Source: Falsiruegeria litorea R37 (GTDB lineage: Bacteria; Pseudomonadota; Alphaproteobacteria; Rhodobacterales; Rhodobacteraceae). Taken from it: a stretch of DNA of 64,000 bases. Positions 1-64,000 of this stretch are shown piece by piece. Positions within the stretch are counted from its first letter, which is position 1; every line of letters begins with the position of its first letter. The notes beneath the pieces were generated by a model. It had not been told where the DNA came from, ran no database searches, and worked only from the letters and a program-made list of their open reading frames with translations. Location of the stretch: the NCBI RefSeq assembly GCF_900172225.1, contig NZ_FWFO01000001.1, positions 868,001 through 932,000 of the forward strand, written 5' to 3'. The translations under genes and the position numbers were made by a program.

Positions 1-635
1 AACACCTCGATCATACGGTTGGCGGATGTGTCCCGCGGCGGGCGGATGAAATCGAATGTTGCGATGGAGTCTAACTCAACAGGTCCATCACCGGTCAGTG
101 GATGGCCTGCGGGGAAGACAACGCAGGGGCAATCACTCAGTAGGAACTCACAGGATAGTGCGGCGTCATTCCCAGTCATTGAGGTTAGTGCGAAGTCGAC
201 TTCTTTCGCACGCACCATGTCATAAACCCGATGATCATCGACTTCGCGGAATATTGGGAAAGCATTTGCGCCTTCTTTCCTAAGCTCCGCAAATAGAGGA
301 GCAAGCAGGTATGTGACCAGGGACGTCGGTGTCGCGATCTGAACAATCTCGCGATCCGCCCGCGGCAGGGTCCGCACTTTGTCGAAAATCAGGCTGACGG
401 ATCGTTCAAGCTGTTCAAAATCAGGCATCAAGGTTTGCGCGTGATTGGTCGGCAACACCACGCCCCGGCTACGTTCGATCAGCTTGACGCCCAGAAGTTC
501 TTCCAGACGTGCGACGTGTTGGGTGACGGCGGGTTGGGTCAGGTTCAAGGACTGTGCGGCCTTGGTGAAGCTTTGCATGCGCAGCACCGTGAGAAAGCTT
601 TGAACCAGTTTTGGGGGCAAGTCGGAACGACGCAT
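1..635 (-). CDS. LysR-family transcriptional regulator (3' end beyond window)
   Basis: Reading the minus strand from an ATG at 633-635 gives 211 open codons running off the left edge. The N-terminus is a LysR winged helix-turn-helix (about residues 10-65), with AAQSLNLTQPAVTQHVARL as the recognition region, followed by the start of the effector-binding domain. It diverges from the 729-5017 operon, with 93 bp between the starts, the usual arrangement for a LysR activator and its target. The effector is probably a substrate or intermediate of that operon, by position only. The C-terminal part is not visible. Confidence 0.9.
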   Translation of the reverse strand, partial: MRRSDLPPKLVQSFLTVLRMQSFTKAAQSLNLTQPAVTQHVARLEELLGVKLIERSRGVVLPTNHAQTLMPDFEQLERSVSLIFDKVRTLPRADREIVQIATPTSLVTYLLAPLFAELRKEGANAFPIFREVDDHRVYDMVRAKEVDFALTSMTGNDAALSCEFLLSDCPCVVFPAGHPLTGDGPVELDSIATFDFIRPPRDTSANRMIEV

Positions 636-648
636 AAGGAAGGGCCTG

Positions 649-667
649 TAAAGATAACGAATCTTTA
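649..667. promoter_or_regulatory. Candidate LysR operator (perfect inverted repeat)
   Basis: TAAAGAT-N5-ATCTTTA is a perfect 7-bp inverted repeat in the gap between the divergent lysR and hydrolase starts. Size and position fit a LysR binding site; binding is inferred. Confidence 0.55.
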
Positions 668-728
668 TTGGACAGCCTTAGGATAACATTGAACGATGGC
701 CCCGACGCAATGGTCGTATCGGTGAAAG

Positions 729-1526
729 ATGAAAGTCACGGTTCTACAAATTGATGCCGGTCGGACCGGCGCAAACCAGCGTTGGTCCTTGCTGGAATCC
801 CAAGCGCGCGCGCATGCGATGGACGGAAGCGATCTGCTGGTTTGGCCCGAGTTGTTCCTGTCAGGCTACAACGTGGGTGATGCTTTGCATGCCCATGCCG
901 AACCCTCAGACGGTGTGTTTGCCGAACGGGTGCAGGCCTTGGCGCAAGAATTGGGCGTTGCGATCCTCTACGGCTACCCCGAACGCGCGGGCGGACAGGT
1001 CTACAATTCGGCCCTGCTGGTCGATAGCACCGGCGAGGTTCTGATCAATCATCGCAAAACCGTTCTGCCTGATGGAATTGAGCCGGATCGGTTTGGCACA
1101 GGCTCGGATTTCACATTGGTCAGATTGGGCGCGGCAATCGTCGCAGTGATGATCTGCTATGAAAGTGAATTCCCGGAAGCGGTGCGGCAGGTATCGGCGA
1201 AGGGTGCGGACGTGGTGCTTGTCGTCACCGCCTGCGCCTGGGATCAAGTGCCCAATCTGGTTGTGCCGTCACGCGCTTACGAGAACGGCGTGTTTATGGT
1301 CTACGCCAATTTCTGCGGCGTTGAGAATGGCCACGCCTTCGCAGGGCTAAGCTGTATCGTCGATCCCTACGGCAACGATCTGGCTCGTGCTGGCCGCGAA
1401 GAAGAAGCGATCACCGCCAAGCTTGATCTTGCCCTTGTGCGCGAAGCCCGTGCCCGGCTTCCGTATCTGCGCGACCACGGAAAAATTCCGCGTAACCCAA
1501 AATTTTCAAAGGACAGCCCCCGATGA
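729..1526 (+). CDS. Carbon-nitrogen hydrolase (nitrilase superfamily amidase)
   Basis: 265 aa, normal length for the family. The Glu-Lys-Cys triad is visible: E41 in VWPELFLSG, K110 in NHRKTVL and C143 in MICYESEFPE. The ICYE..FPE nucleophile motif is typical of aliphatic amidases and omega-amidases rather than true nitrilases. It would hydrolyse a C-N bond of a small amide and release ammonia in the cytoplasm. It is first in a four-gene operon; its stop overlaps the next start by ATGA. The substrate cannot be read from sequence. Confidence 0.88.
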   Translation: MKVTVLQIDAGRTGANQRWSLLESQARAHAMDGSDLLVWPELFLSGYNVGDALHAHAEPSDGVFAERVQALAQELGVAILYGYPERAGGQVYNSALLVDSTGEVLINHRKTVLPDGIEPDRFGTGSDFTLVRLGAAIVAVMICYESEFPEAVRQVSAKGADVVLVVTACAWDQVPNLVVPSRAYENGVFMVYANFCGVENGHAFAGLSCIVDPYGNDLARAGREEEAITAKLDLALVREARARLPYLRDHGKIPRNPKFSKDSPR

Positions 1527-2656
1527 AGATCAAAGATATCCGCGTCACGCCGTTGCGGCTGGAAACGCGCGTTCCCTACGTCTGGTCGCAGGGGGTCGAG
1601 AACGCCTTCACCGTGAACCTGATCGAGATCGAAGCCGAGGATGGAACCATCGGATATGGCGAAACCACCGCCGCCCCTGACGCCGATGCGCAGAAGATCA
1701 TCCTGCTGAAACTGGCCAAATCCTTTATCGGACGCTCGGTGTTCGACATCACCGCCGCGCGCGACGACGCCTACAAGCGCAACTTCCTTGTGTTTGGCGG
1801 GAACATGCCGCGCTATGCCAATCAGCTATTCTGTGGGTTGGAAATGGCGGCGATGGATTTGCAAGGCAAACTGCTGAACCTGCCCGTCTGGGATCTTCTG
1901 GGGGGTGAGCAACGCAAAAACGTCGGATATTTCTATTTCCTGCAAGGCGAAAGCACCGAAGAACTGGTTGCCGATGCCAAAGCCGGGGCCGAGGCGGGAC
2001 ATCCGATCATCTACCTGAAAGTAGGCATCTCGCCCGACTATGATCTGGCCAATATCCGCGCCATCCGCGACGCCATCGGCCCGGATCACCGCCTGCGCCT
2101 TGACGCGAACGAGGCTTGGGACCCAGCACTTGGGCTGCGCATGCTGAAGGCGATCGAGCCCTACAATATCGAATACGTGGAACAGCCGACCACCAGCTTG
2201 TCGCTGCTACCATTGAAGCACCTCAAGGATCGCTCACCCATAGCATTGGGTGCCGATCAATCGGTGTTTACGTTGCAGGATGTCTATCAAGCTTGCGCGA
2301 CCGGGGCGGCCGACATGATCGCCGTGGGACCGCGCGAAATTGGCGGACTGCGCGCGATGCTAAAGGCCGCTGCCATCTGCGAAGGGGCCGGGCTGACGCT
2401 GTGCATCCATTCCAGCATGACCACGGGCATCACCACTTGCGCCGAGCATCACATCGGGCGCGCGGCGGCCAATCTTGACGACGGCAACCAGATCATGTGG
2501 CAGCTTCTGAAAGACAACATCATCGACACCCCCAGCCTTGAGCCACAAAAAGGAGCGCTCTCGCTTGAAGGGCGGCCGGGGCTGGGGTTTGACCTGAACC
2601 TCGATGTGGTTGCCAAAACGGCCAACACCCACCAACAGTTTGTGGGAACGGCCTGA
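1523..2656 (+). CDS. Enolase-superfamily (mandelate racemase/muconate lactonizing-like) enzyme
   Basis: 377 aa with the N-terminal capping domain and C-terminal TIM barrel of the superfamily. Three Mg ligands are recognisable: Asp in RLDANEAW, Glu in YVEQP and Asp in GADQSV. The barrel's first catalytic KxK position reads YLK, so only the second lysine remains, and a His appears late in CIHSS. The family abstracts a proton alpha to a carboxylate (racemase, epimerase, dehydratase or lactonizing enzyme). With the Ldh-type reductase next door, cis-3-hydroxyproline dehydratase-type chemistry is one possibility but is not proven. Confidence 0.85.
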   Translation: MKIKDIRVTPLRLETRVPYVWSQGVENAFTVNLIEIEAEDGTIGYGETTAAPDADAQKIILLKLAKSFIGRSVFDITAARDDAYKRNFLVFGGNMPRYANQLFCGLEMAAMDLQGKLLNLPVWDLLGGEQRKNVGYFYFLQGESTEELVADAKAGAEAGHPIIYLKVGISPDYDLANIRAIRDAIGPDHRLRLDANEAWDPALGLRMLKAIEPYNIEYVEQPTTSLSLLPLKHLKDRSPIALGADQSVFTLQDVYQACATGAADMIAVGPREIGGLRAMLKAAAICEGAGLTLCIHSSMTTGITTCAEHHIGRAAANLDDGNQIMWQLLKDNIIDTPSLEPQKGALSLEGRPGLGFDLNLDVVAKTANTHQQFVGTA

Positions 2657-2685
2657 CGGTCTGGCCGATAGACAGGAAAACGCCC

Positions 2686-3669
2686 ATGCCCGACATTGCC
2701 CTGGATGAAATCCACCGCGCAACCAAATCAGCCCTCACGCGCCACGGCGCCGCACCGTGGATTGCCGAGGAAGTTGCCCTCGCGGTTCGCAAGGCCGAGG
2801 CGGTCGGCAACCGCATTTGCGGACTCTACTACTTGGAAAGTTATTGCCAGCAATTGCAGTCCGGTCGCGTGGACGGAACGGTTGAACCGGTTGTCTCACA
2901 TCCCAAGCCCGGCGTCGTCGCAGTGGATGCCAAGTTCGGCTTTGCGCAGCCCGCTTTTGCACGGGGTTTGCCGGAAGCCATCGCAGCCGCGCAGGAATGC
3001 GGTGTTGCAAGCCTTGCTGTCGGCCATGCGCATACCTGCACCTCGCTTGGGTATTTTACAGAACAGATTGCTCGGGCTGGTCTTATAGGTCTGGGCTTGA
3101 CCAATGCCTCGCCCATTGTCGCACCGCCCGGCGGCAAGACACGGGTGATCGGCACCAATCCAATCGCATTTTCCGTTCCCGATGGTGCGGGCGGCATCGC
3201 CATGCAGTTCGACCAGTCGACCACCACCGTGGCCCTGGGCAAGATCACCATGGCCAAAGCCGCGGGCGAGCGTATTCCCGAAGGCTGGGCTGTCGATGCT
3301 GACGGACAGCCAACCACCGACCCCGAAGCTGCTTTGGGCGGGTCGCTGGTCAGCATGGGCAGCCACAAGGGCTGGGGTTTTGGCCTGATGGCTGAATTGC
3401 TGGCCGCTGGCATGACCGGCGGTGTGGTTAGTCGCGATGTCAAACCATTGAAAGCCCCTGAAGGCCCTCCGCATGACCTTGGCCAATATTATCTGCTGAT
3501 GGACCCGGGCAGTTCCCCGGATTTCTTTGACCGGCTCGGCCGAATTGCCGAAGGCGTTGCCCTGGACGAAGGCGCACGGATGCCTGGTCAGGGCAAAGCG
3601 GCGCAGGATCCCGTGACGCTGGAGCAGGCCGTTTGGGATCAGACACGCGCCTTGGCTGGCATGACTTGA
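2686..3669 (+). CDS. Ldh-family (malate/L-sulfolactate-type) NAD(P)-dependent oxidoreductase
   Basis: 327 aa, the full family length. Family landmarks are the central ..H.HT..LGYFTEQIARAG stretch, the IGTNPIAFSVP nucleotide-binding segment and GSHKGWGFGLM near the C-terminus. Relatives include malate/lactate, ureidoglycolate and sulfolactate dehydrogenases and delta1-pyrroline-2-carboxylate reductases, so it interconverts a 2-oxo (or cyclic imino) acid and its reduced form. It lies 29 bp after the enolase-superfamily gene and probably acts on that enzyme's product. Exact substrate unknown. Confidence 0.85.
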   Translation: MPDIALDEIHRATKSALTRHGAAPWIAEEVALAVRKAEAVGNRICGLYYLESYCQQLQSGRVDGTVEPVVSHPKPGVVAVDAKFGFAQPAFARGLPEAIAAAQECGVASLAVGHAHTCTSLGYFTEQIARAGLIGLGLTNASPIVAPPGGKTRVIGTNPIAFSVPDGAGGIAMQFDQSTTTVALGKITMAKAAGERIPEGWAVDADGQPTTDPEAALGGSLVSMGSHKGWGFGLMAELLAAGMTGGVVSRDVKPLKAPEGPPHDLGQYYLLMDPGSSPDFFDRLGRIAEGVALDEGARMPGQGKAAQDPVTLEQAVWDQTRALAGMT

Positions 3670-3691
3670 GGGCAGCATTGGGAGTTACCGC

Positions 3692-5017
3692 ATGACGGTA
3701 CATTTCTCTGACACCAGAAAGATCGATCCGACCAAAGGTGAGACGCTGGCAGACGGGTCGCCCAATGATGATGACCGGATGGAGATCGGGCCGACCAAGC
3801 TGGCGCTGGACGAATGGGAGGCCGCTGGCCTGACCTTACCCGATCTGGACCGGATGCGGGACCATCGCTGGAAAAAGCTAACCAAATCGGTGGTGGACCG
3901 CGGTTATGGCGCGATCCTGCTCTTTGATCCGTTGAACATCCGCTATGCTACCGACAGCACCAACATGCAGCTTTGGAATACGCATAACCTGTTCCGCGCG
4001 GTCCTGTTGTGCGCCGATGGCTATATGGTGATGTGGGATTACAAAAGCTCGCTTTTCCTGGCCGATCACCTGCCATTGGTGCGTGAAACCCGCACGGGCG
4101 CTGCGTTCTACTACTACGCGGCGGGCAACAACGGGGCCATGCGGGCGGCCAAGTTCGCCGCTGAGGTCGATGACCTGATCCGCGAACATGGCGGCGGCAA
4201 CAAACGTATCGCCATCGACAAGATCATGACCCACGGACTACGCGCGTTCGAGGCCTTGGGTTATGAGATTTTCGACGGTGAGGAGGTCACGGGAAAGACC
4301 CGCGCCGTCAAATGTATCGATGAGATCAACGCGATGCGTTGTGCGATGAACTCGACCGAGGCCAGCGTGGCAGCCATGCACGAAGCGGCCAAACCGGGGA
4401 TGAGCGAGGATGACATCTGGGCTGTGCTGCATGCCGAGAACATCCGGCGCGGTGGCGAATGGATCGAGACCCGTCTGCTGGCGACCGGACCCCGGACCAA
4501 CCCCTGGATGCAGGAATGCGGCCAGCGGATTTTGCAGAACAACGAAATCCTTGCCTTCGATATCGACCTCATCGGCCCTTACGGCATGTGCTGCGACATC
4601 TCCCGCACCTGGTGGTTTGGCGATCAGCCGCCGCGCGACGACATGATCTACGCGATGAACCACGCGATTGAGCATTTGCAAAGCAATATCGAAATGCTCA
4701 AACCCGGGGCATCTATACGAGAGCTTTGCTTTAACGGCCACGTGCTAGACCCGCAGTTCCAGAAACAGAAATACGGCACCAAGATGCACGGCGTTGGCCT
4801 GTGCGATGAATGGCCCTCGATGCCGCATCCGGATCGCTGGGACGAAGGCGCCTATGATCTGGAGCTGGAACCCGGCATGATCTTCTGCGCCGAGTCGCTG
4901 GTGTCGCCAGAGGGCGGTGACTTCTCCATCAAGCTAGAAGATCAAATTCTGATCACTGACACTGGTTATGAGAACCTAACGACATATCCGCTTGATGGGC
5001 GATTGATGGGGAACTAG
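3692..5017 (+). CDS. dddP: DddP-type M24-fold protein, probable DMSP lyase or close paralogue
   Basis: 441 aa, closely resembling roseobacter DddP along its whole length (shared stretches LFDPLNIRYATDSTNMQLWN and LKPG, as recalled). DddP cleaves dimethylsulfoniopropionate to dimethyl sulfide and acrylate. The residues reported for characterised Ruegeria DddP metal binding (D295, D297, D307, H371, E406, E421) are all present at a constant offset of five: D290, D292, D302, H366, E401, E416. The proposed catalytic Asp377 and Tyr366 correspond to D372 and Y361. It is last in the LysR-linked operon, with no acrylate or DMSP genes nearby, so another betaine or ester-like substrate is possible. The dddP symbol is therefore tentative. 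Confidence 0.75.
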   Translation: MTVHFSDTRKIDPTKGETLADGSPNDDDRMEIGPTKLALDEWEAAGLTLPDLDRMRDHRWKKLTKSVVDRGYGAILLFDPLNIRYATDSTNMQLWNTHNLFRAVLLCADGYMVMWDYKSSLFLADHLPLVRETRTGAAFYYYAAGNNGAMRAAKFAAEVDDLIREHGGGNKRIAIDKIMTHGLRAFEALGYEIFDGEEVTGKTRAVKCIDEINAMRCAMNSTEASVAAMHEAAKPGMSEDDIWAVLHAENIRRGGEWIETRLLATGPRTNPWMQECGQRILQNNEILAFDIDLIGPYGMCCDISRTWWFGDQPPRDDMIYAMNHAIEHLQSNIEMLKPGASIRELCFNGHVLDPQFQKQKYGTKMHGVGLCDEWPSMPHPDRWDEGAYDLELEPGMIFCAESLVSPEGGDFSIKLEDQILITDTGYENLTTYPLDGRLMGN

Positions 5018-5484
5018 CGGTGCAAGCGATGGCGGTTTTTGCAGGCTAGCCGACATAGGTTGCAACGCTGCAGATAGCAGTTTTGTCCCGCGATCTGTGA
5101 GTTCGACTTAAACTGGGTTTTGCGTTCGCGGCGAAGGTCTGCAATGCGGGCTGCGACTGCAGCAATCGAGCACTATGCTCAAGGTCGGCTCTGGGCCGTT
5201 CGGGCGACTTTGCAAAGGTAACTATCTGCGCTTGGCGGTCATTCGTGCCTGGTGCAGCATAGGTCAAAATGGGCTCAGCGCGGACATCTGCCAAAGGTCG
5301 TCGGTTGTCCGCTTTGTGGAACACGAAGTCAGGTCGCTCGGTCCCTGTTGTGTTCTTGGTTCAGCATTTGCGGCATGGGTTGGACTTCAGGTCGGGTTTT
5401 TTGGTGTCCACATTCATGACCAAATCGTTGCAGCAACGCCCGCTCCGCTAACCTTTAGCTGCCTGCAAAACCATGTGTCAGCTG

Positions 5485-5528
5485 GTGCACGCACGGTGCA
5501 CAGTTAGTGCACGCATTGTGCTCCGGGA
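5485..5528. repeat. Four direct repeats of GTGCAC-N5 with an 11-bp period
   Basis: GTGCAC occurs at 5485, 5496 and 5507, and GTGCTC at 5518, each followed by a 5-bp spacer (gcacg, agtta, gcatt). The period is exactly 11 bp, about one helical turn, so the palindromic cores lie on one DNA face, as iterons or cooperative operators do. Function unknown. Confidence 0.7.
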
Positions 5529-5680
5529 AAAACCGCCAAACAGCAGAACGTTAATCCCTGTCTGCCGTCGGCCAATTGCACTGGTTGAATAGGGGGGAAA
5601 GGTGGGGAAAGCGAGGAGGAGAGTTTGCTTTCCCCTGAACGCGACCGGAGCAAAGGGAGAAGCCGGTCTGCATTCAATTT

Positions 5681-5752
5681 CGGAACACCGGAGCCTCATG
5701 TGAGAGCGTGAGGGTCAGCCCCGGTGTTCGGATCAGGGACCGAAGCCCCTGA
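5681..5752 (-). terminator. Two hairpins following the ferredoxin reductase gene
   Basis: On the minus strand, five bases after the stop, an 8-bp stem (one G-T pair) closes on a TTCG tetraloop (5733-5752). A second hairpin with arms CCGAACACCGG/CCGGTGTTCCG spans 5681-5731. There is no clean T-run, so this could be a terminator or an mRNA-end stabiliser. Confidence 0.5.
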
Positions 5753-5757
5753 AATCG

Positions 5758-6564
5758 TTAGTCAACAAAGGCGCGTTCAACCACAAAGGTCGACGGTTTG
5801 TTGTTGGCGCCTTCGTCCAGGCCGAACCCTTCGAGCGCGGCCTTGGTGTCCTTGAGCATCTCCATCGAACCGCAGATCATGCCGCGGTCGGTTTCGGGTG
5901 AGATCTGCGGAACCCCCAGATCTTCAAAGACTTTTCCGCTTGCCATCAGGTCGGTGATGCGCCCCTGAAACGGATAATCCTCGCGCGTCACGGTGCAGTA
6001 GTGGCGCAAGTTCTGCGCCATCTCACCGACCAGCGGATCCTCTTTCAGCGCCTTGACCAATTGCTTGCCGTATTCCAGCTCGCCTACCTCGCGGCAGGTG
6101 TGGGTCAGGATGACTTCGTCAAACTTTTCATAGGTTTCCGGATCACGGATGAGCGAGGCAAAGGGCGCGATGCCGGTGCCGGTCGAGAACATCCAAAGGC
6201 GCTTTCCGGGCAGCAAAGCGTCGTTGACCAGCGTGCCGGTGGGCTTCTTGCGCATCAGCACCGTGTCGCCCACCTTGATCTTTTGCAGGTGCTCGGTCAG
6301 CGGGCCGTCCGGCACCTTGATCGAATAGAACTCCAGCTCTTCGTCCCAGCTGGGTGAGGCTACGGAATAGGCACGAAATACTGGCTTTTCCGCATTCGGC
6401 AGGCCAATCATCACGAACTCACCCGACCGGAACCGGAAAGTCGAAGGGCGTGTTATACGAAATTTAAACAAACGGTCTGTATAGTGCTCGACCGAGGTGA
6501 CCGTCTGCGCAAAAACGCCAGCGGGGATCGGGAATTCAGTCTTGGGGGCTTCATCAAGCGACAT
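5758..6564 (-). CDS. fpr: Ferredoxin--NADP+ reductase
   Basis: 268 aa from an ATG at 6562-6564 preceded by GGAGAG; an upstream in-frame extension overlaps the ferredoxin gene region and is unlikely. It has the bacterial FNR two-domain layout: FAD domain with RAYSVASP and the NADP domain with STGTGIAPF and the C-terminal VVERAFVD tail. It moves electrons between NADPH and the adjacent ferredoxin. It lies 17 bp after the ferredoxin gene, in one operon, opposite enamidase. Inference: the pair feeds reducing power to 6-hydroxynicotinate reductase. Confidence 0.92.
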   Translation of the reverse strand: MSLDEAPKTEFPIPAGVFAQTVTSVEHYTDRLFKFRITRPSTFRFRSGEFVMIGLPNAEKPVFRAYSVASPSWDEELEFYSIKVPDGPLTEHLQKIKVGDTVLMRKKPTGTLVNDALLPGKRLWMFSTGTGIAPFASLIRDPETYEKFDEVILTHTCREVGELEYGKQLVKALKEDPLVGEMAQNLRHYCTVTREDYPFQGRITDLMASGKVFEDLGVPQISPETDRGMICGSMEMLKDTKAALEGFGLDEGANNKPSTFVVERAFVD

Positions 6565-6581
6565 GGGTCTCTCCGTAGCGG

Positions 6582-6914
6582 TCAGGCGGCTGCAGGGGTT
6601 TCGGACAAGAGGTCCAGCTTGCCCTCTTTGCCGTTCCATTCGTCGGCATCGGGCATGGGGTCTTTCTTTTCGGTGATGACCGGCCAGTGTTCGGCATATT
6701 TACGGTTCATCTCGACCCAGTGCTCAGCGCCGTCATCGGTGTCTGGGCGAATGGCGTCGGCGGGGCATTCGGGCTCGCAGACGCCGCAGTCGATGCACTC
6801 ATCGGGGTGGATGACCAAGGTGTTCTCACCTTCATAAAAGCAATCCACCGGGCAGACTTCGACGCAGTCGGTGAATTTGCAGTTGATGCAGTTGTCGGTC
6901 ACCACATAGGTCAT
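6582..6914 (-). CDS. fdxA: FdxA-type 7Fe ferredoxin
   Basis: 110 aa starting MTYVVTDNC (ATG 6912-6914); the longer frame upstream has no support. The Cys pattern [17 protein letters not shown] followed by [12 protein letters not shown] matches FdxA ferredoxins, which hold one [3Fe-4S] and one [4Fe-4S] cluster, with the usual acidic C-terminal extension. It is cotranscribed with fpr and shares a divergent promoter region with enamidase. In Eubacterium barkeri, 6-hydroxynicotinate reductase is ferredoxin-linked, so this is a plausible direct donor here. Confidence 0.93.
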
Positions 6915-6930
6915 CGGCACTCGTCCTTTC

Positions 6931-6945
6931 GTTTGTGTGCTAATG
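6931..6945. promoter_or_regulatory. Cluster operator motif, copy 1 (before fdxA)
   Basis: On the minus strand this reads CATTAGCACACAAAC, 17 bp upstream of the ferredoxin start. It is one of four related sites (also 7032, 9886 and 21791), all next to genes of this cluster. Inferred target of the MarR regulator at 9423-9860. Confidence 0.55.
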
Positions 6946-7031
6946 AATAATCGACTCGGCAAGTGCCTGTCAATATGTTTGTGTACGTTCAATAAATCAA
7001 ACCTCATGACGCTTGACGGATGCTCAATTTA

Positions 7032-7048
7032 TATTAGTATGCAAACAA
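7032..7048. promoter_or_regulatory. Cluster operator motif, copy 2 (before enamidase)
   Basis: Reads TATTAGTATGCAAACAA on the plus strand, 30 bp before the enamidase start. It aligns with the copies at 6931, 9886 and 21791. Confidence 0.55.
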
Positions 7049-7077
7049 TAATTGCGCCAAACCAATCGGAGGGATCC

Positions 7078-8244
7078 ATGTCCGCAAAGCTTGTCATCAA
7101 GAACATCGGCCTGTTGTTGTCGGGCAAGATGGAGGAGCCGATTCTGGACGGTGACTGCCTGATCGCGATCGATGGCAAGATCCACGAGTGGGGGTATGAG
7201 AAAGATTTGGACTGCGAAGACGCCGATACGGTGGTCGATGCCAATGGTGTAACCGTGGCACCCGGTCTGATCGACAGCCACATTCACCCGGTCGTTGGCG
7301 ACTATACCCCGCGCCAGCAGCAATTGCACTGGATCGACTCGACCCTGCATGGCGGCGTGACCACTCTGATCTCGGCGGGCGAGGTGCACATGCCGGGCCG
7401 TCCCAAAGACATTGTGGGGCTCAAGGCGATGGCGATCGCGGCGCAGCGCTGGTACGAGAATTTCCGCCCCTCGGGCATGAAGGTCCACGCAGGCGCCCCC
7501 GTGATTGAACACGGTATGGTCGAAGAAGACTTCAAGGAAATGGCCGACGCCGGTGTCAAACTGTTGGGCGAGGTTGGTCTGGGCACCGTCAAGGACGGCA
7601 AGACCGCGAAACAGATGGTCGATTGGGCGCGCAAATACGGCATCCAATCCACCATTCACACCGGCGGCCCGTCGATCCCGGGTTCGGGACTGATTGATGC
7701 GGATATGGTTCTGGAAACCGGCACCGATGTGATTGGCCACATCAACGGGGGCCATTCGGCGCTGCCCGATGATCAGATCATGTGCCTGTGCGAAAGCTGT
7801 ACTGCCGGCTTGGAAATCGTCCACAACGGCAACGAGCGGGCCGCGCTTCTGACGCTGAACACCGCGCGTGAGCTGAAGCAGATGGACCGGATTATTCTGG
7901 GCACAGATGGCCCTGCTGGGTCTGGTGTACAGCCCTTGGGCATCATGCGGATGGTTGCGATGCTGTCCTCTCTCGGCAACGTCCCGGCCGAGATTGCGTT
8001 CTGCTTTGCCAACGGCAACACGGCGCGCCAACGCGAGTTGGACACTGGCCTGATCGACAAAGGTATGTGCGCCGATTTCGTGCTGATGGATCAAGCGCAA
8101 CATGCTCCGGGCAAGAACATTCTGGAATCGGTGCAATTGGGCAATTTGCCGGGTGTTGGCATGACCATCATCGACGGCAAGGTGACCTCGGAACGCAGCC
8201 GCAATACCCCGCCCGCAACCCGCCTGCCGCAGGTTGTGAGCTAA
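7078..8244 (+). CDS. ena: Enamidase-like amidohydrolase
   Basis: 388 aa; ATG at 7078 behind TCGGAGGG (the open frame extends further upstream without a ribosome-binding site). In E. barkeri, enamidase is a binuclear Fe-Zn amidohydrolase that opens 1,4,5,6-tetrahydro-6-oxonicotinate to 2-formylglutarate and ammonia. The metal ligands expected for this family are present: H68 and H70 (DSHIH), E165 (LLGEVG), H194 (TIHTGG), H221 (IGHINGG) and D277 (LGTDGP). It shares the operator motif with the hydroxylase/HNR operon. Other cyclic amides or enamides remain possible substrates, but the pairing with HNR makes this assignment strong. Confidence 0.85.
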   Translation: MSAKLVIKNIGLLLSGKMEEPILDGDCLIAIDGKIHEWGYEKDLDCEDADTVVDANGVTVAPGLIDSHIHPVVGDYTPRQQQLHWIDSTLHGGVTTLISAGEVHMPGRPKDIVGLKAMAIAAQRWYENFRPSGMKVHAGAPVIEHGMVEEDFKEMADAGVKLLGEVGLGTVKDGKTAKQMVDWARKYGIQSTIHTGGPSIPGSGLIDADMVLETGTDVIGHINGGHSALPDDQIMCLCESCTAGLEIVHNGNERAALLTLNTARELKQMDRIILGTDGPAGSGVQPLGIMRMVAMLSSLGNVPAEIAFCFANGNTARQRELDTGLIDKGMCADFVLMDQAQHAPGKNILESVQLGNLPGVGMTIIDGKVTSERSRNTPPATRLPQVVS

Positions 8245-8264
8245 GACATAACACTCCCCGAACT

Positions 8265-8301
8265 GCCCCTCGGATGGCTTCGGCCTCCGGGGGATTTTTT
8301 T
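8265..8301 (+). terminator. Rho-independent terminator after enamidase
   Basis: A GC-rich stem with a GGC-TTCG-GCC tip and outer CCCC/GGGG pairing is followed by seven T. It ends 14 bp before the next CDS, so the CoA-transferase gene is either read by leak-through or has its own start. Confidence 0.85.
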
Positions 8302-8315
8302 GAAAGGCACATGAC

Positions 8316-9428
8316 ATGAGCGCACCGCTGCAAGGTCTGAAAGTTGTTGAACTGGCCCGCATTCTGGCAGGTCCCTGGATCGGGCAGACGCTGGCGGATC
8401 TGGGCGCGGATGTGCTCAAGATCGAAAGCCCGGACGGGGACGACACACGCAAATGGGGCCCGCCGTTCATCGAACGGGACGGGGACAAGACGGCGGCCTA
8501 TTTTCATGGCGCCAACCGGGGCAAGGACAGCATTGCACTGGATTTCGGCGATGCCGATGATCGCGCTAAACTGCTGGACCTGATCCGTGACGCCGACGTT
8601 CTGATCGAGAACTTCAAGGTTGGCGGGCTCAAGAAATTCGGGCTGGACTACGACAGTGTCAAACAGGTCAATCCGCGCCTCATTTACGCTTCGGTCACTG
8701 GCTTTGGTCAGGATGGACCTTATGCGCATCGTGCGGGTTATGATTTCCTGATCCAGGGCATGAGCGGCATCATGGACCTGACCGGTGATCCTGCGGGCGA
8801 GCCACAAAAGATCGGTGTGGCTTTTGCTGACATTTTCACCGGACTTTATGGTGTAATCGGTATTCAGGCGGCTCTGGCCGAGCGGGAGCGTTCAGGCCTG
8901 GGACAACATGTCGATCTAAGCCTGCTTGATTGCATGACAGGTGTTCTGGCCAACCAGGCGATGAACTTCCTGGCGTCCGGCAACTGTCCGACACGTCTGG
9001 GAAATGCGCACCCGAACATCGTGCCCTATCAGGTGTTCCCGGTGTCGGACGGCCACATCATCATCGCCTGCGGCAATGACCGGCAATACGCCACGCTCTG
9101 TACCATTCTGGACGTGCCGGAATTGATCGAAGATACCCGTTTTGTGGCCAACCCCGACCGAGTGGCCAACCGAGCAGAACTGACCGAGTTGCTAACCGCC
9201 GCATGTATGAAGTGGGGCAAATGGGACTTGCTGGCCGCGCTTGAAAAGGGCGGCGTGCCGGGTGGTCCGATCAATTCGGTGGCCGAAGCCCTGAGCGACC
9301 CGCAGGTCCAGCACCGCGAAATGCAGATCACACCCGAAGGCGTGCCCGGACTGCGCACCCCGATCCGCTTTTCGCGGTCCGAGCTGAAGTTGGACAAGGC
9401 CTCGCCAAAGCGACCCGTCAAATCATGA
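8316..9428 (+). CDS. Class III (CaiB/BaiF) CoA-transferase
   Basis: 370 aa. Family features: N-terminal VVELARILAGPWIGQTLADLGADVLKIE spread over about residues 9-38, GYDFLIQGMSG, and the catalytic-Asp region VDLSLLDCM near residue 205. These enzymes move CoA between carboxylic acids. By context (enamidase product, formylglutarate to glutarate semialdehyde to glutarate in aerobes) it may activate glutarate with succinyl-CoA, as the human CaiB-family glutarate CoA-transferase does; this is inference. A strong terminator lies just upstream, and it converges with marR, overlapping by 6 bp. Confidence 0.9.
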   Translation: MSAPLQGLKVVELARILAGPWIGQTLADLGADVLKIESPDGDDTRKWGPPFIERDGDKTAAYFHGANRGKDSIALDFGDADDRAKLLDLIRDADVLIENFKVGGLKKFGLDYDSVKQVNPRLIYASVTGFGQDGPYAHRAGYDFLIQGMSGIMDLTGDPAGEPQKIGVAFADIFTGLYGVIGIQAALAERERSGLGQHVDLSLLDCMTGVLANQAMNFLASGNCPTRLGNAHPNIVPYQVFPVSDGHIIIACGNDRQYATLCTILDVPELIEDTRFVANPDRVANRAELTELLTAACMKWGKWDLLAALEKGGVPGGPINSVAEALSDPQVQHREMQITPEGVPGLRTPIRFSRSELKLDKASPKRPVKS

Positions 9429-9860
9429 CAGCTTGCGCAGGATCTTGACCAGGTTGCGCTGCTCGGCGGCGGTGAGGGGTTTCAGCGACTCTGCCGTGAT
9501 CTCTCGCCCGACCTCTTTCATCTGAGCAACCATCTCTTCGCCTTCGGGCGAGAGTGAGATCATCGTACGCCGTTTGTCGTTGGGGTCGGGGGCTGTGAGT
9601 GTCAGACCCTTTTGACGCAACCGGTCAACGACGCCTTTGATCGTGGCTACATCCATTGCGGCCAGACGGCCCAGATGGTTTTGCGAACAGGTGCCTTGCT
9701 CGGAAATCCGGATCAGGGCCGAGAACTGTGTGGGGGTCAGCCCGTTGATGGTTTTCGATTGAAAGATTGTGGCGTGGCGTTGGCTGGCCAATCGTAAAAG
9801 ATACCCGACCTGGTCATCCAGGCTATAGTCTGTATCTGCTTGGTCTGCCGTTTCGGTCAT
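9423..9860 (-). CDS. MarR-family transcriptional regulator
   Basis: 145 aa from ATG 9858-9860 (a TTG seven codons earlier has no ribosome-binding site). A winged helix spans about residues 45-110, with LTPTQFSALIRI, the recognition helix around AAMDVATIKGVVDRLRQKG, and the wing DPNDKRRTMISLSPEG. A copy of the cluster motif lies 26 bp upstream. Pseudomonas nicotinate catabolism is controlled by a MarR-type repressor (NicR) responding to 6-hydroxynicotinate. By analogy this protein probably represses the surrounding genes until a pathway intermediate appears. Confidence 0.9.
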   Translation of the reverse strand: MTETADQADTDYSLDDQVGYLLRLASQRHATIFQSKTINGLTPTQFSALIRISEQGTCSQNHLGRLAAMDVATIKGVVDRLRQKGLTLTAPDPNDKRRTMISLSPEGEEMVAQMKEVGREITAESLKPLTAAEQRNLVKILRKLS

Positions 9861-9885
9861 CCACTCATCCGCCAATTGCAAAAAA

Positions 9886-9902
9886 CATTAGCAGTATAAC
9901 AA
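9886..9902. promoter_or_regulatory. Cluster operator motif, copy 3 (before marR)
   Basis: CATTAGCAGTATAACAA lies between marR and the end of the transporter operon, compatible with MarR autoregulation. It is the weakest of the four matches. Confidence 0.45.
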
Positions 9903-9955
9903 AAACGTGCATGCCCACAACGAAAAATCCGGGCGGGGGACCGCCCAGACAGGCG

Positions 9956-10657
9956 TCAAACCGCCAAGTATTTGTTTGAGATTTCCGGGTTCTGATCAAG
10001 ATGGTCAAAGGTTCCGTCATAACAGACCGAGCCTTTCTCGATGATATAGGCCCGATCCGATACCAGGCGGGCGAAATGCAGGTTCTGTTCGCTGATCAGA
10101 ACCGATAGCCCCTCACGTTTCAGCTCGGCGATGACATTGGCCATTTGTTCGACAATCACCGGCGCGATCCCTTCGGACGGTTCGTCCAGCAATACCATCT
10201 TGGGGTTTCCCATCAGGGTCCGCGCAATGGTCAGCATTTGCTGCTCGCCGCCAGACAGCTGCTTGCCCAGGTTCTTGCGCCGCTCATTCAGGTTTGGGAA
10301 CAGTTCGAACAGATGTTCCAAGGTCCATTCCGGTGCGTCATCACGTTTGTCGCGGCGACCCACCTCGAGGTTCTCCTCGACCGTTAACTCGCCAAAGATG
10401 CGCCGTTCTTCAGGCACATAGCCGACACCAGCACGACAGATGGCATGGCTGGGTTTGCCCAGGATGCTCTGCCCCTCATAGGTGATCTGCCCGGTTTTCT
10501 GGCGCACCATGCCCATGATGGATTTCATTGTGGTGGATTTGCCCGCACCATTGCGGCCCAACACCGCGACCACCTCGTTTTGACCCAGTGACAGCGACAC
10601 ACCGTTCAGGATCTGCGCCCGGCCATAACGGGCGTCCAGATTTGCGACCTCAAGCAT
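9956..10657 (-). CDS. livF: Branched-chain-type ABC transporter ATPase (LivF-like)
   Basis: 233 aa from ATG 10655-10657; a longer upstream frame overlaps livG and is unsupported. Walker A is GRNGAGKST (K40), the signature LSGGEQQ and Walker B VLLDEPSEG, as in LivF. It partners the LivG-like ATPase, whose 3' end it overlaps by 8 bp. It is last in the transporter block downstream of the hydroxylase/HNR operon, so the system probably imports the heteroaromatic substrate (inference). Confidence 0.93.
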   Translation of the reverse strand: MLEVANLDARYGRAQILNGVSLSLGQNEVVAVLGRNGAGKSTTMKSIMGMVRQKTGQITYEGQSILGKPSHAICRAGVGYVPEERRIFGELTVEENLEVGRRDKRDDAPEWTLEHLFELFPNLNERRKNLGKQLSGGEQQMLTIARTLMGNPKMVLLDEPSEGIAPVIVEQMANVIAELKREGLSVLISEQNLHFARLVSDRAYIIEKGSVCYDGTFDHLDQNPEISNKYLAV

Positions 10658-11432
10658 TGGCGGCCTCCTTCTTGTCTTCGAACAGGGTGCCGCCACCCAG
10701 ATAGACCTCTTGCACGGTTGGGTTGGCGCGGATTTCATCGCCGGTGCCCTCGGCGATCAACTCACCCCGGTTCAGCACCAGAATGCGGTGCGAATGAGCA
10801 AAGACCACGTCCATGTCATGTTCGGTAAAGACCACGCTGACCCCTTCGCGCTGCACGATGTCAGCGGTCAAGGCCATCAGGGCGATCCGCTCAGAGGGGG
10901 CCATGCCCGCCGTAGGTTCATCCATCAACAGCAGCGCCGGTTCATGCGCCAGGGCAACTGCCAGCTCCAGCCGTTTCAGGTCACCATAGGCCAGTTCCGA
11001 GCAGGCGCGCCCGGCATGCTCGGACATCGACACCAGATCAAGCAGCGCCATCGCCTCGTCGACATACAGCCGCGTCGCGCGCGAGAACATGTCGAACACC
11101 CGGCGGTGGTGCGAAATCAGCGCCATCTGGATGTTCTCCAGAACCGTCATCGACAGGAACGTCTCGGTGATCTGGAATGTGCGCCCCACACCCATGCGCC
11201 AGATTTTCCGGGGTGGGGTGCCCAACAGCTCCTTACCGTTCAACTGTACTGAAGCCCCGCTGTTGGGTTTTAGGTATCCGTTGAGCATGTTGAAGCAGGT
11301 GGTTTTGCCCGCGCCATTGGGGCCGATCAGGGCCAGGAATTCACCCATTGTCACGTCGAAGTTGACGTCTTGGACCGCCTTGATGCCCCCAAAGTTCTTG
11401 GACAGGTTGCGGACGGAAAGAACCGGGTTCAT
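10650..11432 (-). CDS. livG: Branched-chain-type ABC transporter ATPase (LivG-like)
   Basis: 260 aa. Walker A GPNGAGKTT, a LivG-type insert after the Q-loop (GRTFQITETFLSMTVLENI), signature ELAYGDLKRLELA and Walker B LLLMDEPTAGM. LSGG is replaced by LAYGD, as usual for LivG. It starts within the last bases of the permease gene (4-bp overlap) and pairs with the LivF-like ATPase to drive the fused permease at 11429-13285. Confidence 0.93.
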   Translation of the reverse strand: MNPVLSVRNLSKNFGGIKAVQDVNFDVTMGEFLALIGPNGAGKTTCFNMLNGYLKPNSGASVQLNGKELLGTPPRKIWRMGVGRTFQITETFLSMTVLENIQMALISHHRRVFDMFSRATRLYVDEAMALLDLVSMSEHAGRACSELAYGDLKRLELAVALAHEPALLLMDEPTAGMAPSERIALMALTADIVQREGVSVVFTEHDMDVVFAHSHRILVLNRGELIAEGTGDEIRANPTVQEVYLGGGTLFEDKKEAANA

Positions 11433-13285
11433 GCCGCACCTCCTTTCTGGTTGGGCAGGATGGCCCGGATCAGTCGGTTTACCCCGCCTGCGACGCCATC
11501 AGGTGCCAAGAGGACCACGACCAGGATGATGCCGCCAAAGATGAAGCGCCAGTAATCCAGACGGGTCACCCAATCCTCGATCATGACGAAGGCCACGGCG
11601 CCAAAGATCGGACCGGAAAGGGCGTGGATACCACCGAGCAGGACCATGATCAGCCCGTCGATGCTGTGTGCAATCCCAAGTGTGTCCGGGAAGACCGAGC
11701 CCTTGGAGAAGGCAAAGACAACACCCGCCAGACCTGCAAGGCTGCCAGCGACCACAAAGCCCATCCATTGGTGGAACTTGGTGTCCACGCCGATGGCCTC
11801 GGCCCGGGTCTGGCTGTCTCGGATGCCACGCAGGGTGTAGCCGAATGGCGAATGGGCCACGCGCCGCAGGAACCAGATCCCGCCCAGGCACAGCACAAAG
11901 GCGATGTAGAAATAGACCTTGTCCGAACTTGCCCATTCAGCTGGCCAGACGCCCAGGATGCCGTCGTCGCCCCCGGTAAAGGCCTGCCACTGGAAGGTGA
12001 CCCCCCACAGGATTTGTGCCGCCGCCATGGTCAGCATGGCGAGGTAAACGCCAGACAGGCGCACGCAGAACCAGCCAAAGAATAGCGCTGCAGCGGCTGC
12101 AAAGAACGGCGCAAGCAGCATTGCGGGTAACATGCCAAAGCCCAGGAATTTGACCATCATCGCGGCTGCATAAGCTCCGACGCCAAAGTATGCGGCGTGA
12201 CCAAAGCTGACCATTCCGCCGATGCCCATCATAAAGTGCAGTGACACGGCAAAGAGCGTGGCGACCATCACATCCACCAGCAGGATCGAGGTGAAGTCAG
12301 CCGTCACCGCCGGGCTGAAGGCGAGCACCATCACGGCGGCCAGCAAGACCATCGTCGATTTCTGGCTCATCAGTTTCAGGGGCTGTTCGGGTTCTTCGGT
12401 GCCCACGTGTTCACTGCCTGGTTTGCCGAACAGACCATAGGGGCGCAGGATCAGCACAACGGCCATCACGACAAAAGGCAACACGATCGAAATCTGCGGG
12501 AAGATCAGGATGGCAAAGGCATTGAGGACCGAGATCAGAACGGCAGCCACAAAGGCACCGCTCACGCTGCCCATGCCGCCGATGACGACAACCACAAAGG
12601 CTTCGCCAATGATCGACAAGTCCATCTGCAGGCTCACCGCCTCACGCGGGATCTGCAGCGCACCGCCCAGACCGGCCAGGAAGGCGCCCAGAACAAAGGC
12701 GGCAGAGAAGAGCCAGGCCTGATTGACGCCAAGCGCGCCGACCATTTCTCGGTCTTCGGTGGCCGCGCGGACCAGCACGCCCCAACGGGTTTTGTGGAAC
12801 AAGAGCCAGATGCCCGCCAGAACGGCGGGGCCAATGGCGATCAGGGCCAGGTCATACTCAGGGATCGGCTCGCCCATGATGCGGACGGCGCGGTCCAGCC
12901 CGGGCGCGCGTGGCCCCAGCAGATCCTCGGCCCCCCAGATCGCGAGCGTGGCATCCTGAAAGATCAGCACAACGCCGAATGTGGCCACCAGCTGGAACAG
13001 CTCAGGTGCGCGATAAATGCGCCGTAGGATGGTCATCTCGATCAACAGGCCGATCACACCAACGATGGCGGCGGCCGCGATGATCGAAAACCAAAAGCCA
13101 AATATCCCGCCATTCAGCGCGGTGACGATGGTATAGGCCAGATAAGCGCCCACCATGTAGAACGAGCCATGGGCAAAGTTCACGATGCGCGTGACGCCAA
13201 AGATAATCGACAAACCAGATGCAATCAGAAACAACGACGAGGCATTTGCCAGCCCGGTCAACAGTTGTGCAAAATAGAAGCCCAT
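11429..13285 (-). CDS. Fused LivH-LivM ABC permease
   Basis: 618 aa, about the summed length of LivH (~290) and LivM (~320). The first half has LivH landmarks (GLSIIFGVTRIVNFAHGSFYM, FVVVVIGGMGSVSGAFV in pieces) and about eight hydrophobic segments. The second half, from about residue 310, has LivM landmarks (MVSFGHAAYFGVGAYAAAM, LRGIRDSQTRAEAIGV, MVLLGGIHALSGPIFGA). The two inner-membrane subunits, separate in the 22-27 kb transporter, are one chain here. A hairpin separates it from the upstream binding-protein gene. Confidence 0.92.
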   Translation of the reverse strand: MGFYFAQLLTGLANASSLFLIASGLSIIFGVTRIVNFAHGSFYMVGAYLAYTIVTALNGGIFGFWFSIIAAAAIVGVIGLLIEMTILRRIYRAPELFQLVATFGVVLIFQDATLAIWGAEDLLGPRAPGLDRAVRIMGEPIPEYDLALIAIGPAVLAGIWLLFHKTRWGVLVRAATEDREMVGALGVNQAWLFSAAFVLGAFLAGLGGALQIPREAVSLQMDLSIIGEAFVVVVIGGMGSVSGAFVAAVLISVLNAFAILIFPQISIVLPFVVMAVVLILRPYGLFGKPGSEHVGTEEPEQPLKLMSQKSTMVLLAAVMVLAFSPAVTADFTSILLVDVMVATLFAVSLHFMMGIGGMVSFGHAAYFGVGAYAAAMMVKFLGFGMLPAMLLAPFFAAAAALFFGWFCVRLSGVYLAMLTMAAAQILWGVTFQWQAFTGGDDGILGVWPAEWASSDKVYFYIAFVLCLGGIWFLRRVAHSPFGYTLRGIRDSQTRAEAIGVDTKFHQWMGFVVAGSLAGLAGVVFAFSKGSVFPDTLGIAHSIDGLIMVLLGGIHALSGPIFGAVAFVMIEDWVTRLDYWRFIFGGIILVVVLLAPDGVAGGVNRLIRAILPNQKGGAA

Positions 13286-13321
13286 ATCGGCCTACCATCC
13301 CTATTCGTGTGAATTTCGGGG

Positions 13322-13355
13322 GGTGGGCAGGGCGCGCCAGAATGCGCGCCCCACC
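13322..13355 (-). other. Intercistronic hairpin between binding-protein and permease genes
   Basis: Arms GGGCGCGC/GCGCGCCC with a 6-bp loop and extra outer pairing. A hairpin without a T-run here typically stabilises the binding-protein mRNA and lowers permease expression. Confidence 0.5.
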
Positions 13356-13377
13356 TCAGACTGCGTGAGTGGCGGTC

Positions 13378-14592
13378 TTATTCAGCGGGACGCAGTTTTG
13401 CGGCCTCTTCTTCGGACGGCAGATAGGCGGCGCCGTCGGCATAGGCCCAATCAACCATCTTGGGTTCGCCATCCACCAGGGCGGTTTTGCCCACATAGGC
13501 GCCCATGGTCGACTGGTGATCAGCTGCGCGGAACATGAACGGACCGGTCGGGCTGTCGGCCACTTCCAGGCCGTCCATGGCGGCCAGCAGCGCCTCGGTG
13601 TCGGTGGAACCAGCTTTGGTCAATGCGGCAGCAATCGCCAGGACCGAATTGTAACCCACGATCGAGCCAGTCTTCGGTGCTTCGCCGAACTTGTCCGAGT
13701 ATGCCTTGGCAAAGGCGTTGTGGCTGTCGGTATCGATGTCCGCAGGCGGGTAGCCAGTGACGATCCACCCATCTGGGGTCTCGTTGCCCAGGGGGTGTAG
13801 ATACTCGGGCTCCCCCGTCAGCAGCGAGGCGACAGCGCGGTCTTCGAACAGGAAGCGCAGCGACCCTTCGCGCACGAATTTGGCCAGATCACCGCCAAAG
13901 GTCACGTTGAAGATCGCGTCCGGCTTGGAAGCTTCAAGCGCGCGCACGGTCGAGCCCGCGTCGATCTTGAACACCGGCGGCCACTGCTCTTCGACGAATT
14001 CGACGTCAGGGCGCAGTTTGCTCAGTTCGGATTTGAACGCTTTGACTGCGTCCTGACCGTAAGCGTAATTGGGTGCAACAGTGGCCCATTTCACCGCGTC
14101 CAGCTTGGCAGCCTGTTCGGCCAGCATCGCGGCCTGCATATGGGTCGAGGGACGCAGACGATAGGTGTATTTGTTGCCCTTGGACCAGACGATGGCGTCC
14201 GAGAGCGGTTCGGATGCGAGGAACAGAACCTGTTTCTGCTGAGCAAAGTCCGCGACGGCCAATCCGATGTTCGACAGGAAGGTGCCAAAGATCAGAACGG
14301 CGCCTTCCTTGGTCACAAGCTCTTCCGCGATGCGGATGGCAGTGGCTGGATCGCCGGTGTCATCGCGGCTGATCACCTCAAGCTGTTTGCCGTCGATCCC
14401 ACCCGCGGCGTTGATCTGTTCGATCGCCAATTGCCATCCCTTCTTGTAGGGCTCGGTAAAGGCGGGCAGGCGAGTATAGCTGTTCACCTCGCCAATTACG
14501 ATCGTGTCCGCGGCCTGTGCGGCCTGCGGGCCAAACCCCATCAGGGGTAGGGCCGCAAGCGCACCTAGGACGGTGCGTCTGATCATGGTCAT
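13378..14592 (-). CDS. ABC transporter substrate-binding protein (LivJ/K type)
   Basis: 404 aa with GGAGG seven bases before the ATG. The Sec signal peptide ends near GPQAAQA-A (about residue 28). The type I periplasmic fold is shown by GEVNSYTR...AIEQINAAGGIDGK and DDTGDPATAIRIAEEL. It captures the ligand in the periplasm for the fused permease and two ATPases. It follows the DUF1185 genes by 102 bp in the same direction, so its ligand is probably the substrate of the hydroxylase/HNR pathway (inference). Confidence 0.93.
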   Translation of the reverse strand: MTMIRRTVLGALAALPLMGFGPQAAQAADTIVIGEVNSYTRLPAFTEPYKKGWQLAIEQINAAGGIDGKQLEVISRDDTGDPATAIRIAEELVTKEGAVLIFGTFLSNIGLAVADFAQQKQVLFLASEPLSDAIVWSKGNKYTYRLRPSTHMQAAMLAEQAAKLDAVKWATVAPNYAYGQDAVKAFKSELSKLRPDVEFVEEQWPPVFKIDAGSTVRALEASKPDAIFNVTFGGDLAKFVREGSLRFLFEDRAVASLLTGEPEYLHPLGNETPDGWIVTGYPPADIDTDSHNAFAKAYSDKFGEAPKTGSIVGYNSVLAIAAALTKAGSTDTEALLAAMDGLEVADSPTGPFMFRAADHQSTMGAYVGKTALVDGEPKMVDWAYADGAAYLPSEEEAAKLRPAE

Positions 14593-14669
14593 TTCTGTTC
14601 CTCCGGTTGGTTCAGTTTTTCCTTTTCGTGCGGCCGGTTATGCCCGGCTTCTGGTTGATTGTCAGTGCT

Positions 14670-14690
14670 AAGGTGACCTAGCGTCACCTT
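14670..14690 (-). other. 8-bp hairpin directly after the second DUF1185 gene
   Basis: Perfect arms AAGGTGAC/GTCACCTT around a 5-bp loop start at the stop codon of the six-gene operon on the minus strand. No T-run follows, so it may trim or stabilise mRNA rather than terminate. Confidence 0.45.
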
Positions 14691-15275
14691 TTATCGCAGG
14701 CCATCCTTGCCTTCGGCGTTTTCGTGGGTCAGACCACCGACGCGAGGCAGCGGGCGGCCGCTGTCGGTGACAGCGACGGCCACCATGATTTCATTTGCGC
14801 GCGGCGCGTCGTTCAGGCGAACCTCGATGCCGTCAAAGTGGCTGCGCACATAAGCGGCGTCCTTATGGCCAAGCGGTACGTCAAGCACCTGGCCCGGGCT
14901 GCCCATCTTCTTGGAAGAGGGTACCAGGGCTGCGCCCTTTTCGACCTCCTTGCGCAGCGGCGCGCCCAGTTTCGGGTGCAGCAGGGCGGCGGCATGTTCC
15001 AGCTCGCCGTTTTCGCCGACCATGGCGGATTTGCCATAGCTTTCGGCCTGCTCGGGTGTGATCCCCAGGGCCTCGACACATTTCTTGCCCAGAATAGTTC
15101 CCAGTTCCGCGCCCATATCCATCAGCGGGGTCAGGTCCTCTTCATAGGTCCCGGCATAGGGGTTGGCGATCACCGCCACGGCGACCGCCTTGCGGGTGGC
15201 CGGTGCGATGTCACGTCCTGCTTCGATATGGGTTTCTTCGACGTTTACGGCGATTTTACGAATATCCATGGTCAT
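14691..15275 (-). CDS. DUF1185 (amino-acid-synthesis family) protein, copy B
   Basis: 194 aa, full family length, no signal peptide or membrane segment. The Pfam family is named 'amino acid synthesis', but its biochemical role is unknown. It shares with the upstream paralogue the blocks NPYAGTYEEDL, SYGKSAMVGENGELEH, VPSSKKMG, LDVP, YVRSHFDGIEV and LNDAPR, and both end in DGLR. It overlaps that paralogue by ATGA, so the two are probably made together and may form a hetero-oligomer. It is the sixth gene of the coupled hydroxylase/HNR operon. Confidence 0.88.
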   Translation of the reverse strand: MTMDIRKIAVNVEETHIEAGRDIAPATRKAVAVAVIANPYAGTYEEDLTPLMDMGAELGTILGKKCVEALGITPEQAESYGKSAMVGENGELEHAAALLHPKLGAPLRKEVEKGAALVPSSKKMGSPGQVLDVPLGHKDAAYVRSHFDGIEVRLNDAPRANEIMVAVAVTDSGRPLPRVGGLTHENAEGKDGLR

Positions 15276-15853
15276 CTCAGACCGTCCTCTCCCTTGATGT
15301 CCCAGGCCTCCAACCCGCCCGAGCGTGAATGAATGCGCGGTCCGGTGCTCATCACCAGCGCAAATGCCAGCTCATCGCCGCGCGGCGCATCGTTGCTGCC
15401 CACTTCCATGCTGTCGAAATGCGACCGCACGTAAGAGGCGTTGATATGGGTGATCGGCACGTCCAGCCGCGCGCCAACGCCGCCGACCTTCTTGGACGAG
15501 GGCACGATTGCGTTTGCATTGCCCAGCAGTTGCCGCATGGCGTAACCGCCCGGTGCGTGCCACAAGGCGCCATGCTCCAGCTCGCCGCCTTCGCCGACGA
15601 GGGACCCTTTGCCATAGCCTTCGATGTTTTCGGGACCGCCCAGGATGTCGAGCAGCTTTTGTGCCATTTGCAGACCCAGAGGCTTCAGGTCCTCCATAAA
15701 GCCCTGAATGTCGGCCTCATACCGGCCAGCAAAGGGGTTCTTGATGATCGCCAAAACGGCCGCACGGCGTTGAGGTGTTTCCGGAGCGGGGCCGCCCTCG
15801 TGAAAGATCTCTTCGTAAGACGCGATTGTTTTTCTTAGAATGACGTCAGGCAT
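15272..15853 (-). CDS. DUF1185 (amino-acid-synthesis family) protein, copy A
   Basis: 193 aa; same conserved blocks as copy B: NPFAGRYEADI, GYGKGSLVGEGGELEH, VPSSKKVGG, LDVPITH, YVRSHFDSMEV, SNDAPRGDE. The strictly shared Lys, His, Ser and Asp residues suggest an active site, but no reaction is established. The start overlaps the UPF0280 stop by 8 bp and the stop overlaps copy B by 4 bp. Possible roles are chaperone or maturation factor, or an enzyme acting on a ring-reduced intermediate. Confidence 0.88.
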   Translation of the reverse strand: MPDVILRKTIASYEEIFHEGGPAPETPQRRAAVLAIIKNPFAGRYEADIQGFMEDLKPLGLQMAQKLLDILGGPENIEGYGKGSLVGEGGELEHGALWHAPGGYAMRQLLGNANAIVPSSKKVGGVGARLDVPITHINASYVRSHFDSMEVGSNDAPRGDELAFALVMSTGPRIHSRSGGLEAWDIKGEDGLR

Positions 15854-16709
15854 TTAGAAGTGTCCGTTTGTTTTGTTGTCCGGTCAGACCGGAAGGTCCT
15901 GCATGGCGGGATTCGCCCTGCAGGTGAAGGGATGCAGCGCGGATCAATCTGGCATCGCGCATTTTTTCGGCGACGATCAGACCGCTTTGCAGCGCATGGT
16001 GAATATCTGCGTTCGCGAGCGGCGCGCAGTGGGTCGTGACAAGCCGATCGCCCAGATCGCTGTCGTCTTGCAGGTCGGTGGCCGGGCGGCGGGTGATGGC
16101 AGGGTGATTGGGCAGGTCGACGGCGTTTGCAATCAGGGTTGCGGCCACATCGGCTTGGGCGGCCGTGCGCGCCAGAACTGTGACGCTGTCGGCGATGCCA
16201 AAAGACAGGCTGCGACCTCCGCGACCTGACGTGGCAATGCCGCCAATCCTGTCGCGAGAGGTGATTTCTATACGGCCCAGATCATGGCCTTCGACCGAGG
16301 CCATGGCAGAGGTGAAGGATTCACCCGGTGCCAGATGCAACGCAATGTCGCCACCATTGTTCACATAGGCCCGGCGCAGGGGCGTGGCCTGACGCATGGC
16401 GTTCAGGATTTCATCGGCCACCGAACCAGCCACTGCCGCCATCGGGGTTACGAAGGTAAGGCTATGAGGTCGAACCACACGCGCCATTCGGCGGGCAATA
16501 CGCCCATCAAATGGGGTATGGTCCAATGTCATCGGCTGGCGTAGTCGTTCCAACTCGCCAACCAGTTCTTGCAGCACGGTTTGAAACCGTGCCTCCGCAG
16601 CCTCAAAAGCCAGTCGACGCGCGTCATCTGCCCCGATGATCAGGTCAATCGGCCCATGCTGCAAATGCAGCCGGGTGCCACAGGGCAATATGGCGGCGAC
16701 GGGCTTCAC
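15846..16709 (-). CDS. UPF0280 family, ApbE-like protein (candidate flavin transferase)
   Basis: 287 aa from a GTG at 16707-16709 that overlaps the HNR stop as GTGA; a TTG three codons earlier is the only alternative. UPF0280 proteins resemble ApbE, which attaches FMN covalently to protein Ser/Thr. Visible ApbE-like elements are AYVNNGGDIAL (cf. ApbE NxGGD), then GIATSGRGGRSLSFGIADSVTVLA and ADVAATLIANAV (cf. the ApbE TSG..H..D and aDalaTa segments). No signal peptide is seen, so it acts in the cytoplasm. It sits immediately after HNR, whose E. barkeri relative carries covalent flavin, so HNR is the obvious candidate substrate (inference). Confidence 0.82.
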   Translation of the reverse strand: MKPVAAILPCGTRLHLQHGPIDLIIGADDARRLAFEAAEARFQTVLQELVGELERLRQPMTLDHTPFDGRIARRMARVVRPHSLTFVTPMAAVAGSVADEILNAMRQATPLRRAYVNNGGDIALHLAPGESFTSAMASVEGHDLGRIEITSRDRIGGIATSGRGGRSLSFGIADSVTVLARTAAQADVAATLIANAVDLPNHPAITRRPATDLQDDSDLGDRLVTTHCAPLANADIHHALQSGLIVAEKMRDARLIRAASLHLQGESRHAGPSGLTGQQNKRTLLNA

Positions 16710-18193
16710 TTGGCCCAACGATAGTTGGTGGCCGCCATCGGGTCGGGCTGGTTGTCGAACTGGGACACCTTGCGGGTTTCATCCGAGACAACCTCAGCCA
16801 CCGGTTTGATTTCCTCCATGTGACCGCCAAGCGTGCCATAGTCGCTGACCCGCATGGTGAATTCGATGGGGGCAACCAGGGCCGGGGTCGGGACGTAACC
16901 GAACGAGCCTGTAGGCATGTCCAGCACGTCCACCATCACGGTGATCCCGCCACCGGGCCAGACATAGGCCTCGGCCCCGCCGCAGGACACAAAGGTCAGA
17001 GAGTCCTTGACCGATTTGGTCAGGCGAACAGGGTTTTCGGTGACGCCGGCCCGCAAGCTGCCGCCCGCGCCGCCCATGAACAGAACCGAACAGACCGACG
17101 GTTCACAGTTCTCGGCGATCAAATCGGCGGATGCTTTTAGAGGGGCCGGAATGTCGACAGTCTGCGGTTTCAGGTCTGCGTCGAGCTCGAAATAGGCGTA
17201 TTGCTCACCGGTGGTCGAGACCATCAGCAGTTTCATGCCTTCTTTGGCGAATTTCGGGTTGAAGTCACCCAGGATCTTGAGCGGGTCTTCGATATCCGTG
17301 CCGCCCCATCCGGTGCCGGGTTCCGCCACCTGGAAGTATCGACCAGGTGTCGAGCGGCGACCGTTGATCTTGATGCCGGTTGCCTCGACATCCAGCAGCT
17401 TACCCGCCTGGTGCTCTGACAGAACGCCGGTGATGTGGTCATCGACCACAACCACGTCATCCACATGGTCGACCCACTGTTTGGCGAACATGCCGATGGT
17501 GGCCGAGCCGCAGCCGACGCGCATCAGTTTCTCTTCGACGCCGTTGATGATCGGGGCCTTGCCTGCCTCAACAACAACGGTGGTCTGATGCTCTTCTTCA
17601 CCGATCACCATCTCAACCGCTTCGCGGTTGCAGAGTTTCAGCAGCGCATCACAGGTGATCCGGCCTTCTTTCTTGGAACCACCAGTCAGGTGCTCAACAC
17701 CACCCAGAGACAACATCTTCGAGCCGTACTCGGACGTCATCACATGACCAATCGGTTCGCCATCGACATAGACCACATCGCGTTCGTGGCCGATGTGACG
17801 GTCAGTGTCGATCTTCACTTTCACACCGCAGTACGAGAAGATGCCTTCGGTTACGACGGTGACCATGTCGACGCCCTGCACCTCTTGGCTGACGATGAAC
17901 GGCGCGGGCTTGTAGTCGGGATATGTTGTGCCGGCGCCAACGGCAGTCACAAAGGGGCGATTGCCCTGCACGATGTTGCCATCCCAGTCATCGGGCCCTT
18001 GGCTGTCCTTCATGAAGGGGACCAGCTTGGCCTCGTCGGTGTTTTCGATGATGGTCAGCGCATCCAGGCGCACCAGATCGCCGCCGTGGTTGGCATAGCG
18101 GTCACAGGCGCCGGCCTTGCCGTCGGCGATGAAACACATCACCGGGCAGGCGTCGCAGCGGATTTTTTCGGGTTTGGCGCGGTCAGTTGCCAT
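16706..18193 (-). CDS. hnr: 6-hydroxynicotinate reductase-like iron-sulfur flavoprotein
   Basis: 495 aa; the ATG at 18191-18193 sits behind AAGGA. In E. barkeri this enzyme reduces 6-hydroxynicotinate to 1,4,5,6-tetrahydro-6-oxonicotinate and contains covalent flavin, one [2Fe-2S] and two [4Fe-4S] clusters. Here an N-terminal cluster motif is clear (C13, C16, C20, C30: CDACPVMC...GAC), and further Cys occur in SYCGVK, RITCDALLKLC, RVGCGSA and ENCEPSVC. No clean ApbE acceptor motif was found; the closest is DMPTGSF. It overlaps the hydroxylase gene by 11 bp. The assignment rests on similarity plus the enamidase, ferredoxin and hydroxylase context. Confidence 0.83.
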   Translation of the reverse strand: MATDRAKPEKIRCDACPVMCFIADGKAGACDRYANHGGDLVRLDALTIIENTDEAKLVPFMKDSQGPDDWDGNIVQGNRPFVTAVGAGTTYPDYKPAPFIVSQEVQGVDMVTVVTEGIFSYCGVKVKIDTDRHIGHERDVVYVDGEPIGHVMTSEYGSKMLSLGGVEHLTGGSKKEGRITCDALLKLCNREAVEMVIGEEEHQTTVVVEAGKAPIINGVEEKLMRVGCGSATIGMFAKQWVDHVDDVVVVDDHITGVLSEHQAGKLLDVEATGIKINGRRSTPGRYFQVAEPGTGWGGTDIEDPLKILGDFNPKFAKEGMKLLMVSTTGEQYAYFELDADLKPQTVDIPAPLKASADLIAENCEPSVCSVLFMGGAGGSLRAGVTENPVRLTKSVKDSLTFVSCGGAEAYVWPGGGITVMVDVLDMPTGSFGYVPTPALVAPIEFTMRVSDYGTLGGHMEEIKPVAEVVSDETRKVSQFDNQPDPMAATNYRWAK

Positions 18194-20930
18194 TGTTGTT
18201 GTCCTTGATTGCGGCACGGACGCGCGACGGGGTGGCGGGCACTTGGGTCAGCCGCACGCCGCTGGCGTCTTTGATTGCGTTCAAAATGGCCGGAGCGGTG
18301 GGGATCAGCACGTGTTCGCCCAACCCCTTGGCCCCATAGGGACCATGCGCATCCGGTTCTTCGATGATGTGGGTTTCGATCGGGGGAATGTCGCCAATGG
18401 TCGGGATCAGATAGTCATGCAGGTTTTCGGTCCGGCCCGGCAGGTATTCTTCCATCAGAGCCATGCCCAGACCCTGTGCGATGCCGCCCTGAACCTGCCC
18501 CTCGACCAGCATCGGGTTGATCGCCTTGCCGACATCATGGGCGGCCACAAATTTCAGCGGCTTGACGGTGCCCAGTTTGGTGTCGACCTCAACCACCACC
18601 AGATGCGCGGCATAGCCGAATTGGGCGTAAGGGATGCCCTGGCCGTTTTCGTCCAGCGGTTTGGTGGGCGGGTCATAGGTCTCTTCTGCGCGCAGGACAT
18701 AGCCCTCGGCGTCAGGGGACAGCGTGCTCAGGTCGATGACATGTTCGCTGCCCTGATCGGTGATCTTGATCTGACCGTTGCCGATGGTCAGCGTGGCGTC
18801 TTCGCTGGCGTTCACACGCGCCAGGATTTGCGCTCGCATCGCCTCGCCCGACAGGCGCGAGGCGCTGCCCGACACATAGGTCTGACGCGAGGCCGAGGTT
18901 TTGCCGGCATCCGGCGTCACATCCGTGTCCGCACCGATGATTTCAAGCTGAGCCACCGGAATGCCCAAGGCAGTGGCAAAAATCTGGCTGATGACGGTAT
19001 TTGCGCCCTGGCCGATATCCATCGCGCCCTGGTGCAGCACCACGGTGCCATCGGCGCGAACGCCGGATTTGATGGTCGAGGGATTTGGCAGCGAAGTGTT
19101 GCCGCAGCCGTACCAGCCGCCCGCAACGCCAACGCCGCGCTTTAGCGTGTCGTTGCTTGCGTTGAACGCCTCTGCGTCAGTGCGTTCGTCATTCCACGCG
19201 GTACGCAAGGCCTCAAAACACGGCTTGATCCCAACGCCTTGCTCGAAGACCTGACCACAGACGGTCGGGACATTGTTCTCAAGCGAGTTGTTGATGCGGA
19301 AATCCAGCCGGTCGATGCCAAGCTTATCCGCCAACTCGTCAAACAGGCTTTCCTGCGCGATGGCCGATTGGGGCACGCCAAAGCCTCGGAAGGCACCTGA
19401 CGAAGGGCAGTTCGTGTGGATGCCTTTGGATTCAGCTCGGTAGTCGGTGATTTGATAAGGGCCGGATGCGTGGACCGGAACCCGGTTCGCGACAGTCGGA
19501 CCCCAGCTGGCATAAGCGCCGGTGTTGAAGTAGCCGAAGAAGTCGAAGCCTTTGATCTTGCCATCCTTCGTGGCGCCAATCTTGAGCGTGATCTCGGACG
19601 GGTGCCGCTTGGTGGTCGACTGCATCGACTCGGTGCGCGAATAACAGATGCGCACGGGCTTGCCCGTCTTGAGCGCGCCAAGCGCCAGGTAGGGCTGCAC
19701 CGAAATATCGAGTTTGGACCCGAACCCACCGCCAACACCGGTCGGAATGATGCGGATCTGATCGCGAGGCATGCCCAGAATGATCTCCATCGAATCGAGA
19801 TCCATGACCGGAGCCTGGGTACAGGCGTGGATTTCAACGCGGCCATTCACCACCTCGGCAAAGCCTGCTTCCGGCTCGATGTAGCCGTGCTCGACAAATC
19901 CGCTGCGGAAGCTGCCTTCGACGGTGAGGTCGGCCTCGGCAATTGCCGCCTTGGCGTCGCCGCACTGGACAAAGCCCCCGCACATGACATTGCCGTCACG
20001 GCCTTCGTGCAGTTGCGCCGCCTCTGGCGCCATTGCCGCATGTACGTCCTGAGCGGCAGGGCGCTCGTCCCATTCGACTGGGAACGTATTTGGGTCAAAG
20101 TCACGGGCAAATTCAGGGGTGGCAACGATGGCAGCCACGGCTTCGCCCCGGAAGCGCGCCTCTTCTTCGGCAAAGACGGGTTGATCCATGAAGGCCGGGA
20201 TAACGCCAAACAGGTTGCGGCCTGGAACGTCAGCGGCAGTCAAAACAGCTTCCACGCCTGTGACTTCAGCAAATGCGTCCAAATCCCCAAAGGTGAACCC
20301 TGCGCGTGGGAAGGGCGAGCGGATCACAACCACTTCGAGCGTGCCAGCAGGGGCGACGTCATCGCCAAAGGCCTCTGTGCCCTGCACTTTGCCCAGACCG
20401 TCGAGGCGGCGGATGCCTTCGCCTGCATGACCTTCGGCCTGCATGGGCACCTCGGCCTGACCCACGGCGACAACGGCGTCGATGATCTTGCGGTAGCCGG
20501 TGCAGCGGCAGAGCACGCCCCCAAGGGCGTCCTGCACCTGCTCTTCGTCCGGAGCATCTGTGTCGCGCAGCAAGGCGACAGCAGCGGTCATCATGCCGGG
20601 TGTACAGATCCCACACTGTGCCGCGCCAAAATTCTGAAAGCTTTCGGACAGACGCTGCGTGATCTCATCCTCGCGCGCCAAACCGCCCAGGGTTTCGACG
20701 GCCCGGCCAGCCGCCTGTTGCGCGGGCATCAAACAGGCGCACACGGGATCGCCATCGACCAAGACAGTGCAGGCCCCGCAGTCGCCCGCGTTGCAGCCGA
20801 TCTTGACGTCGCGGGCCCCAAGGCGTTCGCGCAGGGTCTCAGAAAGACGTTCCCCGGCAACGGGCGTTGTGCTGACGTGATCGCCGTTGAGGATGAAATC
20901 AGCGACGGTTTCGCTCACGCGCTTATCCAT
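18183..20930 (-). CDS. Xanthine-dehydrogenase-family hydroxylase, fused [2Fe-2S]-Mo subunit (nicotinate dehydrogenase-like)
   Basis: 915 aa from ATG 20928-20930. Residues 1-160 carry two [2Fe-2S] motifs (GCNAGDCGACTVLVDG...C and QCGICTPGMM...LCRCTGYRK). The rest is the molybdopterin domain, with GVGGGFGSKLD, GAFRGFGVPQS and the catalytic-Glu segment GAKGLGEHV. The family hydroxylates aromatic N-heterocycles with water-derived oxygen. With HNR downstream, nicotinate to 6-hydroxynicotinate is the expected reaction. FeS and Mo parts are usually separate chains; here they are fused, with only the FAD subunit separate. No XdhC-type Mo-insertion gene lies in the window. Confidence 0.9.
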   Translation of the reverse strand: MDKRVSETVADFILNGDHVSTTPVAGERLSETLRERLGARDVKIGCNAGDCGACTVLVDGDPVCACLMPAQQAAGRAVETLGGLAREDEITQRLSESFQNFGAAQCGICTPGMMTAAVALLRDTDAPDEEQVQDALGGVLCRCTGYRKIIDAVVAVGQAEVPMQAEGHAGEGIRRLDGLGKVQGTEAFGDDVAPAGTLEVVVIRSPFPRAGFTFGDLDAFAEVTGVEAVLTAADVPGRNLFGVIPAFMDQPVFAEEEARFRGEAVAAIVATPEFARDFDPNTFPVEWDERPAAQDVHAAMAPEAAQLHEGRDGNVMCGGFVQCGDAKAAIAEADLTVEGSFRSGFVEHGYIEPEAGFAEVVNGRVEIHACTQAPVMDLDSMEIILGMPRDQIRIIPTGVGGGFGSKLDISVQPYLALGALKTGKPVRICYSRTESMQSTTKRHPSEITLKIGATKDGKIKGFDFFGYFNTGAYASWGPTVANRVPVHASGPYQITDYRAESKGIHTNCPSSGAFRGFGVPQSAIAQESLFDELADKLGIDRLDFRINNSLENNVPTVCGQVFEQGVGIKPCFEALRTAWNDERTDAEAFNASNDTLKRGVGVAGGWYGCGNTSLPNPSTIKSGVRADGTVVLHQGAMDIGQGANTVISQIFATALGIPVAQLEIIGADTDVTPDAGKTSASRQTYVSGSASRLSGEAMRAQILARVNASEDATLTIGNGQIKITDQGSEHVIDLSTLSPDAEGYVLRAEETYDPPTKPLDENGQGIPYAQFGYAAHLVVVEVDTKLGTVKPLKFVAAHDVGKAINPMLVEGQVQGGIAQGLGMALMEEYLPGRTENLHDYLIPTIGDIPPIETHIIEEPDAHGPYGAKGLGEHVLIPTAPAILNAIKDASGVRLTQVPATPSRVRAAIKDNNNGN

Positions 20931-21786
20931 TCTCGCCTCCTGCCTGTATGATTGCCCGCAGGCATTGTTCCGCAACCGCATCCAGACGGTATTCGCCACT
21001 GCCGCGTACATCGTCGATGGGCGACAGCGGGGTGAGATGCGCCTCGGTCACCTCAATTTGATCCAGCGTTTTGCCGATCAGGTCGGATTCCAACCCGGTC
21101 AGGCGCTGTGCGACGGGCGAGCATGCCCCAACAGCAACGCGAGCGTGATCGATGCGTCCCTCATCGTCCAGACCAACCACGGCTGCAGTCATCGTGATCG
21201 AGATCACCAAGTAGCGGCGTGAGCCGAGCTTCTCGAAAGCGCCCTGCGCATGCGCAGGCGGTTCCGGCAACAGAATTGCGGTGACAAGTTCGTCGTCGAG
21301 CAGGTCTGTCTTGCGGACACCGGTGATGAAATCGGACAGATCGATCGTGCGCGTGCCGCGAGCCGAGCCGATTTCAACCTGCGCATCCAGCGTCAGCAGA
21401 GGGGGTACACCGTCAGCGGCAGGGGAGGCGTTGCAGAGGTTGCCTGCGACAGTGCCTGCGTTCTGAATTTGCAAGCTTCCCACTTCGCGCGCAGCGGCTT
21501 GCAGGCCCGCAAAGGAAGAGGGCAGATCAGTGCGAAAGATCTCACTCCACCGGGTCGCGGCACCAATGCGCCAGCCATCCGTTCCCTGGGTGATACCGGA
21601 CAGGCCCGCGATGCGGGTCACGTCGAGAAGATCAGATTTAAGCGGTCCTTGTGGACGCGCCGGATAAAAGTCGGTCCCCCCTGCAACGATATCGACATTG
21701 CGCGCGCTGAGGCGGTCAAATGCATCGTCCAAGGTCGTGGGCGAAAAGTAGTCCAAGGTGCGAGTTCCCGGTTGGAAGCGTGCCAT
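20923..21786 (-). CDS. FAD-binding subunit of xanthine-dehydrogenase-family hydroxylase
   Basis: 287 aa, CO-dehydrogenase medium-subunit fold. FAD-binding motifs are VAGGTDFYP near residue 35 and AGTVAGNLCNASPAAD near residue 105. It passes electrons from the Fe-S centres of the 915-aa subunit to the terminal acceptor. It is the first gene of the coupled six-gene operon and overlaps the next by 8 bp. No ribosome-binding site precedes the ATG and a cluster operator copy lies 5 bp upstream, so the transcript may be leaderless. Confidence 0.92.
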   Translation of the reverse strand: MARFQPGTRTLDYFSPTTLDDAFDRLSARNVDIVAGGTDFYPARPQGPLKSDLLDVTRIAGLSGITQGTDGWRIGAATRWSEIFRTDLPSSFAGLQAAAREVGSLQIQNAGTVAGNLCNASPAADGVPPLLTLDAQVEIGSARGTRTIDLSDFITGVRKTDLLDDELVTAILLPEPPAHAQGAFEKLGSRRYLVISITMTAAVVGLDDEGRIDHARVAVGACSPVAQRLTGLESDLIGKTLDQIEVTEAHLTPLSPIDDVRGSGEYRLDAVAEQCLRAIIQAGGENG

Positions 21787-21790
21787 TGTT

Positions 21791-21805
21791 GTTTGTATGC
21801 TAATG
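21791..21805. promoter_or_regulatory. Cluster operator motif, copy 4 (before the hydroxylase operon)
   Basis: On the minus strand this reads CATTAGCATACAAAC, ending 4 bp from the ATG of the FAD subunit. It is the copy closest to the consensus. A bound repressor here would sit at the promoter or transcription start. Confidence 0.6.
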
Positions 21806-22076
21806 ATATTGCTGGATTCGGAAATTTGTCAACGTAAAGTTTGAACATGTTACGGGATTGAATTTATTCGAGGATTCCGGGTGTTGAGGTTGTGGGGGCC
21901 AGTTTGCCTTACGCGGGCATTCGGGGTTTCAGGGGGGATTGCGGAAAATTGTCAGACTCGATTGTCGACGACTCGGTAACTTTTTCCTCAGCTCAAAGTT
22001 GAAGGTTGCCAAACTGAATTTTGGACCGTTAATTTGTCAAAAAAGATCGTTGACACACAAACGATTATTTTCAACA

Positions 22077-22094
22077 GTGGTGAACGATCACTAA
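22077..22094. promoter_or_regulatory. TetR-type palindrome, copy 1 (before the second liv operon)
   Basis: GTGGTGAACGATCACTAA matches the palindrome TTAGTGAACGTTCACTAA at about 15 of 18 positions. It lies 76 bp before the binding-protein gene. It is the least conserved of the five copies (see 29046, 29146, 47647, 50698). Confidence 0.5.
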
Positions 22095-22170
22095 CAAAAA
22101 AGTTGGCACGATCAAGCGAATGGGCGCCTATCCGTCCAGGAGCAAAACCAAACCCTTAGGGAGGGAACAA

Positions 22171-23418
22171 ATGAATAAGTTCAAGTCGTTGCTGGTCGGT
22201 GCGGTTGTCGCCGGTTTGGCTGCAACATCGGCCATGGCGCAGGAGAAAGTCCGAATCGCCTTTATCGACCCATTGTCGGGGCCGTTTGCGTCGACGGGCA
22301 ACCAGGGCCTGTCGATCTATCGTCACTCGGTTGACGAACTGGTCAACAAGAAGGGCGCCCTGCTGAATGGCGCGGCCGAGTTCGAGATCGTACCGTTCGA
22401 CAACAAGATCAGTGCCAAGGAATCCCTGATCCAGCTGCAGGTCGCCATCGACCAAGGCATTCGTTTCATCGCACAGGGTGCATCGTCGGGCGTTGCCAAC
22501 GCGCTGACCGATGCCATCAAAAAGCACAACAAGCGCAACCCCGACAGCCAGGTCATCTTCCTGAACCACTCGGCGGTTGATCCGGCGCTGACCAACGACA
22601 AGTGCAACTTCTGGCACTTCCGTTTTGACGCCAACGCCGACATCAAGATGGATGCGCTGACCGACGACATCGCGGCCAATCAGGACATCAAAAAGGTCTA
22701 CATCATCGGCCAGGACTATTCGTTCGGCAAAGCGGTTGCGGCCGCCGCTGTTCGTTTCTTGGGTGAAAAGCGCCCCGACATCGAAATCGTCGGCAACGAG
22801 CTGCACCCGATTGGCAAGGTCAAAGACTTCACGCCTTACGCGCGCAAAGTTATTGCAAGCGAAGCGGACGCCGTAATCACCGGCAACTGGGGCGGTGACA
22901 TGGTTGGTCTGGGCAAGGCCGTCATGGGTGCAGGCTTTACCAAGCCGATCTACACCTACTATGGCGCCACCTCGGGCATCACTGCGAACTTTGGTGATCA
23001 GGGCGACGGCATCGTCAAGCTGGCCGGTGCCGGTCAGATCAACCCGCCGCTGTCGGCAGACGCCGAAGCGTTCACTGCGTCCTACTACGAGAAGTTCCCG
23101 GAGCTCGACCTGGGCCAGCCGCAGATGGCAAACGTTGCTCCGATGCTGGCCGCGGCCATCAACGAAGTAGGCAATGCCGATGACGTAAAAGCGATCGCCT
23201 ACGCTCTGGAAGGCATGGAGCACGACGGCATCCTGACCGGTAAGACCGTGATGCGCGAAAGCGATCACCAGGCGATCCAGACTGTGACCGTTCAAGGCCA
23301 GGCCAAAGATGGTTTGACCTTCGATTATGACAACTCGGGCCACGGCATGATTGCCGAGACCGTCGTCGAGCTGGCCTCGGCAGATGCGCCAACCACCTGC
23401 AAGATGAAACGCCCGTAA
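22171..23418 (+). CDS. ABC transporter substrate-binding protein (LivJ/K type)
   Basis: 415 aa from ATG 22171 behind AGGGAGGG; the in-frame upstream extension is unsupported. The signal peptide ends at TSAMA-Q (about residue 24). The mature start is VRIAFIDPLSGPFASTGNQG, typical of branched-chain-type binding proteins. It is first gene of a complete five-gene transporter (22171-27228) placed under a TetR-type palindrome. The ligand is unknown; linkage to the LLM/amidase/CoA operon suggests it feeds that pathway. Confidence 0.93.
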   Translation: MNKFKSLLVGAVVAGLAATSAMAQEKVRIAFIDPLSGPFASTGNQGLSIYRHSVDELVNKKGALLNGAAEFEIVPFDNKISAKESLIQLQVAIDQGIRFIAQGASSGVANALTDAIKKHNKRNPDSQVIFLNHSAVDPALTNDKCNFWHFRFDANADIKMDALTDDIAANQDIKKVYIIGQDYSFGKAVAAAAVRFLGEKRPDIEIVGNELHPIGKVKDFTPYARKVIASEADAVITGNWGGDMVGLGKAVMGAGFTKPIYTYYGATSGITANFGDQGDGIVKLAGAGQINPPLSADAEAFTASYYEKFPELDLGQPQMANVAPMLAAAINEVGNADDVKAIAYALEGMEHDGILTGKTVMRESDHQAIQTVTVQGQAKDGLTFDYDNSGHGMIAETVVELASADAPTTCKMKRP

Positions 23419-23449
23419 CGTTTCGTCACTGCATTAAAGGTTGCCAGAC

Positions 23450-23478
23450 TGTCCCGTCAGGGGTTTCCTGACGGGACA
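23450..23478 (+). other. Intercistronic 12-bp hairpin after the binding-protein gene
   Basis: TGTCCCGTCAGG and its exact complement flank a 5-bp loop. There is no T-run. It parallels the hairpin at 13322-13355 and is probably an mRNA stabiliser giving excess binding protein. Confidence 0.6.
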
Positions 23479-23521
23479 AGACCAAGAAAAAACCGAAATT
23501 CTCATCAGGGAGCCGACAACG

Positions 23522-24478
23522 ATGGCATTGTTCCTCGTTAATATTTTGGATGGCCTGGTTACGGGGTTGCTGCTGTTCATGCTGTGCAGCGGCCTTACAC
23601 TCATCTTTTCGATGATGGGTGTTCTGAACTTTGCCCACGCCAGTTTCTATATGTTGGGGGCGTATTTCGCTTACCAAATCAGCACAATAACCGGGTTTTG
23701 GCTGGGCCTTCTGGTCGCCCCGGTCATCGTCGGCGTCTTTGGGGCGCTCATCGAGCGATACGGGCTGAGGCGCGTTCACAAATACGGCCATGTGCCCGAA
23801 TTGATCTTTACCTTTGGTCTGGCGCTGCTGATCGAAGAAGTGGTTCAGTTCTTCTGGGGCAAGAGCCAGATGGCTTACTCCGAGCCCGAGGCGCTGAACT
23901 TTGCCGCCTTTGCCATCGCTGGAAACTCTTTCCCTGCGTACAAAGTCTTCATGATCTTTGTTGCGATGGGGCTGTTCTTGACGTTGCTGTACATCCTGAC
24001 CAAGACCCGCATCGGGATGACCATTCAGGCTGCGCTCAGCTATCCCGAAACGGTGCAGAACCTGGGGCACAACGTGCCTTTGGTGTTCATGGGCGTCTTT
24101 GGCGTGGGCACTGCGATGGCGGGTCTGGCGGGCGTGATCGCAGGGCCGGTTCTGGGCACATTCCCCGGCATGGCGGTTCAGCTGGGCTCGATCGTTTTCG
24201 TAACCATCGTCATCGGCGGCCTTGGCTCGCTTTGGGGCGCGCTTGTTGCTTCGCTGATCATCGGCTGGCTACAAACTTTCGCCGCTGCCTACAACGTCGC
24301 GATGGAGGACATCCTGACCGCCATCGGCTTTACCAAACCTGAAAACATCTGGGATCATCCGCTGCAGGATCTGTGGACCCTGACCCTGCCGCAGATCGGG
24401 CCGATCCTGCCGTATCTGCTGATGGTCTTTGTCCTTGTGCTGCGTCCACAGGGTCTGATGGGGAAACGTGAGACATGA
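23522..24478 (+). CDS. livH: ABC transporter permease (LivH-like)
   Basis: 318 aa from ATG 23522 behind CAGGGAG. About eight membrane segments; LivH landmarks are GLTLIFSMMGVLNFAHASFYM (in part) and VTIVIGGLGSLWGAL. Its stop overlaps the next start by ATGA. It forms the inner-membrane channel with the LivM-like subunit. Confidence 0.93.
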   Translation: MALFLVNILDGLVTGLLLFMLCSGLTLIFSMMGVLNFAHASFYMLGAYFAYQISTITGFWLGLLVAPVIVGVFGALIERYGLRRVHKYGHVPELIFTFGLALLIEEVVQFFWGKSQMAYSEPEALNFAAFAIAGNSFPAYKVFMIFVAMGLFLTLLYILTKTRIGMTIQAALSYPETVQNLGHNVPLVFMGVFGVGTAMAGLAGVIAGPVLGTFPGMAVQLGSIVFVTIVIGGLGSLWGALVASLIIGWLQTFAAAYNVAMEDILTAIGFTKPENIWDHPLQDLWTLTLPQIGPILPYLLMVFVLVLRPQGLMGKRET

Positions 24479-25764
24479 ATACCGCAAGCAAAACACAAGT
24501 TGTGTCCAATCCCAACAGGTTGATATCGCTTTCCAACCTGCTGCCATGGGCCTTTGCCGCGCTGTTCCTGCTGTGTCTGCCACTGATCTTTCAGTCCAGT
24601 TCGGCCTTGACCATCATGAACCAGATGGCGATCACAATCGTCTTCGCGCTTAGCTATAACATGCTTCTGGGGCAGGGGGGCATGCTGTCCTTTGGGCACG
24701 CGGTCTACATGGGCCTGGGTGGGTTCTTTGCCATGCATGTGATGAACATGGTGGAATATGATGGCCTGTGGTTGCCCTTGCCGCTGCTGCCGGTTGTTGG
24801 CGGTGTGTTCGGCATGGCCTTTGCCTTCCTCATTGGCAGCTTCTCGACCCGTCGGGCAGGCACCGTGTTCGCGATGATTTCTCTGGGTGTGGGCGAGTTG
24901 ATCGCCGCCTGTTCGATCATCATTGTCGTCTTCTTTGGCGGTGAAGAGGGGATTTCAGGAGACCGGACCATGGGCCCCGAAGTTCTGGGTTACGATTTCG
25001 CCGCGCAGTCCGAGGTCTACTATCTAACCGTGATCTGGCTCTTGGTGGCCACAGCACTGATGTACCTTTTCTCGCGCACGCCGATTGGCCGTATTGCCAA
25101 CGCGGTTCGCGACAACGAAGAACGCGCCGAGTTCCTGGGTTATTCGCAACGCCGGGTGCGCTGGATGTCGTTCATCGCGTCGGGTTTCTTTGCAGGCGTC
25201 GCTGGCTCGCTCTTTGCCATCAACTTTGAGATCCTGACCGAAGAGAACCTGAACCTGGCGACCTCTGGCTCGATCCTGCTGATCACCTTCTTGGGGGGCG
25301 TCGGTTTCTTTGTCGGTCCTATCATCGGGGCGATCGTGTTCACCCTGCTGCAGACGGTTCTGGGTCTTTATACCGAGATCTGGTCGCTCTATCTGGGCAT
25401 CCTGTTCGTGGCCTGTGTGATGTTTTTCCCTGGTGGTTTTGCCGGGATCATCGCGATGCATCGCCGCCCGTTGGCTCTTGGCAAGCTGAACCTGTTGGTC
25501 GGTCCTTACCTCAAGGTTGCGATCCCTGCGATCACCAGCGTTCTTTCGCTGGCCGCGATCTTGGAAATCAGCTTCCACAAGCGCCATTCGTTTGGTGATG
25601 ACCACGAGATGTCCCTGTACGGCATCACCTTCGACAGTCATGGCTATCAAGCACTTGGCTTGTGCATCGTGATCGCTGCCATCTCGCTGTTCCTGGTCTC
25701 GCGCATTCTGCCGTCGATCAAGGCCGCCTGGGACGAAGCCAACCACGCAGGAGACGCCCAATGA
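24475..25764 (+). CDS. livM: ABC transporter permease (LivM-like)
   Basis: 429 aa. It has LivM landmarks (MLSFGHAVYMGLGGFFAMH, RIANAVRDNEERAEFLGY, ITFLGGVGFFVGPIIGA). It is about 100 residues longer than minimal LivM; the extra sequence is a C-terminal stretch ending with one more hydrophobic segment (about residues 390-415). Both neighbours overlap it by ATGA, so the subunits are translationally coupled. Confidence 0.92.
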   Translation: MNTASKTQVVSNPNRLISLSNLLPWAFAALFLLCLPLIFQSSSALTIMNQMAITIVFALSYNMLLGQGGMLSFGHAVYMGLGGFFAMHVMNMVEYDGLWLPLPLLPVVGGVFGMAFAFLIGSFSTRRAGTVFAMISLGVGELIAACSIIIVVFFGGEEGISGDRTMGPEVLGYDFAAQSEVYYLTVIWLLVATALMYLFSRTPIGRIANAVRDNEERAEFLGYSQRRVRWMSFIASGFFAGVAGSLFAINFEILTEENLNLATSGSILLITFLGGVGFFVGPIIGAIVFTLLQTVLGLYTEIWSLYLGILFVACVMFFPGGFAGIIAMHRRPLALGKLNLLVGPYLKVAIPAITSVLSLAAILEISFHKRHSFGDDHEMSLYGITFDSHGYQALGLCIVIAAISLFLVSRILPSIKAAWDEANHAGDAQ

Positions 25765-26525
25765 CAGTTCCCGCAATCGAACTGCGCAATCTGGAGAAGA
25801 GCTTTGGCCTGGCCAAGATCATCCAGGGCGTCAACCTCAAGATCGAAAAGGGCGAGCGTCATGCGGTGATCGGCCCGAACGGGGCAGGCAAATCCACCCT
25901 GTTCAACCTGATCACGGGTCGTTTCGCGCCGACCTCGGGCGGGGTATACCTGCATGGTGAAGATGTCAGCGGCATGCAGCCGTTCGAGATCAACCGACGC
26001 GGCCTGAGCCGGTCGTTCCAGATCACAAACATCTTCCCCAACATGACCGTGTTCGAGAACATTCGTTGCGGGCTGTTGTGGACGATGGGTTACAAATACT
26101 CGTTCTGGCACATGATCAATGGCCAACGCGATGTGACGGAAAAGGCAGAACAGATCCTGGAAGAGATCAATCTGACTGCACGTCGCGATCTTCTGGCGGG
26201 TACGCTGGCCTATGCCGAGCAGCGCGCGCTGGAAATCGGGATCACCATCGCAGGTGGCGCCGACATCATCCTGCTGGATGAGCCCTGTGCAGGGATGAGC
26301 CATTCGGAAACCGACCTGATCGTGGATCTGATCCGCAAGGTGACCGAGGACAAGACGCTGATGATCGTGGAACACGACATGGGTGTGATCTTTGACCTGG
26401 CCGACAAGATTTCGGTGCTGGTCTATGGCGAAATCATCGAGTCGGACGTGCCGGATGCCGTGCGTGCCTCGGCCAAGGTGAAAGAGGCCTATCTGGGTAC
26501 AACGCTTGAAGAAGAGGACGCGTAA
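25761..26525 (+). CDS. livG: ABC transporter ATPase (LivG-like)
   Basis: 254 aa from ATG 25761, overlapping livM by 4 bp. Walker A GPNGAGKST, the LivG segment LSRSFQITNIFPNMTVFENI, signature LAYAEQRALEIG and Walker B IILLDEPCAGM. It pairs with the LivF-like ATPase 1 bp downstream. Confidence 0.93.
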   Translation: MTVPAIELRNLEKSFGLAKIIQGVNLKIEKGERHAVIGPNGAGKSTLFNLITGRFAPTSGGVYLHGEDVSGMQPFEINRRGLSRSFQITNIFPNMTVFENIRCGLLWTMGYKYSFWHMINGQRDVTEKAEQILEEINLTARRDLLAGTLAYAEQRALEIGITIAGGADIILLDEPCAGMSHSETDLIVDLIRKVTEDKTLMIVEHDMGVIFDLADKISVLVYGEIIESDVPDAVRASAKVKEAYLGTTLEEEDA

Positions 26526-26526
26526 G

Positions 26527-27228
26527 ATGCTCAAGGTAAATGATCTTCACGCATACTACGGCAAAAGTCACATCCTGCAGGGCGTCAACCTTGAAGTCGG
26601 CGAAGGCGAGATCGTCTCGTTGTTGGGGCGCAACGGGGTGGGGCGGTCTACCACCTGCAAGGCGATCATGGGCGAGGTTGAACCCAAGGGATCGGTCCAG
26701 TTCCGCGGGGAAGAGCTTGCAGGGCGCAAGAGCTATGAGATCGCCAAGAAGGGCATAGGCTATGTACCCGAAAACCGCGATATCTTTCCCGGCCTGACCA
26801 CGCGCCAGAACCTGATGCTGGGCGTCAAGCCAGGGCAAAAGGACGGTGACGGGCGTTGGAATATGGAGGACATGTTCGACATGTTCCCCAACCTGCGAGA
26901 GCGGGCTGACGTCGATGCCTCGCTGATGTCCGGTGGCGAAAAGCAAATGCTGACCGTCTGCCGTGCACTGATGGGCGACCCGGATTTCATCATGATCGAC
27001 GAGCCGACCGAAGGTTTGGCCCCCAAGATCGTGGAGCAAGTGGGTGATCTTTTGCTGCAGATCGCTGAGCGGGGCGTTTCCATCCTGCTGGTGGAGCAAA
27101 AGCTTACCATCGCCATGCGGGTGACTAACCGCGTATACGTGATGGGCCACGGCCACATGGTGTTCGAAGGGACGCCGGATGATCTGAAAAACAACGCGGA
27201 AATCCGGCAGGAGTGGCTCGAGGTCTGA
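26527..27228 (+). CDS. livF: ABC transporter ATPase (LivF-like) with Arg in Walker A
   Basis: 233 aa. Walker A reads GRNGVGRST, so the phosphate-binding lysine at position 40 is arginine (codon CGG at 26644-26646), unlike the otherwise aligned LivF at 9956-10657 (K40). The signature (MSGGEKQ) and Walker B (IMIDEPTEG) are intact. Similar Arg variants seem to occur in other LivF relatives, from memory, so this may be a subfamily trait with one degenerate ATP site rather than a defect. A perfect bidirectional terminator follows. Confidence 0.9.
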   Translation: MLKVNDLHAYYGKSHILQGVNLEVGEGEIVSLLGRNGVGRSTTCKAIMGEVEPKGSVQFRGEELAGRKSYEIAKKGIGYVPENRDIFPGLTTRQNLMLGVKPGQKDGDGRWNMEDMFDMFPNLRERADVDASLMSGGEKQMLTVCRALMGDPDFIMIDEPTEGLAPKIVEQVGDLLLQIAERGVSILLVEQKLTIAMRVTNRVYVMGHGHMVFEGTPDDLKNNAEIRQEWLEV

Positions 27229-27250
27229 TCCCTGAACCACGTACAAAAGA

Positions 27251-27283
27251 AAACGGCCAGCAATTCATTGCTGGCCGTTTTCG
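27251..27283. terminator. Bidirectional terminator between livF and tetR1
   Basis: Perfect 14-bp arms AAACGGCCAGCAAT / ATTGCTGGCCGTTT with a TTTT tail on the plus strand and a purine/T-rich flank on the minus strand. It separates convergent genes. Confidence 0.9.
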
Positions 27284-27298
27284 TTTGGATGCTTGATG

Positions 27299-27889
27299 TC
27301 AGCTGATTTCGCGCAGCGAATTGGCCAACCGCAAAGAGGCGAAATAGGATGAGTAGGCCCACTCGGACGGTGGGGCGAGTGGCGCGAGTGAATCCGTGGT
27401 CAGGTAGAGACCAATAACACCTTGGGCAACGATATCGCATTCCGCCTTTGGGGCATGCGGATAGTTACGTTGCATGACCTCGCTGGCCATATCGAAAAAC
27501 GACTGCATGACCGAAATCAGCTCTTCGCGCAGGCCGGGATAGCTATCCGAGGAATGAGTGAGAGACTGGAACACGATGTTCAGGCGCGGGTCGGTTTCGC
27601 TTTGTGGCGTATAAAGGGCATCGATGAAGTCCTTAGCCGTGGGATACCCTTCAAGGGCCTCACGCATCCCTTGGACCAATTCATTGATCGCAGAGATCAC
27701 GTATTCAGACAGGGCTTTGACCATGTCATCTCGGTTGCCCAGGTGATGACGGATCAGCGGCCGCTTCAATCCTGCTTCAGTAGCGATACGTTCCAGCGTG
27801 GCGCCTTCTATGCCGTACTTTGAGGCGCAGGTCAGGAATGCATCAAGAACTTCAGCCTTGCGCTGTTTTTGAACCGACGGTCGACCCAT
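27299..27889 (-). CDS. TetR-family transcriptional regulator (TetR1)
   Basis: 196 aa. The N-terminal HTH (about residues 12-55) has GIEGATLERIATEAGLKRPLIRHHLGNRDDM, followed by an alpha-helical ligand-binding domain. It converges with the liv operon. No copy of the five-site palindrome lies near its own start, so it is the less likely owner of that motif, though not excluded. Ligand unknown. Confidence 0.9.
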   Translation of the reverse strand: MGRPSVQKQRKAEVLDAFLTCASKYGIEGATLERIATEAGLKRPLIRHHLGNRDDMVKALSEYVISAINELVQGMREALEGYPTAKDFIDALYTPQSETDPRLNIVFQSLTHSSDSYPGLREELISVMQSFFDMASEVMQRNYPHAPKAECDIVAQGVIGLYLTTDSLAPLAPPSEWAYSSYFASLRLANSLREIS

Positions 27890-27983
27890 CTTTATGAAAT
27901 GTCCTTTCCAAAAATTCCGTATTCGTCAACAAGCGACTTGGTTAATGATTGTTATGCGCATTCATATGCTGACACTTTGATAT

Positions 27984-28955
27984 TTAATTTTCCACTTTCA
28001 GCAGTCCTGTCAAGACAAACTCGTGCAGTGCTGTTTTAACCTCATCAACGGGAAAGTGCCCAATGCTCCAATGTCGCAACGCCCAGACGGTGCATAGGAA
28101 GTAGATGAAGTTGGACAAAAGCTCGGTGTTTACAGGCCGGAAGAACCCTTTCTCGACGCCGTCATCGATAATGGCCTGCCAGCGGCGCATGAAGTCACGT
28201 TCGGTGTCAAACACCTTCATGCGGTTTTCGGCGCTAAGTGAGCGGGTTTCGGAGTATACCAAATTGATATATTTTCGATTTTCGCCAATGTAGTCGATGT
28301 ATTTGTCGACTGCGCTGATCAGGTTTTCTTCTGGATTGCCAGAGCTGAATTCCTGATTGTCGAAGAATGTAAACATGCCCTGCATGTTCACGGTCATGAT
28401 CAGGTAAAGGATGTCGTCCTTATCCTTGATGTATTTGTACATCAACGGCACGGACAGACCTGCCTCACGTGCAATTTCACGCATTGTAGAATTGCCGAAC
28501 CCATGGCGGGCAATGACTTTGCAAGCGCCTTCGAAAATTTGCAATCGCCGCATTTCAGCGGTGCTGGAAAGAGCTTCTTTTCCTGTGGCAGCGGTCTTTT
28601 CGGACCTGTCTACGGCCGCAGCCTGATCTTCGGGCGCGGGTTCCTTGACCTGAAAGACACATAGTGCTTCTGCCACATTTCGTTTCTTAGAAGAGCCTTC
28701 GGTGAGCTGCGATAGGATCACCCGGCAGACCTGCTGATCCGCCCCTTTGGCGGACAGCCGTGTTGATTTTGCAACAAGTGATTCCCCAGAAGGCGGCGCG
28801 AGGGTCGAAACTGTGCTTGTGATCAGTTGTAGTTCGCCGTCAACATCACGTTCCAGCTCGTGGCGGGCAGCCTCGAGCGCGAGAGACGAAAAAGCACTAT
28901 CGCTTTGTTTTTTCGATATGAAATCAGCCATTTGTGCTGATGAATACGAATACAT
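27984..28955 (-). CDS. TetR-family regulator with a 130-residue N-terminal extension (TetR2)
   Basis: 323 aa, far longer than the usual ~200. The TetR HTH begins near residue 135 (IFEGACKVIARHGFGNSTMREIAREAG, then LSVPLMYKYIKDKDDI), followed by a normal C-terminal domain. Residues 1-130 match nothing I recognise and are rich in Ser, Ala, Glu and Lys, with a helical first half and a probably disordered linker. It starts at ATG 28953-28955; an internal ATG (28929-28931) lacks a ribosome-binding site. Two palindrome copies lie in the gap to the divergent LLM operon, making it the best candidate regulator. Confidence 0.88.
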   Translation of the reverse strand: MYSYSSAQMADFISKKQSDSAFSSLALEAARHELERDVDGELQLITSTVSTLAPPSGESLVAKSTRLSAKGADQQVCRVILSQLTEGSSKKRNVAEALCVFQVKEPAPEDQAAAVDRSEKTAATGKEALSSTAEMRRLQIFEGACKVIARHGFGNSTMREIAREAGLSVPLMYKYIKDKDDILYLIMTVNMQGMFTFFDNQEFSSGNPEENLISAVDKYIDYIGENRKYINLVYSETRSLSAENRMKVFDTERDFMRRWQAIIDDGVEKGFFRPVNTELLSNFIYFLCTVWALRHWSIGHFPVDEVKTALHEFVLTGLLKVEN

Positions 28956-29045
28956 TCTTCGCCCCAGGTTCCCTTACGTTGCATGCATACGATGCGTGGC
29001 TCAGCGGTGGTTGTCCAGCGAGATTCCTTGGTCTAGAGTGAAAAA

Positions 29046-29063
29046 GGAGTGACCGTTCACTAA
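29046..29063. promoter_or_regulatory. TetR-type palindrome, copy 2 (tetR2/LLM gap)
   Basis: GGAGTGACCGTTCACTAA matches 15 of 18 positions of TTAGTGAACGTTCACTAA. It is 91 bp upstream of tetR2, consistent with autoregulation. Confidence 0.6.
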
Positions 29064-29145
29064 ATTTCCTGACGAAGGGTCATTTCTAAACCTCTGTAAC
29101 ATATCAACAAAATTTGTTTGACGACACCGTGTTTTCAGGTGAAGG

Positions 29146-29163
29146 TTAGTGAACGTTCATTAT
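29146..29163. promoter_or_regulatory. TetR-type palindrome, copy 3 (before the LLM operon)
   Basis: TTAGTGAACGTTCATTAT matches 16 of 18 positions and ends 16 bp before the LLM start, a position where binding would block transcription initiation or early elongation. Confidence 0.65.
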
Positions 29164-29179
29164 AGCGGGGAAGCGCGCC

Positions 29180-30313
29180 ATGAAATTCAAGATTCTTGCC
29201 ATCCCGTTCGCTCGGCAACATGGCGAAGACGCCCAACTTGCCGGTCGCGATCCGGGTCGATTCAACAAGATGATGCACACGCTGCGGGACCAGATGGTTC
29301 TGGCAGAAGAGCTGGGATACGAAGGGTTCTGTTTGACCGAGCATCACATGCAGGTCGAAGGGGTGGAATGCACCACCAACCCGCTGTTCTGGAACATGTA
29401 CATCGCGCAGCACACCAAGAACTTTAAGGTGGGTCAGCTGGGTATGAACCTGACCGCGATGAACCCGATCACCACGGCGGAAAACATCGCGATGCTCGAC
29501 CATATGACAGGCGGTCGAGTGTTTGCGGGCTTCTCTCGTGGCAACACCCCTCGTTGGACCGCAACCATGGGGCAGCACCTGGACATCACCTCGGCCGAGT
29601 CAGACAAGTCCGAGGCGGATCAGCGCAACCGCCGCGCCATGTACGAGAACTGGCGCCTGATCAAATCGCTCTGGACCGACGATCTGACCGAGCATCAGGG
29701 CGAGTTTTGGAACTTCCCGTCGAATGTTGAATGGGAATTCAATCCGACCAAACTCTGGGGTGGTGACAACCCGGTTGATGAAAACAAGGTCCTGCGCAAA
29801 TCGGGCATCGTTCCGCGTCCGCTGCAGCAACCGCACCCCAAGGTCTATGCGCCCTTCTCCTACTCGATGGAAACCGCACGGTTCTGGGCCTCTGAAGGCG
29901 CCAAGATGGTGTCGTTCGTGACCGCCGACAAAGAAGAGTTCATGCCGGTCATTCTGGAACAGTGTCTGGCGGCCGCGCATGAAAAGGGTCTGACAGAGAC
30001 AACCAACAACGACGTTCTGGCGTTGGGTGGTCACCTGCTGATGGGTAAAACCCCGGAAAAGACCAAGCAATACCGCGGCATGTTCGACGAGTTGTGGGGC
30101 AAAGCCTATGACGCGCCGCCCTATCACGTGCCGTTGGGCCGTGTCTGGGATGGTTCGCGTCAACAGGTTGTGGATCAGATCAGTGAACTGGCCGAGCGCT
30201 ATCAGATTGATGAGTTCTTTGTCTGGCACCACGTGAACTATTTCGGCGACGACATCGAGCAAGAGGCTCTGATCGAGTTCTCCGAAGGTGTCATCAAGCA
30301 GGTCAACGGCTGA
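29180..30313 (+). CDS. LLM-class flavin-dependent monooxygenase
   Basis: 377 aa, a luciferase-like TIM barrel. Typical segments are the N-terminal MVLAEELGYEGFCLTEHH, LGMNLTAMNPITTAENIAMLDHMTGGR and GFSRG. Such enzymes use reduced FMN from a partner reductase and O2 to oxygenate organic substrates; the reductase is the next gene. First in a long plus-strand operon ending in acyl-CoA degradation genes, it probably performs the initial oxidation. The substrate is not deducible. Confidence 0.92.
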   Translation: MKFKILAIPFARQHGEDAQLAGRDPGRFNKMMHTLRDQMVLAEELGYEGFCLTEHHMQVEGVECTTNPLFWNMYIAQHTKNFKVGQLGMNLTAMNPITTAENIAMLDHMTGGRVFAGFSRGNTPRWTATMGQHLDITSAESDKSEADQRNRRAMYENWRLIKSLWTDDLTEHQGEFWNFPSNVEWEFNPTKLWGGDNPVDENKVLRKSGIVPRPLQQPHPKVYAPFSYSMETARFWASEGAKMVSFVTADKEEFMPVILEQCLAAAHEKGLTETTNNDVLALGGHLLMGKTPEKTKQYRGMFDELWGKAYDAPPYHVPLGRVWDGSRQQVVDQISELAERYQIDEFFVWHHVNYFGDDIEQEALIEFSEGVIKQVNG

Positions 30314-30320
30314 TCGCCAC

Positions 30321-30342
30321 GGTCGGGCCGCAACGCCCGACC
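30321..30342 (+). other. Intercistronic 8-bp hairpin
   Basis: GGTCGGGC/GCCCGACC around a 6-bp loop between the monooxygenase and flavin reductase genes, without a T-run. It may favour higher monooxygenase mRNA levels. Confidence 0.5.
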
Positions 30343-30363
30343 CCTATGACAAGGGAGGTCGCC

Positions 30364-30864
30364 ATGACCCAAGACAATACGCAAGAGCTGTTCAAGCAGG
30401 GCATGCAACTGCTGGCGGCCTCGACCACCATTATCACGTCCGAGCATGACGGCGCGCGCGCAGGCATGGCGGCCACGGCTGTGACCTCGCTGGCGGCGGA
30501 CCCGCCATCGCTGCTGATCTGCACCAATCGCACGGCGCGCACGTTCGACTACATCATGGGGTCGAACAAGTTTGCTGTGAACGTGGTGCCCGACAGCCTG
30601 ACAGATGTGGTTGGTGCGTTCTCTTCGAAAGAGGACAAGGAAAAGCAGTTCCAGATGGCCGGTACATGGGAACGGTCGGCGGGCGGTTTGCCGATCCTGA
30701 AAGAGGCGGTCGCCTCGTTTGAATGCACGGTCAGCGAATGGACAGACGCGCACACGCATCGGGTCTTCTTTGGCTTGGTGGATGCTGTGCACCTGAACCC
30801 GCAAGCCTCGGCGCTGATCTATGCGCAACGTGGCTTTTACAAACTCGCGCCGGTGGCGGCGTAA
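30364..30864 (+). CDS. Flavin reductase (HpaC-like)
   Basis: 166 aa from ATG 30364 behind AAGGGAGG. The flavin-reductase-like split-barrel domain is shown by AGMAATAVTSLAADPPSLLICTNR and the central KFAVNVV. It supplies free reduced FMN to the LLM monooxygenase immediately upstream, forming a two-component system in the cytoplasm. Confidence 0.92.
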   Translation: MTQDNTQELFKQGMQLLAASTTIITSEHDGARAGMAATAVTSLAADPPSLLICTNRTARTFDYIMGSNKFAVNVVPDSLTDVVGAFSSKEDKEKQFQMAGTWERSAGGLPILKEAVASFECTVSEWTDAHTHRVFFGLVDAVHLNPQASALIYAQRGFYKLAPVAA

Positions 30865-30881
30865 CCCCGTTGGAGGACAAG

Positions 30882-31259
30882 ATGGCGGATATCGCAACAC
30901 TCGAAGCCATGATGCAGGATTATATGATCGGCCTGCACGAAGGTGATGTCGCAGCAATCGACAAGCAGTTTCTGCCCGAATGTGATCTGTGCTGTGTCAA
31001 TGATGATGGCAGCTATGTCCACATGACGCTGCAGCAGTACAAGGACCTGGTCGCTGGCCGCAAAAGCCCCAAGGAGTTGGGTTATCCTGTCTATGGCCAC
31101 GTGGTGCACATCGACCAGTCGGGTCCCAACACAGCGTTCGTGAAAATCGACTGTGCGGTGCAGCCCAAATACTTCATTGACTACCTGTCTCTGATCAAGA
31201 CCAACGGCGAATGGAAAATCGCCTCTAAGGTCTACTACGTGAAGAAGTACGAAGAGTAA
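30882..31259 (+). CDS. NTF2-like/SnoaL-fold small protein
   Basis: 125 aa from ATG 30882 behind TGGAGG. The length and alternating pattern fit the putative lumazine-binding or SnoaL-like NTF2 fold (N-terminal helices, then HMTLQQYKDLV and a C-terminal DYLSLIKTNGEWKIASKVYY strand pair). Members act as small hydrolases, isomerases or ligand binders. Its place between flavin reductase and amidase suggests processing of the monooxygenase product, but no catalytic residues can be assigned. Confidence 0.8.
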   Translation: MADIATLEAMMQDYMIGLHEGDVAAIDKQFLPECDLCCVNDDGSYVHMTLQQYKDLVAGRKSPKELGYPVYGHVVHIDQSGPNTAFVKIDCAVQPKYFIDYLSLIKTNGEWKIASKVYYVKKYEE

Positions 31260-31286
31260 CAAACCCTTAGCCTGTCCGAGACGATT

Positions 31287-32675
31287 ATGACCGTGTCCGT
31301 GTCCCATCTATCTGCGGTCGAAATGACCGATCTGTTCCGACGCCGCGAGCTGTCGCCGGTTGAGGCCCTGACAGCAACGCTGGCCCGGATCGAAGAGGTC
31401 AATCCAAAGATCAATGCGATCTATCACATCGACCGTGATGGAGCATTGGCGCAGGCAAAGGCATCCGAACTCCGTTGGCGCGACGGCGCGCCCTTGGGTT
31501 GGCTCGATGGGGTGCCAACCACGATCAAGGACGCGCTGGAAACCAACGGTCTGCCGGCCCATCGTGGGTCGGCAGCTGGCAGCGGGGTGATCCACTCCTC
31601 CGATCACCCCACTGTCGCAAGAATGCGCGACAGCGGCGCTGTCATCGTCGGCAAGAACACCATGTGTGACTATGGCATCCTGGCGGCAGGTGTCAGCTCG
31701 TACCACGGCGTTACTCGCAACCCCTGGGATCTGAGCAAGACCACTGGCGCGTCCTCCTCTGGGGCCTCGGCCAGCGTCTGCGCCGGGATCGAACCGGTGT
31801 CGATTGGCACCGACATCGTCGGTTCCATCCGTCTGCCGGCCTCTTACTGTGGTCTTGTGGGGCACAAGCCGTCTTATGGCCGCGTGCCGTACTATTTCCA
31901 AGGTAGCCCCGTTCTGGTCGCGGGTCCCTTGGCACGCTCGATCACCGACGTGGCGCTGCACATGAACGTGCTGACCGGCGCGGATGCGCGTGACTTCTCG
32001 GCCCTTCCGCGTGACGGTGTGGACTATGTTGCCGAGCTTGACCGTTTTGATCCGGCAGGCAAACGCGCGCTTGTGATCACCGAGCTGGGGATCGGCGAGC
32101 CTGTGGCAGAAGACGTGGCCAATGCCATCGTGCGCGCTGGAGAGGCGCTGCGCGGGCAGGGGGTGCATGTCGACCGCCTCGACACAGTCCCATTTGAGCG
32201 CGGAGAGTGGGAACCTGCCGAACTGTTCTACATGGTCCGCACCCTGAGCGAGTTGAGCCAGCACCCGGATGCAGAACAACGCAAGACGCCGGTGATCTAT
32301 GACTGGACCCGCCGGGCGTTGGAGCTGACAGCGCTGGACCACCACGCCAATTTCTTCGCCACGCAGCTGTTGCGTGAACGGACACTGAACCTGATCAAAG
32401 GGTATGATTTCCTGATCCTGCCCTCGACCCCCGACACCGCCTTTGATGCTGAGCTGCCCGGCTCGGACCCGACCCGTATCTTTGAAAGCTGGGCCAATAC
32501 GTTCCTGTTAAACTTGACCGAGCAACCCGGATCAAACGTGCCCATGGGGCTGGACCGCAATGGCTTGCCCATTGGCGTTCAGATCATCGGTCAACGCTAT
32601 GACGACGTGGGTGTTCTGGGCCTGAGCCATGTTCTGGAACAAGCCGTCGGACGCCTGACACCACCAAAACTCTGA
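31287..32675 (+). CDS. Amidase-signature-family hydrolase
   Basis: 462 aa. The Ser-cisSer-Lys triad is visible: K81 (VPTTIKD), S156 in GASSSG and nucleophile S180 in GTDIVGSIRLPA, with the family's spacing of 24 between the serines. It hydrolyses amides or related esters in the cytoplasm. Located after the oxygenase genes and before an acyl-CoA ligase, it may release the carboxylic acid that the ligase activates. Substrate unknown. Confidence 0.92.
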   Translation: MTVSVSHLSAVEMTDLFRRRELSPVEALTATLARIEEVNPKINAIYHIDRDGALAQAKASELRWRDGAPLGWLDGVPTTIKDALETNGLPAHRGSAAGSGVIHSSDHPTVARMRDSGAVIVGKNTMCDYGILAAGVSSYHGVTRNPWDLSKTTGASSSGASASVCAGIEPVSIGTDIVGSIRLPASYCGLVGHKPSYGRVPYYFQGSPVLVAGPLARSITDVALHMNVLTGADARDFSALPRDGVDYVAELDRFDPAGKRALVITELGIGEPVAEDVANAIVRAGEALRGQGVHVDRLDTVPFERGEWEPAELFYMVRTLSELSQHPDAEQRKTPVIYDWTRRALELTALDHHANFFATQLLRERTLNLIKGYDFLILPSTPDTAFDAELPGSDPTRIFESWANTFLLNLTEQPGSNVPMGLDRNGLPIGVQIIGQRYDDVGVLGLSHVLEQAVGRLTPPKL

Positions 32676-32749
32676 ACCCTATCAAACCCTGAACATCCAT
32701 CTGCCAGGTGGGGGAGACCCTCCGGCAGTTCAATACGGGAGGATACCCC

Positions 32750-34393
32750 ATGGCCAAACAAACAATCCCCGGCCAGATCATGACCATGCCGCTGACTGTG
32801 ACGAGCATCTTTCGTCACGCCATGCGCGCCCACCCCGAGGCCGAGATCGTCTGGCGCAATTCGGATATGTCGGTTGATCGCCACAGCTTTGCTGACATGG
32901 GCCGCCGCACGCAGCAGCTGGCGCATGCGCTGACCGAGTTGGGCGTCGGTGCCGGTGACCGCGTTGCAACGCTGGCCTGGAACAATGCGCAGCACCTAGA
33001 GCTCTACTACGCTCTGGCTTGCATCGGTGCCATCTGCCACACGATCAACCCGCGCCTGCACCCCGACCAGATCGCCTTTATCGTGAACGACGCCGAAGAC
33101 ACGCATCTGTTCTTTGACACGACCTTTGCGCCGCTGATCGACGCGGTATCCAGCCGCTGTCCCACCGTTCAGGGCTGGTACAGCCTGACCGGCCCGGATC
33201 GCATCCCTGAGATGAAGACCGAGGTCAGTGATTATGAAAGCCTGATAGCAGGCAAGCCAGACGTCTTTGACTGGCCCGAGATTGACGAAAATGCTGCCAT
33301 GGCGCTCTGCTACACATCGGGCACCACCGGCAACCCCAAGGGCGTTCTCTATTCACACCGCGGCACCGTGCTGCACGCCATGGGGGTGTCGGGTGGCGAC
33401 TGGCTGGCGCTCAGCTCGCGCGATGCGACGCTTCCGGTTGTTCCAATGTTCCACGCCTGCGCCTGGGGCATTCCCTATGCGGCACTGATGAACGGCACCA
33501 AGCTGGTTCTGCCGGGACCGGGCATGGACCCCGCACCGCTGCAAGAGCTGATGGACGGCGAAGAGGTTACCATGATTTCGGGCGTGCCGACCGTTTGGCT
33601 GGGCCTTTATGAATACCTCGATCAGCGCGGCGAAAAGCTCAAGACCGTCAAGCGCGCCATGATGGGCGGTTCGGCTGCACCGCTGTCCTTGATCGAAAAG
33701 ATCGAAAAGGATCATGGGACCGAGGTTGTTCACGGCTGGGGCATGACTGAACTGTCGCCGGTGGGCTCGCTGGCCGTACTGAAGCGCGGCGAAGACAAGC
33801 TGCCCATCGACGAGCGTCTGCAGATCAAAACCAAGCAGGGCCGCGCGCTCTATGGCGTCGAAATGCGCATCGTCAACGACGAAGGCGAGCGTCTGCCGCA
33901 CGATGGTCAGGCTTCGGGCATGTTGCAAGTGCGCGGTCACTGGGTCGCCTCCAGCTATTGGGGCGGGGCTGGGGCCGATGCCTTTACCGAGGATGGTTGG
34001 TTTTCGACCGGCGACGTCGCGGCCATCGACGAAAAGGGCTATCTGCGCCTGACCGACCGCACCAAGGACGTGATCAAGTCGGGGGGCGAGTGGATTTCTT
34101 CGATCGATCTGGAAAACATCGCCATGAGCCACGCCGATGTGCTCGAAGCTGCCTGTATCGCTGCCAAACACCGCAAGTGGGACGAGCGCCCGCTGATCGT
34201 TGCGGTCAAGCGTGAAGGCTCGGATGTCACCCGCGAAGACGTGCTGGCTCTGTACGATGGTCAGATCGCCAAATGGTGGACGCCCGATGACGTCGTGTTC
34301 CAGGCCGAGCTGCCCCACACCGCAACCGGCAAAGTGTCCAAGCTGCACCTGCGTGAGCAATACGCAGATTACAAGCTGCCCACCGACAACTAA
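32750..34393 (+). CDS. Acyl-CoA synthetase (AMP-forming)
   Basis: 547 aa from ATG 32750 behind GGGAGG; 74 bp of leader with a small CTGCC/GGCAG hairpin precede it. The ANL motifs are YTSGTTGNPKG (P-loop), GWGMTELSP, TGDVAAID and the C-terminal lysine segment TATGKVSKL. The size and motif set resemble medium/long-chain fatty-acyl-CoA ligases. It activates the acid from the upstream steps for beta-oxidation. Confidence 0.92.
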   Translation: MAKQTIPGQIMTMPLTVTSIFRHAMRAHPEAEIVWRNSDMSVDRHSFADMGRRTQQLAHALTELGVGAGDRVATLAWNNAQHLELYYALACIGAICHTINPRLHPDQIAFIVNDAEDTHLFFDTTFAPLIDAVSSRCPTVQGWYSLTGPDRIPEMKTEVSDYESLIAGKPDVFDWPEIDENAAMALCYTSGTTGNPKGVLYSHRGTVLHAMGVSGGDWLALSSRDATLPVVPMFHACAWGIPYAALMNGTKLVLPGPGMDPAPLQELMDGEEVTMISGVPTVWLGLYEYLDQRGEKLKTVKRAMMGGSAAPLSLIEKIEKDHGTEVVHGWGMTELSPVGSLAVLKRGEDKLPIDERLQIKTKQGRALYGVEMRIVNDEGERLPHDGQASGMLQVRGHWVASSYWGGAGADAFTEDGWFSTGDVAAIDEKGYLRLTDRTKDVIKSGGEWISSIDLENIAMSHADVLEAACIAAKHRKWDERPLIVAVKREGSDVTREDVLALYDGQIAKWWTPDDVVFQAELPHTATGKVSKLHLREQYADYKLPTDN

Positions 34394-34398
34394 CTGAC

Positions 34399-34420
34399 GG
34401 GGGCGCTTGGCGCCCCCTTT
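34399..34420 (+). terminator. Possible terminator after the acyl-CoA ligase gene
   Basis: GGGGGCGC/GCGCCCCC with a TTG loop and a pyrimidine-rich tail that begins with only TTT. Only 36 bp separate it from the thiolase gene, so it may attenuate rather than end transcription. Confidence 0.55.
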
Positions 34421-34456
34421 CCCCTTCCTTCTCCTCCTCCCAAAAGGATCCCAATC

Positions 34457-35638
34457 ATGCGTTCCGCTGTTATCGTTTCCACCGCCCGTACCGCCATCGG
34501 CAAAGCTTTCAAAGGCGCCTTCAACGACACTCATCCTGCTGTTTATGGCGGCCATGCCGTGGCCGAGTCGGTCAAGCGCGCGGGCGTTGATCCGTCTGAA
34601 ATCGAAGACGTAATCATCGGTAACGCCGTGCCCGAGGGCGCAAATGGCGGCAACTTGGGCCGTCAGGTCGCGATGCGCGCCGGCCTGCCGGCGACGGCGT
34701 CGGGCGTGACCGTCAACCGCTTTTGCTCGTCGGGTCTGGAAGCGCTGACTCGCGCCTGTTCGCGCGTGATGGTCGATGGCTGCGACGTGGTTGTTGGTGG
34801 CGGTGCGGAAAGCATCTCGCTTGTCATGGGCCGCGACAACACCTTCCGCCTGAAAGAGGATTGGATCGATAACAACGTCCGCGGCTTCTATGATCCGATG
34901 ATCAAGACCGCCGATACCGTGGCCGAACGTTATGGCATCAGCCGCGAGGCACAGGACGAATTTGCCCTGCAATCGCAGCAGCGCACCGCAGCAGCCCAAG
35001 CCGCAGGCAAGTTCGATGATGAGATCGTGCCGATCACCGTCACCAAGGCCAACAAGAACAAGGAAACCGGCGAGATCACTTATGAAGAGGTCACGCTGAC
35101 ACAGGATGAATGCAACCGTCCCTCGACCACTTTGGATAGCCTGCAGGGTCTGAACCCGGTGATGGGCGACGGCAAGTGGATCACCGCCGGCAACGCCTCG
35201 CAACTCAGCGACGGTGGCTCGGCGCAGGTCGTGATGGAGGAAAAGCTGGCCGAGAAGCGCGGGCTTGAGCCTCTGGGGCGTTATGTGGGCTATGTCGTGG
35301 CTGGTTGCGAGCCCGATGAAATGGGCATTGGCCCGGTCTTTGCCGTGCCGAAGCTGCTGGAACGCAACGGGCTCAAGATGGACGACATCGGTCTGTGGGA
35401 ACTGAACGAAGCCTTCGCGTCACAGGCCCTCTATTGTCAGCAGAAACTGGGCATCCCGAATGAGATCCTGAACGTCGATGGCGGCGCAATCTCGGTTGGT
35501 CACCCCTATGGCATGTCCGGCACCCGCATGGTCGGCCACGCGTTGATCGAAGGTAAGAAGCGCGGCGCGAAATACGTTGTCGCCACCATGTGCATCGGCG
35601 GCGGTATGGGCGCGGCTGGCCTGTTTGAGGTGCTGTAA
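34457..35638 (+). CDS. fadA: Acetyl-CoA acyltransferase (thiolase)
   Basis: 393 aa. Active-site residues are C90 (NRFCSSG), H349 ([11 protein letters not shown]) and C379 ([11 protein letters not shown]). It cleaves 3-oxoacyl-CoA with CoA to release acetyl-CoA, the last step of beta-oxidation. Its stop and the next start share one base (TAATG). The order thiolase, FadN-type protein, acyl-CoA dehydrogenase resembles the Bacillus fadN-fadA-fadE module. Confidence 0.93.
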
Positions 35639-37935
35639 TGAGCACCATCAACAAAGTTGCCGTCATCGGCTCGGGCGTTATGGGGGCAGGCATTGCCGCC
35701 CATTTCGCCAACGCGGGCGCGGAGGTTGTCCTGCTCGACATTGTCCCCAAGGATACCGAAGATCGCTCGATGCTGGCCAAGGGTGCGGTTGCCCGCATGA
35801 CCAAAGGCCGCGCGCCGCAATTGGCCGACCAGGCCTATGTCTCGCGTCTGACCTCGGGCAACTTGGACGACGATCTGGAGCAGCTGCGCGATTGTGACTG
35901 GGTGGTCGAGGTGGTCCTTGAGGACCTGGCCATCAAGCACGCGCTTTATGGCAAGATAGCGCCCTATCTGCGCGATGATGCGCTGCTCAGCTCGAACACA
36001 TCGACCATTCCGCTGGCGGATCTGGTGGCCGAGATGGACGAGAGCCTGCGCAAGCGGTTCGTTATCGTCCACTTCTTCAACCCGCCGCGCTACATGCGCC
36101 TGATCGAGCTGGTCACCGGACCGGACACCGACCCGGTTGCAGCCGAACGCGCCCGCGCCTTCAGCGACGCGCGCCTGGGCAAGACCGTGGTGCCCTGCAA
36201 CGATCGCCCCGGTTTTATCGCCAACCGTCTGGGTGGATTGTGGATGAACGCCGCCGCGCGCGAGGCTGTGGCCCGTGGTATCACCGTTGAGGAAGCCGAC
36301 ACCGTTCTGGCGCGTCCCTTTGGCGTGCCTGGCACGGGTGTTTTTGCGCTGATGGACCTGATCGGCGTCGACCTTTTGGGCAAGTCCCGCCTCTCCATGC
36401 GCAACCTGCTAGAGGCTGACGATCCGCAGCAGACCCACACCGAGGGGCTGGAGCTGTTCGACAACATGGCCGCCAAGGGGTTGGCTGGTCGCAAGGCAGG
36501 TGCGGGCTTTTACAAGCGCAGCAAGGATGAGAACGGCAAGACAGTGGCTCAGGCCGTCGATCTGTTCTCGCTCGAATACCGCGCGCAGGCCAAGGGGCCG
36601 GAGCTGGCCAAAACCTTTGGCGTGGATTTCATCGACCAAGCGGGCGATCGTCTGGCCGATTATGCCTGGTCCGTGATGGGACCGACCCTGTCTTATGCGG
36701 CCTATTGCGTGCCTGAAATCACCGCCAACCCTGCCGACATCGATGCAGCGATGGAGCTTGGCTATAACTGGCGCATGGGTCCGTTCAAGTTGATCGACAA
36801 GATCGGCGCGGACAAGATCGTGGCGCGGCTGAAAGCCGAAGGTCAGGAGGTGCCGCCCTTGCTGGCCTTGGCCGCTGAACGTGGTGGGATCTATTCCGGC
36901 AAAGGCCTGGATCGCAAGGTGCTGCTGCCCTCGGGTGAGCAGGCGGACGTGCCGCGTGGGCCGGGTGTGATCTTTGCATCCGACCTGACCGACGTGCCTG
37001 TCTTTGCCACCGACGCAGTTGTCCTGCGTGACATGGGCGATGGTGTTGCCTTGCTGACTATCACCGCCCCCAACGCGGCGCTGGACGATCTGGTCATGAA
37101 CGGCGTGTCAGAGGCTTTGGACGTGGTGGAACGTGACTTCAAGGCGATGGTCATCGGTTCAGACGGCTACCATTTCTCGGTCGGTGCCAACCTGAAAAAG
37201 GCGCTGGACCGTGCGGATGCCGGCGAGCTGGATCTGGTCGCGGATCAACTGGCCATCGGTCAAGCGACCATGCGCAAGATCAAATACGCGCCGTTCCCGG
37301 TTGTCTCTGCTGCCTGCGGTCTGGCCCTTGGTGGTGGGTGTGAGATCCTGATGCATTCGGATCGTGTGATGGCCTCGCTGGAAAGCAATATCGGTCTGGT
37401 AGAGGCCAACGTGGGCCTGCTGCCCGCATGGGGTGGCACCACCGCGCTGCTGCTGCGCAAAACCGCTGAACTGGGCGATCCGGTCAAGGGGGCCGAGGCT
37501 GCGTTTGACGTGATCTCTACCGCGCTGATGGTGGGTTCGGCGCCTATGGCACAGAACGCGGGTTACCTGCGTGCAACGGATGGCGTGGTGATGAACCGCG
37601 ATCGTCTGCTGGCGGATGCCAAAGCGGCGGCACTGGAACTGGCCGAAGGCTACGCCGCCCCGGCCAAGGCCGAAATCACGCTGGACGCCACTGCAATCAC
37701 CGTCGCGCTGGAGTCGAAACTGGCCGCCTTGGCCGAGGCCACAGCCGACGCGCCTTATACGGTCGAGATCGCCCGTGAAACCGCTCAGGTCCTGGCCGGT
37801 GGCACAGGCGGCACGTTGGACGAGGAAGCGCTGCACACGCTCGAAGCCGACGGCATGATGCGTCTGATCGCTCAGGACAAGACCGTCGAGCGCATGCGTC
37901 ACACCATGACCACCGGCAAACCGCTGAAGAACTGA
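35638..37935 (+). CDS. fadN: 3-hydroxyacyl-CoA dehydrogenase/enoyl-CoA hydratase (FadN type)
   Basis: 765 aa with the dehydrogenase first (Rossmann GSGVMGAGIAAHFANAG at residue 11; SSNTSTIP; HFFNPPRYMRLIEL with the catalytic His/Glu pair; RPGFIANRLG). A C-terminal crotonase domain follows from about residue 460 (VIGSDGYHFSVGAN, AACGLALGGGCEILMHSD). This order is the reverse of E. coli FadB and matches FadN. It hydrates enoyl-CoA and oxidises the 3-hydroxyacyl-CoA with NAD. Confidence 0.92.
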   Translation: MSTINKVAVIGSGVMGAGIAAHFANAGAEVVLLDIVPKDTEDRSMLAKGAVARMTKGRAPQLADQAYVSRLTSGNLDDDLEQLRDCDWVVEVVLEDLAIKHALYGKIAPYLRDDALLSSNTSTIPLADLVAEMDESLRKRFVIVHFFNPPRYMRLIELVTGPDTDPVAAERARAFSDARLGKTVVPCNDRPGFIANRLGGLWMNAAAREAVARGITVEEADTVLARPFGVPGTGVFALMDLIGVDLLGKSRLSMRNLLEADDPQQTHTEGLELFDNMAAKGLAGRKAGAGFYKRSKDENGKTVAQAVDLFSLEYRAQAKGPELAKTFGVDFIDQAGDRLADYAWSVMGPTLSYAAYCVPEITANPADIDAAMELGYNWRMGPFKLIDKIGADKIVARLKAEGQEVPPLLALAAERGGIYSGKGLDRKVLLPSGEQADVPRGPGVIFASDLTDVPVFATDAVVLRDMGDGVALLTITAPNAALDDLVMNGVSEALDVVERDFKAMVIGSDGYHFSVGANLKKALDRADAGELDLVADQLAIGQATMRKIKYAPFPVVSAACGLALGGGCEILMHSDRVMASLESNIGLVEANVGLLPAWGGTTALLLRKTAELGDPVKGAEAAFDVISTALMVGSAPMAQNAGYLRATDGVVMNRDRLLADAKAAALELAEGYAAPAKAEITLDATAITVALESKLAALAEATADAPYTVEIARETAQVLAGGTGGTLDEEALHTLEADGMMRLIAQDKTVERMRHTMTTGKPLKN

Positions 37936-37947
37936 CGGAGGGTACAG

Positions 37948-39717
37948 ATGGACTATCAACTCCCCCAACGGGACATCACGTTCCTGCTTGATGAGGTTCT
38001 GAACCTCGACGACACGCTGGCGCTGCCGGGGTATGAGCATTGCGACAAGGACACGTTTTTTGCCGTGGTCGACGCCATCAACGGCTTTGTGCGTGACAAC
38101 CTGGCGACCTGCAATGAGGCGGGCGACAGCCCCGGTGCTAAGCTGGTCGACGGTCAGGTTTATGCCGCGCCCGGTTTTGGCGATGCCTACAAGGTGTTCT
38201 GCGAAGACGGTTGGAACGCGCTCGCGCTTGAGGAAGAATACGGCGGGCAGCAACTGCCCTTTGTCCTGCATGCCGCGCTGCGCGAGGGGATGGCTGGCAC
38301 CAACCTGGCCTTTGCCCTGATCCACGAGCTGAACTTTGGCGTGGTTGAGGCTCTGATGGCCTATGGTTCGGACGATCAGAAGACGGTTTATGTGCCGCAG
38401 CTGACTAATGGAAACTGGGCCGGGACCATGAACCTGACGGAACCGCATTGCGGCACCGATCTGGGTCTGATCCGCACCAAGGCCGTGCAAAACGATGACG
38501 GGTCTTATGCCATCACCGGCAACAAGATCTTCATCACCTGGGGCGACCACGACATGTCGGAAAACGTGGCCCACCTGATCCTGGCTCGCGTCGAGGGCGC
38601 GCAGCCCGGCCCGCGCGGCCTGTCGCTGTTCCTTGCGCCCAAGTATATGCTGGATGCCGACGGCAACACCACGGATACCCAGAACACGATCACCATCGCC
38701 GGGATCGAGAACAAGATGGGCATCCATGGCTCGCCCACCTGCGCGATCTCGTTCGAGGACACCAAGGCCTGGATCGTGGGTGAAGAGGGCAAGGGTCTGG
38801 CGGCGATGTTCGTCATGATGAATGCGGCTCGCCTGTCGGTTGGTCAGCAAGGTCTGGGCATTGCCGAGGCGGCCATTCAAACCGCAACCGCCTATGCGCA
38901 TGAACGCCTGCAGGGTCGCGCGGATGGCGAGGCGTGGAACCCCGCAGGACCAGCCGATCCGCTGGTTGCACACGCCGACGTGCGTCGCCGCCTGCTGACG
39001 GCTCAGGGTGAAATGGATGCGGGCCGTGCGTTTGCTTATTTCGGTGCCAGCCTGCTGGACGAAGCGCATCGCTCGGCCACGCCCGAGGCCCGCAAGGCAG
39101 CCGACGCCAAGCTGTCGGTTCTGACCCCGGTGTTGAAATCCTACCTCTCCGAGATGGGGTCGCGCATGGCCAACGAGGCGGTGCAGATGCACGGTGGTCA
39201 CGGCTTCATCAAGGACTACGGTGTCGAACAGCTGGTCCGCGACGTCCGCATCACCGAGATCTATGAGGGCACCAGCGCCGTGCAGGCGCGCGATCTGGTA
39301 ACCCGCAAGGTGCGTGGTGACAGCGGAGCGGTGATGAAGGGCTTTGTCGCCGATATGCTGGCCGATGCCGATGCCCTGCCTGCTGAACTGGCAGACGTCC
39401 AGACCGCACTGCGCGATGCCGCCGCCCGATTGGGCCGCTGCACCGATTGGGTGCTGTCGACGGCGCAGGGCGATGTTCTGTCGGGGGCTTGTGACTATCT
39501 TGAGGTGGTCGCGCTCAGCTTCTCGGCGTGGATGGCCGCGCGTATTGCCAAAGCAGCACACGCCGGGACAGGGGCGCAGTCGGCCGATTACTATGCTGAC
39601 CGTCTCGATTGCGCGCGCGCGCTCTTGGTGCGGGCGTTGCCGCGTGCGCTCAGCCACGAGATGATCTTGCAGGCGGGTGAGCCGGGCATGATCTGCCGCG
39701 CGGATCGCTGCATCTGA
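37948..39717 (+). CDS. fadE: Acyl-CoA dehydrogenase with C-terminal extension
   Basis: 589 aa, longer than the ~380-aa core because of a C-terminal dehydrogenase-associated domain from about residue 470. Landmarks: MNLTEPHCGTDLG (substrate/FAD region), GNKIFITWG, and the catalytic-Glu loop ITEIYEGTSAVQARDLV. It introduces the trans-2 double bond and passes electrons to ETF. It is the last clear member of the LLM/amidase/CoA operon; a terminator follows. Confidence 0.92.
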   Translation: MDYQLPQRDITFLLDEVLNLDDTLALPGYEHCDKDTFFAVVDAINGFVRDNLATCNEAGDSPGAKLVDGQVYAAPGFGDAYKVFCEDGWNALALEEEYGGQQLPFVLHAALREGMAGTNLAFALIHELNFGVVEALMAYGSDDQKTVYVPQLTNGNWAGTMNLTEPHCGTDLGLIRTKAVQNDDGSYAITGNKIFITWGDHDMSENVAHLILARVEGAQPGPRGLSLFLAPKYMLDADGNTTDTQNTITIAGIENKMGIHGSPTCAISFEDTKAWIVGEEGKGLAAMFVMMNAARLSVGQQGLGIAEAAIQTATAYAHERLQGRADGEAWNPAGPADPLVAHADVRRRLLTAQGEMDAGRAFAYFGASLLDEAHRSATPEARKAADAKLSVLTPVLKSYLSEMGSRMANEAVQMHGGHGFIKDYGVEQLVRDVRITEIYEGTSAVQARDLVTRKVRGDSGAVMKGFVADMLADADALPAELADVQTALRDAAARLGRCTDWVLSTAQGDVLSGACDYLEVVALSFSAWMAARIAKAAHAGTGAQSADYYADRLDCARALLVRALPRALSHEMILQAGEPGMICRADRCI

Positions 39718-39740
39718 TACGGACCAACATTCATGACATG

Positions 39741-39770
39741 GGGCGTCCGAGAAATCGGGCGCCCTCTTTT
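39741..39770 (+). terminator. Rho-independent terminator after the acyl-CoA dehydrogenase gene
   Basis: A ten-pair stem (one T-G pair) GGGCGTCCGA/TCGGGCGCCC with a GAAA loop, followed by TCTTTTGTT. Confidence 0.85.
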
Positions 39771-39819
39771 GTTGGGGGTGCGGCGACCTTAGATCAGTCT
39801 CAGCAATGGAGGCTGCGCC

Positions 39820-40413
39820 ATGACCGATTGGATCGACTTGAGTTTTGATCTGAACCCCGAGATGTGGATCTATTCGGCGGAAAACTACTCGGACCCGCCC
39901 TTTGGCGCGATGAAGTGGACCGATCCGGAGACCAGCCGATATGAGGTCTGGGCGTTGTCCATGGGCACGCAGATGGGCACTCATATCGATGCGCCGTGCC
40001 ATTTTGTGCCCGGAGCGGCCACGATGGATGCCTTTGACCCGCAACACTGTTTTGGCCGGTTTCGCCGGGTGGATGCAGCGCAGCCGAAGGTGGATCTGTC
40101 ACCAGAGGGATGGGCAGGGATCACCCATCTGTTTCTGGACGCGCGCGCGGATCACTTGGCTCGGGTCGCGGATATCGAGGCCCTGCTAACTTTGCCGATC
40201 CCGATCTGGGTGATGGCAGGCGGCGTGCGTGTCGATCATCCGGACGGGCTGTGGTTTCATCAGCGCATCGCCGGAGCGGGCAAGTTTTTGGTTGAGGATC
40301 TGAATGCGGACGATGCGGGCCCTCTGCCCGAGACGGGTGAGATCATCACGACGCCCTTGAAACTCACCGGTTTGAGCGGGTCGCCCACGCGCGTTTTGCT
40401 CCGCGGCACATAA
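39820..40413 (+). CDS. Cyclase-family metal-dependent hydrolase, short form
   Basis: 197 aa. The family metal motif MGTHIDAPCHF (HxD...H) is present, as in kynurenine formamidase and related ring or amide hydrolases. It is shorter than its relative at 58873-59649 and lies behind a terminator with a 103-bp gap, so it probably has its own promoter. Likely role: hydrolysis of a small amide, formamide or lactone; the substrate is unknown. Confidence 0.87.
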   Translation: MTDWIDLSFDLNPEMWIYSAENYSDPPFGAMKWTDPETSRYEVWALSMGTQMGTHIDAPCHFVPGAATMDAFDPQHCFGRFRRVDAAQPKVDLSPEGWAGITHLFLDARADHLARVADIEALLTLPIPIWVMAGGVRVDHPDGLWFHQRIAGAGKFLVEDLNADDAGPLPETGEIITTPLKLTGLSGSPTRVLLRGT

Positions 40414-40535
40414 AATAACCGAGGCCAGGCAAACGCCCGGCCCCGGTCCAAAGGTCATCTGGTGCTACTCGGAAAACCGCCCGAGAGGAGTGGAGGAGGG
40501 GAGGGGGACCCTGCCGTCAAGGCAAGGTCGCCCTC

Positions 40536-41921
40536 TCAGGCAAACAAACCCAGACGACCCCCGTTTGCTGTGTCTGTGAACCGGTGCAGGTTGGGGAAAA
40601 GCGTGTTCAGCGCGCTGTCCTGAACGCCGAACCACAGTGAAAGATCGGCATAGAGCTGGTCGGTCGAAGTGGTCGGGATCAGCACGCCGTCGCCCACATC
40701 CTGCAAGTTGTCGTTGCCCAGGCCAAGGCTCGGGTATTCGCCAAAGACGCGGCCGCCCTGAACAGGTGTGCCCATGACGATGGTGTTGCCACCCCAGCCA
40801 TGGTCGGTGCCGTTCCCGTTCGAGGTCAGGGTGCGGCCAAAGTCGGACCCGGTGAAGGTCACGACACGGTCGTCGATCTCCATCTCTTCCAGCGAATGCT
40901 GGAACTCACCCAAGGCCCGCGACAGAACACTCAGCATGTAACCTTGGTTGTTAAGCAACTCGTCGTGGTGGTCCCAACCGATATAGCGCAGGAAGAACGT
41001 CTGCTGCTGCAACCCCAACCGGTCCGCGGCCTTGATGGTGCGGGCGACCATGCGCAGCTGTTGGCTCAGATCACTGCCCGAAAAGCGGCCCGGCGCCTTG
41101 ATGCCTTTCGTGGCGTCACGGAAGACCTCGTGCTTGGCTTGCGCGTCGCGGGTGAGGCCCAGATAGGTCTCCATGAACGGGTCGCCTGCGTAATCTTCGT
41201 TCATCAGCTTGGTGAAGCTATCCAGAAGTACCTCGTTCAGCTGGCTCTTCTCTTCCTTGACATAGAGGCCAACCGACCCCTCGGACTTGATCGAATAAGG
41301 CAGGTTGTGCGCGCCGTTCTGCTGGATGTTGTGACCGGCCAGCGAAATGTTCATCGGGATTTCATGTGCGGACAGGCTGGGCTGCAATTGATCGGCGAAA
41401 TGGCCAAACCAGCCCTGGTTTTCGCGTACGTCCGGGCGCGAGGTTTGCCAGTGCTTGAACTGATCCGCGTGGCTGAGCAAACCAAGCGGAAGTTGCGCTG
41501 AACCATCATAGAATTGCTCCTTGCGCAGCCGTTCGACCAGCGGGCCGACGTTGGCGACAAAGGCGAGTTTCTTGCGGTTGTAGAGCTTTTGCACCTCGGG
41601 CATCGACGCGTGCAGGCCAAAGCTGCGGCCTGCCGCGTCGTCGGGGCCATCCAGACCCAGCAATTCGCGCCGTGCGATGGCCAGGTTGCCCCGGGTGCGG
41701 CTGTATTGCTTGTGATGGGTGCGGTCGGTGGGCACCAGCATATTGTAGCTGTCGTTGCCCCCGTCGAGCATGATGAACACCAGTGCCTTGCGCTGCGGTG
41801 TGATCATAGCGCCCGAGGCGCGCGCCAGGCCGGGCAGGCCCATGGTCATGGCGGCGGTGCCTGCCATGGCAAGACCACTGGAGTGCAGGAAACCGCGACG
41901 TGTGAATTCGGGATGGGACAT
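40536..41921 (-). CDS. DUF1501 protein, Tat-exported
   Basis: 461 aa with the twin-arginine signal TRRGFLHSSGLAMAG and cleavage near ARASG. DUF1501 proteins have a sulfatase/alkaline-phosphatase-like fold; visible segments are MLDGGNDSYNMLVP, TGSDFGRTL and DHGWGGNTIVMG. They almost always occur beside DUF1800 genes, as here (3 bp downstream of one). Probably periplasmic, function unknown. Confidence 0.9.
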   Translation of the reverse strand: MSHPEFTRRGFLHSSGLAMAGTAAMTMGLPGLARASGAMITPQRKALVFIMLDGGNDSYNMLVPTDRTHHKQYSRTRGNLAIARRELLGLDGPDDAAGRSFGLHASMPEVQKLYNRKKLAFVANVGPLVERLRKEQFYDGSAQLPLGLLSHADQFKHWQTSRPDVRENQGWFGHFADQLQPSLSAHEIPMNISLAGHNIQQNGAHNLPYSIKSEGSVGLYVKEEKSQLNEVLLDSFTKLMNEDYAGDPFMETYLGLTRDAQAKHEVFRDATKGIKAPGRFSGSDLSQQLRMVARTIKAADRLGLQQQTFFLRYIGWDHHDELLNNQGYMLSVLSRALGEFQHSLEEMEIDDRVVTFTGSDFGRTLTSNGNGTDHGWGGNTIVMGTPVQGGRVFGEYPSLGLGNDNLQDVGDGVLIPTTSTDQLYADLSLWFGVQDSALNTLFPNLHRFTDTANGGRLGLFA

Positions 41922-41924
41922 GGT

Positions 41925-43697
41925 TCAGGCCTCCTGCACGGTGAATTCGGGGGAAATGGCGATCATGAAGGCGATGGTTTGCACCACCCATGCGGGATTG
42001 TCGGAAAATTGCGCAAAGGCCGCTTTGATACGTGCCTTGGCCTTTTGAGACGTGCGACCTGTGAGCAGGATCGACATCTGATCAATCAACGCATCGCGCT
42101 TGGCCGCAGATTTTGCTGATGCGATCTCGGCTTTCAGATCGAACCGCAAGGCGTCATTTTTCTGTGCCCAGAGGGTATCTGGATACATCTCCATGACCAT
42201 TTTCTGCTCGGCCCCAGACCCGATCTGGGTCGAGACCAGCGGCAGGAAACCTCCAAAGAACCAATAGTACATTTGATTGACGTAAGCGACCGAAGTGGCC
42301 GAGGTGTGCAGCTCAAACTCGGGCGCGACCATTCCGGCGTTCTGCAGCGGACCATGAGGGGCAAAGTCGGGCTTGTAGAAATTGAACACCGTGGGTGCCG
42401 ACATCGGGTGCATCTGCAGTTCTTCTTGCAGATCATCCCCGAGCAGCCACAGCTTGCCGCTGGTGTTGTGGGCGTTGAATGCCAGCAAAAGCTGGGTCAC
42501 GCGGTGCAGCGGCGATTTCAATTTTTGCGATTGCACCATCTTGTCCCCGGCCTTGCGGGCCGTCGGCAAGCGGTTGTCCGTCACCTCATTGATCAACGGA
42601 TAAGTCAGCACCGCCTCAAGCGTGGCCTTCAGGTCGCCCTTGGGACCAAACGCCTTGGCCACGGCGCGGATGTAAGCAGGTGAGGGGTTCGAGGTCACAA
42701 GCCGGTTGATCAGGTTGCGCGCGATGAATGGCGCGGTTGATGGGTGTGCCACCAGCTGCTCTACCAATGAACGGATCTCGCGCGGGCCTTTTTGACCGCC
42801 GGGCAGCGTCAGCTTGCCCCCCAGCAGGTTTTTGGCGCCGCGATCATGGAAATCCTCATCGACCACCATCGGCTTTGTGGCGTCGATGAAGGGCACGGTT
42901 TTGTATGCTTTTTCGACATCGTCATCAAAACCAACCGGATAACCGTTGTACGAGCTTTCCCAGAAACTGTTGGTCCATTCGTATTCATAGGCTGCGGGCA
43001 GTAGGCCGGTGAACACTCGGGCGAGTTCCTTGATATCGCGGTTGTCATAGGTCGGGATCGGTTTGCCGCCCCCGTCCAGTTTTTCCGACCCGTCCTGGTT
43101 CAGCTCGAACAGGCCGATCGAAAACAGCTGCATGATCTCGCGCGCATAGTTTTCATCCGGGTGGATGTTTTTGCGCTTGTTGGCTTTCTGGTTGAGCATG
43201 TGAGACAGGTAAATGCCCATCATCGGATGCATCGACACGTCGTAAAGCAGATCAACATACGAGCCAAAGGCGTGTTTGTAGAGCAGGTCATAGTAGCTGG
43301 CAAAACCAATGGCATCGAGTTCCAGCGAGGATTGGTCCGAGATCACCAGAACCTCACCCAAGGCCTGTGCCATACGCTGACGCAGCAGATCGTCCTTGCT
43401 GCTGAGCGTGTGATCCCACCAGGCCATGTGGAAGTACCATTTGTAGGGCAGGGCGGGGTTGTTGCCATCGCCATTGATCGCGTGCTCGCCATGAGCCGCG
43501 ACAAGCCGCTTGCGAAAATCCTTCCAGATCGCGCGGGTCGCGTTTTCAAACGTGCGTCCAGAGTTCGGCTTGTGGTCAAGTTGATCTGAAAGCCAGGGCT
43601 TGATCCCCTGCGCGCTCACCCTGTCCAAAAGCGTCTGATCGGCCCCAAGTGTGGCTTGCATCAGAAACCGGCTGGTGTCTTCCAATGTGTTTTTCAT
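41925..43697 (-). CDS. DUF1800 protein
   Basis: 590 aa from ATG 43695-43697 (ATGAAAAACAC); a longer upstream frame is unsupported. Family segments: FLMQATLGADQ near the N-terminus, MAWWDHTLSSKDDLLRQRMAQAL and DENYAREIMQLFSIGL. No obvious signal peptide. Forms a two-gene operon with the DUF1501 gene. Biochemical role unknown. It is separated from the upstream genes by a terminator. Confidence 0.9.
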   Translation of the reverse strand: MKNTLEDTSRFLMQATLGADQTLLDRVSAQGIKPWLSDQLDHKPNSGRTFENATRAIWKDFRKRLVAAHGEHAINGDGNNPALPYKWYFHMAWWDHTLSSKDDLLRQRMAQALGEVLVISDQSSLELDAIGFASYYDLLYKHAFGSYVDLLYDVSMHPMMGIYLSHMLNQKANKRKNIHPDENYAREIMQLFSIGLFELNQDGSEKLDGGGKPIPTYDNRDIKELARVFTGLLPAAYEYEWTNSFWESSYNGYPVGFDDDVEKAYKTVPFIDATKPMVVDEDFHDRGAKNLLGGKLTLPGGQKGPREIRSLVEQLVAHPSTAPFIARNLINRLVTSNPSPAYIRAVAKAFGPKGDLKATLEAVLTYPLINEVTDNRLPTARKAGDKMVQSQKLKSPLHRVTQLLLAFNAHNTSGKLWLLGDDLQEELQMHPMSAPTVFNFYKPDFAPHGPLQNAGMVAPEFELHTSATSVAYVNQMYYWFFGGFLPLVSTQIGSGAEQKMVMEMYPDTLWAQKNDALRFDLKAEIASAKSAAKRDALIDQMSILLTGRTSQKAKARIKAAFAQFSDNPAWVVQTIAFMIAISPEFTVQEA

Positions 43698-43814
43698 GTT
43701 GATGGCTTTGCCTCGACTGTGCGGAGGGGGGCAGGTGAGCTGCAACTCCTCCAGTTATCTGTCATATATGACAAGTTAAGGTTTTCAATGCGCAAAGCAA
43801 GGTGACAGAACGAA

Positions 43815-43840
43815 AAAGACCCCGCCTGAGCGGGGTCTTT
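43815..43840. terminator. Bidirectional-looking terminator
   Basis: Perfect 11-bp arms AAAGACCCCGC/GCGGGGTCTTT with a CTGA loop and T/A runs on each side. On the minus strand it follows the DUF2141 gene. Confidence 0.88.
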
Positions 43841-43863
43841 GTGCGGGTTTTTGCCTACGTCAC

Positions 43864-44298
43864 TTATTTGGGCGCGTAGTTCATTTTCATGGTTGGGTTG
43901 TTGTCGCCGGTATATTCGAACACTGCTTCGTCATAAGTCGGAGGCGCGGTTGCGCCGGCGTTGTTGGAGTAACCCCAGCCCTCTTCCGGAACGGCGCCTT
44001 TCATTTCAAACTGGCCATTGTCGTTGGCATCGTGATGCAACATGATGGCATAGCTGCCGGCCTCCAGTCCGGGAAGAACACCAGTGACAGAACCCTCGGT
44101 TGCGGGAATTTTCACATAGCTTACCATTTTGGCGAACATGTTGTTTTCGAACGCGCGTTGATCGTTGAACGCCAGAACGTGGATTGAACCGCCGGATGCA
44201 TCGACACCGTCGATGGTTACTTCCATGTCGGCTAGAGCAGCGGTCGTCGACAAAGTCGACGCGAACAAAGCGCCACTCAGAATGGGTGTCAGTTTCAT
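43864..44298 (-). CDS. DUF2141 secreted protein
   Basis: 144 aa from ATG 44296-44298; the longer frame upstream is unsupported. The signal peptide ends at TAALA-D (about residue 23). The mature part matches DUF2141, a small beta-rich extracytoplasmic family (GGSIHVLAFN, LPGLEAGSYAIMLHHDANDNGQFE, WGYSNNA). Last gene of the symporter/aldehyde-dehydrogenase operon. Function unknown. Confidence 0.85.
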   Translation of the reverse strand: MKLTPILSGALFASTLSTTAALADMEVTIDGVDASGGSIHVLAFNDQRAFENNMFAKMVSYVKIPATEGSVTGVLPGLEAGSYAIMLHHDANDNGQFEMKGAVPEEGWGYSNNAGATAPPTYDEAVFEYTGDNNPTMKMNYAPK

Positions 44299-44336
44299 GG
44301 TCTTTTCCTCACTTGCTAAAATGAACGGGTCGGGGA

Positions 44337-44645
44337 TCAGAACCCGTATGGATTGATGCCAACCAGTTGAGAGATGTCGAAATAGATGCCGAACAGTCGC
44401 CACGCGAGGTCCTGAACCACGTAGTAGGCTCCCAAAGAGAACCACATCACGGTGACGGTCCAGAACAGCGGTGGATTTTCGCGGATGTTCACGATTTCCC
44501 CGATAAAGGCCTCACCCGCGATGAACGAGGTGTAAGCCCACCACAGGAACAGCGACCCCCAGACCCAGAAATGGCCAAAGAGTGTCGCCAGAAGCAGCGC
44601 GACAACAGTCAGCCACGTGACCGGGTGGTTGGTTAGGTACTTCAT
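44337..44645 (-). CDS. Small hydrophobic membrane protein, unknown
   Basis: 102 aa behind AAGGGAATTC. Two or three membrane segments (about 11-37 and 58-78), rich in Trp and aromatic residues. No family recognised. Sits 9 bp after the aldehyde dehydrogenase gene in the same operon, so a membrane role in the same pathway is possible. Confidence 0.75.
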   Translation of the reverse strand: MKYLTNHPVTWLTVVALLLATLFGHFWVWGSLFLWWAYTSFIAGEAFIGEIVNIRENPPLFWTVTVMWFSLGAYYVVQDLAWRLFGIYFDISQLVGINPYGF

Positions 44646-44654
44646 TGAATTCCC

Positions 44655-46094
44655 TTACTTTTTAAGCATCGGCGCAACGGCCTTCTTGAATTTCTCACCG
44701 AAAGGCGCCCGCAAAGGTTTGAACGGCCCGTCCATATTGATCTGCTTGTAGACGGACTTTTCATGGCTAAAGAGCTTGAAGCCGTGGTGGCCGTGATAAG
44801 CGCCCATGCCCGACGGACCAACGCCGCCAAACGGCAGGCTTTGCTGGGTCGAATGCATGATGGTGTCGTTGATGCAAGCGCCGCCCGATGTGGTATTGGA
44901 CAGAACCTTGTCCTGCTCGCCTGCGTCTTTCGAGAAGACATACAGAGCAAGGGGACGGGGGCGGGCGTTCACGAATGTGATGGCTTGTTCGACCGTGTCA
45001 TAGGGGATGACTGGCAGGATCGGGCCAAAGATCTCGTCTGTCATCACGTCCAGGTCAGGAGAAGGGTCGACGATGATGGTGGGCGGCATGACCTTTTCGT
45101 TCGAGCCGTCAAAGCTCTCATTGGCAGGGTTCACCTCGATCACTTCAGCGCCGCTGTCGCGGGCCTGCTGAACTAGCGCCTTTAACCGGTCGTGCTGACG
45201 GTCGGATACGATATGGGTGTAGTCCTGATTGCCCTGCAGGGTCGGATAAGCAGCGGCCATCTTGGTTTTGACTTGGTTCACAAAGTCACCAACCTTGGCG
45301 CGTGGGACCAAGGCATAGTCGGGCGCCAGGCAGACCTGGCCTGCGTTGAACAGTTTACCTGCCGTGATCCGCGAAGTTGCCACATCCATGTCGGCGTTGT
45401 TGGTCACGATGGCGGGCGACTTACCGCCCAGTTCCAAAGTCACGGGAACCAAGTTGTCGGCGGCAGCATGCAGGATGTGCTTGCCGATCGAGGTCGCCCC
45501 CGTGAACAGCATGTGGTCGAACGGCAGCTTGGTAAAGTTCACACCGGTTTCCACGCCACCAGTGATCACCGCTGCCTCGTTGGCCGAGAATTTCTCTTCG
45601 ATCAACTGCTTCATCAGGGCCGAGGTGTTTGGTGTGAATTCCGACGGCTTCAACATAACCGAGTTGCCGGCAGCAAAGGCTTCCCCCATTGGGCCGATGG
45701 CCAAGTAGATCGGGAAGTTCCAAGGCGATACGATGCCAATGACACCCAAGGGCTGGTATTCGATCCGGGCCTTGCCGCCGAAAATGTTCAGCGGGAAATC
45801 AACTTTGGCTTTGGTCGGTTTCATCCATTGGGCCAAATGGGACTTGGCATGCTTGAGTTCGGTCAGCGTGCCGCCGATATCGGCGATCAGTGTCTCGGCC
45901 CTGCTGCGGTTGCCGAAGTCTGCAGAAACAGCGTCACAAAGAGCGTCCTGGTTGTCGGCGATCAGATCGATCAGACGGTTGATGCGATCAATCCGTTCGT
46001 TCAGCGAGGGGGCTCCGGAGGTCAGGAAATGCGAACGCTGCGCTTCGAGCAGGCTCAGCATGTCCGCGTTCAGATTTGGGTCGTGCTTGGTCAT
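44655..46094 (-). CDS. calB: Coniferyl-aldehyde dehydrogenase-like enzyme
   Basis: 479 aa from ATG 46092-46094 behind AAGGGAG. Short-form aldehyde dehydrogenase with the catalytic Glu in LELGGKSPAIV, catalytic Cys in FNAGQVCLAPDY and the C-terminal SLPFGGVGPSGMGAYHG, the pattern of the coniferyl aldehyde dehydrogenase subgroup. It oxidises an aldehyde to an acid with NAD(P). Placed under the TetR-type palindrome with the symporter. Substrate range is uncertain, so the symbol is tentative. Confidence 0.85.
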   Translation of the reverse strand: MTKHDPNLNADMLSLLEAQRSHFLTSGAPSLNERIDRINRLIDLIADNQDALCDAVSADFGNRSRAETLIADIGGTLTELKHAKSHLAQWMKPTKAKVDFPLNIFGGKARIEYQPLGVIGIVSPWNFPIYLAIGPMGEAFAAGNSVMLKPSEFTPNTSALMKQLIEEKFSANEAAVITGGVETGVNFTKLPFDHMLFTGATSIGKHILHAAADNLVPVTLELGGKSPAIVTNNADMDVATSRITAGKLFNAGQVCLAPDYALVPRAKVGDFVNQVKTKMAAAYPTLQGNQDYTHIVSDRQHDRLKALVQQARDSGAEVIEVNPANESFDGSNEKVMPPTIIVDPSPDLDVMTDEIFGPILPVIPYDTVEQAITFVNARPRPLALYVFSKDAGEQDKVLSNTTSGGACINDTIMHSTQQSLPFGGVGPSGMGAYHGHHGFKLFSHEKSVYKQINMDGPFKPLRAPFGEKFKKAVAPMLKK

Positions 46095-46167
46095 TTTAGT
46101 CTCCCTTGGGGCTCCTGGGCGCGGTGTCACCGAGGTCAGTCACCACGCCCAGGAAATTGTTAGTTTT

Positions 46168-47589
46168 CTATGCAGCTTTGTTGCCCACCATCTCTTCGAA
46201 TTGTTTTTTGTCAAGATTGTAAAACAAAAGGAAAACGATGGACGCTACGTAGATCATGACTGTGAGCAGCGCGTAGTTGATGCCGAGGCTGCTGATGATC
46301 TCAGGTGTCAGGTTGCTTTGGTCGGGTGCCGATGGGAAACCAACGAAGGCCAGGAACATGCCCGAGACCGCCAAGCCGCCCGCTGTACCTGCTTTTAGGA
46401 TGAAGGTGATCGAAGCAGTGATGATCCCTTCGTTCTGGAACCCGGACTTGTGCAGGCCAACCTCTACCACATCCGCAGTCATCGAGGTCAGCACCGAAGA
46501 GGTCCAGACAATCACACCAACCTGAATGATACCGTGCGCAAACAGGACATAGAGCAGGGCCTCAGTGCCATTGGCAGGGAACAGATCCAGCCAGCGCAGC
46601 AGATAGGGGCCAGCGCCGATGATGGTCGACAGGATCGACAAGTTGATTGCCGCGGCCTTCTTGTTGTCACGGTTGGACAGCACCTTGATCAGGAAACCCG
46701 CAATCAGCGCGCCTGCCAAATTCGCCAACAGGATGAGCGAGATCTGATCGTTACTGAGCTCCCAGTAAAAGCTCATCAGATAGGTCCACAGAGCGGCGGC
46801 AACGCCGGATCCGATCGCGTAGACTGCCGATGACAGGAAGATTGCGCGCAATGCGGGAAGACCTGCGGCCGAGGCAAACTGACGAAAGAAGCCACCGGCG
46901 CCTTTGGTCGGCTCATGGGCGATTTCGGTCATCTGATCTTTGTAGGAGTAGAGACCCAGGGCGGAGATCAGGATTGCGCCACCGATAAGGAAAGCACTGA
47001 CAAGCCCAGCTTCCTGGTATCCGGCCTGGTTCAGAATGCCGTAAGGCATGAAGTCGGTCGGCACGAGCCAGATGGTGTACATCGCGATCACGATGATCTG
47101 ACCGGCGATCCACGTCACTGAGACCTTGTGCCCCGACAACAGGGTCCGAGCGTTGTAGTCGCTGGTCAGTTCCGGCAGCATCGCGTTGTGCGGTACATCA
47201 TACAGTGTCATCGAAAAGCGCAGTCCGATGGTGGTCAGCAACAGGAACCAGAACAGCTGCCCATCGGTGGTCAGGGATGCGGGCGGATTCCAGATCAGCC
47301 AGAACAGGAAAGCGGTCGGTACAATCGACAGAAAGATGAACGGATGCCGCTTGCCCATCCGCGATTTCCAGTTGTCCGACAGATAGCCCACAACCGGGTC
47401 CGAAATCGCGTCAAAGACCAGCGCGATCGAAAGGGCAAAACCCACAACCTCGGCCGGAAGTCCGATGACCAGGTTGTAATAGATGAGCAGAAAGAAGCTC
47501 AAACCATTTGAGAATACGCCGTTGGCGACACCGCCCAAGCCGTAGAACAGTTGCATCTTGCCGGGCGTGCCGGCGGTTTGGGTCTTCAT
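46168..47589 (-). CDS. GPH-family sugar/organic-acid cation symporter (MFS)
   Basis: 473 aa with twelve predicted membrane segments and the GPH signature FDAISDPVVGYLSDNWKSRMGKRHP. GPH carriers import glycosides, pentosides, hexuronides or other organic substrates with Na+ or H+. The start is behind AGGGAGG. It heads an operon with the aldehyde dehydrogenase, and a palindrome copy lies in the gap to the divergent Rieske oxygenase gene. Substrate not known. Confidence 0.9.
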   Translation of the reverse strand: MKTQTAGTPGKMQLFYGLGGVANGVFSNGLSFFLLIYYNLVIGLPAEVVGFALSIALVFDAISDPVVGYLSDNWKSRMGKRHPFIFLSIVPTAFLFWLIWNPPASLTTDGQLFWFLLLTTIGLRFSMTLYDVPHNAMLPELTSDYNARTLLSGHKVSVTWIAGQIIVIAMYTIWLVPTDFMPYGILNQAGYQEAGLVSAFLIGGAILISALGLYSYKDQMTEIAHEPTKGAGGFFRQFASAAGLPALRAIFLSSAVYAIGSGVAAALWTYLMSFYWELSNDQISLILLANLAGALIAGFLIKVLSNRDNKKAAAINLSILSTIIGAGPYLLRWLDLFPANGTEALLYVLFAHGIIQVGVIVWTSSVLTSMTADVVEVGLHKSGFQNEGIITASITFILKAGTAGGLAVSGMFLAFVGFPSAPDQSNLTPEIISSLGINYALLTVMIYVASIVFLLFYNLDKKQFEEMVGNKAA

Positions 47590-47646
47590 TTTCTTTCCTC
47601 CCTGGTCCCGTTCACTGATATATTTTCATAGTTGATTGTTTTGAGG

Positions 47647-47664
47647 TTAGTGAACGTTCATGAT
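47647..47664. promoter_or_regulatory. TetR-type palindrome, copy 4 (symporter/Rieske gap)
   Basis: TTAGTGAACGTTCATGAT matches 15 of 18 positions of TTAGTGAACGTTCACTAA. It lies between divergent genes starting at 47589 and 47774 and could control both. Confidence 0.62.
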
Positions 47665-47773
47665 ATCTTGAATTTAGACACAGGTTGAATTACTTGTCAA
47701 AGGCGATAGTTTGTCATTCATGATAGTAAATGGATAAAGACGCGCGCCCGCTGAGAAGAGAGAGGAGATTCTC

Positions 47774-48964
47774 GTGACTTTAGATTGCTCTATGCCAGAA
47801 CACGCCACCCAGATCCTGCCGCGTGAGGCCTATACCTCGCAGGAATGGTTCGACCGTGAAATGAAGGAATTGTTCGCCAAGACCTGGGGATTCGCAGGTC
47901 TCGCCAAGGATGTAGCCAACCCCGGTGACTATATGACGGCCCAGGTCGGGACCTTCACCTTGTTTGTGATTCGCGGATCGGATGGCGAGCTGCGCGCGTT
48001 CCACAACATCTGCCGCCACCGGGGAACCGAGCTGGTGGATCGTGGCTGTGGCAACAAGGGTAAAACCATCGTTTGTCCCTATCACCGCTGGACATTCGGT
48101 CTGGATGGCGCGCTGCGCGGTGTGCCGGATCAAAAGGCGCTGTTCCCGGATTTTGACAAGAAGGAAAACGGCCTGCACCCTGCGTCAGTGGGGGAATTCA
48201 AAGGCCTGGTCTTTGTCAGCCCGGAACCTGATCTCAGCTTTGATGCCTACCTGAGCACCATCCCCGAGGTGGTCTGGCCGCATGATCTGAACAACCCCGA
48301 GTTGGTGCAGGCGCAGGAAAAGATCGTCTACGAGATGGAGTGCAACTGGAAGGTTTTCTTCGAGAACGCCATTGACGGTTATCACCTGCTTTACCTGCAT
48401 GAACACACGTTGGGCGGCCCCCACCCGGAAAAGAACGTCTGGGAGCCGCATGGCGATCACCAGGTTTGGTATTCGACCGAACAGGAAAACATCAAAAGCC
48501 GGATCCCGCAGTACGTTGCACAGCAACTGCAAAAGATGCGGCTCAAGCCGCTCGTTCACGCAGGCGAGCATGGGTATGGCGGCGTCTATGCGATGTTCCC
48601 GACCACCTTGGTGGTGACGTCGCCCTATTCCTTCTCGCTGTCGATCATGCACCCGACCGGGCCGAACACCACACGCCTGGAAGTCCTGAGCTGGATGCCC
48701 AAGGCACGACTAAAGGCAATGGGTGGGCTCAAGCACGTCCCGGGCTATGACAAGACAACCGGCACTATCAAATCCTCGCATTGGAAGGTGCACCCGCTGG
48801 AAACCGGTGATTTCCAGACCGAGGATGTATATGTCGCCGAAAAAATGCAGCGTTCGCTGCAGTCTCCTAAATATTCTGTAGGTCAACTGGCCAGCGGACC
48901 GGGTGCGGAATCGCCGCTGACATACTTCCAGCAGTGTGTTCGGAACTACGTGCCAGAAGAGTGA
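47774..48964 (+). CDS. Rieske non-haem iron oxygenase, alpha subunit
   Basis: 396 aa from a GTG behind AGAGGAG (internal ATG at 47792 is less likely). The Rieske cluster ligands are C80, H82, C101, H104 (CRHRG...CPYHRW). The mononuclear iron site lies in N198-x2-D201-x2-H204-x4-H209 (NAIDGYHLLYLH). It inserts oxygen into an aromatic or aliphatic substrate, or demethylates. No beta subunit or dedicated reductase is encoded nearby, so electrons must come from elsewhere. Under the same palindrome as the symporter operon. Confidence 0.92.
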   Translation: MTLDCSMPEHATQILPREAYTSQEWFDREMKELFAKTWGFAGLAKDVANPGDYMTAQVGTFTLFVIRGSDGELRAFHNICRHRGTELVDRGCGNKGKTIVCPYHRWTFGLDGALRGVPDQKALFPDFDKKENGLHPASVGEFKGLVFVSPEPDLSFDAYLSTIPEVVWPHDLNNPELVQAQEKIVYEMECNWKVFFENAIDGYHLLYLHEHTLGGPHPEKNVWEPHGDHQVWYSTEQENIKSRIPQYVAQQLQKMRLKPLVHAGEHGYGGVYAMFPTTLVVTSPYSFSLSIMHPTGPNTTRLEVLSWMPKARLKAMGGLKHVPGYDKTTGTIKSSHWKVHPLETGDFQTEDVYVAEKMQRSLQSPKYSVGQLASGPGAESPLTYFQQCVRNYVPEE

Positions 48965-48978
48965 GTTAAAGACGACAA

Positions 48979-49010
48979 CGGGTCGGATCGTCACGGATCC
49001 GGCCCGCTTC
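48979..49010 (+). terminator. Terminator-like hairpin after the Rieske gene
   Basis: Eleven-pair stem CGGGTCGGATC/GATCCGGCCCG (one T-G pair) followed by CTTCCCTT, a weak T-tract. Confidence 0.6.
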
Positions 49011-49019
49011 CCTTAGAAC

Positions 49020-49046
49020 AAAAAAATGCGCCCAGGGGCGGGCGCA
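49020..49046 (-). terminator. Rho-independent terminator for the acyl-CoA ligase gene
   Basis: On the minus strand TGCGCCC-loop-GGGCGCA is followed by seven T, 59 bp after the ligase stop. Confidence 0.88.
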
Positions 49047-49104
49047 AGTTTCGGGGTTCCAGCGGCGCGATGGTTGGGAGAAACCACCGCGCCTTCGCGA
49101 GATA

Positions 49105-50658
49105 TCACTGAGTGGCGTGTGTCTTCTCGCGGCGCGTACAGACCTCGATGATCTCACGCTTTTGGATCTTTCCGGTCGGCCCTTTTGGCAGGCTGTCCCA
49201 GATCTCGATGTCCTTTGGAATCTTGAAGTTGGCGATCTTGCCCCGGCAAAACGCGCGCAGCTCTTCGCCTGTGGTGGTCTGGCCATCAACCAGTGTCACG
49301 GTCGCATGGATGCGGTCGCCCCATTTGGGATCGGGCAGGCCAAAGACGCTGACCTCATCCACCGCCTCATGCTCGGCCAGGCAGTTTTCGATCTCGACCG
49401 GGAAAATGTTGTAGCCACCCGATTTGATACGGAACTTGGCCCGATCCATCAGATAGACGTACCCTTCGGCGTCCTGCGCGGCGATGTCACCAGTGTAGAG
49501 CCAGCCATCGCGCACCGTCTCGGTATATTTCACGTCCTGATTCCAATAGCCGGGGATCACGTAGGGCGTGCGGATGAGCAGCTCTCCGGCCTTGCCTTGG
49601 GGCAGATCGTTGCCCTCGTCGTCGATGATCCGGGTTTCTACAAAATAGAGCGGGCGGCCGGCACTGGCGAGGCAATTGTGATCGGCGTTCAAGGCAAGGT
49701 CATGGTCGGTCGCTGTCAGCATCATCGACATGCCCATCAACTCGGTCGTGCCATACATCTGCAGGAACGAACAGCCAAAGGCCTGCACGGCCTCGCGCAC
49801 CGTGGCGGGCGGGATCGGGGCCGAGCCATAGCCGAGCTGGCGCATGGACGAGACGTCGTATTTGCCGATCAGGCCGGAACTCAGCAGGCTGTTGAGCATC
49901 GTCGGCACCAGGACGCAGATCGAGCATTTCTCGCGTTCGATCAATTGCAGGGCCCGTTCCGCATCCCATTCGCCGATGATTGCGCAGGTGTTGCCGTGAA
50001 AGATGTTGCGCAGCAGATGCATGATCGGCACGCCTGAGGCGGGCATCGCGTGCAGCCAGACGTCATCGGGCGTGGCCCCTTCGGACAGAGCAATGGCGGC
50101 CATGGATTCGATCATCTGGCGATGCGGATAGATTGCGCCTTTCGGCAGGCCGGTTGATCCGGTGGTGTAGCAGATCATCAGTCGCTCGTGCTGCGACAGG
50201 CTGAGTGGTTCGTCTGCCGTGCCTTCGGCGATCAGGGCCTCATAGTCGTCTGACAGATCGTGTCCGCCACCAATGCCGATCAGGCGCGGCTGTCGATCCG
50301 AATGGGCCAGCGCCTCTTTGGCCCCATCGACCAGTTCCGCCTGGACAAAGATTTGATCTACACCGGCGTCGTCGATCAACGCGCCCAACTCGGGCGGGGC
50401 AAGGCGATAGTTCAACCCGACCCGAACCGCGCCCGCCTTGGCGCAGGCCCCGATGGTTTCGACCACCTCGATGCTGTCTTTCAGGATCACACCGATCCGA
50501 TCGCCAGGGCGCACGCCCCAACCCCGCAGAACGCGGCCAAGCGCATCCGTGCGCTGATCCAATTCCCGCCAAGTGCGGCGGCGGTCAATCTCGACATAGG
50601 CCTCGCGGTCGCCAAAGTTGCGCGCGTTTCGGTTGATCAATTCGCCTAGCGTCAGCAT
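49105..50658 (-). CDS. AMP-dependent acyl-CoA ligase
   Basis: 517 aa from ATG 50656-50658 (an upstream TTG is an alternative; neither has a strong ribosome-binding site). Motifs are YTTGSTGLPKGAI (P-loop), MYGTTELMG, YTGDIAAQD and PTGKIQKREI with the catalytic Lys. It activates a carboxylic acid as a CoA thioester. It diverges from the LysR gene and has its own palindrome copy 40 bp upstream, tying it to the TetR regulon. Aromatic-acid and fatty-acid substrates are both possible. Confidence 0.9.
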   Translation of the reverse strand: MLTLGELINRNARNFGDREAYVEIDRRRTWRELDQRTDALGRVLRGWGVRPGDRIGVILKDSIEVVETIGACAKAGAVRVGLNYRLAPPELGALIDDAGVDQIFVQAELVDGAKEALAHSDRQPRLIGIGGGHDLSDDYEALIAEGTADEPLSLSQHERLMICYTTGSTGLPKGAIYPHRQMIESMAAIALSEGATPDDVWLHAMPASGVPIMHLLRNIFHGNTCAIIGEWDAERALQLIEREKCSICVLVPTMLNSLLSSGLIGKYDVSSMRQLGYGSAPIPPATVREAVQAFGCSFLQMYGTTELMGMSMMLTATDHDLALNADHNCLASAGRPLYFVETRIIDDEGNDLPQGKAGELLIRTPYVIPGYWNQDVKYTETVRDGWLYTGDIAAQDAEGYVYLMDRAKFRIKSGGYNIFPVEIENCLAEHEAVDEVSVFGLPDPKWGDRIHATVTLVDGQTTTGEELRAFCRGKIANFKIPKDIEIWDSLPKGPTGKIQKREIIEVCTRREKTHATQ

Positions 50659-50697
50659 GTCTGTCCGTGCAATCCTGATATCTTGCCGCAAGGCAAG

Positions 50698-50715
50698 TTA
50701 GTGAACGTTCGCTAT
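50698..50715. promoter_or_regulatory. TetR-type palindrome, copy 5 (before the acyl-CoA ligase)
   Basis: TTAGTGAACGTTCGCTAT matches 16 of 18 positions of TTAGTGAACGTTCACTAA. It is 40 bp before the ligase start. Confidence 0.62.
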
Positions 50716-50820
50716 AGCATCCATGTGGACAACCGCATTTGTCAATTTCTTTTTTGAGACAGACCGTGCCTTTGCATAGGGCCATGCAATGCAACGCTTT
50801 TCGCCGCCCTGAATGTCGCT

Positions 50821-51744
50821 ATGATCCGGAAAGGGGGCAGATCCGCCCCGGAGACTGCACCCGTGATCGAATTACGAGACCTGGAATTGCTTAGCGCGTT
50901 AGCGCGGCATCGGCACTTTGCCAAGGCGGCCGAGGATTGCGGGATTTCGCAGCCTGCGTTCTCCATGCGGATCCGAAATCTCGAGGACCGGTTGGGTGTC
51001 TCCATCGTCAAGCGCGCCAATCGGTTTCAGGGGCTGACCGAAGAGGGCGAAATGATCGTCCGACGGGCGCGGCGCATCCTGTTGGACACCAAAGCGCTGG
51101 AGCAAGAGGTGCTGGCGGTCAAGGGTGAGATCACAGGAACCTTGGTCCTGGGGGTGATTCCCACGGCTTTGGCCTTTACCGGCCGGTTGGTGAGGCGACT
51201 GCATCAGGCGCACCCAAAGATCGTGCCGCGCATCGATTCCATGTCCTCGGCCACAATCCAGAAGCGGTTGGACGAGGGCACGATTGATGCGGGCGTTACC
51301 TATGGTGACAGCATCGGTACAGATCTTCGTTCGGTTCAGCCACTCTATGAAGAGACCTATGTCCTGCTTGTTCCCGAGCACATGACCAGCGAAACGGGAC
51401 CAATTCCCTGGGCGCGCGTGGCCGAGTTTCCACTTTCGATGCTTGAGCCTCAGATGCAGAACCGGCGCATTCTGGATCGCATCTTTGCCGAACTTGGCCT
51501 GCATCCTCAGGTGGTTGCGGAAAGCAGCGGGTTTACCGCCTCGATGGTCATGGCGCGCGAAGGGTTGGCAGCAACGGTGGTGCCGCGTGTCTTGGTGCGC
51601 GCTTTGGGGAACCTAAAGGGCACAAGGGTCTTGCCGTTGATTGCGCCCGAGGTCAGCAAGCCCATCTGCTTGGCCACGCTGACGCGTGACCCGGAACTGC
51701 CAACGGTTGCCGCATTGAGGCGCGTGGTGACGTCTTTACGGTGA
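50821..51744 (+). CDS. LysR-family regulator, probably of formate dehydrogenase
   Basis: 307 aa with an N-terminal HTH (AAEDCGISQPAFSMRIRNLEDRLG) and a periplasmic-binding-like effector domain (GVIPTALAFTGRLVRRL). A GTG at residue 15 is an alternative start. It lies 85 bp upstream of the formate dehydrogenase genes in the same direction; LysR genes commonly precede soluble formate dehydrogenase operons in alphaproteobacteria. Function inferred from position. Confidence 0.88.
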   Translation: MIRKGGRSAPETAPVIELRDLELLSALARHRHFAKAAEDCGISQPAFSMRIRNLEDRLGVSIVKRANRFQGLTEEGEMIVRRARRILLDTKALEQEVLAVKGEITGTLVLGVIPTALAFTGRLVRRLHQAHPKIVPRIDSMSSATIQKRLDEGTIDAGVTYGDSIGTDLRSVQPLYEETYVLLVPEHMTSETGPIPWARVAEFPLSMLEPQMQNRRILDRIFAELGLHPQVVAESSGFTASMVMAREGLAATVVPRVLVRALGNLKGTRVLPLIAPEVSKPICLATLTRDPELPTVAALRRVVTSLR

Positions 51745-51829
51745 TAAGGTGTCGTTATCGTGTGATTGCGATTTGCGATTTGACGATATGCTATTCTGAT
51801 GAGAGACGGAGCGTCAATCGGAGGGCATC

Positions 51830-53533
51830 ATGGCACCATTAGATACCAAGCCATCAAACGCACCCAAGGGCGTTTGGAAGTCAGGTAAAGGCAAAGGGCG
51901 GCACACGCCCAAAGGCCGTCAGTTTTCGGATGAAGCGCAGGCAGAGATCACGCGCCTGTTGGGCGATCGCCCACGCCGCCGGGATCTGTTGATTGAATTT
52001 CTGCATCTGATCCAGGATGCCCATGGCCACATCAGCGCCGACCACATTGCCGCTTTGGCGGTTGAGATGCGTCTGGGGCAGGCTGAGATTTATGAGACCG
52101 CTACCTTCTACGCGCATTTTGATGTGGTGAAAGAAGACGAGACGCCTCCACCCGCTCTGACCATCCGCGTCTGCGACTCGCTGTCGTGCGAAATGGCTGG
52201 GGCTGCGCAGTTGCAAAAGGCGCTTGAAGATGGCCTTGATCCCACTCAGGTCCGCGTCCTCCGCGCGCCCTGCATGGGCCGTTGCGACACTGCCCCGGTG
52301 CTTGAGATCGGCCACAACCACATCGATAACGCCACACCTGAAAAGGTGCAGGCGGCGATTGCGGCGGATGACACCCACGCCCATATCCCCGACTACGAAA
52401 CCTACGACGCCTATGTGGCTGAAGGCGGCTATGCCAAATTGACAGAGCTGCGCGAAGGCGGCGACTGGGAAGCGGTGCAGGATGATGTCCTGTCCTCGGG
52501 CCTGCGGGGTCTGGGCGGTGCGGGCTTCCCGTCGGGTAAGAAATGGGGCTTTGTTCGCATGAACGAAGGGCCGCGCTACCTGGCCGTGAACGGCGACGAG
52601 GGCGAACCGGGCACCTTCAAGGACCGTTATTATCTGGAGCGCACGCCGCATGTCTTCCTTGAGGGCATGTTGATCGCTGCCTGGGCGGTCGAGGCCGAAA
52701 CTTGCTTCATCTATATGCGCGACGAATATCCGGCGGTGCTGAAAATTCTCGCCACCGAAATTGCGGCGCTTGAAGCTGCGGGGATTGTCGAGCCCGGTTA
52801 CATCGACCTGCGCCGGGGCGCCGGTGCCTACATCTGCGGCGAAGAATCCGCGATGATCGAATCCATCGAGGGCAAAAAGGGCCTGCCGCGCCACCGCCCG
52901 CCATTTGTGGCGCAGGTCGGCGTGTTCAACCGGCCCACGCTGGTTCACAACGTCGAGACGCTTTATTGGGTCTCAAAGATCTGCCGCGAGGGGCCGCAGA
53001 TCCTGAATTCTGTTGAAAAGAATGGCCGCAAGGGGCTGCGCAGCTACTCGGTCTCGGGTCGTGTTGCGAACCCGGGTGTGTTCCTGCTGCCCGCAGGGTC
53101 GACCATTCTTGACGTGATTGATGCGGCGGGGGGTATGGCTGATGGCCATGCATTCAAGGCGTATCAACCGGGCGGGCCGTCGTCGGGCCTTCTCCCCTCT
53201 AGCATCGACGACGTCCCGCTCGACTTTGACACTCTGCAACCGCTTGGCACCTTTATCGGCTCGGCTGCGGTTGTGGTTCTGTCCGATCAGGACACCGCCC
53301 GCGATGCGGCGCTGAACATGCTGCGCTTCTTCGAAGACGAAAGCTGCGGCCAGTGTACGCCATGCCGGGCTGGCTGCGAAAAGGCGGTCAAGTTGATGCA
53401 GGCCGACAAGTGGGATCAGGACCTGCTCGAGGACCTGTGCCAGGTCATGGGCGATGCCTCGATCTGTGGTCTGGGGCAGGCGGCTCCGAATCCGATCCGC
53501 CTGGTCATGAAACACTTTGCTGACGAAATCTGA
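51830..53533 (+). CDS. fdhB: NAD-dependent formate dehydrogenase beta subunit (NuoE-NuoF fusion)
   Basis: 567 aa. Residues about 30-180 are a NuoE-like [2Fe-2S] thioredoxin-fold domain (CDSLSC...CMGRCDTAP). The rest is NuoF-like: NAD/FMN site GLRGLGGAGFPSGKKW, NGDEGEPGTFKDR, GAYICGEESA and a C-terminal [4Fe-4S] motif ESCGQCTPCRAGC. It passes electrons from the alpha subunit to NAD. The fused layout matches two-subunit enzymes such as Methylobacterium FDH1 rather than the separate FdsG/FdsB of Rhodobacter capsulatus. Confidence 0.93.
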   Translation: MAPLDTKPSNAPKGVWKSGKGKGRHTPKGRQFSDEAQAEITRLLGDRPRRRDLLIEFLHLIQDAHGHISADHIAALAVEMRLGQAEIYETATFYAHFDVVKEDETPPPALTIRVCDSLSCEMAGAAQLQKALEDGLDPTQVRVLRAPCMGRCDTAPVLEIGHNHIDNATPEKVQAAIAADDTHAHIPDYETYDAYVAEGGYAKLTELREGGDWEAVQDDVLSSGLRGLGGAGFPSGKKWGFVRMNEGPRYLAVNGDEGEPGTFKDRYYLERTPHVFLEGMLIAAWAVEAETCFIYMRDEYPAVLKILATEIAALEAAGIVEPGYIDLRRGAGAYICGEESAMIESIEGKKGLPRHRPPFVAQVGVFNRPTLVHNVETLYWVSKICREGPQILNSVEKNGRKGLRSYSVSGRVANPGVFLLPAGSTILDVIDAAGGMADGHAFKAYQPGGPSSGLLPSSIDDVPLDFDTLQPLGTFIGSAAVVVLSDQDTARDAALNMLRFFEDESCGQCTPCRAGCEKAVKLMQADKWDQDLLEDLCQVMGDASICGLGQAAPNPIRLVMKHFADEI

Positions 53534-53546
53534 GGGAGACAGAGCC

Positions 53547-56333
53547 ATGCTAGACGCAAGCCCAACCAAGACCGTCACCTTCAACCTGAACGGCGAAGAT
53601 GTCACCGTGCCCGAGGGCTGGACCATCTGGGAAGCCGCCAAGGGGCAGGGGTTCACAATTCCGCACTTGTGCCACAAGCCGCAGCCGGGCTATCGCCCCG
53701 ACGGCAACTGCCGTGCCTGTATGGTTGAGGTAGAAGGCGAGCGCACACTGGTCGCCTCGTGCATCCGTCCCGTGGCCGAAGGGATGGTCGTCAAGAGCGA
53801 CAGCGACCGCGCCGAGAAGTCGCGCGCCATGGTGATGGAGCTGCTGGTTGCTGACCAGCCCGAACAGCCGCACGACACATCCAGCCACTTCTGGGACATG
53901 GCCAAGCTGAATGATGTCAGCGACAGCCGCTTCCCCGCCAAAGAGGCGGATAAAATCCCGCTGCTGGATGACAGCCACGTCGCGATGCGCGTCAATTTGG
54001 ACGCCTGCATCAATTGCAACCTCTGCGTCCGGGCCTGCCGCGAAGTGCAGGTGAACGACGTGATCGGCATGGCCGGTCGTGGTCATACCGCTGAAATCGT
54101 GTTCGACCAGAACGACCCGATGGGTGCGTCAAGCTGTGTGGCCTGTGGCGAATGTGTTCAGGCCTGCCCGACGGGTGCCCTGATGCCTGCCACAGTCCTG
54201 GATGGCCAGCAAAAGGGTGACAGTAAGGACTACGATAGCGAAACCGAAAGCGTCTGCCCGTTCTGCGGCGTGGGCTGCAAGGTCTCGCTCAAGGTCAAGG
54301 ACGGCAAGGTCAAATACGTTGAGGGCATCAACGGCCCGGCAAACGAAGGCCGTTTGTGTGTCAAAGGCCGCTTCGGCTTTGACTACATCCACCACCCGCA
54401 TCGCCTGACCAAGCCACTGATCCGGCGCGAGGATGCACCGGCCAAAGGGCTGAACGTCGATCCCGGCGATCTGTCGACCCATTTCCGCGAAGCCTCGTGG
54501 GAAGAGGCGATGGACCTGGCCGCCACCAAGCTCAAAGCGCTGCGCGAAGAAGACCCGCGTTCGGTTGCTGGCTTTGGCTCAGCGAAATGTACCAACGAGG
54601 AGGCCTACCTCTTCCAGAAGTTCATCCGCCAGGGCTTCCGCCACAACAACGTCGACCACTGCACCCGTCTGTGCCACGCTTCATCCGTTGCGGCGCTGAT
54701 CGAAAATGTGGGCTCGGGCGCTGTGACCGCGACCTTCAACGAGATCGTGAATGCGGATGTGGCGATCATCATCGGTTCGAACCCGATCGAAAACCACCCC
54801 GTTGCCGCGACCTATTTCAAGCAGTTCGCCAAGCGTGGCGGCAAGCTGATCGTCATGGACCCGCGCGGCGTTGGCATGCGCAAGTTCGCCGACGAAATGC
54901 TGCAGTTCCGTCCCGGTGCGGATGTCTCGATGCTCAACGCGATCATGAATGTGATCGTCGAGGAAGAACTGTATGACAGCCAGTACATCCACCGCTGGAC
55001 CGAGAACTGGGAAGCCGAGAAAGAGCACCTGCGCCAGTTCACGCCCGAAGCGATGGCGCCGATCTGTGGCATCGAGCCCGAGCAGCTGCGTCGTGTTGCA
55101 CGCACGTTCGCAAACGCCAAGGCAGGCCTTATCTTCTGGGGCATGGGTGTCAGCCAGCACATCCACGGCACCGACAACTCGCGCTGCCTGATCTCGCTGG
55201 CTCTGATGACCGGCAACGTCGGCAAGCCAGGCGCAGGTCTCCACCCGCTGCGCGGCCAGAACAACGTGCAGGGTGCGTCCGATGCGGGCCTGATCCCGAT
55301 GTTCCTGCCGGATTACCAGTCGGTGATGGACGATAGCATTCGTGCCAAGTTCAACTCTGTCTGGGAGGATGATCGCGACTTCTCGAACGAGAAGGGTCTG
55401 ACCGTGACCGAGATCATCGATCAAGCCTATGCGGGCAACATCAAGGGCATGTACATCCAGGGTGAAAACCCGGCGATGTCCGACCCGGATGCCGATCACG
55501 CTCGGGCGGCTCTGGCCAATCTGGACCTGATGATCGTGCAGGACATCTTCCTGACCGAGACGGCGAACTACGCCGACATCATCCTGCCCGCCTCTGCGCT
55601 CTATGAAAAGAACGGCACCGTCAGCAACACCAACCGTCAGGTGCAGCGTGTGCGTCCTGCCGTGGCCCCTCCGGGTGAGGCGCGCGAGGATTGGGCGATC
55701 ACTGTGGAACTGGGGCAGCGCATTGGGCTGAACTGGGATTACACGGATGTGTCTCAGGTGTTCAACGAGATGAAGCAGACCATGGCCTCGCTCGACAACA
55801 TCACCTGGGAGCGGCTTGAGACCGAGACCATTACCTATCCGTCGCTGCATGAGACCGACCCCGGTCAGGCGATCGTGTTTGGTGATGGCTTCCCGCGTGC
55901 TGAAGGTCGGGCCAAGTTCACGCCTGCCAGCGTCATCCCGCCGGACGAGGCGCCGGACGAAGAGTATCCGATGATCGCCACCACTGGCCGTCAGCTGGAG
56001 CATTGGCACACCGGGTCGATGACCCGCCGGTCGCTGGTTCTGGACGCGGTGGAGCCCGAGGCCAACTGCTCGATGAACCCGCGCACCCTGAAACTGATGG
56101 GGGTTGAGCCGGGCGAGATGGTGCGTTTGACCACCCGTCGCGGTTCCATCGACATTATGGTGCGGGCTGACCGGGCGATTGCCGAGGATATGGTGTTCAT
56201 TCCGTTTGCCTATGTCGAGGCGGCGGCGAACATCCTGACCAACCCGGCCATCGACCCCTATGGCAAGATCCCCGAGTTCAAGTTCTCGGCGATCCGCGTC
56301 GAAAAGATCGAAGACGCCATCGCGGCGGAATGA
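53547..56333 (+). CDS. fdhA: Formate dehydrogenase alpha subunit (Mo/W-bis-PGD)
   Basis: 928 aa from ATG 53547 behind TGAGGGAG. An N-terminal [2Fe-2S] domain (LCHKP...GNCRACMVEVEG) is followed by two [4Fe-4S] motifs (CINCNLCVRAC; CVACGECVQACPTGA), a further cluster motif CPFCGVGC, and the molybdopterin domain. The catalytic Cys-His pair is in DHCTRLCHASS. It oxidises formate to CO2 in the cytoplasm. No FdhD/FdsC or FdsD gene follows in the window. Mo versus W cannot be told from sequence. Confidence 0.94.
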   Translation: MLDASPTKTVTFNLNGEDVTVPEGWTIWEAAKGQGFTIPHLCHKPQPGYRPDGNCRACMVEVEGERTLVASCIRPVAEGMVVKSDSDRAEKSRAMVMELLVADQPEQPHDTSSHFWDMAKLNDVSDSRFPAKEADKIPLLDDSHVAMRVNLDACINCNLCVRACREVQVNDVIGMAGRGHTAEIVFDQNDPMGASSCVACGECVQACPTGALMPATVLDGQQKGDSKDYDSETESVCPFCGVGCKVSLKVKDGKVKYVEGINGPANEGRLCVKGRFGFDYIHHPHRLTKPLIRREDAPAKGLNVDPGDLSTHFREASWEEAMDLAATKLKALREEDPRSVAGFGSAKCTNEEAYLFQKFIRQGFRHNNVDHCTRLCHASSVAALIENVGSGAVTATFNEIVNADVAIIIGSNPIENHPVAATYFKQFAKRGGKLIVMDPRGVGMRKFADEMLQFRPGADVSMLNAIMNVIVEEELYDSQYIHRWTENWEAEKEHLRQFTPEAMAPICGIEPEQLRRVARTFANAKAGLIFWGMGVSQHIHGTDNSRCLISLALMTGNVGKPGAGLHPLRGQNNVQGASDAGLIPMFLPDYQSVMDDSIRAKFNSVWEDDRDFSNEKGLTVTEIIDQAYAGNIKGMYIQGENPAMSDPDADHARAALANLDLMIVQDIFLTETANYADIILPASALYEKNGTVSNTNRQVQRVRPAVAPPGEAREDWAITVELGQRIGLNWDYTDVSQVFNEMKQTMASLDNITWERLETETITYPSLHETDPGQAIVFGDGFPRAEGRAKFTPASVIPPDEAPDEEYPMIATTGRQLEHWHTGSMTRRSLVLDAVEPEANCSMNPRTLKLMGVEPGEMVRLTTRRGSIDIMVRADRAIAEDMVFIPFAYVEAAANILTNPAIDPYGKIPEFKFSAIRVEKIEDAIAAE

Positions 56334-56341
56334 TTGACGGC

Positions 56342-56367
56342 GCAGGCGATCCATATGGGTCGCCTGC
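56342..56367 (+). terminator. Hairpin after formate dehydrogenase operon
   Basis: GCAGGCGA/TCGCCTGC arms with inner CC/GG pairing, 8 bp after the stop. There is no T-run, so termination is uncertain. Confidence 0.5.
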
Positions 56368-56452
56368 ACCCCAAACATATGCGGTTTCGTTGATCTGATA
56401 GCGTGATCGTGTCTATAGTCCTCTGGTATCGTTATGAAACTGGAGGCGACCC

Positions 56453-56791
56453 TTGAGCAGTTCCATTTCTGATGAGGCCCTGGCGCGACTGCCTTTTTGG
56501 GTAACACCGCCGGGTGAGACAGACGGTTTCCTGATCGTCGTCGGATGCGTTCTAGTGGCTGTTTTGCTGGGCTTTGGCGCGCTTTACTTCACGATCCAGG
56601 CGATCCCGGACCGGATGGCGTCTGGCGCACACAAGGTGCAGATGCAGCTGGTTGGGGTGCTGGGTCTGATATCGCTCTTTACACTGAACAATGCCTTTTG
56701 GATCGCTGCCATACTGATCGCAGCGGTGCCGTTGCACGAGATATTCCCGTCCCACATTTCAGGAACCGTGACGGGGGAAGACGATGCTTGA
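56453..56791 (+). CDS. Small membrane protein, DUF3302-like (YiaW/YibI type)
   Basis: 112 aa from a TTG placed six bases after GGAGG; no ATG in frame fits. Two membrane segments (about 25-50 and 65-92). The family guess rests on size, topology and its 8-bp overlap with an HlyD-type gene, the arrangement of E. coli yiaW-yiaV and yibI-yibH. Probably assists that membrane-fusion protein; function unknown. Confidence 0.7.
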   Translation: MSSSISDEALARLPFWVTPPGETDGFLIVVGCVLVAVLLGFGALYFTIQAIPDRMASGAHKVQMQLVGVLGLISLFTLNNAFWIAAILIAAVPLHEIFPSHISGTVTGEDDA

Positions 56792-58010
56792 ACTCATCTT
56801 CTCGGCCCTGATCACGATTGTGCCTGACTACCTGTATCGCCATTACAAACAGGGCAAACGTTGGGGGCATGAGATCACGCTCTTCAACGTTTGGTATGAG
56901 CTGCGATGGGGCCTGACGGCCTGCGCAATTCTGGCTGTGACCCTGATCACCGTGATCTTCTACTTTCACCCCTCGACCCACAATGTTTCGGCCGCGTTTC
57001 GCACCGTGACTGTGCTGTCCGACCGCGCAGGCCGGGTGGCAGAGGTCTATGTGCAGAACAACGACCAGCTAAAAGCGGGCGACCCGATCTTTCGCCTGGA
57101 CACCACGCGGCAAGAGGCGGCAGCCGAAACCGCACGACGCCGCATTGACGAAATTGATGCGGCCCTTGGGCTGATGACTACAGAGATCGCAGCGGCTGAA
57201 GCTCGTCTCAGTAGCGCCACTGCCGACCTGAACCAGGCGCGTGATGACCTGGATCGTCGCCAATCCTTGGCCGAGCGGAATAATTCCACGGTCAGCGAGC
57301 AAGAGTTGGAGCGGTTGCAGACCGCCGTGTCCCGTGCCGAAAGCCAACAGGCGGCTGCCACGGCGGCGCTGGATGGCGCAAAACTTCGCCAGACAATCTT
57401 GCTCCCCGCACAGCGCGAAACCGCACGCGCCACATTGCAGGAAGCCGAGAATGAGATCGCGAAGTCCACGGTTTTTGCCGAAGTGGATGGGACGGTGAAG
57501 CAATTCCTGCTCAAACCCGGAGACATCGTGAACCCGATCCTGCGACCGGCTGGCGTTCTGGTTCCTGATGTCACAGGGCAGGGGCGTTTCATTGCAGCTT
57601 TTGGTCAGATCTCGGCGAGCGTGGTGAAGCCTGGGATGCTGGTGGAAATTACCTGTCCTGCAAAACCGTTGACCATCATTCCGATGGTCGTCGGCGACGT
57701 ACAAAACGCAATTGCCGCCGGACAGTTCCGCCCCGGCGATGCGTTGTTGGACCAACAGGACCGGGTGCGACCGGGGACTGTGACGGTGTTCCTTGCTCCG
57801 ATATTTCCCGCGCACTTGCAAGACATCCCACCCGGCAGCGCCTGCGTCGGCGTCGCCTACACCAGCCGTGCAAAAGAAATCGAAGCCGGAGAGATCAAGG
57901 GCTTCTCGGCTTTCATCGCTCGGCTGGTCGACGGCATGGGCATCGCCAACGCCATCGTTTTACGAGCGCAGGCGATCGTGTTGCCGGTCAAGGCGCTGGT
58001 TTTCTCGTAA
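56784..58010 (+). CDS. HlyD-family membrane-fusion (secretion adaptor) protein
   Basis: 408 aa. A membrane anchor at about residues 40-65, then the biotinyl-lipoyl-like domain with VLSDRAGRVAEVYVQNNDQLKAGD (split), a long coiled coil (about 110-225, rich in Ala, Glu, Arg) and a beta-barrel segment. Such adaptors work with an inner-membrane transporter; none is encoded beside it, only the small membrane protein upstream. It may act with a distant partner in efflux. Confidence 0.88.
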   Translation: MLELIFSALITIVPDYLYRHYKQGKRWGHEITLFNVWYELRWGLTACAILAVTLITVIFYFHPSTHNVSAAFRTVTVLSDRAGRVAEVYVQNNDQLKAGDPIFRLDTTRQEAAAETARRRIDEIDAALGLMTTEIAAAEARLSSATADLNQARDDLDRRQSLAERNNSTVSEQELERLQTAVSRAESQQAAATAALDGAKLRQTILLPAQRETARATLQEAENEIAKSTVFAEVDGTVKQFLLKPGDIVNPILRPAGVLVPDVTGQGRFIAAFGQISASVVKPGMLVEITCPAKPLTIIPMVVGDVQNAIAAGQFRPGDALLDQQDRVRPGTVTVFLAPIFPAHLQDIPPGSACVGVAYTSRAKEIEAGEIKGFSAFIARLVDGMGIANAIVLRAQAIVLPVKALVFS

Positions 58011-58016
58011 TTCGGT

Positions 58017-58772
58017 TCAACCGGCGACCCAGCTTTGGGTTTGCGCCGCCTTTTCCTTGAGCCACAAGACATCAAAGCCCGCGATGACCCGATAGCCGCG
58101 CGCCACCAGCCCCTTGGCCTGATCCCCGTTCAGTGCTGCGTTGCCAAGCGGTATGCCCGCAGCGTTGGCGGCGGCTTCGACCCGAGCGAGAGCCTCGACC
58201 ACCTCGGGGTGATCGAACTGACCCATGTGGCCCAGATCCGTGGATAGGTCGAACAGGGCAGGGACCAACAGGTCAATGCCCGGTACAGCGCAGATGGCGT
58301 CGATGTTGTCCACCGCGTCGCGGGTTTCGACCAGTAGGCAGCAGACAAGCTGATCCTCTATCTTCGATGGGTATTCAGGCAGAGCGGTTTGCCAGCGGGA
58401 ATGGGCGATGAATGGGCCAAACCCCCGGTTTCCGTTTGGCGGATACCGCATGGATGCAACAGCGCGCTCTGCATCCTGCGGTGTCCGGACCAACGGGAAA
58501 ACCAACCCCTCGGCGCCCAAATCCAGCACTCGCTTGGCCAGAGCCGTGTCAATTTCGGGCAGGCGGACCAGTGGCGCGCACTCTGTGCCTTGAGTGGCGG
58601 CGATCATGGCGTGAGCTGTGCCATAGTCGATGGCACCATGCTCCATGTCGATAATCACCCCGTCCGATCCGGCTGCGGCCATGGCTTGGGTCACCACCGC
58701 CGAGGGGATGGTCGCGATGTTCATTGTCATGCAGTCTGTGCTGTTGTTCAGCCTGTCTTTGAAACTTGGCAT
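58017..58772 (-). CDS. HpcH/HpaI-family aldolase
   Basis: 251 aa behind GGAGG. Class II pyruvate aldolase fold: GVIIDMEHG, PLVRLPEID, GLVFPLVRTPQDAE and the metal-binding Glu/Asp region LLVETRDAVDNI. Members cleave 4-hydroxy-2-oxo acids to pyruvate and an aldehyde or do the reverse. It converges with the HlyD gene and diverges from the second cyclase gene. Specific substrate unknown. Confidence 0.9.
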   Translation of the reverse strand: MPSFKDRLNNSTDCMTMNIATIPSAVVTQAMAAAGSDGVIIDMEHGAIDYGTAHAMIAATQGTECAPLVRLPEIDTALAKRVLDLGAEGLVFPLVRTPQDAERAVASMRYPPNGNRGFGPFIAHSRWQTALPEYPSKIEDQLVCCLLVETRDAVDNIDAICAVPGIDLLVPALFDLSTDLGHMGQFDHPEVVEALARVEAAANAAGIPLGNAALNGDQAKGLVARGYRVIAGFDVLWLKEKAAQTQSWVAG

Positions 58773-58872
58773 TCAAATTCCTCCAATCAATTCCGAAGAG
58801 CTTAACACGAAAAAAGACAATCCCGAGGATCATGTTAATGTGCGGCCAAACGCCAGAGCAGGAGCCCCCCTT

Positions 58873-59649
58873 ATGCCGCGCCGATTTGTCGATCTGTCTG
58901 TCCCTTTGGAAATGGGCATCGTGTCCGACCCGCCCATCATGCTGCCCGAGATCGAGTACCTGAGCCATGATCAGACTGCCGGGCAGGTCATGTCGTTTTT
59001 TCCGGGTCTGACGCGTGAGGATTTGCCGGGTGGTGAAGGTTGGGCCATTGAGCGGTTGAAGATCGCCACCCACAATGGCACCCATCTGGACGCGCCCTAT
59101 CACCACCATTCGACCATGAACAACGGTCAGAGGGCGATCACCATCGACGAGGTGCCATTGGAATGGTGCATGAACCCCGGCGTGAAACTGGACTTTCGCC
59201 ATTTTGATGACGGTTATGTGGTGACTGCGGCAGATGTTGAAGCAGAATTGACGCGGGTCGGTCACGATTTGCAGCCGCTAGACATTGTTGTGGTCAACAC
59301 TTCAGCAGGAGCGCACTACGGCCAGCCTGATTACTTGATGAAGGGCTGCGGCATGGGGCGTGAGGCAACGCTTTATCTGACCGAACGGGGTGTGCGGGTG
59401 ACTGGCACTGATGCATGGAGCTGGGATGCGCCGTTTCCGTTGACGGCTCAGACCTATGCCAAATCCGGTGACCCTTCAATCATCTGGGAGGGGCACAGGG
59501 CGTCGATGGACATTGGTTATTGCCATATGGAGAAGCTGTCGAACCTTGAGGGCCTGCCACCCAACGGGTTCGAAATCTCGTGCTTTCCGTTCAAGATCAA
59601 AGGCGCCTCAGCCGGGTTCATTCGGGCTGTGGCGATTTTCGAGGATTGA
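58873..59649 (+). CDS. Cyclase-family metal-dependent hydrolase, long form
   Basis: 258 aa from ATG 58873 (the longer frame runs into the divergent aldolase gene). Metal motif THNGTHLDAPYHHH; later SAGAHYGQPDYL and GTDAWSWDAP. Kynurenine-formamidase-like family, acting on amides, formamides or lactones. Larger than the homologue at 39820-40413, so the two are not recent duplicates. Divergent with the HpcH/HpaI aldolase, so the two may serve one small catabolic route. Confidence 0.88.
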   Translation: MPRRFVDLSVPLEMGIVSDPPIMLPEIEYLSHDQTAGQVMSFFPGLTREDLPGGEGWAIERLKIATHNGTHLDAPYHHHSTMNNGQRAITIDEVPLEWCMNPGVKLDFRHFDDGYVVTAADVEAELTRVGHDLQPLDIVVVNTSAGAHYGQPDYLMKGCGMGREATLYLTERGVRVTGTDAWSWDAPFPLTAQTYAKSGDPSIIWEGHRASMDIGYCHMEKLSNLEGLPPNGFEISCFPFKIKGASAGFIRAVAIFED

Positions 59650-59651
59650 GT

Positions 59652-60083
59652 TCAGAGCACGCCGATCTCGGCAAGCGCCCTGTTCAACTCGTCCGGGATC
59701 GGGTCATCCTGCGTACGCCCCTTGGGCAGATCGGGCGGGGTATCTTCTGGTTTTAGGTAGCGCCAGCCCTGAAATGGGCGTTTCAGGGCCGTCTGGGTTC
59801 GGTGCAGCTGGGGATCTAGTACGATGGCACAGCGGCGAATGCCGTCCGAGCCTATGACTTCATCCATTCGCAGGATTTTCTGACGGCATTGGATGACGCC
59901 TTTGATGACCCAATAGATCGAGCCGCCATTGAGAATCTCGGCCTCACGCTTGGGCCACATGCGGGTGACATGGCGGGGTAATCCGTCTTCGGTCTGGGCA
60001 GCGCGGCTTTGCTGCCAGGCATCAAGCGTCTCGGGCGATTCCGTCCCGACCGAGAGTTTGATGAGATTTACGTACTTATTCAC
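59652..60083 (-). CDS. DUF1489 protein
   Basis: 143 aa from a GTG at 60081-60083. The start YVNLIKLSVG and central MWPKREAEILNGGSIYWVIKG, with IRRCAIVLDP, match DUF1489, an alphaproteobacterial family of unknown function. Soluble, no signal peptide. Converges with the cyclase gene by 2 bp. Confidence 0.87.
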   Translation of the reverse strand: MNKYVNLIKLSVGTESPETLDAWQQSRAAQTEDGLPRHVTRMWPKREAEILNGGSIYWVIKGVIQCRQKILRMDEVIGSDGIRRCAIVLDPQLHRTQTALKRPFQGWRYLKPEDTPPDLPKGRTQDDPIPDELNRALAEIGVL

Positions 60084-60213
60084 AGCTTGCCCACAGAGTC
60101 GTCCCCGGTTTCAACTTCATATTGTAGCTTGATGGTTGCAGTCATCAAGGTGTTGTGGATGTCATCACAATTGGTTTAATCTGTACGCCTCTTCCAAGAC
60201 AGGGAATCAGCCA

Positions 60214-62496
60214 ATGAGCCGCTTTGCCGCCCCCATCGCCGAGCAAATCTGGGATATGAAATACCGCTTTAAGCAGGCGGATGGAACGCCCATCGACGTA
60301 ACCGTCGAGGACAGCTGGCGACGGATCGCCCGTGATCTGGCCCGGGTCGAGAAAGATCCGACGCATTGGGAAGAGCGGTTTTTTGGGGCTCTGGAAGATT
60401 TCAAATACCTTCCAGCTGGCCGTATCACCGCCGGTGCTGGCACCGCGCGTCAGGTGACCCTGTTCAACTGCTTTGTCATGGGCACCGTGCCCGACAGCAT
60501 GGGCGGCATCTTTGACATGTTGAAAGAGGCGGCGTTGACCATGCAGCAGGGTGGGGGGATCGGCTATGATTTCTCGACCATCCGTCCGCGGGGCGCGGAT
60601 GTACACGGCGTGGCGGCCGATGCATCGGGCCCGCTGTCGTTCATGGATGTCTGGGACGCGATGTGCCGCACCATCATGTCCGCGGGCTCGCGTCGTGGCG
60701 CGATGATGGCCACCATGCGCTGCGATCACCCGGACATCGAGCAGTTCATCACTGCCAAATCCGACCCGGCGCGCCTGCGCATGTTCAACATGTCGGTCCT
60801 GGTCACCGATCCCTTCATGGAGGCCGTAAAGGCGGACGGTCCTTGGGAGCTAGTTTTTGGCGACAAGGTCTATCACACGGTTCAGGCCCGTGATCTGTGG
60901 AACAAGATCATGCAGGCCACATATGACTATGCCGAGCCGGGCGTGATCTTTATCGACCGGATCAACAAAGCCAACAACCTGAGTTACGTGGAGACCATCG
61001 CCGCGACCAACCCCTGTGGTGAGCAGCCTCTGCCGCCCTATGGCGCATGCCTGCTCGGGTCGATCAACATGGCCCGTTTGGTCAAGAACCCGTTCGAAAA
61101 GGACGCCGAGCTTGACCCTGACGCGATGCAGGAATTGGTCGCCACCGCTGTACGCATGATGGACAACGTGGTCGATGCCTCTAAATTCCCGCTGCCCGAA
61201 CAAGCGGCCGAGGCGCAAGCCAAACGCCGGATTGGTCTGGGCGTCACGGGCCTTGCCGATGCGCTGTTGATGCTGGGCCTGCGCTATGGCTCGGACGAGG
61301 CGGCGCGTCAGACCGAGCGCTGGTTGCACGCGATCGCCCGCGCCGCGTATTTGGCGTCGGTGGAATTGGCGAAGGAAAAGGGGGCGTTTCCCTTGTTCGA
61401 TGCCGAGAAATATCTGGCCAGCGGCACAATGCAGGCGATGGACGACGACGTGCGCGAGGCAATTCGCGAGCACGGCATCCGCAACGCTTTGCTGACGTCG
61501 ATCGCACCAACCGGAACCATTTCGCTTTACGCGGGCAATGTCAGCTCGGGCATCGAGCCAGTCTTCGCCTACGCCTATACCCGCAAGGTACTGCAAAAGG
61601 ACGGTTCGCGCACCGAAGAAGAGGTCGTGGATTATGCCGTGCAGCTGTGGCGCGACAAGTTCGGCGACAAGGAGTTGCCGGACTACTTCGTCAACGCCCA
61701 GACCTTGGCCCCAACCGATCACGTCAAGATGCAGGCCGCTGCGCAGAAGTGGATCGACAGTTCGATCTCAAAAACCATCAACTGCCCCGAAGACATCTCG
61801 TTCGATGCGTTCAAGGACGTCTACATGCAGGCTTGGGATCAGGGCTGCAAAGGGTGCACGACCTACCGCCCGAATGACGTCACAGGGTCCGTTCTGACCG
61901 TATCGGAAAGTTCGGAAAAGGCGCCGGGCGAAAGTGCTGATGCCCCGCACGAAGTCGAAGGCGGCGATGTGATCTACATGTCAGAACCGCTGGATCGCCC
62001 GCAGTCGCTTGAGGGCTCGACCTACAAGCTCAAATGGCCTGACAGTGAGCATGCAATCTACTTGACCATCAATGACATCATCATCGGCGGCCGTCGTCGC
62101 CCGTTCGAAGTGTTCATCAATTCCAAGAATATGGAGCACTATGCTTGGACGCTGGCACTGACCAGGATGATTTCGGCGGTGTTCCGACGTGGTGGCGATG
62201 TCTCCTTTGTTGTAGAAGAACTGAAAGCCGTGTTTGACCCGCGCGGGGGGGCCTGGGTGCAGGGCAAATACATCCCTTCGATCCTGGCGGCGATTGGTGG
62301 TGTGATCGAGCAACACATGGTGGCGATCGGGTTCTTGGAGGGCGAGGGCATGGGCTTGAAGTCCGATCCGCAGGCGCAGGTGGTCAACACCGACACAAAC
62401 CGCGGCAAGGCCTGCCCCAGCTGCGGCCAGTTTGACCTGGTCATGATCGAAGGCTGCATGACCTGCCGCAGTTGCGGGCATTCCAAGTGTGGCTGA
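60214..62496 (+). CDS. nrdJ: Adenosylcobalamin-dependent ribonucleotide reductase (class II)
   Basis: 760 aa from ATG 60214 behind AGGGAA. It makes deoxyribonucleotides without oxygen, using B12. Landmarks: ATNPCGEQPLPPYGACLLGS (in part) with an active-site Cys, the loop SIAPTGTISLYAGN, and NCPEDISFDAFKDVY. The C-terminal tail has Cys pairs (CPSCG...CMTCRSCG) that act as a zinc or redox tail. It is an ordinary housekeeping gene with no clear operon partner. Confidence 0.93.
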   Translation: MSRFAAPIAEQIWDMKYRFKQADGTPIDVTVEDSWRRIARDLARVEKDPTHWEERFFGALEDFKYLPAGRITAGAGTARQVTLFNCFVMGTVPDSMGGIFDMLKEAALTMQQGGGIGYDFSTIRPRGADVHGVAADASGPLSFMDVWDAMCRTIMSAGSRRGAMMATMRCDHPDIEQFITAKSDPARLRMFNMSVLVTDPFMEAVKADGPWELVFGDKVYHTVQARDLWNKIMQATYDYAEPGVIFIDRINKANNLSYVETIAATNPCGEQPLPPYGACLLGSINMARLVKNPFEKDAELDPDAMQELVATAVRMMDNVVDASKFPLPEQAAEAQAKRRIGLGVTGLADALLMLGLRYGSDEAARQTERWLHAIARAAYLASVELAKEKGAFPLFDAEKYLASGTMQAMDDDVREAIREHGIRNALLTSIAPTGTISLYAGNVSSGIEPVFAYAYTRKVLQKDGSRTEEEVVDYAVQLWRDKFGDKELPDYFVNAQTLAPTDHVKMQAAAQKWIDSSISKTINCPEDISFDAFKDVYMQAWDQGCKGCTTYRPNDVTGSVLTVSESSEKAPGESADAPHEVEGGDVIYMSEPLDRPQSLEGSTYKLKWPDSEHAIYLTINDIIIGGRRRPFEVFINSKNMEHYAWTLALTRMISAVFRRGGDVSFVVEELKAVFDPRGGAWVQGKYIPSILAAIGGVIEQHMVAIGFLEGEGMGLKSDPQAQVVNTDTNRGKACPSCGQFDLVMIEGCMTCRSCGHSKCG

Positions 62497-62537
62497 CCCG
62501 GCATGGGCTCAAATTCTTGTGAAAGCTCGCATCAGTT

Positions 62538-62572
62538 TGCAATTTGACCAGCTTAAACTGCAATTTTGACCA
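62538..62572. repeat. Two direct repeats resembling an IS21-type element end
   Basis: TGCAATTTGACCA at 62538-62550 and TGCAATTTTGACCA at 62559-62572 recur with a 21-bp period. Repeated tgcaattttgacca units are familiar at IS21-family ends. No istA/istB gene remains, so this is a remnant. Confidence 0.45.
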
Positions 62573-62582
62573 CTAAAAGTTT

Positions 62583-62618
62583 GCCACCGCCCTCAAAGGG
62601 GCGGTGGCTCTCTATTTT
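62583..62618 (+). terminator. Terminator-like hairpin downstream of nrdJ
   Basis: GCCACCGCCC/GGGCGGTGGC stem of 10 bp, then TCTCTATTTT. It may be the nrdJ terminator or part of the IS debris. Confidence 0.65.
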
Positions 62619-62819
62619 CTGGGATGTGTCGTGATGAGTTGAGTGGCTTCACATCAAGTCTTCTTAGCCTCGCAAGGCTCAGCTAAACTCAGATAGTTGA
62701 AGCGTTGCTTCAGAGTTTATCAAACACCGATCCAAGCCGAGGAGCAGACAAGCCTTTATTAGTCTTCAACGAACTGGCGCCGGTCATGCCTGCGACAACG
62801 TCACATATCACCCTCAGGA

Positions 62820-63254
62820 CATTGCCTTCTGTTTTGAATGTGTCTGTCGTTACACCCGCCAGGCACTTGCCGCAGAAGTTTGGAACCGCATGGGTTCTGA
62901 AGATGGGCTGGAGGTACTCTATGGGCTGTTCTTGCGCCACGGACAGCCAGAGTTCGTCCGAAGCGACAACGGCCCGGAAGTTGCATCACAGGTTACTCAG
63001 CGCTGTCTCGAGAGAGTTGGGGTAAGACCGACCCGGATCCTCCCGGGTTCACCCCAGAAGAACGGGGACAACGAAGGCTCAACGGAACGCTCCGCCGCGA
63101 GGTTCTCGATTCCGAATGGTTCACAAACACCGGGCAGGCACAGATCGCGATCAATTGCTGGCTGGAACAACACAACCACACCCGATCCCATCAGGCCCTC
63201 AACATGCGCCCACCAATGCCCGAAACTCTAATCCGAAATGGTCCATTGAAATGA
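62820..63254 (+). pseudogene. Decayed IS3-family transposase (integrase-core) remnant
   Basis: The conserved FLRHGQPEFVRSDNGPE segment (second DDE Asp) is at about 62929-62979 in one frame. Near 63075 the frame shifts, and the continuation (LNGTLRREVLD, WLEQHNHTRSHQALN, RPPMPETLI) runs to a TGA at 63252-63254. The first catalytic Asp of the core is lost (CRYTRQ where DEYTRE is expected), and the N-terminal half is missing. Confidence 0.82.
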
Positions 63255-63302
63255 GGCTGGGCACGGTACGATCAGTTTTCACTGACCACTTTTATCAGAA
63301 CC

Positions 63303-64000
63303 TTAGCTTGCACTGATACCACGTGCCTCAAGAAGTCCAGTGAGCCAGTTTGGGTCCATCTCAGGCACCGAACTCAGCAGCAAATCAGTATAGGGATGAT
63401 GTGGCGGGGTGAACATATCGACCTTGGGCCCCTGTTCGACAACGCGGCCCTTCTGCATCACGACCACCTCGTCGGCGATGGCGCGGACAGTGGCCAGATC
63501 GTGGGTGATGAACATATACGCCAGGTTCATTTCGCGCTGGATTTTGTCCAGAAGCTTTAAAATCCCCTCGGCCACCAATTGATCAAGCGCCGAAGTCACC
63601 TCGTCACAAACGATGAATTCCGGCTCTGCCGCCAAGGCGCGGGCAATGCCGATGCGCTGCTTCTGGCCACCTGACAGTTCGGTTGGATAGCGGTTGATAT
63701 ACTGATCCGGTTCCAGCTCGATCTGATCCATCAGCGCCCGAACCCGTTCGGTGGCGGCGCGCCCGCGCAGGCCCAGATAGAACTGCACAGGGCGGCCAAT
63801 GATTTCACCCAGGGTTTGTTTGGGATTAAGTGCTGTGTCGGCCATCTGATAGATCATCTGGGCTTTGCGCAGCTGGTCTTTGCTACGCCTGCGAAAGTGA
63901 CCCGGCATCTCCTGACCGTCAAACAGAACGCGGCCATCGCGCGGAGGCAGCAGGCCGGTGATGACCCGCGCCGTAGTGGACTTGCCAGACCCGCTTTCAC
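63303..64000 (-). CDS. Peptide/nickel-type ABC transporter ATPase (5' end beyond window)
   Basis: Open for 232 codons to the right edge; the frame runs through Walker A (ESGSGKSTTAR at about 63970-63998) so the true start lies outside. Other motifs: LNPKQ after the Q-loop, signature LSGGQKQRIGIARALA, Walker B FIVCDEVTSALD and H-loop FITHDLATV. The C-terminal oligopeptide-type tail HHPYTDLLLSSVPEMD identifies the Dpp/Opp class. It may be the second half of a fused DppD-DppF-like protein. Confidence 0.9.
   Translation of the reverse strand, partial: ESGSGKSTTARVITGLLPPRDGRVLFDGQEMPGHFRRRSKDQLRKAQMIYQMADTALNPKQTLGEIIGRPVQFYLGLRGRAATERVRALMDQIELEPDQYINRYPTELSGGQKQRIGIARALAAEPEFIVCDEVTSALDQLVAEGILKLLDKIQREMNLAYMFITHDLATVRAIADEVVVMQKGRVVEQGPKVDMFTPPHHPYTDLLLSSVPEMDPNWLTGLLEARGISAS

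Follow-up and report, generated by a model that had tools for sequence, protein, structure and literature searches.

A UPF0280 protein as a candidate cytoplasmic helper of 6-hydroxynicotinate reductase in Pseudomonadota

The 6-hydroxynicotinate reductase (HNR) of Eubacterium barkeri is an Fe-S protein, and it was reportedly found by Alhapel and colleagues in 2006 to contain covalent flavin. By analogy, a covalent flavin may be expected in proteobacterial HNRs as well. For aerobic nicotinate degradation, a gene cluster of Azorhizobium and Bradyrhizobiaceae has been described, which was seen to include conserved genes whose function is unknown (PMC3511419). In the flavin transferase ApbE, catalysis involves the conserved residues Ser241, His257 and Asp285 (PMC12052999). 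In Escherichia coli Ftp, the metal is bound via Asp280 and Thr284, among others (PMC4767422).

The family UPF0280 (COG2122) has been described elsewhere in a different context. In Desulfovibrio vulgaris, COG2122 is required for homocysteine formation together with a DUF39/COG1900 protein and a NIL/ferredoxin protein (PMC5764234). In Methanosarcina acetivorans, it aids efficient sulfide assimilation, and the family serves homocysteine synthesis there (PMC5764234, PMC12068725). The methanogen protein Mvol_0331 carries a C-terminal Cys cluster, CX2CX6DX2(H/C)X2C (PMC9431491). NF003321 had matches in M. jannaschii and M. acetivorans. COG2122 is present in Desulfovibrio and in methanogens too, with a role in homocysteine synthesis, and the whole family can therefore not be regarded as HNR flavinylases.

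The window, a stretch of 64,000 nucleotides of Falsiruegeria litorea R37, holds a cluster that resembles, judged by its genes, the aerobic nicotinate cluster of Azorhizobium and Bradyrhizobiaceae (PMC3511419). On the minus strand, the order of transcription is the FAD subunit of a xanthine-dehydrogenase-family hydroxylase (20923–21786), the fused 2Fe-2S and molybdopterin subunit of the same enzyme (18183–21011), HNR, UPF0280, two DUF1185 genes, a substrate-binding protein and ABC transporter genes. The hydroxylase is probably nicotinate dehydrogenase. The coordinates of the fused subunit are those of the open reading frame from the first ATG; the real start is probably further downstream. The DUF1185 proteins (AA_synth, PF06684) are encoded at 15272–15853, a downstream neighbour conserved in most loci, and at 14691–15275, likewise a conserved neighbour. 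Nearby on the plus strand are an amidohydrolase (6937–8244; PF01979/PF07969), a candidate enamidase of the nicotinate pathway that was present in the stored HNR flanks of 48 of 80 loci, and a CaiB family CoA transferase (8316–9428), whose nearest relative, succinate-glutarate CoA-transferase, scored below the cut-off.

HNR (16706–18193, minus strand) comprises 495 aa from the ATG at 18193 or 503 aa from a GTG at 18217. It was 77–84% identical to homologues that RefSeq names 6-hydroxynicotinate reductase and ~68% identical to Bradyrhizobium homologues. An N-terminal Cys cluster, CxxCxxxC...C, was conserved (C13, C16, C20 and C30), and nine or more Cys were conserved in total. The predicted structure was poor (pLDDT 55); the only structural hint was that residues 131–220 weakly resemble the C-terminal barrel of the glycine-cleavage T-protein.

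The UPF0280 gene (15846–16709, minus strand) encodes 287 aa, with a GTG start at 16709 and a stop at 15846. The protein is COG2122-like and belongs to the HNR-linked subfamily NF003322 (PRK04334; 373.9 bits against a cut-off of 290). As a sequence-only reading of this DNA had described, its start codon overlaps the HNR stop as GTGA (16706–16709), the HNR TGA being at 16708–16706. Among 76 named loci with both genes, this 4-base overlap was found in 32, any overlap in 48 and a spacing of ≤30 bases in 71. The tight linkage of the two genes exceeds chance.

The sequence-only reading had proposed a genome-wide comparison of UPF0280 and HNR, and had named an occurrence of UPF0280 mostly in genomes lacking any HNR as refuting its proposal. 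The comparison did not refute it in Pseudomonadota: the profiles were practically identical in the family, class and phylum draws, with UPF0280 rarely found where HNR was missing. In the family draw (316 genomes), 107 genomes had both genes, one had HNR only, one had UPF0280 only and 207 had neither (Fisher p 3e-83). The HNR-only genome (G577) had a partial HNR match and was 82% complete; in the UPF0280-only genome (G719), the match was a fragment lying where a contig begins. In the class draw (289 genomes; one genome whose HNR match spans just 35 residues was not counted as having HNR), the counts were 44, 0, 2 and 243 (p 5e-50). UPF0280 in the 44 genomes was near HNR or separated from it by contig ends, and the two UPF0280-only genomes had matches of 30–32% and no HNR. 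In the phylum draw (200 genomes), both genes were found in 15 genomes and neither in 185, with no discordant genome of either kind (p 7e-23). The family and class searches covered samples of genomes rather than full sets, and the p values are nominal given shared ancestry, although presence and absence were spread widely over genera.

Since adjacency makes the two genes non-independent, separated loci were also checked. UPF0280 was found in all 80 named proteobacterial HNR loci or genomes: directly downstream in 74, within 7 kb in two and elsewhere in the genome in four. In Acidisphaera, UPF0280 is unlinked to HNR: it neighbours a thiolase on a different contig and has therefore been kept without close linkage. 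On plasmids, UPF0280 accompanied HNR in 26 of 26 records. The sole UPF0280 plasmid without HNR, from Hydrogenophaga BPS33, still carries a remnant HNR C-terminus (ADYLDFGGHSDQV), flanked by an IS1071 transposase on one side and UPF0280 on the other; it is therefore a fragment of the same cluster. One genome (G583) had stop codons in both HNR and UPF0280. The phages searched contained no UPF0280, and the viral contigs searched contained no HNR.

In the sampled Pseudomonadota, UPF0280 is present in essentially all HNR genomes and almost absent elsewhere. Because of this near-exclusive co-occurrence, UPF0280 is probably a dedicated helper of HNR or of the nicotinate pathway. Co-occurrence would look alike whether UPF0280 matures HNR or acts at a different step of the pathway.

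The AlphaFold model of UPF0280 (pLDDT 90.9) matched 2o34 (DVU1097 of Desulfovibrio) best in VIA, with Z 20.2. Crystal structures of ApbE, Ftp and FmnB followed with Z 14–17 (200–216 residues at 3.1–4.0 A), and the next, unrelated T-fold proteins reached Z 7.7, all being <8. The model thus has the fold of ApbE. Comparison of the UPF0280 profile with the ApbEs of HNR-bearing genomes gave E 8.6e-7. At the gathering score, the window UPF0280 matched no Pfam family, PF02424 (ApbE) included, and 10 of 18 UPF0280 relatives matched PF02424 weakly (best E 6.7e-5).

The ApbE-like motifs NNGGD (residues 117–121) and ATSG (residues 159–162; 16224–16235, minus strand), pointed out earlier from the sequence, proved to be conserved: Asn117, Gly120, Asp121, Ala159 and Ser161 were invariant in 115 distinct homologues. 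In the profile alignment, ATSG fell on the ATSG of ApbE, with Ser161 on the active-site Ser (Ser241, Vibrio cholerae numbering). ADVAAT (A186 to T191; 16137–16154, minus strand) fell on ADAWAT, matching the ADxxxT of the ApbE metal site; D187 was invariant and T191 was present in 113 of the 115 homologues. From these alignments, UPF0280 appears to retain the active-site Ser and the metal-site Asp and Thr of ApbE (Ser161, Asp187 and Thr191). The ApbE catalytic His (His257, V. cholerae), within HxxDPxTG, fell in a gap of both UPF0280–ApbE profile alignments. Close to the site of this missing hairpin lies G165-R166-S167-L168 (16206–16217, minus strand), whose GRS was invariant in the 115 homologues and is GHS in 2o34. 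The ApbE-invariant N49, G79, P103 and W183 (of A3) had no clear counterpart in UPF0280. No export leader was seen on UPF0280. By its model and alignments, UPF0280 is an ApbE-fold protein and at most a candidate ApbE.

In HNR itself, the ApbE acceptor motif D-x-x-[ST]-G-A-[ST] was found in none of 118 distinct sequences, as the sequence-only reading had noted for the window protein. The nearest string it had named, DMPTGSF, occurs in the window HNR without being typical of the family: of the 118 HNRs, 25 have its Thr and 15 its Gly, and DMPTGSF was rejected as a flavin acceptor. Two conserved strings come closest: xHLTGG[ST/G]K (residues 167–174 of the 495-aa HNR; its final Ser is replaced by Gly in 15 of 118) and DDHITGVL[ST]EH (residues 251–261; Ser or Thr in 118 of 118). 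These are candidate acceptor sites and weak leads only, because a large part of HNR is conserved.

A canonical ApbE is unlikely to act on HNR, because PF02424 was absent over the Pfam cut-off in 27 of 55 HNR genomes and the host ApbE is apparently exported. PF02424 was over the cut-off in the other 28, and the genomes without such a match include single-contig ones of 100% completeness (e.g. G197, G203 and G315). The window genome's own ApbE has a leader with a twin-arginine and a lipobox-like motif, as in a Tat-type lipoprotein (MSTRRF...SRRTFILSSLALAAAC), and should therefore act outside the cytoplasm.

We propose that UPF0280 serves HNR as its dedicated accessory protein in the cytoplasm, with an ApbE fold that keeps the metal-site and Ser residues but has lost the His hairpin. 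It would be needed for making active HNR, and would most likely handle or attach the HNR flavin inside the cell, beyond the reach of an exported canonical ApbE. Taken as a whole, this account is plausible but tentative. Its first part, that UPF0280 is a dedicated cytoplasmic maturation factor of HNR, is somewhat probable; installation of the flavin on HNR would be the leading chemistry, which we consider possible rather than probable. It is doubtful that a cytoplasmic ApbE-superfamily branch lacking the catalytic His attaches flavin covalently to a soluble catabolic reductase, at a site outside the known acceptor motif. The deleted His hairpin, the lack of Dxx[ST]GA[ST] in HNR and the role of COG2122 in homocysteine synthesis elsewhere all count against a plain flavin transferase. 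The sequence-only reading, in which UPF0280 matures HNR in the cytoplasm via its flavin, thus agrees with the matching phyletic profile, the ApbE fold and profile and the lack of a visible export leader; its flavin transfer step is at odds with the missing His hairpin and acceptor motif.

Among the alternatives, UPF0280 might act on the nicotinate pathway without touching HNR, as a catalytic or accessory component of a step after HNR (e.g. ring opening or deamidation toward glutarate), together with the two DUF1185 proteins. We consider this unlikely overall, but a later step is compatible with the gene order, because UPF0280 adjoins DUF1185 genes even where HNR is kilobases away. In most clusters, UPF0280 is next to the DUF1185 genes or placed between them, also with HNR several kb off, and in Granulosicoccaceae and two further loci (L121 and L128), it adjoins the DUF1185 genes rather than HNR. 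In Kaistia (L129), however, UPF0280 is at HNR and the DUF1185 pair is on another contig. The published cluster leaves room for such a step: besides the genes for steps one to three, it contains conserved genes without a known function, and the onward route to glutarate has no genes assigned to it (PMC3511419). Some enzymes acting on heterocycles, urate oxidase and GTP cyclohydrolase IB among them, also have a T-fold (VIA Z 7–8 against UPF0280), but the fold of UPF0280 is far nearer to that of ApbE.

That UPF0280 delivers sulfur to HNR or helps to assemble its Fe-S centres, in line with the part proposed for COG2122 in sulfide assimilation, is quite improbable. The conserved Cys of HNR and the Fe-S nature of the E. 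barkeri enzyme would fit it, and so would the finding that COG2122 is needed by D. vulgaris for homocysteine synthesis and by M. acetivorans for using sulfide efficiently (PMC5764234, PMC12068725). However, no alignment column of the 115 HNR-linked UPF0280 homologues had Cys in ≥50% of the sequences, so the C-terminal Cys cluster of the methanogen protein (PMC9431491) is not found among them. The partner COG1900 (PF01837) was found in none of 299 Pseudomonadota, including the window genome, whereas three control genomes were positive. Without COG1900 and conserved Cys, the sulfur role is therefore not directly transferable to the HNR-linked UPF0280. A search of plasmids and viral contigs for COG1900 or more distant COG2122 proteins found nothing. 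HNR as a hidden relative of COG1900/HcyBio was also unsupported: with a COG1900-like query that matches PF01837 at 430 bits, hhalign against the HNR profile gave E 0.45, and a profile Smith-Waterman comparison gave z 0.1 against 60 shuffles, i.e. no detectable homology.

HNR could also attach its flavin itself, for example by an 8-alpha linkage, with UPF0280 as a non-catalytic FAD/FMN-binding chaperone or subunit. Covalent linkages via the isoalloxazine ring were self-catalysed in reviewed cases (PMC12052999), and the lack of both an ApbE acceptor motif in HNR and the His in UPF0280 is in line with this. The (nearly) invariant Ser161, Asp187, Thr191 and Arg166 of UPF0280 speak against it, as they suggest catalysis or metal binding, and we regard this alternative as improbable too. 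Mere co-inheritance in a cluster, with no specific link of UPF0280 to HNR or the pathway, is very hard to sustain: the genes are mostly adjacent and carried on plasmids, but UPF0280 is retained when separated, even unlinked (Acidisphaera), and across hundreds of genomes it has the phyletic profile of HNR, whereas the remaining cluster genes in the stored flanks vary.

With HNR as its partner, the large uncharacterised family UPF0280/COG2122 gains a precise partner in Pseudomonadota. If UPF0280 does install the HNR flavin, this would be an ApbE-like covalent flavinylation in the cytoplasm whose chemistry and acceptor site would both be new, and it might also explain the role of COG2122 in homocysteine synthesis. 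If it does not, UPF0280 would point to a missing step of aerobic nicotinate degradation. Nicotinate degradation bears on vitamin B3 and on 6-chloronicotinate, which arises in the breakdown of neonicotinoids.

Compared with known systems, UPF0280 is closest to the COG2122 proteins of Desulfovibrio and methanogens (DVU1097, MA1715 and Mvol_0331), which belong to the same family (hmmsearch E 5.6e-12 to 2o34, the top match in VIA). Their partners in homocysteine synthesis are COG1900 and the NIL/ferredoxin protein, whereas the window genome lacks COG1900. The HNR-linked proteins differ from 2o34 in having GRS instead of GHS and, being without conserved Cys, have no C-terminal Cys cluster. With the FAD:protein FMN transferases ApbE, Ftp and FmnB (PF02424), UPF0280 shares the predicted fold, the aligned ATSG and ADxxxT and a distant profile homology. 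It differs from them in lacking the HxxDPxTG hairpin, in lying below Pfam detection, in showing no export leader and in having a partner, HNR, without the Dxx[ST]GA[ST] acceptor.

The E. barkeri HNR is a homologous reductase (42% to the SG-6C relative; PMC3511419). The cluster of Azorhizobium and Bradyrhizobiaceae has in common with the window that HNR, the genes for the first three steps, an ABC transporter and conserved proteins of unknown function are in one cluster (PMC3511419). That publication gives the latter no role, and UPF0280 is not mentioned in its text. Covalent flavin is reportedly a feature of the E. barkeri enzyme, and the proteobacterial HNRs may share it.

The pair of adjacent DUF1185 (AA_synth) paralogues, located at positions 14691–15853 of the window, was almost always present in the HNR cluster. 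In Acidisphaera sp. L21 (locus L126), DUF1185 lay directly 3' of HNR, and UPF0280 was found on a different contig, close to thiolase and GroEL genes (contig C119 of genome G563, 21624–22445). Divergent from the hydroxylase genes and adjoining them, the window carries another full set of genes for an ABC transporter of the branched-chain/urea type, the second in this region (22120–27228, + strand), followed by two TetR-like regulators (27299–28955).

On contig C28 of the sampled genome G583 (4403–6485), HNR contained five internal stop codons (4 TAG and 1 TAA), and the adjoining UPF0280 was interrupted by one TGA and one TAG. Either the pair is decaying jointly or the assembly is faulty.

UPF0280 occurred at four places on the Hydrogenophaga sp. 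BPS33 plasmid NZ_CP044550.1 (locus L195); in the one copy examined, a truncated HNR 3' end lay upstream of it. Positions 4000–25500 of this plasmid hold IS1071-associated units in repeated copies. Besides UPF0280, these units encode a Rieske protein and a reductase of the VanB type, along with transporter proteins.

Two related genomes, G143 (locus L193, 8981–9775) and G009 (locus L194), gave a weak UPF0280 match (30–32% identity) and no HNR match. The ORF in G143 lacked both ATSG and the ADxxxT site. These matches possibly represent a third branch of the UPF0280 family.

HNR itself matched no Pfam family. The C-terminal barrel of the glycine-cleavage T-protein was weakly matched in all 16 HNRs scanned (best E-value: 1.9e-4), at residues 131–166 of the 503 aa HNR (window 16706–18193). 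This stretch may be a T-protein-like domain; the top structure matches of HNR were likewise T-proteins (Z 4–5).
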